From: DRGV01 sp018903055 [NCBI: bacterium]
GTDB taxonomy: Bacteria > UBP18 > UBA7526
DNA length: 25,862 nt
NCBI GenBank assembly: GCA_018903055.1
Contig: JAHIPW010000086.1
Location: forward strand, 1 to 25,862
Direction: 5' to 3'
Shown here: in pieces, positions 1 to 25,862 of the stretch
How positions within the stretch are numbered: the first letter of the stretch is position 1
Layout: the number at the start of each line of letters is the position of its first letter
Translations under genes and position numbers: made by a program
The notes under the pieces: model-generated
What the model was told of the DNA's origin: nothing
The model's database searches: none
The model's input: only the letters and a program-made list of their open reading frames with translations

Positions 1-1208
1 ACCTTGTCATTTAACTTCACTACTGGGATTGACCTCGCTCCCACATGCTGGGAAAGAGGAATTTTGACGAGATTCGTCCGATATTCTCTCTTCTCCAGAG
101 GAGCATCTACATTATACTCTTCTATCCCGATTCTTGAGATAATCCGCTCTGTGGGAACCCGGCGATACTCTATCATGGGATGGGCTTCCTCTGGCACCCC
201 TTTATGGGGATTCTTAACCTTGGCCTCTGTTAATTCCTTCTTAATCTCCTGATTTACCCTCAAAGGTGATAGACCAAAGGGGCAGGCATATAGATTACAT
301 AGGCCGCATTCTGAGCAGAGAAAAGCAGCAGTAATGTCATTCAGCTCCTTCCTCATCTCATACCCCACATGCCTCATTATCTTATGGGGTTTCAGAGAAT
401 GGCCGATTAAGTACCTGGGACAGAGCTCAGTGCAGTCAGTACACTGCATACAGAGCATAGTTCTGCGTAGGATTTTTCTCATCTCCAAGGTCTTGTTCAT
501 AATGACCTGATGGTCTTTGGGTAGAACAATCAATCCCGTGGTGGTCTTCATAACTGGGGAATCCAGATCCTCGATAAGTTTCCCCATCATGGGCCCACCA
601 TCCAAGATAGAAAAATCATTTATCAGGGGTTCAGCTAATCTTATTACCTCTCCCACACTCATCCCCACCGGAACCTTCACTGACTTCGGTTCCTTCACTG
701 CCCCGGATATTGTAAGATACCTATGAGTGACCGGTCTTCCTTCCATGGCATCTGTAATATTGATGAGGGTTCCTACATTATCTACTACTACTCCCACATC
801 AAGAGGAATCCCTCCTTCAGGGACGATCCTTTTTAATACCTCATAGACCAGGATCTGTTCATCCCCTGCAGGATAGAAATCGGCGAGGATAAATAACTGG
901 ATCCTGGATCCTGGATCCTTGATCCTGGCCTGTAGGGCTTCAAGGGCGGGTTTGTATTTTTCTTTGAGGGCAATGAATCCCTTCTTAGCACCGGTAGCCC
1001 CCATCACCAGTTCCAAACCCTTGATCACTTTATTCGCTTGAGAAGCCATTAATTGCTGATCGATGCGTAGGAGGGGCTCACACTCCGCACCATTGGCAAT
1101 GACATACTCTACCTTGGCCTCTAACTTCACGTGGGTGGGAAAGCCCGCTCCCCCTGCTCCCACCACTCCCGCATTCTTTACTTTATCAATAATTTCTTTT
1201 TTATTCAT
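1..1208 (-). CDS. pduS: PduS/RnfC-like flavo-iron-sulfur electron transfer protein, 3' end cut by window
   Basis: I translated this frame directly; it is open from an ATG at 1208 to the window edge, giving 402 residues. The N-terminus (residues 12-24) has the glycine-rich GAGGAGFPTH motif of the RnfC/NuoF-like NADH-FMN fold, and NGAECEPLL follows at about 40-47. Two ferredoxin-type cysteine clusters are visible: C253, C256, C259, C263-P and C298, C301, C304, C309-P, in the contexts CPRYLIGH and ACPFGLSP that are typical of PduS. The family is about 450 residues, so some 40-50 C-terminal residues lie outside. Known role: BMC-associated PduS binds FMN and 4Fe-4S centres and transfers electrons from NADH. 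With no B12 enzyme in sight, NAD+ recycling or export of electrons across the shell is more likely here than cobalamin reduction (inference). It lies downstream of the aldehyde dehydrogenase. Confidence 0.9.
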   Translation of the reverse strand, partial: MNKKEIIDKVKNAGVVGAGGAGFPTHVKLEAKVEYVIANGAECEPLLRIDQQLMASQANKVIKGLELVMGATGAKKGFIALKEKYKPALEALQARIKDPGSRIQLFILADFYPAGDEQILVYEVLKRIVPEGGIPLDVGVVVDNVGTLINITDAMEGRPVTHRYLTISGAVKEPKSVKVPVGMSVGEVIRLAEPLINDFSILDGGPMMGKLIEDLDSPVMKTTTGLIVLPKDHQVIMNKTLEMRKILRRTMLCMQCTDCTELCPRYLIGHSLKPHKIMRHVGYEMRKELNDITAAFLCSECGLCNLYACPFGLSPLRVNQEIKKELTEAKVKNPHKGVPEEAHPMIEYRRVPTERIISRIGIEEYNVDAPLEKREYRTNLVKIPLSQHVGARSIPVVKLNDK

Positions 1209-1242
1209 CCTTACTTTCTCAAGGGTTAGTAGGGGGAATAGG

Positions 1243-1392
1243 AATGATAACGGTTACTACGTTCCGCAAATGCGGAATTGTTACTACCGGTTACTACGCT
1301 ACGCTGTTACTAACAGTTACTTTTATACTAATTTGGTAACCATTAGTAACCGTTTAGTAACCATTAGTAACTGCTAGTAACTTTTCCTGTTA
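1243..1392. repeat. Degenerate GTTACTA / TAGTAAC word array
   Basis: The 204-bp spacer between pduS and the aldehyde dehydrogenase is largely variants of the word TAGTAAC(C) and its complement. The 15-mer GTAACCATTAGTAAC occurs at 1336-1350 and again at 1357-1371, a 21-bp period. A small hairpin, TTCCGC-AAAT-GCGGAA, sits at 1262-1277. The same word family returns at 3304-3324 and 21945-22110, with a GTTAA variant at 15738-15788. No gene is seen here. Confidence 0.85.
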
Positions 1393-1412
1393 CCCTTGCC
1401 ACCCGTGTCATT

Positions 1413-2843
1413 TTAGGCTATGCGGAAGTAGTCTACTAAGACGCATCTTAATGGTCGAGTAAAGGTACTGGCCTTAGTCAAACCTTCCCCAGTAGGGGTG
1501 GCGATGCTCATGGTGGCATATCCCTCTCCCTCATAGCCCAACCCGGCATAGGAGGGAGCGTTCTTGACGAAGATGGAGACCTGGGCGGTTTTGGCCATCT
1601 TGGTCAGATTGGCCACATTCAAAGAATGCATGATGGCGGTATGCTTATTTCCCTGTTCCACTTCTACAGCAAAACTTATTGCCTCATTAACATCCTTTAC
1701 TCTGACAAAGGGAATGACGGGCATGAGCTGCTCTGTCCAGATATAGGAATGGTTCCTATCTACTTCACAGAATAAGAGCCTCACACTCTCTGGTACCTTT
1801 ATTCCAATCTTGGAAGCGATTAAAGTGGCATCCTTACCAATATACTCCCTACTCACTTTGGGCTCTTTTCCTGGCCCGCCTGGCTCCAGTATGACCGCCT
1901 TGGTTAATTTTTCAAACTCTTCCTTCTTTAATTCATAAGTGCGAGGATCTTTGCGCAATAGTTCTAATAGTCTATCGGCAATGGCCTCAACGGCAATGAT
2001 CTCCTTTTCTGCAGTACATAAGACACCATTATCAAAACTGGCTCCCTTTATGATGGAGTCGCAGGCATGTTCTAAATCTGAAGTTTCATCCACCACTACT
2101 GGTGGGTTTCCCGGTCCAGCAGCAATTACCTTCTTCCCGCAAGCCATGGCTGCTTTTACTACCGCCGGTCCTCCAGTAACCAAAATGAGCTTTATCTTGG
2201 GATGCCTGAATAATGTCTGGGCCTCTTCAATGGAGGGCTTGGCAGCAGTAGTCATTAGATTTGCTGGGCCACCGGCTTTTATGATTGCCTCATTCAATAT
2301 TTGAATGGATTTTAAAGATACCTTCTTCGCCGCTGGATGGGGAGCAAAGACCACGCTATTCCCGGCAGCGATGATGGAGATGCTATTATTTATTATGGTA
2401 GAGGAAGGGTTGGTGGAGGGAACCACAGCACCGATTACCCCAAAGGGGGCCATCTCCACTAAGGTTAAACCGTGGTCCCCGGTATAGGCTATGGGGTGTA
2501 GATCCTCTACCCCGGGTGTCTTCTGGGCAGCTAAGAGATTCTTCTGGACCTTATCCTCCCATCTTCCCATTCCCGTCTCTTCCCAGGCCAACTTAGCTAA
2601 ACTCTCCGCCTCCCTGATTGAGGCCTCCCTCATGGCCTCGATATACTTACTCCTCTTTTCCAGACTCTCCCGAAAGAGTTCCCTCTGGGCAATCCGTGCT
2701 GCTTCAATGGCTTCTTCCACATTGGGAAAGACTCCCAGGTCTCCCGCGCCTGCTTTTACTTCAGGAAGTTCGGCCTCCTTCTTCGTCATTCTCTCCACTA
2801 TTTCCTTGACAACTTCCTTTATTTTCTCTGGACTAATCTCCAT
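1413..2843 (-). CDS. CoA-acylating aldehyde dehydrogenase (PduP/EutE-like), BMC cargo
   Basis: This is a 476-residue aldehyde dehydrogenase superfamily protein that oxidises an aldehyde with CoA and NAD+ to acyl-CoA in the BMC lumen. Residues 5-20 (EKIKEVVKEIVERM) form an amphipathic helix followed by an acidic/glycine linker, the layout of a BMC encapsulation peptide. The Rossmann region has PSTNPSSTI, and the catalytic cysteine is about C276 in FDNGVLCTAEKE. The C-terminus PLRCVLVDYFRIA resembles that of PduP/EutE. I chose the ATG at 2843 because GAGG lies 6 bases upstream. An earlier in-frame ATG at 2870 would add nine residues (MHRSEARMT) that come from the intergenic repeat. Substrate chain length (acetaldehyde, propionaldehyde or lactaldehyde) cannot be read from the sequence. 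Its partners PduL, acetate kinase and PduS are all nearby. Confidence 0.93.
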   Translation of the reverse strand: MEISPEKIKEVVKEIVERMTKKEAELPEVKAGAGDLGVFPNVEEAIEAARIAQRELFRESLEKRSKYIEAMREASIREAESLAKLAWEETGMGRWEDKVQKNLLAAQKTPGVEDLHPIAYTGDHGLTLVEMAPFGVIGAVVPSTNPSSTIINNSISIIAAGNSVVFAPHPAAKKVSLKSIQILNEAIIKAGGPANLMTTAAKPSIEEAQTLFRHPKIKLILVTGGPAVVKAAMACGKKVIAAGPGNPPVVVDETSDLEHACDSIIKGASFDNGVLCTAEKEIIAVEAIADRLLELLRKDPRTYELKKEEFEKLTKAVILEPGGPGKEPKVSREYIGKDATLIASKIGIKVPESVRLLFCEVDRNHSYIWTEQLMPVIPFVRVKDVNEAISFAVEVEQGNKHTAIMHSLNVANLTKMAKTAQVSIFVKNAPSYAGLGYEGEGYATMSIATPTGEGLTKASTFTRPLRCVLVDYFRIA

Positions 2844-2865
2844 CGTCATCCTCGCTTCGCTCCGA

Positions 2866-2950
2866 TGCACGGATTAGCACTGATAATAATACAGATTAGC
2901 ACGGATTTAATCTGTGCTCATCCGTATGAAATCCGTGATTATCCGTGTCT
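2866..2950. repeat. Degenerate ATCCGTG / CACGGAT word array
   Basis: Variants of GGATTAGCAC and ATCCGTGTCTA fill the spacer between eutN and the aldehyde dehydrogenase gene. Overlapping reading frames here are repeat artefacts. The same words recur at 11845-11880, 12107-12131 and 16270-16378. Confidence 0.8.
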
Positions 2951-3239
2951 AAGACTTTCTGAATAAAACCTTTCCTTCGGCCTCGATGGTATCCACAATG
3001 GCCATAATTACGGCATCCGTGGGAGTATCCTTGGTCCTTATTGTCTGTCGAGCCGAGGAGCCTTTGGCGATCAAGACTACCTCTCCAATTCCCGCTCCCA
3101 TAGCATCGATAGCCACCAGAGGAGATCCCTCTTCTTTTCCTTCCATGCTTATGGGCTGGACCGCCAATAATTTGCAACCTTCTATCTTCTCATCCTTTAT
3201 AGTAGCCACAACGGTACCAATCACCTTAGCAAATATCAT
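2949..3239 (-). CDS. eutN: BMC vertex (pentamer) protein, EutN/CcmL/PduN family
   Basis: This 96-residue protein has the usual length and pattern of the BMC-P family. It starts MIFAKVIGTVVATIK, has LLAVQPI at about 25-31, then VAIDAMGAGIGEVVLIAKGSSAR at about 42-64 and TDAVIMAIVDTIEAEGK near the end. The GAGIGEVVL loop and the final AIVD helix/strand are family hallmarks. Pentamers of this protein cap the icosahedral vertices of the shell (established for the family). The start is well supported by AAGGAGGAG nine bases before the ATG. It lies between ackA and the aldehyde dehydrogenase gene, so shell and cargo genes are interleaved. It is the only vertex protein gene in the window. Confidence 0.96.
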   Translation of the reverse strand: MIFAKVIGTVVATIKDEKIEGCKLLAVQPISMEGKEEGSPLVAIDAMGAGIGEVVLIAKGSSARQTIRTKDTPTDAVIMAIVDTIEAEGKVLFRKS

Positions 3240-3320
3240 CTGTCTCCTCCTTATAGATTAGAGGTTTACAGTAACCATTTTACAGTTGACAGTAGAACAC
3301 TGTTCGCTGGTTACTGGTTA

Positions 3321-4526
3321 CTACTTTGTTTTCCTGATTACATCATAGGTATCTCGGGCAATGACCAGTTCCTCGTTGGTTGGAATGCAATAGACCTTGA
3401 CCTTTGAATTGAGAGCGCTTATCTCTCCCTCCTTCCTTATGGTCTTCTCATTTTTTTCCCTATTAATGATCACCCCTAAAAATTCCAATCCGGCACAACT
3501 CAAGGCACGAATTCTGGGGACATTCTCCCCAATCCCGGCAGTGAAGACGATGGCATTTACTCCTCCCATGGCTCCGGCATAGGAAGCGATATACTTCCTT
3601 ATGTGATAGGTGAATATTTCTATGGCCAATCTCGCTCGATCATTCCCCTTCTTCTCCTCCTCCAGGATGTCGTACATATCATTACTCACTCCGGATAGTC
3701 CCTGGAGGCCGGAATGAAAATTGAGCATGGTATTTATCTCATTTGCCGATAATCCCTCATTGGCCATGATATATAAGACGATGGCGGGATCGATGTCTCC
3801 GCACCTGGTTCCCATAACCAAGCCCTCCAGGGGGGTAAAGCCCATGGAGGTATCGATGGATACCCCACCTTTTACCGCAGCAATACTTGCTCCATTCCCT
3901 AAGTGACAGGTGATGACCTTTAAGTCTGTCAAGGGCTTATCCATAAGATGGGCTACCCTCTGGGAGACATAGAGGTGAGAAGTACCATGAAAGCCATATC
4001 TTCTAATTCCATATTTGCGATACTGCATATAGGGCAATCCATAGATGTAGGCATGTCTGGGCATGGTCTGATGAAAGGCGGTGTCGAAGACCGCTACCTG
4101 GGGAATCTTTGAAAGGAGTTCTTCACAGGCTATGATCCCCCTCAGGTTGTGAGGATTATGTAGGGGAGCAAGTTCTATACAGTCCTTAATATCCTCCTTC
4201 ACCTCTTCTGTAATTCGCATAGAGGCGGCGAACTTCTCCCCCCCATGAACCACCCGATGGCCGACGGCAGCAATCTCTTTCTTGTCTTTAATGACCCCGC
4301 TTTTGGGATGGAGAAGAGCATCCAGGGCCAACTTTATCGCCCCCCTGTGATCCAAAATCTCTGCTGCTATCTTTACCGGCTTCTTCTTCCCCATCTGATG
4401 GGTAAGGATGGCTCCGCTCATCCCGATACGTTCCACAATCCCCTTGGCCAGGACAGACTCCTTTTCAATCTCAATCAGTTCATACTTCACAGAGGAACTT
4501 CCACAGTTCAAAACCAGAATATTCAT
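3321..4526 (-). CDS. ackA: Acetate kinase
   Basis: A full-length 401-residue acetokinase. It has the N-terminal MNILVLNCGSSSVKYELIE phosphate-binding strand, GHRVVHGGEKF at about 108-118, HNPHNLRGI, FDTAFHQTMP, RRYGFHGTSH at about 175, and GNGASIAAVKGG with SIDTSMGFTPLEG. The C-terminal FTAGIGENVPRIR completes the ATP-binding site. The reaction is acyl-phosphate + ADP -> carboxylate + ATP, the energy-yielding last step after PduL. A propionate kinase activity (PduW type) is possible because the families overlap. No encapsulation-peptide-like extension is present, so it probably acts outside the shell. A GGAAGGGTGGG purine run precedes the ATG. It is separated from icd by a repeat-filled spacer. 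Confidence 0.96.
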   Translation of the reverse strand: MNILVLNCGSSSVKYELIEIEKESVLAKGIVERIGMSGAILTHQMGKKKPVKIAAEILDHRGAIKLALDALLHPKSGVIKDKKEIAAVGHRVVHGGEKFAASMRITEEVKEDIKDCIELAPLHNPHNLRGIIACEELLSKIPQVAVFDTAFHQTMPRHAYIYGLPYMQYRKYGIRRYGFHGTSHLYVSQRVAHLMDKPLTDLKVITCHLGNGASIAAVKGGVSIDTSMGFTPLEGLVMGTRCGDIDPAIVLYIMANEGLSANEINTMLNFHSGLQGLSGVSNDMYDILEEEKKGNDRARLAIEIFTYHIRKYIASYAGAMGGVNAIVFTAGIGENVPRIRALSCAGLEFLGVIINREKNEKTIRKEGEISALNSKVKVYCIPTNEELVIARDTYDVIRKTK

Positions 4527-4555
4527 CCCACCCTTCCTTTCATGAGATTTCTGAA

Positions 4556-4653
4556 AAAGTCAGCAATCTTTGATTACGGTGATTAAACTAAAGATTACAA
4601 CGATGAAATTGTCATCGAGTAATCACTGTCATCATTCTTTTGAATCACTGTAA
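4556..4653. repeat. Degenerate GATTAC / GTAATCAC word array
   Basis: The spacer between icd and ackA consists of short variants of TTTGATTACGGTGATTA and TGTCATC. This marks the downstream border of the TCA block, which has no such arrays between its own genes. Confidence 0.7.
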
Positions 4654-5967
4654 TCAGAGGTCTCTGGGCATTTTTCCAGAGACCTCTTTCATATTTTTAA
4701 TGAGAGCGTCACCATACTCAGAACACTTTAATTCTGTTGCCCCCTTCAGCTGTCTGGCCAGGTCATAGGTGACAAGTTTCTTTGATATGGTCCTATTTAT
4801 CGATTCCTTAATAAGCTGAGCAACCTCATCCCACCCCAGATACTCTAACATCATTACGCCGGATAGGATTAAAGCAGTGGGGTTTACTTTATCCAGACCG
4901 GCATATTTTGGTGCCGCACCGTGAGTTGCCTCAAAGAGAGCAATTTCATCACCTATATTTGCCCCGGGAGCCATCCCCAGACCACCCACCTGAGCAGCGC
5001 AGGCATCGGAAAAGTAATCGCCATTTAGATTGGGAAGAGCAAGGACATGGTACTCACTGGGTCTTAAGAGTATCTGCTGGAACATCTGGTCGGCTATTCT
5101 ATCCTTAATTATAATCCTTCCCCCGGGATCTCCGGATGGTCTCCCACCCCGCAGTTCCGCATAATGCCCTTCCTTCTGCACCGGGGTTACCCCATCTTCT
5201 GCCTTCACCTGATCCCAGAGCTCATCTTCGGTAATAACTCTATCCCGGAACTCATCTAGGGCAACTTCATACCCCCAGTTTTTAAAGGCCCCTTCAGTAA
5301 ATTTCATTATGTTTCCCTTGTGGACTAAAGTTAAGGATTTTCTGTTGTTAGCTACCACGTATTCCAGGGCTTTTCTCACCAGCCTTTTGGTGGCAAACTC
5401 GCTTATGGGTTTGACTCCAATCCCGGAATCACTCCTAATACTCACTTTCATCTCTTCTTTAAGGAAGTCAATAACTTTTTTTGCCTCAGCCGTTCCCATC
5501 TCCCACTCAATCCCGGCATAGACATCTTCGGTATTCTCCCTGAAGATAATTACATCCAATTCTTCAGGATTTTTGACTGGTGTGGGAACACCTTTATAGT
5601 GACGGGAGGGTCTCACGCAGGCATATAAATCGAGTCTCTGTCTCATACTAACATTTAAACTCCGGTATCCTCCTCCCACCGGTGTAATGAGCGGGCCTTT
5701 AATGGCAACTCTATATTCCCTTATGGCATCATAGGTCTCTTCGGGAAGGGGGTTATGGTATAATTCAATGGCCTTTTCGCCGGCAAATATCTCCAGCCAC
5801 TTGATTTCTCTCTTCCCGTTATAGGAAATCTCTACTGCTGAATCCCAGACCTTCTTTGAAGTTCTCATGATATCTGGTCCTGTCCCGTCTCCCTCAATAT
5901 AGGGAATTACTGGAGAATCCGGGACCTTTATTCTTCCATTCTCAAATTTTATCTTCTCCCCTTCCAT
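4654..5967 (-). CDS. icd: Isocitrate dehydrogenase (NADP-type, E. coli Icd family)
   Basis: A 437-residue decarboxylating isocitrate dehydrogenase (isocitrate -> 2-oxoglutarate + CO2). Visible motifs are [13 protein letters not shown] near the N-terminus and [19 protein letters not shown] at about 100-119, which includes the serine and arginines that bind isocitrate and corresponds to the phosphorylatable serine region of E. coli Icd. Others are [21 protein letters not shown], and [19 protein letters not shown] with the metal-binding aspartates. [17 protein letters not shown] keeps the Lys-Tyr pair, and VTYDLAR keeps the Tyr and Arg, that select NADP over NAD in the E. coli enzyme. The ATG overlaps the citrate synthase stop as TAATG, with AGAAGAGG upstream, so translation is coupled. 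No aconitase gene is seen in the window. No encapsulation peptide is evident. Confidence 0.96.
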
Positions 5968-7166
5968 TACCTCTTCTCCATGGGAATGTATTCTTGTTTT
6001 AAGGGACCATAGTACTCTGCTCTGGGGCGAAATATTCTGTTTTCCGGCATATACTCTAAGACCCTCGCTGTCCAGCCCGCTACTCTTGATACGGCAAAGA
6101 GCGGGGTAAAGAGCGAGGTCTCCAGCCCCAGTGCTTTGTAAACAATGCCGGAATAAAAATCAACATTGGGAAATATTCCTTTTTTCTCACCCAACTCTCT
6201 TATCTCCACTTCCTCTAATCTTTCAGCAATTGCCAAAAGATTTTTAATCTCTTCAGTGGTAGCTACTCTGTGACAATACTCTTTAAATATTCTTGCCCGG
6301 GGGTCATGGGCATGGTAAATGCGATGTCCAAAGCCCGGAATTTTATGGTGTAGTTTCCTCTCTCTTCCATACCATTCCTCCACATTGGAAGGTGTGCCAA
6401 TCTCCTGTAACATCTTTATCACCCTCTCATTTGCCCCACCATGCAAGGGACCTTTAAGGGAACCAATCCCTCCAGCAATGGTGGCATAAAAATCGGAAAG
6501 TGAGGCGTGAATGACCATGCAGGTAAAGGTTGAACCACTCATTCCGTGGTCGGCATGGAGGATTAGCGCCATATCAATGGCTTTAGAAATTTCTTCATCC
6601 ACGCCCCTCAACGAGGGGCGGGATTCATCTACTTCGCCAGTAATCATATAGACAAGATTTTCAGCATGGGAAAGGTCTTCCCGGGGTTCGATAACCTCTT
6701 TCCCTTTCTTTATCCTGCTTATGGCCGCAGTTACCGTGGCAATTTTTGATATAATTCTTATGGCTACTTCCTTTTCACTCTCTAAAGTAACCTTCTGGGA
6801 CTCCTTATCATATCCCGCCAGGGCCGCGACAGCACTCATTAACAGATTCATAGAATGGGTATCCTTGGGAAGAATTTTTATCATCTCAACTATGCCTTGG
6901 GGTATGGATCTGCTTACTTTTAATTTTTCTTTAAATCCATTAAGTTCGTCCCTTTTGGGGAGTTTCCCAAATAAAAGAAGGTAAGCGGTCTCTTCAAATG
7001 ATGAGTATTTCGCCAGGTCCTCAATGCTAATACCTCGGTAACAGAGCCTACCCTCTTTTCCGTTAACATAGCCAATCTGAGTGTTATTGACTATGGCCCC
7101 TTCCAGGCCTCTTCCAATTTCACATTTAATGGGAAATTCTTTTTTGCCAACAAAATCTCTTTCCAT
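5967..7166 (-). CDS. gltA: Citrate synthase
   Basis: A 399-residue citrate synthase condensing acetyl-CoA and oxaloacetate. Catalytic landmarks are [12 protein letters not shown] (the usual ADHxxxxSTF segment), GPLHGGANE with the first active-site His, [14 protein letters not shown] with the second His, and NVDFYSG with the catalytic Asp. I start it at the ATG at 7166, which overlaps the mdh stop (TAATG). An upstream in-frame extension to 7271 would only translate the end of mdh in another frame. It ends in TAATG with icd. Oddity: between TGEV and the LILHADH helix it has about ten extra residues (roughly [10 protein letters not shown]) encoded by a GC-rich palindrome that resembles intergenic repeats of this genome. 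2-Methylcitrate synthase is a possible alternative activity. Confidence 0.95.
6600..6629. repeat. Palindromic repeat lying in frame inside citrate synthase
   Basis: The arms CGCCCCTC (6602-6609) and GAGGGGCG (6613-6620) form a perfect 8-bp stem with an AAC loop, followed by GGATTCATC. The hairpin at 14419-14437 plus its flank (CGCTCCTC-TGT-GAGGGGCG-GGGTTCATC) is almost the same sequence, but in a spacer. On the coding strand the insert is bracketed by GTAGATGAA and GTGGATGAA. Confidence 0.75.
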
Positions 7167-8167
7167 TATTTTTTCCTGCCTCCTCGGCAGGTCGCCGATG
7201 AGGCGACCTTTCCTTTTCCTCCCATAAGATGAGCACTGGCTTCCAGTGCTATTTGTATTTTTTCCTTGCATATTTTGGCGCTCTCTTTAAGTGATGCCAA
7301 CTCAGGGGCTTTAAGTTTCAGTTCGATTATCTCCTCCACACCGCTACTCCCTAACTTTGCCGGAACCCCCATAAAAATGTCTTTCAGTCCATACTCTCCG
7401 GATAGATAACAAGAAGAGGGAAGTATTCTCTTCTTATCTTTTATGATTGACTCTGCCATATTATATACTGCTTGTGCCGGAGCGTAGTAGGCGCTTCCCT
7501 TATTTAAGAGGTTTACTATTTCGTCTCCCCCTTTTCTGGTTCTTTCGATTAATGAATCTATGGTCTCTTTATCCAGTAGTTCGGTTATGGGAATACCACT
7601 TACCGTGGTATATCTGGGCAGAGGAACCATGGAATCTCCATGTCCCCCGAGGACCAGGGCAGCTATATCTTCAGTGGAAACATCCAATTCTTCGGCAATA
7701 AAGTAACTGAACCGAGCGGAATCTAAGACTCCGGCCTGTCCCACAACTTTTTTCTCGCTGAAACTGGTAACTTTCCAGAGTAAATAACTCATGACATCCA
7801 GAGGGTTGGTAACCATAATGACTATTGAATCAGGCGAATATTTTTTTATATTCTTTGCTACTTCGGTAATAATAGAGGCATTTTTTTTGAGTAGGTCCTC
7901 TCTGGTCATTCCCGGTTTTCTAGGAAGGCCGGCAGTTACCACAACTATATCTGAATGACTTATCTCTTCATATGAAGATGTTCCTGCTATATGAGAGTCA
8001 AATTTTGCGGCGGCGGAACTTTCCGCTATGTCAAGGCCCTTACCTTTAGGTATACCGGGAAGAATATCCAGTAATACCACATCCGCCAATTCTTCTCTTG
8101 CTATAAGAATAGCGATGGTCTCTCCTACATGACCGGCGCCTATTATAGAAACTTTTGCCCTTCTCAT
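7166..8167 (-). CDS. mdh: Malate dehydrogenase (LDH-like type)
   Basis: A 333-residue NAD-dependent malate dehydrogenase of the LDH-like class. The dinucleotide fold starts VSIIGAGHVGETIA, with LLDI supplying the acidic residue that favours NAD. The substrate arginines are in GLPRKPGMTR, TNPLDVMSYL follows, then GVLDSARF with catalytic Asp and Arg, and LGGHGDSMVP with the catalytic His. I use the ATG at 8167, which overlaps the fumarase beta stop as ATGA; nine more residues from an ATG at 8194 would overlap that gene further. The last 15-20 residues (after about ASAHLMGGKG) look unlike the family and are encoded by two hairpins at 7175-7208, so the C-terminus appears lengthened by repeat DNA. 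It supplies oxaloacetate to the adjacent citrate synthase, or runs in reverse. Confidence 0.95.
   Translation of the reverse strand: MRRAKVSIIGAGHVGETIAILIAREELADVVLLDILPGIPKGKGLDIAESSAAAKFDSHIAGTSSYEEISHSDIVVVTAGLPRKPGMTREDLLKKNASIITEVAKNIKKYSPDSIVIMVTNPLDVMSYLLWKVTSFSEKKVVGQAGVLDSARFSYFIAEELDVSTEDIAALVLGGHGDSMVPLPRYTTVSGIPITELLDKETIDSLIERTRKGGDEIVNLLNKGSAYYAPAQAVYNMAESIIKDKKRILPSSCYLSGEYGLKDIFMGVPAKLGSSGVEEIIELKLKAPELASLKESAKICKEKIQIALEASAHLMGGKGKVASSATCRGGRKK
7175..7208. repeat. Twin overlapping hairpins at the mdh-gltA junction
   Basis: CCTGCC-TCCTC-GGCAGG (7175-7191) and GGTCGCC-GATGA-GGCGACC (7190-7208) are perfect 6-bp and 7-bp stems with 5-base loops, sharing two G residues so that the full stems compete. 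On the coding strand the GAGGAGG that serves as ribosome binding site for citrate synthase lies in the loop and 3' arm of the first hairpin, 8-15 bases before its ATG. The sequence also encodes the unusual MDH C-terminus. Confidence 0.75.
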
Positions 8168-8721
8168 TTTTCTTTCCTTTTGAATTTCTTCCAACCTATC
8201 CGGTAGAGGTCTTTACCTCTGGTATCGTTTATTACTACTAAAGGCATCTCTTCAACTTCCAGTCTTCTTATTGCTTCGGGCCCCAGATCCTTATAGGCAA
8301 TTATCTGGGAAGCTTTTATATATTGGGATATAAGGGCTCCAGCACCGCCCAAGGCAGCAAAATATAGGGACTTATTCTTTACTATGGAATCTATTACTCT
8401 CCTGGAACGTGGTCCTTTCCCTATCATTCCTTTCAGTCCTCTTTCCAAAAGTAGAGGAGTGAAAGGGTCCATGCGACAAGAGGTGGTCGGTCCGGCCGAT
8501 CCGATAACCATACCTGGTTTTGCCGGGGAGGGACCGCAATAATAGATTACACTTCCTTCAATGTCAAAGGGGAGTCTTTTCCCTTTCCGGATACTGTCAA
8601 CCAACCTTTTGTGAGCGGAGTCCCTGGCGATATAAATTATTCCAGACAACAGAATCTTATCTCCGATCTTTAATTTGACTATATCAGAATTTTTTAGGGG
8701 TGTGGTTAGTCTATATAACAT
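8164..8721 (-). CDS. Fumarate hydratase class I, beta subunit (C-terminal domain type)
   Basis: A 185-residue homologue of the C-terminal domain of iron-sulfur fumarase/tartrate dehydratase. It shows LKIGDKILLSGIIYIARDSAHKRL near residues 17-40, then YYCGPSPAKPGMVIGSAGPTTSCRMD at about 61-86 and MIGKGPRS, all standard for this subunit. It forms the two-subunit fumarase (fumarate + water <-> malate) with the alpha subunit encoded just upstream, whose stop lies 11 bases inside this gene. It ends ATGA with mdh. The substrate could also be tartrate or mesaconate by homology alone, but the neighbouring mdh, gltA and icd argue strongly for fumarate/malate. Confidence 0.94.
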   Translation of the reverse strand: MLYRLTTPLKNSDIVKLKIGDKILLSGIIYIARDSAHKRLVDSIRKGKRLPFDIEGSVIYYCGPSPAKPGMVIGSAGPTTSCRMDPFTPLLLERGLKGMIGKGPRSRRVIDSIVKNKSLYFAALGGAGALISQYIKASQIIAYKDLGPEAIRRLEVEEMPLVVINDTRGKDLYRIGWKKFKRKEK

Positions 8722-9559
8722 AACTCTTATGCCTGTGGGCGTGACACTCCATATTTACTGCAACCGGGAGGGTGGCCATATGGCGGGGGTATTCTTCAAT
8801 AGATAAATCCAGTGCAGTAACTCTGCCCCCAAGCCCGGCAGGACCTATCCCCAGATTATTAATTTCCTTCAACCACTTTCTTTCAAGTTCGGCAATCTTT
8901 TTATCCGGATTTCGCTGTCCGATATCTCTCAAAAGGGCCTTTTTTGCCAGATAGGCAACCTTTTCAAAGGATCCCCCGACTCCCACTCCTACAATTACTG
9001 GAGGGCAGGGGTTGGCCGAAGCAAGTTCTACTGTTTCTACTACAAATTTTTTAACCCCTTCAACTCCGTCGGCAGGTTTTAACATTTTAAGCCGAGACAT
9101 GTTTTCGCCTCCCCCGCCCTTTGGTACTACGGTTATCTTTAACCTATCCCCCTCAACTATCTGCTCATGAATTATCGCCGGGGTATTATCCTCACTATTT
9201 TTGGGGTTAGTCAGAGGATTTTTAATCATAGACTTTCTTAGGAAACCCGCAGTATAACCTTCACTTACTCCTTTAACTATGGCTTCTTCCAGTGACCCCC
9301 CCACAAACTTTACCTCCTGACCTATTTCTAGGAATACTAAAGCCAGGCCGGTATCCTGACAGAGGGGCATGGAATTTCTTGAAGCAATATGGGCATTTTG
9401 GATAAGCTGCTTTAATACCTCTTTTCCCTGCTGGGATTCTTCTATATCTATTGCTTTCTTAAAGGCTCTTATTACATCTCTGGGAAGCTCGGTGTTGGCC
9501 CTAATACATAAATCCCTTACAACTTCGGTTACCTTTTTAACGTTGATTTCTCGGCTCAC
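8711..9559 (-). CDS. Fumarate hydratase class I, alpha subunit (iron-sulfur domain)
   Basis: A 282-residue alpha subunit of the oxygen-sensitive 4Fe-4S fumarase. The three cluster cysteines are visible in NSMPLCQDTG, ASANPCPPVIVG and VNMECHAHRH; GGGGENMS and GIGPAGLGGRVTALD are also family motifs. I choose the GTG at 9559 (SREINVKKVTEVVRDLC), which matches the family's usual N-terminus and length and is preceded by GGGGGCAAAGG. Extending to an ATG at 9655 would add 32 residues (Arg-rich) encoded by an intergenic word array, which I regard as artefactual. The 3' end overlaps the beta subunit by 11 bases. It is the first gene of the TCA block and follows pduL. Confidence 0.93.
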   Translation of the reverse strand: MSREINVKKVTEVVRDLCIRANTELPRDVIRAFKKAIDIEESQQGKEVLKQLIQNAHIASRNSMPLCQDTGLALVFLEIGQEVKFVGGSLEEAIVKGVSEGYTAGFLRKSMIKNPLTNPKNSEDNTPAIIHEQIVEGDRLKITVVPKGGGGENMSRLKMLKPADGVEGVKKFVVETVELASANPCPPVIVGVGVGGSFEKVAYLAKKALLRDIGQRNPDKKIAELERKWLKEINNLGIGPAGLGGRVTALDLSIEEYPRHMATLPVAVNMECHAHRHKSYVI

Positions 9560-9569
9560 CCTTTGCCCC

Positions 9570-9660
9570 CGTTGGCTTGTCGCTCGTCGCCCGCTTCGCT
9601 TTATCGCTAATCGTTTCTTAATAATATGCGATCTGCGACCTGCGACATGCGACATGCCAG
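9570..9660. repeat. Degenerate CGACCTGCGACATG word array
   Basis: The spacer between pduL and fumarase alpha repeats the words GCGATCTGCGACCTGCGACA and CTTGTCGCTCGTCGCC. It stays open in the fumarase frame, creating a spurious N-terminal extension. It marks the upstream border of the TCA block. Confidence 0.75.
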
Positions 9661-9665
9661 ATATC

Positions 9666-10325
9666 TTAGCTTTTTATAATTTCTATCAAATCTCCTTGAG
9701 ATAGTTCAGCGGCATTGGCCTCATCGATGTCTATATGGAAATCTAATCTATGGGTTGGTCCGGATCTTATCATGACGTTATCGAATATTAATGCTCTCTT
9801 GCCTGGTACCTGCACCCTTACAATATCACCATCCTTTACTCCGAAACTTCTCGCTTCATCTGGAGACATGTGGATATGGCGTTGGGCAATAATTACCCCT
9901 TCTTTTAAGTCAATCTCTCCCTTGGGACCGATAATCTTTACTCCGCTCGAGCCCTTAACATTCCCCGAAATTCTCACGGGAGGTTTGATTCCCAAGGTAT
10001 AACTATCTGTTCTGGAGATCTCCACCTGGGTCTCTTTTCTTACCGGGCCCAGGATGCGCACCTTATCCATTCTTCCTTTTGGTCCCACTAAGATAATTAC
10101 CTCATTGGCGGCAAACTGTCCTGGCTGAGAAAGGTCTCTTAACTTCGTTAATCTCGCCCCCTTACTAAATAAGGTCTTTATGTCTTGTATGGTAAGGTGG
10201 AGGTGTCTATTGGAAAGACCAACTGGAATCTTGTCCGAGACTTTTAATCCACCACTTAATTTGCCTAAGACTTCCTTTACAATGGAACGGACTAATTTTT
10301 TATCATACACGTCTTTTTCTCTCAC
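9666..10325 (-). CDS. pduL: Phosphate propanoyltransferase PduL (BMC phosphotransacylase)
   Basis: A 219-residue PduL with both duplicated beta-barrel halves. PVGLSNRHLHL at about 34-44 gives the first zinc-binding HxH, QRHIHMSPDEA at about 149-158 the second, and HRLDFHIDIDEANA at about 192-205 closes the site. It interconverts acyl-CoA and acyl-phosphate and is the specific phosphotransacylase of catabolic BMCs. Residues 9-22 (KKLVRSIVKEVLGKL) are an amphipathic helix separated by a linker from the core, a likely encapsulation peptide. The start is uncertain: the GTG at 10325 retains the helix but has only a weak upstream purine run. Downstream it is separated from acetate kinase by the five-gene TCA block, which is unusual because the two enzymes act in sequence. 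Confidence 0.95.
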   Translation of the reverse strand: MREKDVYDKKLVRSIVKEVLGKLSGGLKVSDKIPVGLSNRHLHLTIQDIKTLFSKGARLTKLRDLSQPGQFAANEVIILVGPKGRMDKVRILGPVRKETQVEISRTDSYTLGIKPPVRISGNVKGSSGVKIIGPKGEIDLKEGVIIAQRHIHMSPDEARSFGVKDGDIVRVQVPGKRALIFDNVMIRSGPTHRLDFHIDIDEANAAELSQGDLIEIIKS

Positions 10326-10371
10326 TAAATCGTTAACTGTTGAGCGGTGCGCTTTACTTGCCCCGCTGATG

Positions 10372-10522
10372 AATAATTATTATTCAATTTGCCCGTCCCG
10401 ACATCCGTCGGGACTGTTTACCGTTTACCGTCTTTTACCGCCTCTCGTTTTCACTCGAGACTGGGCGATCCTGAATGAAATGAAGGACCGTAAACCGTAC
10501 ACCGTGAACCGTAAACCCCTTT
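10372..10522. repeat. AACCGTAAACCG word array with a GTCCCGAC palindrome
   Basis: The spacer between tpiA and pduL holds GTTTACCGTTTACCGTC and AACCGTACACCGTGAACCG variants. Embedded at 10395-10414 is a perfect 8-bp hairpin, GTCCCGAC-ATCC-GTCGGGAC, related to that at 22060-22078. The same AACCGTAA words recur at 19100-19262. Confidence 0.8.
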
Positions 10523-11287
10523 CTATCTTTTTTGTCTTTCATATTTAATGATCTGGGCAAAGGATCTGGCATCCAAGCTCGCCCCTCCTACTAAGGCACC
10601 ATCGATGTCCTTCTCCCTCATTAAATCAGAGATGTTCTCTGGCTTGACGCTTCCTCCGTACTGAATCCTAATCTTAGAAGCAGTAACCTCATCATAGAGC
10701 TCGCTTAAGAGTCTTCTAACGAAAGAATGTACCTCTTGCGCTTGATCCGGCGTGGCGGTCTTTCCCGTTCCAATGGCCCACACCGGTTCATAGGCAATGA
10801 CCATCTTCAATACCTCTTCCTTAGATAGACTCTCCAGTCCCCGAGTAATATGCTCCCTCACCACCCCTTCGGTCACTCTCCGCTCCCTCTCCTCCAACCT
10901 CTCCCCCACACACATTATAGGAGTGAGACCGAATTTTAGAGCGGCTTTTACTTTTCTATTCACTGATTGGTTTGCTTCACCGAAGAGATGCCTCCTCTCT
11001 GAATGGCCAATGATGACATACTGACAGCCCACATCAGTGAGCATTCCAGGTGAAACCTCTCCCGTATAGGCCCCCTTCTCCTCCCAGTAGATATCCTGGG
11101 CACCGAGAAAGATATTCGCTCCCCGAATGGCTTTACCCACCGCAAAGAGAGAAGTAAAGGGTGGGCAGGCCACGATGTCCACATCGTTGACTTCAGCGAC
11201 CTCGGACTTCAATTTAGTCACTAAATCCAGGGACTGGTCGATGGTCTCATTCATCTTCCAGTTCCCGGCAATTATTGGACGACGCAT
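10523..11287 (-). CDS. tpiA: Triosephosphate isomerase
   Basis: A complete 254-residue TIM barrel that interconverts dihydroxyacetone phosphate and glyceraldehyde 3-phosphate. It begins RRPIIAGNWKMN with the active-site Asn and Lys, has IIGHSERRHLFGE with the catalytic His, AYEPVWAIGTGKTATP with the catalytic Glu and loop 6, and the phosphate-binding YGGSVKPENI and GALVGGASL. The length is normal and no targeting extension is seen, so it is probably cytosolic. Its placement between the BMC-H shell gene and pduL is informative: it suggests that a triose phosphate is produced along with the aldehyde, as in aldolase-based microcompartments (inference). The ATG at 11287 follows an AGAGAGAG purine stretch. 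Confidence 0.96.
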   Translation of the reverse strand: MRRPIIAGNWKMNETIDQSLDLVTKLKSEVAEVNDVDIVACPPFTSLFAVGKAIRGANIFLGAQDIYWEEKGAYTGEVSPGMLTDVGCQYVIIGHSERRHLFGEANQSVNRKVKAALKFGLTPIMCVGERLEERERRVTEGVVREHITRGLESLSKEEVLKMVIAYEPVWAIGTGKTATPDQAQEVHSFVRRLLSELYDEVTASKIRIQYGGSVKPENISDLMREKDIDGALVGGASLDARSFAQIIKYERQKR

Positions 11288-11530
11288 GTACTCTCTCTTT
11301 TACGTTATACGTTGAAGGGTTGCGCTGCTCGTGTCATCTTGAGCAAATTGTAGCGAAATTTGAAAACAGTTGACAGAAATTTGAAAACTATAGGGAAATC
11401 TGAAATCAGCCCGCCCCGCTTCGCGGAGCGAGGCCGGGGAAAACTGTTTTCCGTTTTCCGTTCTCCCTACTGATTTCTGTTTTCTAATAACTGATTTCCT
11501 ACTCTCCTACTCTCCTACTCTTCTTCTTTC
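11288..11530. repeat. Spacer with a long dispersed repeat and word arrays
   Basis: The stretch 11355-11409 (GAAAACAG, TTGACAG, AAATTTGAAAAC words) is matched in inverted orientation at 25575-25635 over nearly its whole length. Differences are mostly AA versus CG dinucleotides, plus one 7-base TGATTTC insertion. Then come a GC-rich imperfect palindrome at 11411-11440 and CTCCTACT repeats at 11500-11520. No gene is seen. Confidence 0.75.
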
Positions 11531-11821
11531 CTACTTACCAGGTGTGATAGGCATTACCCCTTCCAAATCCGGATGGGGTCTGGGAATGACGTGAACGCTT
11601 ACCAGTTCCCCTACCTTCTGAGCTGCCGCAGCACCAGCATCGCAGGCTGCCTTGCAGGCAGCAACGTCACCCCTCACTAAGGTAGTGACATAGCCTGCTC
11701 CGATCTTCTCCCAGCCTACCAGTCTTACCTTGGCAGACTTGATCATGGCATCCGTAGCCTCGATAAGGGTTACCAGTCCCTTGGTCTCAATCATCCCCAA
11801 GGCTTCTTTTGTTTCTTCCAT
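11531..11821 (-). CDS. BMC-H shell protein (hexamer, Pfam BMC domain)
   Basis: A single-domain BMC shell protein of 96 residues, the standard size for PduA/EutM/Ccm[32 protein letters not shown] covers the first half, the pore loop reads EKIGAGYVT, then [39 protein letters not shown]. Hexamers tile the shell facets; the pore sequence resembles the PduA KIGSG loop with Ala in place of Ser. I start at the ATG at 11821, which has AGAGGAGGTG eight bases upstream, rather than 54 bases earlier, where the extra residues would come from the spacer. It is the first BMC gene in the transcription direction. No BMC-T or second BMC-H gene is seen in the window, so further shell genes are expected to the left. 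Confidence 0.97.
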
Positions 11822-12130
11822 TTTCTTCACCTCCTCTAATACACGGATAATCACAGATTCTTTACGGATGGTCACAGATGACTAAATGTAAAATAAAAAA
11901 ATTAAAGTGCCCTTAGAGATTGCAAGGCAATCTCAAGGACTTTAGTCCCGGAAATTCTGCAAATTTCTCGGGGCAAAATGACAAATTAAAAATTAAAAAG
12001 GAATCTCCTATAGAAGAGACTTTCCTGCCCCGATATTATTTTACAATGAAAATAATTTTACATTTTGATATGTAATTTTGATTTTTGATATTTGATTTTT
12101 AAATTTAAACTAATCCGTGCTAATCCGTGT
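11822..12130. other. Gene-free 309-bp AT-rich spacer upstream of the BMC-H gene
   Basis: It contains ATCCGTG words next to the BMC-H gene, copy 1 of a 63-bp two-hairpin element (11911-11973), long AAATTAAAAATTAAAA and TTTTGATTTTTGAT runs, and ATCCGTGT words abutting the GGDEF gene. I could not pick out a convincing promoter, although the BMC operon should start near here. Confidence 0.7.
11911..11973 (+). repeat. Two-hairpin palindromic element, copy 1
   Basis: Hairpin A: CCTT-(bulged A)-GAGATTGC, loop AAG, GCAATCTC-AAGG (11911-11938). Linker: ACTTTAGT, itself part of the small palindrome GGACT..AGTCC. Hairpin B: CCCG-GAAATT, loop CTGCA, AATTTC-(bulged T)-CGGG (11947-11972). Copies 2 and 3 keep the same bulges and loop sizes while the stem bases change in pairs. 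Confidence 0.85.
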
Positions 12131-13897
12131 CTATTTACTTTCAAAGAGGCAGACCCTATTTCTTCCCTCTCTCTTGGCACGATATAAAGTCTGGTCTGCC
12201 TGACCAATCAGTACCTCCTTGCGCATCCCCTTCCTATAACCTGCCACCCCAATACTCACCGTAATCTTAACCTTCTTCTTCTTTCCTTTCAGAAAGTCAA
12301 AATCCTCTACTTTCTTTCGCAGACGCTCTGCTAAGAGATAGGCTCCCTTGGCATCCGTCTCGGGCAGAATAAGGGCAAACTCCTCTCCCCCATAGCGAGC
12401 GGCGATGTCCGCTCCCCTTATCGCCTGCTGTAAGAGATGGGCAATATTCACTAGAACCGTATCTCCTGCCGGATGGCCATAGGTATCATTAAATCTCTTG
12501 AAGTGATCGATGTCTAACATGAGCAGAGATAACGAGGTCTCATAGCGCCTGGCCTTCCTTATCTCCTGTTCCAAATAATTCTGGAAGAAAGTATGGGCAT
12601 AGAGACCGGTCAAGCCATCGTGGATCGCCTGCTCATATAACATAGCGTTCTGGATGGCTATCGCTGCATGGCTTGCCAGGGTAGACAAGAGCTCCTCATC
12701 CCTTCTAATGAACGGCTGGCGGGAAACCTTATTGGAGAGGGTAATCACTCCTACCCCCTCTCCCTTGGCCACCAGGGGAAGAGCAAGTAAAGTCTCTGTT
12801 CTATGTAATTTCTTCTCTGTCTCCAGAGGCTTATAGCGCCGGTCTCTTAAGGTATCATTAATTACCATGGACTTTTTCTTTTCAAATACTTGACCGGCAA
12901 TCCCTTCTCCTCTCTTTAGTCTCAGACGCTTCCTGGCCTCCTCACTTATCCCTATACCATAAGCGATATAGAGCCTCTTTTTCTTCTCGTGCCAGAGCAT
13001 GAGGGACCCCTTCTCCACCTGGGCCACCTCCATGAATAATTCTACGATGAGTCTCAAAAGTTCTTCCTTCTCCATGTTGGAACTTATCTTTGTAGAGAGC
13101 CTTTGGAGCATCTGAAGATCCAGAACCCTTTGGTCAAGCTCCTCCTTTGCTCTGGTTAAGAGAGTGCTCTTCTCCTCAAGCGACCTCCAGCTTCCGGAGA
13201 GCCTCTTCCCCATCTGGTTAAACACCTCTCCCAACTCTCCCACCTCATCCCGAGAGGTAATCCTCACCCTGGCTTCCAGATCTCCCCTACCGATTTTCTG
13301 AGCAGCCTGAACCAACCTATTTATCGGTCGGGTAATGCTGGCTGCCAGGAGCAAGGAGATAACAATCCCCAGAATGAGCAGGCCAATGGTTAGAAGAAAG
13401 ATATGATCTCGAATCTCAGCAATTCTTGCTTTTAAGGGGATCGAAGAGAATCCCACCCTCACCAGGCCAATCCTTCTTTTTCCCAGAAGAATGGGAACCG
13501 CAATATCGTAGCCTCCCTCTTCTGTGATCTGTAAGAGGGTAATCCTTGCTCTCTGGGCTTTGAGGCTCAAGTCGTCCCTCAGGGTCTTGCTCACCAGGCT
13601 CTTATTCGTGTGGGCCATGACCTCTCCAATATCGTTTAAAATAATGACATAATCGATATCATCACCCTTCCTGCCTATTCCCTCCACTATCTGGGTCAGG
13701 GTGATGTAATCATTGGATAGGATGGCAGTGGTGGAGGTGGTGGCCAGAGCATTGGTAATGTCCTTGGCCCTCTTGATCATCTGGTCAGTGGCCGTTCTCT
13801 CCTCCCCCTTGAGAGTGACACCAACCACTAAGGACATGATGATTACGATGATTACAATCACAAATCCGGCAATCTTTCCTGCCAGAGAAATCTTCAC
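12131..13897 (-). CDS. Membrane diguanylate cyclase (sensor-HAMP-GAF-GGEEF)
   Basis: A 588-residue signalling protein. Residues 11-29 are a first membrane helix, 30-165 an extracytoplasmic CACHE-like sensor, about 167-187 a second membrane helix, 188-240 a HAMP linker, about 260-415 a GAF domain, and 425-585 a GGDEF domain. The active-site signature GGEEF is at 503-507, and the inhibitory RxxD (R494-D497) stands five residues before it, so both cyclase activity and product inhibition look intact. DGLTGLYAHTFF and LDIDHFKRFNDTYGHPAGD are also standard. It would convert two GTP to cyclic di-GMP in response to an external or redox cue. The start is a GTG with GGAAGGGCGGGG upstream. It lies just upstream of the BMC-H gene, but a 309-bp repeat-filled spacer makes co-transcription uncertain. 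Confidence 0.95.
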   Translation of the reverse strand: MKISLAGKIAGFVIVIIVIIMSLVVGVTLKGEERTATDQMIKRAKDITNALATTSTTAILSNDYITLTQIVEGIGRKGDDIDYVIILNDIGEVMAHTNKSLVSKTLRDDLSLKAQRARITLLQITEEGGYDIAVPILLGKRRIGLVRVGFSSIPLKARIAEIRDHIFLLTIGLLILGIVISLLLAASITRPINRLVQAAQKIGRGDLEARVRITSRDEVGELGEVFNQMGKRLSGSWRSLEEKSTLLTRAKEELDQRVLDLQMLQRLSTKISSNMEKEELLRLIVELFMEVAQVEKGSLMLWHEKKKRLYIAYGIGISEEARKRLRLKRGEGIAGQVFEKKKSMVINDTLRDRRYKPLETEKKLHRTETLLALPLVAKGEGVGVITLSNKVSRQPFIRRDEELLSTLASHAAIAIQNAMLYEQAIHDGLTGLYAHTFFQNYLEQEIRKARRYETSLSLLMLDIDHFKRFNDTYGHPAGDTVLVNIAHLLQQAIRGADIAARYGGEEFALILPETDAKGAYLLAERLRKKVEDFDFLKGKKKKVKITVSIGVAGYRKGMRKEVLIGQADQTLYRAKREGRNRVCLFESK

Positions 13898-13997
13898 CCC
13901 GCCCTTCCTTTTAAACCGTCGATAAAAGTTTATCGTTGTCGATGCTCGTAATGATGCTCGTATTGTTTAAGGGTTACGTTGAAAAAATCAAATATTA

Positions 13998-14060
13998 CCC
14001 CGAGAAATTCAGAGAATTTCCGGGACTAAGTCCTCGGAATCTTTCCAAGATTCCAGAGGG
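13998..14060 (-). repeat. Two-hairpin palindromic element, copy 2 (inverted)
   Basis: Read on the minus strand it has hairpin A CCTC-(bulged T)-GGAATCTT, loop GGA, AAGATTCC-GAGG, linker ACTTAGT, then hairpin B with an AATT-containing stem closed by CCCG/CGGG. The architecture is the same as copies 1 and 3, with paired stem substitutions. Confidence 0.85.
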
Positions 14061-14246
14061 AAAATTAAATATCAAAATGACATATTAAAAATCAAAATAA
14101 TTTAGAACAGTACAGATACACATTAATCGGGTAAGCATAAGTTTAATTTTACATTTTGATTTGTCATTTTACATTTTCATTTTTGATTTTTGATATTGCG
14201 TTATATTATTCGATATGAGTTTCGATACGAGTTTCCACACCCTTAA

Positions 14247-14355
14247 ACCCCGTTAGACTCTCAAATATCGTTCTGTAATTTTTCTAATAGTTTTGATACC
14301 GACTCCAGATGGATTATTCATTCTCACATGTTGGTAGATTAGAGTCTAACGGGGT
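14247..14355. repeat. 15-bp perfect inverted repeat around a 79-bp core
   Basis: ACCCCGTTAGACTCT at 14247-14261 is the exact reverse complement of AGAGTCTAACGGGGT at 14341-14355. The terminal word CCCCGTTAGA is shared with the outer stem of the structure at 23219-23280, so these look like members of one family with different cores. No reading frame fills the core. Confidence 0.8.
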
Positions 14356-14388
14356 AAACCAGTTTCTATACCTTTAGTTTTCTGCCCT

Positions 14389-14441
14389 CGCCCCTATTGT
14401 AGGGGCGGGGTTCACCCTCGCTCCTCTGTGAGGGGCGGGGT
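14389..14441. repeat. Two adjacent CCCCGCCCCT-family hairpins after the Clp1-like gene
   Basis: CGCCCCTA-TTG-TAGGGGCG (14389-14407) is a perfect 8-bp stem, and CGCTCCTC-TGT-GAGGGGCG (14419-14437) an 8-bp stem with one wobble. They start at the stop codon of the Clp1-like gene and could act as a transcript end or stabilising structure, though no U-tract follows. Relatives are at 6602-6620 and 19145-19170. Confidence 0.8.
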
Positions 14442-14445
14442 TCAT

Positions 14446-15687
14446 CTAGAAGTATCCCGGGCTGACAAAGCCTGCTTCCCTTCCCTCTGGAGTAATTCTT
14501 AAAGAGCCAAACTGGATAATCTTTATTCTTCCTCCATCCTTAACCGGGGTAGATAAGAGAACCCCTTTCTTCTTGTAGTCGATCTCCTCTATTCTTCCCA
14601 TACCTAAAGTATCGCCCTTCTCGTCTAAAAGACCCACCAGTATTCCCTTCTCATCTCCGGCAACGATGTTCCTGATATTTCCCAATTTCTTACTCAATAC
14701 ATTCAATTTTTCCTGAGGAAGAGGTTTTTTGGTGACAACCAATGTTCCTTCAAAGCCAGATAGTCTCTCCGCATAGAGAGTCCCGGAAATTTTCATCTCT
14801 CTTCCTGTCCCGAAATAGCACCTGTCAGTTGCTATTCTCTCCAGGGAAAGTCTAATCTTCCTGGCCCCTTTAAAATACCTTGTGCTAGGCATCTCCCTCA
14901 GCTTCTTCCTATCCTCCGCACTGGTAAAGGAGGCCTTCTTCGAGACATTAATTCGAACAATCTTTTTGGGAGCATAGCCTTTAATCAAATGTTCCAACTC
15001 GTCCGTCCTCTGTAAAAGGACAATAATTTCTGGATAGAGGATTTCGATCTTTGCCCTCTTGAGCGCTCTCCCTCCATCGCTCTGTACCCAGCCCGTGGTA
15101 TTAATAATAACCGTATTCGCTTTTTTCAAACCAGCTTCAACCAATCGCTTGATTCCCACAATAGTGGGTAAAAAATGCAGTCCCGGGGAATGGGAGCCCA
15201 CGAAGTAGATGGCAGAAATGCTGGCTTCTGTCAAAAAGACCACCTGTTTTTTTAAGACCGCTAAACCTAAAGTCCCCGGGATACCGATATCGCTCTGGCC
15301 CGGGTCACCATCCAAAACCGCCGGCTTTACTCCCTTCTCAAGGAGCTTATTCGCTAAGTAGGTGGCGAAGAAACTTTTTCCCGTATCCACCTCCCCCAGG
15401 ACGAGAATTGTCCTGGCTTTTTCTCTTACTATGCGCTTGACCAGGTTGTCCCAGGAGGAAGGAATGGTCCTCTCTCTGATTCTTCTTATCTCACCCGGCT
15501 TCTCTATTTCTATGGAAAGGGTCGATTCTTCCTTGACTTCTAAGGGAATAGACTTACCCAGAGGAACGAGAACTTCTTCACCACTTTTGACGCTCTTTCC
15601 TATCGCCTCTATTCTTCCCCTCTTTATCCCTACCTTCCCTGGTCCTTTCAAAATATAAATATCACCCTTCTTTACTTTATATTCCAT
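14446..15687 (-). CDS. Clp1/Nol9/Grc3-type polynucleotide 5'-hydroxyl kinase
   Basis: A 413-residue protein. Residues 1-60 are a beta-rich N-terminal domain. A P-loop kinase core begins with Walker A GEVDTGKS at 98-105 and has AVLDGDPGQSDIG at about 123-135, the switch/Walker B region characteristic of the Clp1/Grc3 family (DxDxGQ). FVGSHSPG and INTTGWVQSDGGRALK are also typical. The C-terminal part (about 300-413) is another beta-rich domain. Family members phosphorylate 5'-hydroxyl ends of RNA or DNA with ATP. They are common in archaea and eukaryotes, and scattered in bacteria. Neighbours are a small unknown protein, a P-loop kinase and a DHH phosphoesterase, hinting at nucleic-acid end metabolism. 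The ATG is at 15687; GGGAAAGATGG precedes it. Confidence 0.88.
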   Translation of the reverse strand: MEYKVKKGDIYILKGPGKVGIKRGRIEAIGKSVKSGEEVLVPLGKSIPLEVKEESTLSIEIEKPGEIRRIRERTIPSSWDNLVKRIVREKARTILVLGEVDTGKSFFATYLANKLLEKGVKPAVLDGDPGQSDIGIPGTLGLAVLKKQVVFLTEASISAIYFVGSHSPGLHFLPTIVGIKRLVEAGLKKANTVIINTTGWVQSDGGRALKRAKIEILYPEIIVLLQRTDELEHLIKGYAPKKIVRINVSKKASFTSAEDRKKLREMPSTRYFKGARKIRLSLERIATDRCYFGTGREMKISGTLYAERLSGFEGTLVVTKKPLPQEKLNVLSKKLGNIRNIVAGDEKGILVGLLDEKGDTLGMGRIEEIDYKKKGVLLSTPVKDGGRIKIIQFGSLRITPEGREAGFVSPGYF

Positions 15688-15714
15688 CTTTCCCTACTCT
15701 CTCCCCATTTTACA

Positions 15715-15790
15715 TTGAGCATTGAACATTTCTACTCACAGTTAACATCGGTTAATAGCAGTTAATAACAGTTAATATCGGTTACTCTTA
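15715..15790. repeat. Degenerate GTTAATA / GTTAACATCG word array
   Basis: CAGTTAACATCGGTTAATAG and CAGTTAATAACAGTTAATAT variants, followed by GGTTACTC, make up the spacer between the unknown protein and the Clp1-like gene. It resembles the GTTACTA family at 1243 and 21948. Confidence 0.75.
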
Positions 15791-15811
15791 AATCGCCCTT
15801 CATCCTTCGTC

Positions 15812-16258
15812 TCACTTTCCCACTTTCACACCTGCTCTTTGGCGGTTATCTGCGTCCTTGAAGACTAAGGTAGGCCAGATCTTTTCTAAAACACCTTTCT
15901 CTACGGCTAGGATATTCTTTACCTCTTTGCTCTTCACTTCCACACTCCTGGGCCTTTTTACTACCTCTAAACTTTCTAACATGATGCTATTCTTCTTTTT
16001 GGACTTAATAGTGCCCAATATCTCTAAAGTCTTGGTCTTAATGAATACCCGCTCTCCCTTCTTTAGTTCCCCTATCTTTTTCTCCTTCACCATGCCGGGC
16101 AGGCACATGGATATTATCCCAGGATAGATAGGGACCTGCTTATGGGTCTCCCAGATCTCCTTTAATACCTCAACCACCAGAGCTGGGTTCTTATACTTAT
16201 AGATGAAATTTATCATTTCCTTCTTCAGATTGGGGTAATCCGATTCCTGAAAAGTCAT
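15812..16258 (-). CDS. Small protein of unknown function, possible beta-barrel core
   Basis: I do not recognise this 148-residue protein. It is clearly a gene: GAGGAGGGAG stands just before the ATG at 16258 and the composition is Lys/Val-rich with alternating hydrophobics. Residues 1-40 are predicted helical by eye, and about 55-105 look like a small five-stranded barrel (GERVFIKTKTLEILGTIK, then SIMLESLEVVKRP). This is reminiscent of Sm/LSM or OB folds, but that is only a visual impression. The final dozen residues (DADNRQRAGVKVGK) may be derived from spacer sequence. It lacks a signal peptide and membrane segments. It sits between the P-loop kinase and the Clp1-like kinase on the same strand, so a role with nucleic acids is conceivable but unproven. 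Confidence 0.7.
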   Translation of the reverse strand: MTFQESDYPNLKKEMINFIYKYKNPALVVEVLKEIWETHKQVPIYPGIISMCLPGMVKEKKIGELKKGERVFIKTKTLEILGTIKSKKKNSIMLESLEVVKRPRSVEVKSKEVKNILAVEKGVLEKIWPTLVFKDADNRQRAGVKVGK

Positions 16259-16262
16259 TTCT

Positions 16263-16381
16263 CCCTCCTCTTAACACGGATTTTTTTGTATTGCTTACTG
16301 CTCGGGTATAAACACCGCGGATTGTCACGGATTTATCCGTGTCTATCCGTGTTGTTATCCGTGTCTATCCGTGTTTACGTT
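16263..16381. repeat. Degenerate ATCCGTGT word array
   Basis: Six or more variants of TATCCGTGTC/TTACGGATT fill the spacer between the P-loop kinase and the unknown protein, for example at 16336-16376. The same family is at 2866-2950 and 12107-12131. Confidence 0.85.
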
Positions 16382-17014
16382 TTAAAAGTTTCTTATTGCT
16401 TTCGTGATTTTTTCTATTATTCCCTTATAGTGGGCCATCCCTTCATAATCAGTATCAACCACCACTATCGGTATCTTTGATTCTTCTCCAAATCTTACTA
16501 ACTCATCTTTATCATCGTGCAGATAGGTCTCTTCCATCTCCTCACGTGGTACCAGATGGTTATCTACTCCCGCGGCCAGGGCCGCTTTATGCCTCCTGAC
16601 ATTCCTCTTCCAGCAGGTTTTAAAAGAACAGTCAATGTAGATAATCAAGGATTTGGCCAGGATTTCCTTAGCAAAATTTTTCAGGGAATGAACGTAGTTT
16701 GGGCGGGAAAACTCAACGAAGATGATCCTTCCCTTCTTATTCAGTTTCTTAACGTCTCTATTCACCTCTTTCAAGATATCATTCCAGACCTTGGGGTCGG
16801 TGACCTTATATCCTCCGTCCTCTGTTGGTTTACATCTCTTAAAATTCTTATCGTTGACAAAGATATTCCAGAGTTTTGGGAAGTCATCTACTCTTACAAA
16901 TTCCTGGGCAAGGCCCTCCTCTTTCAATCTTGGGGAAAGTCTTCTATACAGTTCGCTCTTCCCACATCCCGGCCGGCCCAGCATAAATATATTTCGACAT
17001 TCTCTCTTTTTCAT
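16382..17014 (-). CDS. P-loop nucleotide kinase-like protein, function unknown
   Basis: A 210-residue single-domain P-loop NTPase. Walker A is GRPGCGKS at residues 13-20, followed by VRVDDFPKLW (a DD pair where kinases place a catalytic acid), GRIIFVEFSRPNY at about 94-106 as the Walker B-like strand, IIYIDCSFKTCWKRNVRR resembling a lid with arginines, and PIVVVDTDYEG near the end. The order fits the adenylate/shikimate/zeta-toxin-like small-molecule kinase group, but no subfamily signature lets me name a substrate. The start at 17014 has only a weak GTGAGCGAGA in front, inside a repeat array. It could be a nucleoside or sugar kinase serving salvage, given the methylthioadenosine phosphorylase upstream; that is speculation. 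Confidence 0.75.
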   Translation of the reverse strand: MKKRECRNIFMLGRPGCGKSELYRRLSPRLKEEGLAQEFVRVDDFPKLWNIFVNDKNFKRCKPTEDGGYKVTDPKVWNDILKEVNRDVKKLNKKGRIIFVEFSRPNYVHSLKNFAKEILAKSLIIYIDCSFKTCWKRNVRRHKAALAAGVDNHLVPREEMEETYLHDDKDELVRFGEESKIPIVVVDTDYEGMAHYKGIIEKITKAIRNF

Positions 17015-17025
17015 TCTCGCTCACT

Positions 17026-17098
17026 TCGTTCGCTCAGGCTTCATGCTTCATGCTTCAGGCTACAAGCTTGTGGCTTGAGGCTTGCAGCCTGTAGCCCT
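17026..17098. repeat. Degenerate GCTTCATGCTTCAGGC / CCTGTAGCC word array
   Basis: Repeated TTCATGCTTCATGCTTCAGG and GCTTGCAGCCTGTAGCC words span the whole spacer between the TIM barrel gene and the P-loop kinase. They recur at 18170-18221 and 20691-20806. Confidence 0.85.
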
Positions 17099-18076
17099 TC
17101 ATTTAAAAATACTATTTAGATAGTCCGTCTCATCTCGGAGAAGTTTATGAGCATTCAATAGTTCTTCAGGGTCTCTCACCGCAGTCTCAACAACGATTAA
17201 CTCCACTCCCTTCTCTTTTACAATCTGAGCAAACCTCTCTAAGTTCTTTCTCTTCAGGGGACCTTTCTGATAATGTAGGGGAGGGTGGAACTTCTTGATC
17301 TTCGGGATATAGTCATTGAGATGAATCTCTTTTAGGAGTTCCGCCGGAATCTTCTCCATAATACTCTCTGGAGGATCTGGTATCTCCTTTGGTGGGGTTC
17401 CATCTGCCCTGGTGAACCAGTGCCCAATATCGAAGCAGTAGTGAATCTCCAACCCCTTTTTCCTCACTTCTTCAATCACGGGATAGATCTCCTCTGGCTC
17501 CACGAAGACGATGTCAAAGGCAGTGTTATTCTCAATATGAAAAGAGATCCCCAACTTTTGGGAGGCCTTTGCCAATTCTACCAGACTCTTAATGAGGCTC
17601 TTCTTCAAATCCTCCTGATACTGGGGACCGGCCTGATAGAAGGGAACAGTACCCGGATGCATGATGGCATTGATTGCTCCCACTCCTTTAGCAAATTTCA
17701 GGTATCTCTTCTGCAAGGATACGGCAAGTTCTCTATCCGATTCCTGGAAAGCACAGGTGCTTGCCCCCACATAGGTATAGGGGAGATGTAAGGAGATGGT
17801 GATTCCGCACTCCTTTGCCGCTTGTCTTGCTCTTTCTATCTCTTCTTCACTCATCTCCAAGAAGGGATTGGGTACCCCACCATCGAGTTCAATGTGATCC
17901 AAGCCGATCTCTTTTGCCACCTCTATCTGTTTAGGGATATCCCTTTTAGACTTTATCTGAGATAAGGCATCCAAGTCCGGAACATCTATCTCACCTCTCT
18001 TAAATCTCTCTCTGTTCCCTTGGCTTACATAATTCAATTCCAATAGATTAGTAAAGTTCCTTCCAATCTTAACCAT
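17099..18076 (-). CDS. Xylose isomerase-like / AP endonuclease family 2 TIM barrel protein
   Basis: A 325-residue TIM barrel of the sugar isomerase/endonuclease IV superfamily. Metal-binding positions appear in order: GLDHIELDGG at about 58-67, SLHLPY at about 94, AIMHPGT, SFHIENN at about 178 (Glu ligand), YCFDIGHWF (Asp and His ligands), KEIHLNDY (His) and IVVETAV (Glu). These metal ligands are conserved, so it is probably catalytic. Members include sugar and inositol isomerases and epimerases, and DNA AP endonucleases, and I cannot choose between them; the extended loop PDPPESIMEKIPAEL and lack of DNA-binding insertions favour a small-molecule substrate. A strong AAAGGAG lies just before the ATG, within a leader shared with the DHH gene. 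It follows the methylthioadenosine phosphorylase gene. Confidence 0.85.
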   Translation of the reverse strand: MVKIGRNFTNLLELNYVSQGNRERFKRGEIDVPDLDALSQIKSKRDIPKQIEVAKEIGLDHIELDGGVPNPFLEMSEEEIERARQAAKECGITISLHLPYTYVGASTCAFQESDRELAVSLQKRYLKFAKGVGAINAIMHPGTVPFYQAGPQYQEDLKKSLIKSLVELAKASQKLGISFHIENNTAFDIVFVEPEEIYPVIEEVRKKGLEIHYCFDIGHWFTRADGTPPKEIPDPPESIMEKIPAELLKEIHLNDYIPKIKKFHPPLHYQKGPLKRKNLERFAQIVKEKGVELIVVETAVRDPEELLNAHKLLRDETDYLNSIFK

Positions 18077-18096
18077 TTTAGCTCCTTTCAGTCGCG
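18077..18096 (-). promoter_or_regulatory. Leader/ribosome binding site shared with the DHH gene
   Basis: The 20 bases before the ATG read CGCGACTGAAAGGAGCTAAA on the coding strand. The same bases, with one extra A, precede the DHH gene at 20670-20690. The AAAGGAG is a good Shine-Dalgarno. Upstream of CGCGACTG the two sequences diverge at once. Confidence 0.7.
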
Positions 18097-18100
18097 TTTC

Positions 18101-18163
18101 CCCTAGGAATTGCGAAGCAATTCCAGGGACTCAAGTACCCGAAATTTCTACAAAATTTCAGGG
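18101..18163 (+). repeat. Two-hairpin palindromic element, copy 3
   Basis: Hairpin A: CCCT-(bulged A)-GGAATTGC, loop GAA, GCAATTCC-AGGG (18101-18128). Linker: ACTCAAGTA. Hairpin B: CCC-GAAATTT, loop CTACA, AAATTTC-(bulged A)-GGG (18138-18163). It has the same layout as copies at 11911 and 13998, with paired substitutions in the closing stem. Confidence 0.85.
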
Positions 18164-18169
18164 TGCAAG

Positions 18170-18221
18170 TCCCAAGCCTCAAGCCACAAGCTTTTTGAAG
18201 CCTGAAGCCTGCAGCCTGCAG
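18170..18221. repeat. Degenerate CCTGAAGCCTGCAGCC word array
   Basis: CAAGCCTCAAGCCACAAGC and TGAAGCCTGAAGCCTGCAGC words lie directly after the methylthioadenosine phosphorylase stop codon, the same family as 17026-17098 and 20691-20806. Confidence 0.85.
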
Positions 18222-19082
18222 CTATTTCAGGTATTTCCCAATAAGAAGTTCCAGTTCCTTCTTCCTCTTCTCTGGTATGGCCTCTTTCTGGGTGATGACA
18301 GCATTGGCTAAGGCAGTGGCACAGGGACACTTTCTCTTATCCGGTATTTTGGAAATAACCGCCTTCACCAGTTCCTTTGCTTTCAGGGTATTTGCCTCTA
18401 AGTTCTTTAACACGGTCTCAACGCTCACCTCTTCTGTTGTATGCCAGACATCGTAGTCCGTAACCAGGGCCACGGTGGCATAGCAGATCTCTGCCTCCCG
18501 GGCCAACTTCACCTCGGGGAGATTGGTCATCCCAATGACTTCCACTCCCCAACTGCGATATATCCTGGACTCTGCCCTGGTAGAGAAAGCGGGCCCCTCG
18601 ATACAGAGATAGGTTCCGCCATTATGTATCCTATATCCTAAGTCCTTGCCCGTTTCATATAGTATCTTGCTTAAGGTCGGACAGTAAGGATCGGCGAAAG
18701 AGATGTGGGCCACTAGCCCGTCGCCGAAGAAGGTAGAAACCCTGGTCTTCGTCCTATCGAATAGTTGATCGGGGATGAGGAAGTCTTGGGGCTTAATCTC
18801 CTCCTTCATGCTCCCTACCGCACTAAAAGCAATGATCCATTCTACCCCAAGAGATTTCAAGGCATAAATGTTGGCCTTATTATTCAATTCTGTGGGCATG
18901 ATCCTATGCCCCTTAGCATGGCGAGGGAGAAAGGCCACCCTCTTCCCTTCCAAAGTACCAGTGATTATATTATCCGAGGGCTCACCAAAGGGCGTGGAGG
19001 GTTTTACTTCCTTCATTTCCTCTAAGCCCTTGATATCATATAATCCCGTCCCCCCAATCACCCCAATCTTAATCTTTTCCAT
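18222..19082 (-). CDS. mtnP: S-methyl-5'-thioadenosine phosphorylase
   Basis: A 286-residue trimeric-type purine phosphorylase. IGVIGGTGLYDI opens the phosphate-binding site, LPRHAKGHRIMPTELNNKANIYALKSLG is the classic MTAP/PNP segment at about 52-80, and IEGPAFSTRAESRIYRSWG is followed by VIGMTNLPEVKLAREAEICYA. VTDYDVWH keeps the two Asp residues that bind the 6-amino group of adenine, favouring methylthioadenosine/adenosine over guanosine or inosine. It splits MTA with phosphate to adenine and 5-methylthioribose 1-phosphate. I choose the ATG at 19082, preceded by TTGGAGGAATAT, over an upstream TTG at 19100. Near a nucleoside importer it may serve purine salvage more broadly. Confidence 0.92.
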   Translation of the reverse strand: MEKIKIGVIGGTGLYDIKGLEEMKEVKPSTPFGEPSDNIITGTLEGKRVAFLPRHAKGHRIMPTELNNKANIYALKSLGVEWIIAFSAVGSMKEEIKPQDFLIPDQLFDRTKTRVSTFFGDGLVAHISFADPYCPTLSKILYETGKDLGYRIHNGGTYLCIEGPAFSTRAESRIYRSWGVEVIGMTNLPEVKLAREAEICYATVALVTDYDVWHTTEEVSVETVLKNLEANTLKAKELVKAVISKIPDKRKCPCATALANAVITQKEAIPEKRKKELELLIGKYLK

Positions 19083-19085
19083 ATA

Positions 19086-19265
19086 TTCCTCCAAATCCAA
19101 GTTTACCGTTCACCCGCTCCTCTCACCTTGTTCGTCGCTGTTTACCCCGCCCCTGCACGCAGGAGCGGGGTTTACCGTTAACCGTAAATCGTAAACCCTC
19201 TTCTTAATCGTATCACCGTTCACTTCTTTATAACCGTAAACGGTAAACCGTCAACCGTAAACCTT
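19086..19265. repeat. AACCGTAAACC word array with a CCCCGC palindrome
   Basis: Words such as GTTTACCGTTAACCGTAAAT and GGTAAACCGTCAACCGTAAA fill the spacer between the DHH and mtnP genes. At 19145-19170 is an imperfect palindrome, CCCCGC-C-CCTGC-AC-GCAGG-A-GCGGGG, of the same family as 14389-14437. Confidence 0.8.
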
Positions 19266-20669
19266 CTATTTAAGATAATCCAAGCCCAACTCTATGGCAA
19301 TCTCCTTCTCCCTCTTCTTTAGTCCATTCTTATCTGCTCTTAAGGAGAGGTTTCTTAGCTGCTCATATAATCTGAAGAAGGCCAGTACCGCAGTGGAGGT
19401 AGGAACGGGTGCTGTCCGGGTCTTGCATTCCGCAGCCCGGCTATGACCACCTCCAGTAATGAGATCCGGAAAACCGTAGTTCCTAACCAGCCTATTGGCC
19501 AGGGTATGGCAGATCTTACCACAGTTTATCCTATCCGAGGTAGCGCGAAGGGAGAAGTGGGTTCCTCCACCAGACTCCTTATTGATCATAACTAAGAGGA
19601 GCTGCTTTTCACCAGAATTTTTGGTGAGGTCATAGAGCTTCGCCGAGCCCACCATGGGAAGTAAAGGGATCTCCTCACCGATGAAGAGATGGATGGCTAC
19701 CCACCCCATCTTCCCCAAAGAAGTGGTGGAATCTAAAAGGTGAGTAGCGTTCTCCCAATCTTTTAGATAGTATTTGTAGAGCTGCTGAATGACCCAGCGA
19801 TAAGGGATCTCATTAAGAAAGTGATCCAGCCTCTTTAGATTTGATATATTTGGATTCTTTCTTCCATATTTGAATAAAGAGGTAAAGACCAGATCTACCT
19901 GGTCCACCCCCTTCAAAGACTTCGCTCTATCGTTATAGAAGTACTGGAAGCCCCCGCCACAGGTCCCGTGGATGAGTTCTGTGATGCGAGAAAGAAGAGA
20001 GGTCTTCTCCCTCTGGGTAATATCGAACATGGTGGGCCGGGACTTCAGGGGGGTAAGTAAATTCTTGAGGTTTTTCTCATATGTCTCATAGAAGGATTGG
20101 GTGAACTCACTTACCTCTCCGGTTGCCGGATCGATAGCAAAGTCTCCTTTTAAGCCGATGAAGCATAGGAAGTCATCGTAATCTTCTCTTAATCCCAGGT
20201 TAGTGGCAATCATATGGATGAGAAGCGAGGTGGAGCATCTGATATACTCTCCTGCCTGAGGATTGCTATTCGGATTATAGAGAAGACACTTCTTGGGAGG
20301 CCCTTCGGGTAAATCAGGGAAATGGTGATCAATGACTATGATATCTTTAATAATCATAGTGTGTTCATCATAATAGCTTGTCGTTCCCTTATCCAGAATG
20401 AAGAGAAGGTCATATCCCTTTTTCTTTATTATAGAGGCTAACTGTTCCTTAGTTAATATATAGGAAAGAGGAAAGGAATAATCGACCTCGGCCCCTAATT
20501 TATTCAGGAGACGTTTCAAGATTAAGCAAGCGGTTATTCCATCCGGGTCGTCATGGCTTATCACTAGGCACTTCTGGTCCTTTACGGTCTTTATACGTTC
20601 GACAATCTTCTGTAATCCCTCAGAGGATTTTATTTCCTTCTCTATCCACTCAATATAGTCCTGGGCCAT
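19266..20669 (-). CDS. DHH/DHHA1 family phosphoesterase (RecJ/nanoRNase-like)
   Basis: A 467-residue DHH superfamily protein. Motif I is SHDDPDG at residues 38-44 (in place of the usual SHxNPDGD), DLLFILDKG at about 86-94 carries the motif II Asp, and IVIDHH at about 110-115 is the signature motif III. A C-terminal DHHA1 domain ends with the substrate-binding GGGHSRAAE at about 408-416. Manganese-dependent members cleave short oligonucleotides, single-stranded DNA or cyclic dinucleotides. The length and domain order resemble bacterial RecJ-like and archaeal GAN-like proteins, but no OB domain is recognisable, so the substrate is open. Because a diguanylate cyclase is present in the window, a role in degrading pGpG/nanoRNA is also possible. 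Good AAAGGAG before the ATG. Confidence 0.88.
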   Translation of the reverse strand: MAQDYIEWIEKEIKSSEGLQKIVERIKTVKDQKCLVISHDDPDGITACLILKRLLNKLGAEVDYSFPLSYILTKEQLASIIKKKGYDLLFILDKGTTSYYDEHTMIIKDIIVIDHHFPDLPEGPPKKCLLYNPNSNPQAGEYIRCSTSLLIHMIATNLGLREDYDDFLCFIGLKGDFAIDPATGEVSEFTQSFYETYEKNLKNLLTPLKSRPTMFDITQREKTSLLSRITELIHGTCGGGFQYFYNDRAKSLKGVDQVDLVFTSLFKYGRKNPNISNLKRLDHFLNEIPYRWVIQQLYKYYLKDWENATHLLDSTTSLGKMGWVAIHLFIGEEIPLLPMVGSAKLYDLTKNSGEKQLLLVMINKESGGGTHFSLRATSDRINCGKICHTLANRLVRNYGFPDLITGGGHSRAAECKTRTAPVPTSTAVLAFFRLYEQLRNLSLRADKNGLKKREKEIAIELGLDYLK

Positions 20670-20690
20670 TTTTAGCTCCTTTCAGTCGCG
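20670..20690 (-). promoter_or_regulatory. Leader/ribosome binding site shared with the TIM barrel gene
   Basis: CGCGACTGAAAGGAGCTAAA followed by an extra A directly precedes the ATG. See 18077-18096 for the matching copy. Confidence 0.7.
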
Positions 20691-21020
20691 CCTCAAGCTA
20701 CATGCTGCAAGCTGCATGCTTCAAGCCGCAGGCCCCATGCTTCAGATTTTTGTGGCCTGTGACCTGTAGCCTGAGACCTGTAGCCTGTGACCTGCAGCTT
20801 GCTTTAGTATCTTAACACACAAAAAATCTTAAAGTCAAATATTTTTTCAATTTTGAGGCCAATCAGGCCTCGCTACGCTCGGACAGTTTGTTAGTTTGTT
20901 AGCACGCTCTCCGTCCTTTGTAAAAAGGTTGGATCGCTTTAGTTGTTAGTTAGAAAATTTTATTAACTACTTATAGGCAACAAAGTTGCCGTCCTAACTA
21001 CTAACCAACTACCCCACTAA
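20691..21020. other. Gene-free spacer between the DHH gene and the nucleoside importer
   Basis: About 115 bp of CCTGTAGCCTGAGACC and GCTACATGCTGCAAGC words (20691-20806), an AT-rich stretch with a promoter-like signal (20809-20838), a hairpin GAGGCC-AATCA-GGCCTC (20855-20871), TTAGTTGTTAGTTAG words, and a hairpin GGCAAC-AAA-GTTGCC (20976-20990). No coding region is supported. Confidence 0.75.
20809..20838 (-). promoter_or_regulatory. Candidate sigma-70-type promoter for the DHH gene
   Basis: On the minus strand TTGACT (20838-20833) is followed after 18 bases by TAAGAT (20814-20809), with TGT directly before it as an extended -10. The match is 5 of 6 and 4 of 6 to the consensus. It points at the DHH gene about 140 bases downstream, with the CCTGTAGC array in the predicted 5' leader. 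Confidence 0.45.
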
Positions 21021-21935
21021 TCACTTCTCATAGGGCTTGCCATCTGCTGCCGGAGGAACCGCCCGACCGATGGCGCTGGTTAAGACAATGATGGTCAAGA
21101 GATAGGGGATCATCTGGATGAACTGGGTAGGGATCTTTACTCCCGCGCTCTGTAATTGGATCTGTAAGGCCTCGGCAAAGCCGAATAATAAAGCAGCTCC
21201 CGTTGCTCCTAAAGGGGTCCATTTGCCGAAGATCATGGCCGCCAAGGCGATGAATCCCCTCCCTCCGCTCATGCCATCCGTGAACTGATGCTGATCCAGA
21301 GAGAGCCAGGCCCCTCCCAATCCTGCCAGGCCACCACTTATCAGGACCCCGGCATAACGCATGAGATTAACCTTTACTCCTAAGGTATCTGCTGCCTGGG
21401 GATGCTCACCACAGGAACGCAAGCGTAGTCCAAAGGAGGTTTTGAAGATTATAATATGAGAGGCGACTATGATAATCAGGGTTAAGAGGATCAAAGGAGT
21501 AGAGAAGATGGTATCGATTACTGGGACCTTATTGATTACGGGAATCTTCCAGAAAGGTAATCCCACCACCCTCTCTGAATTGGAAGAGGAATGGAAGACC
21601 ATTTTCAGAATAAACTTGGTAATCCCAATAGCAAATAGATTGATGGCCACTCCGCTTATTATCTGGTCCGCCTTATATCTTATACTTACTACCGCATGGA
21701 TGAGAGCGGTCAAGACTCCACCGATGACCGCAGCTACTACTCCCGCCCAGGCATTTCCAGTGTACCAGGTAGCCAAAACAGCGCAGAAGGCACCATTCAG
21801 GATCATTCCCTCCAGACCGATATTGATTACTCCTCCCCTCTCAGAGAAGGTGCCCCCAATAGCTGCCAGAATATAGGGGATGGAGATTTTTATCGTTAGG
21901 GTAACCATGACCAGGCTAAAGACGCTTTGCCACAT
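21021..21935 (-). CDS. Nucleoside-type ABC transporter permease (YufQ/NupQ-like)
   Basis: A 304-residue integral membrane permease of the BPD_transp_2 family with about 8-9 hydrophobic helices. The conserved stretch GGVINIGLEGMILNGAF at about 27-43, then YKADQIISGVAINLFAIGIT at about 79-98 and SGGRGFIALAAMIFGKW at about 217-233 are typical of the shorter permease of BmpA/Nup importers. It pairs with the larger permease encoded upstream to form the channel. I start at the ATG at 21935, six bases after GGAG, rather than at a TTG at 21947. It is the last gene of the importer operon. Family systems import purine and pyrimidine nucleosides; the exact substrate is not readable here. Confidence 0.92.
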   Translation of the reverse strand: MWQSVFSLVMVTLTIKISIPYILAAIGGTFSERGGVINIGLEGMILNGAFCAVLATWYTGNAWAGVVAAVIGGVLTALIHAVVSIRYKADQIISGVAINLFAIGITKFILKMVFHSSSNSERVVGLPFWKIPVINKVPVIDTIFSTPLILLTLIIIVASHIIIFKTSFGLRLRSCGEHPQAADTLGVKVNLMRYAGVLISGGLAGLGGAWLSLDQHQFTDGMSGGRGFIALAAMIFGKWTPLGATGAALLFGFAEALQIQLQSAGVKIPTQFIQMIPYLLTIIVLTSAIGRAVPPAADGKPYEK

Positions 21936-21947
21936 ACTAAACTCCAA

Positions 21948-22119
21948 AAGTTACTAATGGTTACTAACTCTGCCTATCGGGGCAGGTAGGGGTTACTAAC
22001 AGTTACGAATAGTTACCAATGATTACTATAAAAGTAACCGCTAGTAACTTCTAGTAACAGTCCCGATTTTATCGGGACGTAGTAACCGATAGTAACCGTT
22101 ATGTCCCTTGTCACCCTTG
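21948..22119. repeat. Degenerate GTTACTAA / TAGTAACC word array with palindromes
   Basis: Variants of GGTTACTAACAGTTACGAAT and AGTAACCGCTAGTAACTTC fill the spacer between the two permeases. Inside are CTGCC-TATCGG-GGCAG (21970-21985) and a perfect 8-bp hairpin GTCCCGAT-TTT-ATCGGGAC (22060-22078). CCCTTGTCA repeats at about 22104-22130 run into the 3' end of the next gene. Confidence 0.85.
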
Positions 22120-23190
22120 TCACCCTTGTTCCCCTCGTGCTAAAGTTCTCTTCTTCAATCTCATGAGATACTCTCGGAAGGGTCTGCTGGAAGCGATGAC
22201 GAAGATGATGACAATGGCCTGAAGGATATCAACCAGTTCCTTAGGAACATAGGCATTGATTACCAATCCTCCGAAACTTAATAGACCGAATAGTAGGGCA
22301 GCTAAGATTACTCCTATGGGATTATTCCTTCCTAAGAGGGCAACGGCGATGCCCATGAAACCCACCCCTCCAGAGAAGCCCTGCTCAAAATAATATTTAT
22401 AGCCCATAACGTAATTCACTCCCACCAGGCCCGCTAAAGCACCGGAGATAGCCATGGCCAGGATGGTGCTCCTTGCAATGTTTATCCCTCCATACTCTGC
22501 GGCAAAGGGATTGAGACCCACCGCCCTTAACTCATAACCCAGAGAGGTCTTCCACAGGATATAGTAGATAATAAAGCAGGCAAGAAGGGCTAAGAAGATA
22601 CTATAGTTTAAGGGAGAGCCGGAGAGCCCTGGAAAGATGGTGGAGAGACGGGGAATACGTGCGGAGAAGGCTATGGCCTGGGTATGAACTGTCTCTGGGG
22701 CATGAAAGTGCCGGGCGACGAGGTAGTTTGTTAGGGCCAGGGCAATGAAGTTCATCATGATGGTGGTGATTACCTCATGGGCCCCTCTCTTTGCTTTCAA
22801 TATTCCGGGAATTGCCGCCCATAGAGCGCCACCTATCATTCCTCCTAAGATACACAGGGGAATTAAAATAAAGCCGGGAAGATTGACCAGGGTGAAGCCA
22901 AGATAGGCGGTCAAAAAGGCGCCCATATATAACTGGCCCTGGGCTCCAATATTGAATAGTCCTGCCCGAAAAGCAAAGGCCACCGCCAGGCCAGTAAAGA
23001 TGAGCGGGGTGGCTTTGAATAATACCTGGGCAATACCGTAGGGATTACCTAATGTACCGGAGAACAGTTTTCCATAGATAAAGAGCGGGTTCTGGCCGAT
23101 AATCAGGATGAATATCCCCCCTACTAAGAAAGCAGCCACTACTGCCAGAACCGGACTCAATATCTCAAGCAACTTTTCTCTTTTATCCAT
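22120..23190 (-). CDS. Nucleoside-type ABC transporter permease (YufP/NupP-like)
   Basis: A 356-residue membrane permease, the longer partner of the pair. After a short cytoplasmic N-terminus (MDKREKLLEILSP) come about ten hydrophobic helices. Family motifs are FKATPLIFTGLAVAFAFRAGLFNIGAQGQLYMGAF at about 58-92, GAHEVITTIMMNFIAL at about 136-151, and FSGGVGFMGIAVALLGRNNPIGV at about 272-294. It provides half of the translocation path for a nucleoside importer. A purine-rich GGGAAGGGGTAAGGG precedes the ATG. The last four or five codons fall in a CAAGGGTGACAAGGG repeat that also carries the stop, so the exact C-terminus is set by repeat DNA. It lies 205 bases after the HAMP protein gene. Confidence 0.92.
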   Translation of the reverse strand: MDKREKLLEILSPVLAVVAAFLVGGIFILIIGQNPLFIYGKLFSGTLGNPYGIAQVLFKATPLIFTGLAVAFAFRAGLFNIGAQGQLYMGAFLTAYLGFTLVNLPGFILIPLCILGGMIGGALWAAIPGILKAKRGAHEVITTIMMNFIALALTNYLVARHFHAPETVHTQAIAFSARIPRLSTIFPGLSGSPLNYSIFLALLACFIIYYILWKTSLGYELRAVGLNPFAAEYGGINIARSTILAMAISGALAGLVGVNYVMGYKYYFEQGFSGGVGFMGIAVALLGRNNPIGVILAALLFGLLSFGGLVINAYVPKELVDILQAIVIIFVIASSRPFREYLMRLKKRTLARGEQG

Positions 23191-23218
23191 CCCTTACCCC
23201 TTCCCACTTTCTCATTTA

Positions 23219-23280
23219 CCCCGTTAGAAGTAATCCGCCTTGGGCGGATGCCTCGTCTACGGCGAGGACTTCTAATGGGG
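23219..23280. repeat. 62-bp three-way-junction palindromic element
   Basis: The outer stem is CCCCGTTAGAAGT (23219-23231) with ACTTCTAATGGGG (23268-23280), 13 bp with one G-T pair. Inside are two hairpins, each with a 7-bp stem and 3-base loop: ATCCGCC-TTG-GGCGGAT (23233-23249) and CCTCGTC-TAC-GGCGAGG (23251-23267, one wobble). Single unpaired bases at 23232 and 23250 join them. Confidence 0.85.
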
Positions 23281-23302
23281 ACTGCTCACTTTCCCACTTT
23301 TC

Positions 23303-23370
23303 GGAGCGGAGCGGAGACCCCGATTCCTTTCTCCTCGGAACGGAGTGGAGATCCCGACCCCCCTCTCCTC
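23303..23370. repeat. 34-bp tandem duplication
   Basis: 23303-23336 and 23337-23370 are two adjacent 34-base units starting GGAGCGGAG / GGAACGGAG and ending TCTCCTC. They differ at 7 positions, all transitions. The unit lies just downstream of the HAMP protein stop codon. Confidence 0.8.
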
Positions 23371-23395
23371 GCTTGTCGGGACCGCTCGTCGGGGC

Positions 23396-23833
23396 TCACC
23401 TGCGCTGCTGTGTTTTCTTTAAGTTCTCCACCATCTCATTCAGGGCCTCGGCCAAGGGCATGAGATCATCCCCTTTTCTCAAGATAATCTTCTCTTCAAA
23501 ATTACCCTCCCCCACTCTTTTAATGTAACTTTGAATCCTTCCCAATGGCCCAAATATCTTATTGGAGGTTATCAGGCTGGCAATGGTCACCAGTACTAGC
23601 CAGAGAGCCAGGATACATCCGGCAACGACATTCGCGTCTCGATAGGTAGCCCACATATCAGGACTTTCCCCAATAATGACCTTGTTAGCTATCGACCAGT
23701 AGAGAGCATACATCCCTCCCGTCAATAAAGCAGCCAATAGACTGCAGACAACAGCCACTAAGATGTACTTTGACTGGAGTCTTTTCTGGACAAAGAAGTA
23801 CCTCCTCTGTTCCCTTCTCAATCGAAATTTCAT
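23396..23833 (-). CDS. Small membrane protein with a HAMP domain and no output domain
   Basis: A 145-residue protein. A basic N-terminus (MKFRLRREQRR) is followed by a membrane helix at about 23-46, a short external loop of about 20 residues (ANKVIIGESPDMWATYRD), a second helix at about 68-90, and a HAMP domain at about 91-139 with the conserved proline (IFGPLGRI) and GEGNFEEKI...DDLMPLAEALNEMVENL pattern. It ends there, with no kinase, cyclase or chemotaxis module, and downstream DNA in the same frame does not restore one. It sits between the ATPase and permease genes of the nucleoside importer, 31 bases after the ATPase. It may be a regulatory or adaptor subunit, but this is inference. GGGGGTG precedes the ATG. 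Confidence 0.85.
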   Translation of the reverse strand: MKFRLRREQRRYFFVQKRLQSKYILVAVVCSLLAALLTGGMYALYWSIANKVIIGESPDMWATYRDANVVAGCILALWLVLVTIASLITSNKIFGPLGRIQSYIKRVGEGNFEEKIILRKGDDLMPLAEALNEMVENLKKTQQRR

Positions 23834-23849
23834 CTCACACCCCCTATTT

Positions 23850-23937
23850 TAGGTTATCTGGATATCAGGATATCGGGGTATCAGGAAATTCCCGATCACC
23901 TGATTGCCTGATCACCTGATCGCTCGATTTCGCTCCA
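23850..23937. repeat. CTGATCACCTGAT / GATATCAGG word array overlapping the ATPase 3' end
   Basis: GATATCAGGATATCGGGGTATCAGG and CCTGATTGCCTGATCACCTG-type words run through the last 20-25 codons of the ATPase gene and past its stop. The encoded tail is not typical of the family. Confidence 0.75.
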
Positions 23938-25439
23938 GCCATCATGAGGCCGAGATCAGATTCGCTTGTCTTCTTGGGCTCTACCTCCCCCACAATCTTT
24001 CCCTCATACATCACCAGTATGCGATCAGATAAAGACATAACCTCAGATAGTTCGGCAGAGACCAGGAGAACCGCTTCTCCCTTATCCCTCTCCTCCAAGA
24101 TCTTTCTATGGATGAACTCTATGGCCCCGATATCTACTCCCCTGGTTGGTTGGGAAGCAATTAAGAGCTGGGGATGACGGGACAGTTCCCGGGCAACGAT
24201 GGTCTTCTGCTGGTTGCCACCAGATAGAGAGTTGACCTGAATTTCCTTATCCGCTGGCCGAATATCAAACCTCTTTATCAATTCCAAAGCATTCTCTGAT
24301 ATCTTCTTAAAGTTGAGTCTTGGTCCCTTGGTCATGGGGGGCCGATAATGGCTTCCCAGAATGAGATTATTCTCTACAGAGTAGTCTAGGATCAAACCTC
24401 TCTTATGCCTATCCTCCGGGATATGAGCTATTCTTGATTCCAAGATCTTGCGGGCTGAAGCATTTGTTATATCTTTACCCCATAAAGTTACTTTACCTCT
24501 TATTAGTCTTCTCAGGCCAGTCAGTGCCTCAATCAGTTCCGTCTGACCATTCCCTTCTACCCCGGCAATCCCCAGGATCTCACCCGCCCTTATCTTAAAA
24601 GAAACCCCTCTTAGAGCAGAAAGTCCTCGATCATTCACTGCCTCCAGATCTTTAACCTCCAGGACCACTCCCCTTATCTGGGGGGGATTCTTCTCCACCC
24701 TGAGAAGCACCTCCCTTCCCACCATCATCTTGGCCAGTTCTTCTTTTGTCGTTTTTTTCGTCTCCACTATTCCGGCTACCTTACCATCCCTCATCACTGT
24801 GACCCAGTCACTAATCTCCATAACCTCTTTCAATTTATGGGTAATAAAGATTATCGTCTTCCCTTCTTCTTTCAAGGATCTCATGATATTGAATAACTCT
24901 TCTACTTCCTGAGGGGTCAAGACCGCAGTCGGCTCATCCAGAATCAAGATCTCTGCTCCCCGATATAGGACCTTTATGATCTCCACCCTCTGCTCCAGGC
25001 CCACGGAGAGGTCCTGAACCTTGGCCTGGGCATCGACCTTCAGACCATATTTCTTAGAGAGTCTTTCTACATCTTGAATGGCTTTCTTTGTATCATTAAA
25101 TATCTTCCCTTTCCTGGGCTCTTGTCCCAAAACCACATTCTCAGCAACGGTTAAGGGGGGGATGAGCATGAAGTGTTGATGGACCATCCCGATTCCCTGG
25201 CTAATGGCTACGCTCGGTGAGGAGATATCCATCTCCCTTCCCCTGATAAAGATCTGGCCACTATCCTTCTGGTAGAGGCCATAGAGTATCTTCATCAGGG
25301 TGGACTTCCCGGCTCCATTCTCTCCCACCAAGGCATGGATCTCACCCTTATAGACCCCAAAGTCCACATTATCGTTTGCTACTACCCGGGGGAAGCGCTT
25401 GGTAATTCCCCTCATCTCAATAGCGATTTCTCTCACCAT
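23865..25439 (-). CDS. Nucleoside-type ABC transporter ATPase, two NBDs (YufO/NupO-like)
   Basis: A 524-residue fused double ATPase of the sugar/nucleoside importer class. NBD1 has Walker A GENGAGKST at about 39-47, Q-loop region MVHQHFMLIPPLTVAEN, signature LSVGLEQRVEI and Walker B LILDEPTAVL. NBD2 has the degenerate Walker A GVEGNGQTE, LSGGNQQK, and IASQPTRGVDIGAIEFIHR, all as expected for the Nup/RbsA-type second domain. It energises the two permeases downstream. GAGGAG lies three bases before the ATG. The last 20 or so residues (SSDQVIRQSGDREFPDTPIS) are encoded by a word array and appear to be an extension beyond the normal end near MMAGAK. It follows the binding-protein gene at the right edge. 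Confidence 0.95.
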   Translation of the reverse strand: MVREIAIEMRGITKRFPRVVANDNVDFGVYKGEIHALVGENGAGKSTLMKILYGLYQKDSGQIFIRGREMDISSPSVAISQGIGMVHQHFMLIPPLTVAENVVLGQEPRKGKIFNDTKKAIQDVERLSKKYGLKVDAQAKVQDLSVGLEQRVEIIKVLYRGAEILILDEPTAVLTPQEVEELFNIMRSLKEEGKTIIFITHKLKEVMEISDWVTVMRDGKVAGIVETKKTTKEELAKMMVGREVLLRVEKNPPQIRGVVLEVKDLEAVNDRGLSALRGVSFKIRAGEILGIAGVEGNGQTELIEALTGLRRLIRGKVTLWGKDITNASARKILESRIAHIPEDRHKRGLILDYSVENNLILGSHYRPPMTKGPRLNFKKISENALELIKRFDIRPADKEIQVNSLSGGNQQKTIVARELSRHPQLLIASQPTRGVDIGAIEFIHRKILEERDKGEAVLLVSAELSEVMSLSDRILVMYEGKIVGEVEPKKTSESDLGLMMAGAKSSDQVIRQSGDREFPDTPIS

Positions 25440-25678
25440 TTACTCCTCAAATTACATCAATAAGAAGGTCGCGGCATTCGGTTAAGGTTACGACGCCCGT
25501 TTCATCTTTCAGAAAACGGTTGTCAGAAAACAGAGATCAGTAGAGAAAACTGATAACAGAAAACAGGAAAAATACTGATTTCAGATTTCTGATTTCCCTA
25601 CAGTTTTCCGATTTCCGTCAACTGTTTTCCGATTCCAACGATACGGGCTTTCTAACCGTAACCGCTAAACATAACCGC
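25440..25678. repeat. Spacer with a dispersed GAAAACAG / TTTTCCG repeat
   Basis: The segment 25575-25635 is the inverted counterpart of 11355-11409, sharing the CTGATTTCAGATTTC, TTTCCCTA, GTCAACTGTTTTC blocks. Flanking sequence is AACAGAAAACAGAGATCAG words and, near the binding-protein stop, AACCGTAACCGCTAAAC words. No gene is seen. Confidence 0.8.
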
Positions 25679-25862
25679 TTATTCGCGCGGGACCTCTATC
25701 TCTCCACTAATGATCTGGGCTTTGAGTTCCTCCACTTTCTTTCTTACTTCATCCGGAATGAGGTCCTTATTATTCTCATCATAGACATAGCCCACTCCAT
25801 CCTCTGCTAAGCCAAAGGTGTGGACCCCACCCTTGAACTGGCCAGCGATGGTATCCTTTATG
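25679..25862 (-). CDS. BMP-family nucleoside-binding lipoprotein, C-terminal end only
   Basis: The last 60 codons of a substrate-binding protein whose start lies beyond the right edge. The readable C-terminus has GQFKGGVHTFGLAEDGVGYVYDENN, then IPDEVRKKVEELKAQIISGEIEVP and a stop at 25679. The GG-HxFGLAEDGVGY segment followed by a final charged helix and I-x-G-x-I-x-VP is the standard ending of BmpA/Med-type (PF02608) proteins. It should deliver nucleosides to the permease pair. It is the first known gene of the importer operon here, 239 bases before the ATPase. Confidence 0.88.
   Translation of the reverse strand, partial: IKDTIAGQFKGGVHTFGLAEDGVGYVYDENNKDLIPDEVRKKVEELKAQIISGEIEVPRE

Follow-up and report, generated by a model that had tools for sequence, protein, structure and literature searches.

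A five-gene TCA-cycle block between pduL and ackA in a microcompartment locus of a UBP18 bacterium

The block and the compartment genes around it

The window is the whole stretch of DNA that we analysed, 25,862 nucleotides of contig JAHIPW010000086.1. It comes from a MAG (G000) belonging to the family of UBP18_UBA7526, and was compared with five UBP18 relatives (G001-G005). We found that fumA, fumB, mdh, gltA and icd form a single coupled unit on the minus strand, from 9559 to 4654, with pduL on one side and ackA on the other. The genes and features of the locus are as follows.

3..1208, minus strand: RnfC/PduS-like electron-transfer protein, truncated at the contig end (TIGR01945, 245.9 bits, marginally below the cut-off of 245.95)
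1413..2870, minus strand: BMC-type acylating aldehyde dehydrogenase (NF011927, 665.4 bits, cut-off 403)
2949..3239, minus strand: BMC-P shell vertex protein (CcmL/EutN-like, below equivalog cut-offs; 95-96% to G002-G004)
3321..4526, minus strand: ackA, acetate kinase (TIGR00016, 518.9 bits; 86-91% to G002-G004)
4542..4688, no strand: right border, dispersed repeat of ~147 bp whose icd end has a 13-bp hairpin (75-91% copies in G001, G004 and G005)
4654..5967, minus strand: icd, NADP-type isocitrate dehydrogenase (TIGR00183, 656.5 bits, cut-off 567.3)
5967..7166, minus strand: gltA, citrate synthase (TIGR01800, 444 bits, cut-off 421.3)
7166..8167, minus strand: mdh, malate dehydrogenase (TIGR01763, 440.7 bits, cut-off 351.85)
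8164..8721, minus strand: fumB, fumarase beta subunit (NF005310, 271.8 bits, cut-off 238)
8711..9559, minus strand: fumA, class I fumarase alpha subunit, GTG start at 9559 (NF004885, 403.9 bits, cut-off 276)
9566..9652, no strand: left border, dispersed word repeat in the pduL-fumA spacer (83% copy at G001:C72, 80% copy at G001:C84)
9666..10325, minus strand: pduL, phosphotransacylase (NF011652 match from residue 33; 81-83% to four UBP18 relatives)
10523..11287, minus strand: tpiA, triosephosphate isomerase (PF00121)
11531..11875, minus strand: BMC-H shell protein (PF00936)
18222..19100, minus strand: nucleoside-phosphorylase family gene (PF01048)

All five block genes had intact open reading frames and scored above their curated family cut-offs in a profile scan. 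Together with the flanking genes, these results confirmed the original prediction of a coupled TCA block between pduL and ackA. Its junctions were also as first described: fumA and fumB overlap by 11 bases (8711-8721), fumB and mdh meet in ATGA at 8167-8164, and TAATG joins mdh to gltA and likewise gltA to icd. Solved relatives include chains named citrate synthase and NADP isocitrate dehydrogenase. The block holds an oxidative TCA segment of intact fumarase, MDH, citrate synthase and NADP-ICDH. Aconitase had been noted as missing. This is true of the window, but elsewhere in the same MAG (G000:C84) there is an aconitase-superfamily gene, cut at the contig end, which matches families of the IPMD/homoaconitase kind best.

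By its gene content, the compartment appears to be of the sugar-phosphate type, with DeoC, known from sugar phosphate utilization (SPU) BMC loci (PMC4207490, PMC8217296). The aldehyde dehydrogenase and PduL core of that type was present. As far as the available text of these sources describes SPU loci, this family of genomes resembles them in having a DeoC-type aldolase, RpiB, AldDH, PduL, TIM and an RnfC/PduS-like protein, as well as BMC-H, BMC-T and three BMC-P genes. The window itself encodes BMC-H and BMC-P shell proteins. PF00936 had only one match in the whole MAG, and BMC-T was seen only in the relatives. On another contig of the window's genome (G000:C109), deoC adjoins a BMC-P gene and is 83% to G004 over residues 34-276. 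An RpiB-type isomerase was at the same locus in G004 (family scan), G005 (tblastn) and G002 (reading of an open reading frame); tblastn did not find rpiB on G000:C109. The nucleoside-phosphorylase gene and the ABC-transporter-like genes at 21021-25439 (read from open reading frames) are a possible nucleoside supply line. Because the match of PduL to its family model starts only at residue 33, PduL is predicted to carry an N-terminal extension of the encapsulation-peptide kind.

The pduL-ackA gap in related genomes

We found that pduL and ackA are neighbours without the block in G002, G003 and G004 (64, 100 and 101 bp from stop to start). G001 ends short of the site, and the adjacency expected in related genomes was seen in 3 of the 3 relatives showing both genes. 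These empty sites, from two genera, have the start of the spacer and the ackA leader in common. In the fifth relative, G005, sucC lies 20 bp past the pduL stop and is followed by sucD and a korD-like gene, where the contig ends; this island is seen on the pduL side only. Its sucC was unmatched in the other five genomes. TCA genes therefore sit at this gap in two genera (G000 and G005), with different gene sets.

That a relative has another set of TCA-cycle genes at this spot suggests a repeated link between the pathways, and the gap seems to be a favoured site for TCA genes in this lineage. As a control, eight TCA queries were run against 10 non-UBP18 pduL loci, among them one of only 3.5 kb (L012) and one with deoC and rpiB like SPU loci (G034). 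None matched at E 1e-5.

Sequence affinities, codon use and borders of the block

The flanking proteins were 75-96% to those of the relatives, with a single exception at 59%. The products of fumA, fumB and mdh were 53-56% to UBP18 natives (fumA 53%, and 59% to G019). The icd product was 67% to G141 and G125, versus 42-43% to UBP18's own ICDH-like gene, and gltA had no match in G001-G005. These values indicate a foreign or deeply diverged block. Searches for a close donor, in 386 genomes each for gltA (best 54%) and icd (best 67%), found none. A viral carrier was also considered and set aside; fumA had no relative among the viral contigs.

Gene trees, proposed with the original prediction, were run for fumA, fumB, mdh, icd, gltA and the sucD of G005. 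With few outsiders, chosen by gltA/icd similarity, their sampling did not suffice to place the block. In these small trees fumA, fumB and mdh fell weakly beside UBP18 natives (supports of 0.83, 0.87 and 0.90, respectively) on long branches, and because of this placement ancient duplication may be an alternative origin for these three genes. Searches of the two MAGs with an island, G000 and G005, gave no native fum, mdh or icd, which suggests displacement: scattered native genes for fumarase, MDH and the ICDH-like enzyme seem to have been replaced by the acquired ones.

We found that the codon use of the concatenated block differs from that of the host (z -5.56). None of 108 five-ORF host runs scored as low, in a set that kept ORFs repeated between overlapping loci. 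The suc/kor genes of G005 gave z -7.17, and again 0 of 108 host runs were as low. In the window, all five block genes scored on the block side, icd barely, and the 18 other genes on the host side. Gene by gene, the codon evidence is modest. Among 174 host ORFs, picked mechanically like those of the five-ORF runs (at least 150 aa, non-overlapping, some of them spurious), 22 scored as low as icd, 19 as low as fumA and 16 as low as fumB. Two ordinary window genes were equally low, clp1 (16/174) and a gene for a 210-aa P-loop protein (21/174).

Repeat arrays were said to border a block that is itself free of them. The borders were as described, and both spacers match dispersed repeats of the relatives. 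The block is not wholly free of such words. gltA contains one hairpin word in frame (6602-6620), another is at the 3' end of mdh (7175-7209), ~10 bases or less from the mdh/gltA junction, and the right-hand repeat begins within icd, taking in its last ~11 codons and stop. In DNA comparisons of window positions 1-20000 with the relatives, the only match to block DNA outside the border repeats, among the matches listed, was to the native icd of G002, a stretch at 70%.

Several further spacers of the locus match dispersed repeats too. Promoter-like sites were not in excess (13, versus 14.7 in shuffles). There were 16 terminator-like sites, versus 10.1 in shuffles, and 15 of them were on the plus strand, against the operon.

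Taken together, the empty sites in three relatives, the codon use and the distant gene affinities support well the proposal that the block was inserted as one unit.

Possible origin and role of the block

We consider it likely that a TCA operon from a distant source was inserted as a unit into an SPU operon, is run with the compartment and replaced native genes. A fumA-fumB-mdh-gltA-icd operon of a distant bacterium would have entered between pduL and ackA of the UBP18 SPU-type BMC operon, and is probably transcribed together with the organelle genes. Judging from gene content, the compartment would convert deoxyribose-5-phosphate of scavenged nucleosides to acetaldehyde and glyceraldehyde-3-phosphate. 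The acetaldehyde would pass through acetyl-CoA to acetyl-phosphate, with ATP made by AckA. Outside the shell, the TCA enzymes would convert fumarate to oxaloacetate and, with cytosolic acetyl-CoA, lead toward 2-oxoglutarate and NADPH. Supply of biosynthetic carbon and reductant would thus coincide with the presence of the DNA-sugar substrate, and the acquired genes would have taken the place of native genes for fumarase, MDH and the ICDH-like enzyme at scattered loci.

The TCA enzymes had been described as lacking an encapsulation-peptide helix. We found no terminal extension beyond the homologues for fumA, fumB and gltA (judged by length and reading), but icd has ~10 extra residues, derived from the repeat, and mdh has a C-terminal tail of ~20 residues relative to homologues, which bears the hairpin DNA word. 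A location of these enzymes outside the shell fits their sequences. The further claim, that compartment acetyl-CoA is diverted to citrate, was unsupported. In the metabolosome model, CoA is recycled in the lumen and the exported product is acetyl-phosphate or acetate. Because of this model and the PduL extension, diversion of luminal acetyl-CoA is doubtful.

Our results might also indicate that a foreign TCA operon landed here and is functionally unrelated to the compartment. Other spacers of the locus match dispersed repeats, so that an insertion would require no special reason, and the TCA enzymes lack a targeting extension. However, the same gap holds TCA genes in two genera, and neither island-bearing MAG yielded native fum, mdh or icd; we regard this explanation as rather unlikely. 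Less probable still is that in the UBP18 ancestor the gap held a complete TCA operon, lost in G002-G004 and partly kept in G000 and G005. The identical site, the non-overlapping gene sets, the codon style common to both islands and the weakly supported placement of fumA, fumB and mdh beside UBP18 natives would fit such a history. It requires at least two losses, though, and the block's codon use has not converged on that of the host; moreover, the common spacer start and ackA leader look as if the empty sites of two genera had never been interrupted.

An assembly or binning artefact, in which a stretch from another organism was misjoined at the two bordering repeats, seems very improbable. Assemblers can misjoin at dispersed repeats such as those at both borders, the codon use of the block is unlike that of the host, and the MAG consists of 191 contigs with 2.95% contamination. 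But two misjoins would be needed, both rightly oriented, the copies of the border repeat seen in relatives are only 75-91% identical to the window's, and G005, an assembly of another species, has TCA genes 20 bp after the same pduL.

Returning to insertion of a distant operon, we suggest only tentatively a broader extension of it: the gap would be a recurrent landing site at which a small-genome lineage re-acquires the TCA cycle piecemeal, with scattered natives displaced and central carbon metabolism controlled by a DNA-scavenging compartment. If two genera put TCA genes in one gap, this would count as genomic evidence for joint operation of an acetate-forming organelle with central biosynthesis. 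It would also be an example of how a small genome exchanges its scattered native enzymes for an operon that comes ready-made.

The BMC type itself is known (SPU), and the TCA block is the new feature. Unlike the SPU loci as presented in the available text of PMC4207490 and PMC8217296, the window carries TCA genes in the pduL-ackA gap. The main text of the 2021 catalogue does not contain the words citrate, fumarase, isocitrate and malate, and no BMC locus with a run of TCA enzymes was described in the portions of the literature surveyed. The original statement that no described BMC type has this arrangement fits that literature, with the qualification that MDH-family genes, with lactate/malate dehydrogenase domains, are reported in PVM and MIC1 BMC loci in the available text of PMC4207490. 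There, a single gene is considered for cofactor regeneration; in the window a TIGR01763 MDH gene is part of a coupled unit that also encodes fumarase, citrate synthase and ICDH.

Nearly the same genes lie close together in G019 (gltA-icd-mdh-fumA-fumB-sucC-sucD-korD) and similarly in G047 and G340. The order differs from that of the block, the gltA close to the G047 cluster shares only 28% identity with that of the block, and the window's BMC-H and BMC-P had no match within 15-20 kb around the three clusters. The 17-kb contig of G141 had no match to pduL or the shell genes, and identity between its citrate synthase and the one in the block is only 25%. It carries a row of citrate synthase, an aconitase-type gene, icd and ackA, with icd directly before ackA, as here.

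The compartment locus and the pduL-ackA site

The window spans contig C72 (25,862 b) in full. The compartment genes lie on its minus strand in this order:

BMC-H, tpiA and pduL, minus strand
fumA, fumB, mdh, gltA and icd (the block), 9559-4654, minus strand
ackA, BMC-P, AldDH and RnfC-like, minus strand

Gene junctions inside the block match the original prediction. We found that the block is an insertion relative to three UBP18 relatives. An uninterrupted pduL-ackA pair, which the prediction had proposed as a check, was present in all three of the relatives showing both genes (G002, DLMW01000011.1; G003, JAUWYL010000015.1; G004, JAUXAI010000002.1). The pduL stop and ackA start are separated by 64, 100 and 101 bp, respectively. 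These empty-site spacers have in common their start, next to pduL, and the ackA leader; the window agrees with them only in the first bases after pduL.

The site is occupied differently in G005, from a second genus (JAUWXM010000048.1). Here sucC begins 20 bp past the pduL stop, followed by sucD, a small ferredoxin-like protein (KorD-like) and the contig end. Both sucC and sucD exceed curated cut-offs; the ferredoxin-like protein hits the 2-oxoglutarate ferredoxin oxidoreductase delta family with a score under the cut-off. G001, from the window's own genus, had no pduL match (53% complete), and among the matches listed its similarity to window genes starts only at 14804. Outside UBP18, TCA genes were found by tblastn at 0 of 10 pduL loci.

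The compartment is of the sugar phosphate utilization (SPU) type, as described in PMC4207490 and PMC8217296; by the former, one Atribacteria SPU locus includes a TIM gene. Beyond rnfC, the operons of G002, G004 and G005 continue with BMC-T, rpiB, more BMC-P genes and deoC (G004 genes identified by family scans); the G003 set is rnfC, deoC and two BMC-P genes. The window's own MAG (1.085 Mb in 191 contigs; completeness 85.3%, contamination 2.95%) carries deoC, a BMC-P gene and glyA on another contig, C109.

Directly upstream of the BMC genes is a sensor diguanylate cyclase (12131-13897; Cache, HAMP, GAF, GGDEF), 80-92% identical in G002-G004 and diverged in G005 (59%, partial match). A CLP1_P (PF16575) P-loop protein at 14446-15687, whose family name derives from an mRNA cleavage factor, is conserved next to the BMC operon of G002-G005, and G001 has it too.

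Origin and codon use of the block

Across the family, proteins on either side of the block share 75-96% identity, with the single exception of the GGDEF protein of G005 (59%). Block genes are more distant from their UBP18 counterparts: 54-55% for mdh (G002, G003), 53-56% for fumA and fumB (G002-G004) and 42-43% for icd against the ICDH-like gene of G002-G004. gltA had no match among the five relatives, and G005 sucC had none in the other five genomes. The best outside identities were 67% for icd and 54% for gltA (386 genomes searched for each). Small trees, also proposed originally, gave a divided answer. Block icd grouped with three genomes outside UBP18 (G141, G125, G299), apart from the UBP18 gene; fumA, fumB and mdh leaned weakly toward the native genes.

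Native fumA, mdh and ICDH-like genes were found in 3, 2 and 3 of the five relatives, and every copy found falls within G002-G004, the relatives with the empty site. None was found in the source MAG, G005 or G001 (85%, 75% and 53% complete), except IPMDH-like genes at ~28%. Incompleteness could account for single absences; it is unlikely by itself to explain the absence of all three from the source MAG, where the acquired genes may have displaced them.

The codon use of the block deviates. In the suggested comparison, made leave-one-out against the window's other 18 genes, codon scores separated the five block genes from the rest, with icd and a 210-aa P-loop gene near zero. The numbers of UBP18 ORFs (of 174) scoring as low were 22 for icd, 19 for fumA, 16 for fumB, 9 for mdh and 3 for gltA; two ordinary genes of the window had low scores as well (clp1, 16/174; the P-loop gene, 21/174). 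Concatenated, the block scored below all 108 five-ORF runs. G005 sucC, sucD and korD are in the block's codon style (5, 3 and 5 of 174; concatenated, 0/108).

Borders and repeat words

As predicted, repeats flank the block: both spacers match the lineage's dispersed repeats, a trait shared with several more of the locus's spacers. The right border (4542-4688) is a dispersed, MITE-like element of ~147 bp that contains the icd stop and a 13-bp hairpin at the icd end. The four further copies inspected (two in G001, one each in G004 and G005) lie between ORFs or slightly overlap an ORF end. We ruled out the hairpin as a canonical terminator because a T-rich tail is absent in the operon direction. 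The block's junctions had been described as free of word arrays, yet the block does contain some of these words: hairpin words occur in gltA (6602-6620, in frame) and at the mdh 3' end (7175-7209). They apparently add residues to GltA and Mdh, leaving the proteins unbroken.

A possible role beside the compartment

The block is probably co-transcribed with the organelle genes, and its enzymes would be cytosolic, producing 2-oxoglutarate and NADPH alongside DNA-sugar catabolism. Metabolosomes hold a private CoA pool, with CoA regenerated by PduL. Glyceraldehyde-3-phosphate, via pyruvate, would therefore be a likelier source of acetyl-CoA for citrate synthase than the lumen. With sucC not found in the source MAG, current evidence makes its block a branch leading to 2-oxoglutarate and not a cycle.

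We found no description of this arrangement among the results listed for searches of open-licence papers on UBP18 and on BMCs in connection with TCA or SPU; UBP18 does occur in a sediment survey (PMC11920076). In G141, contig C68 has a close-packed row (7004-12937) of citrate synthase, aconitase-type large and small subunits (identity read from ORFs), icd and ackA, the last two overlapping by one base.
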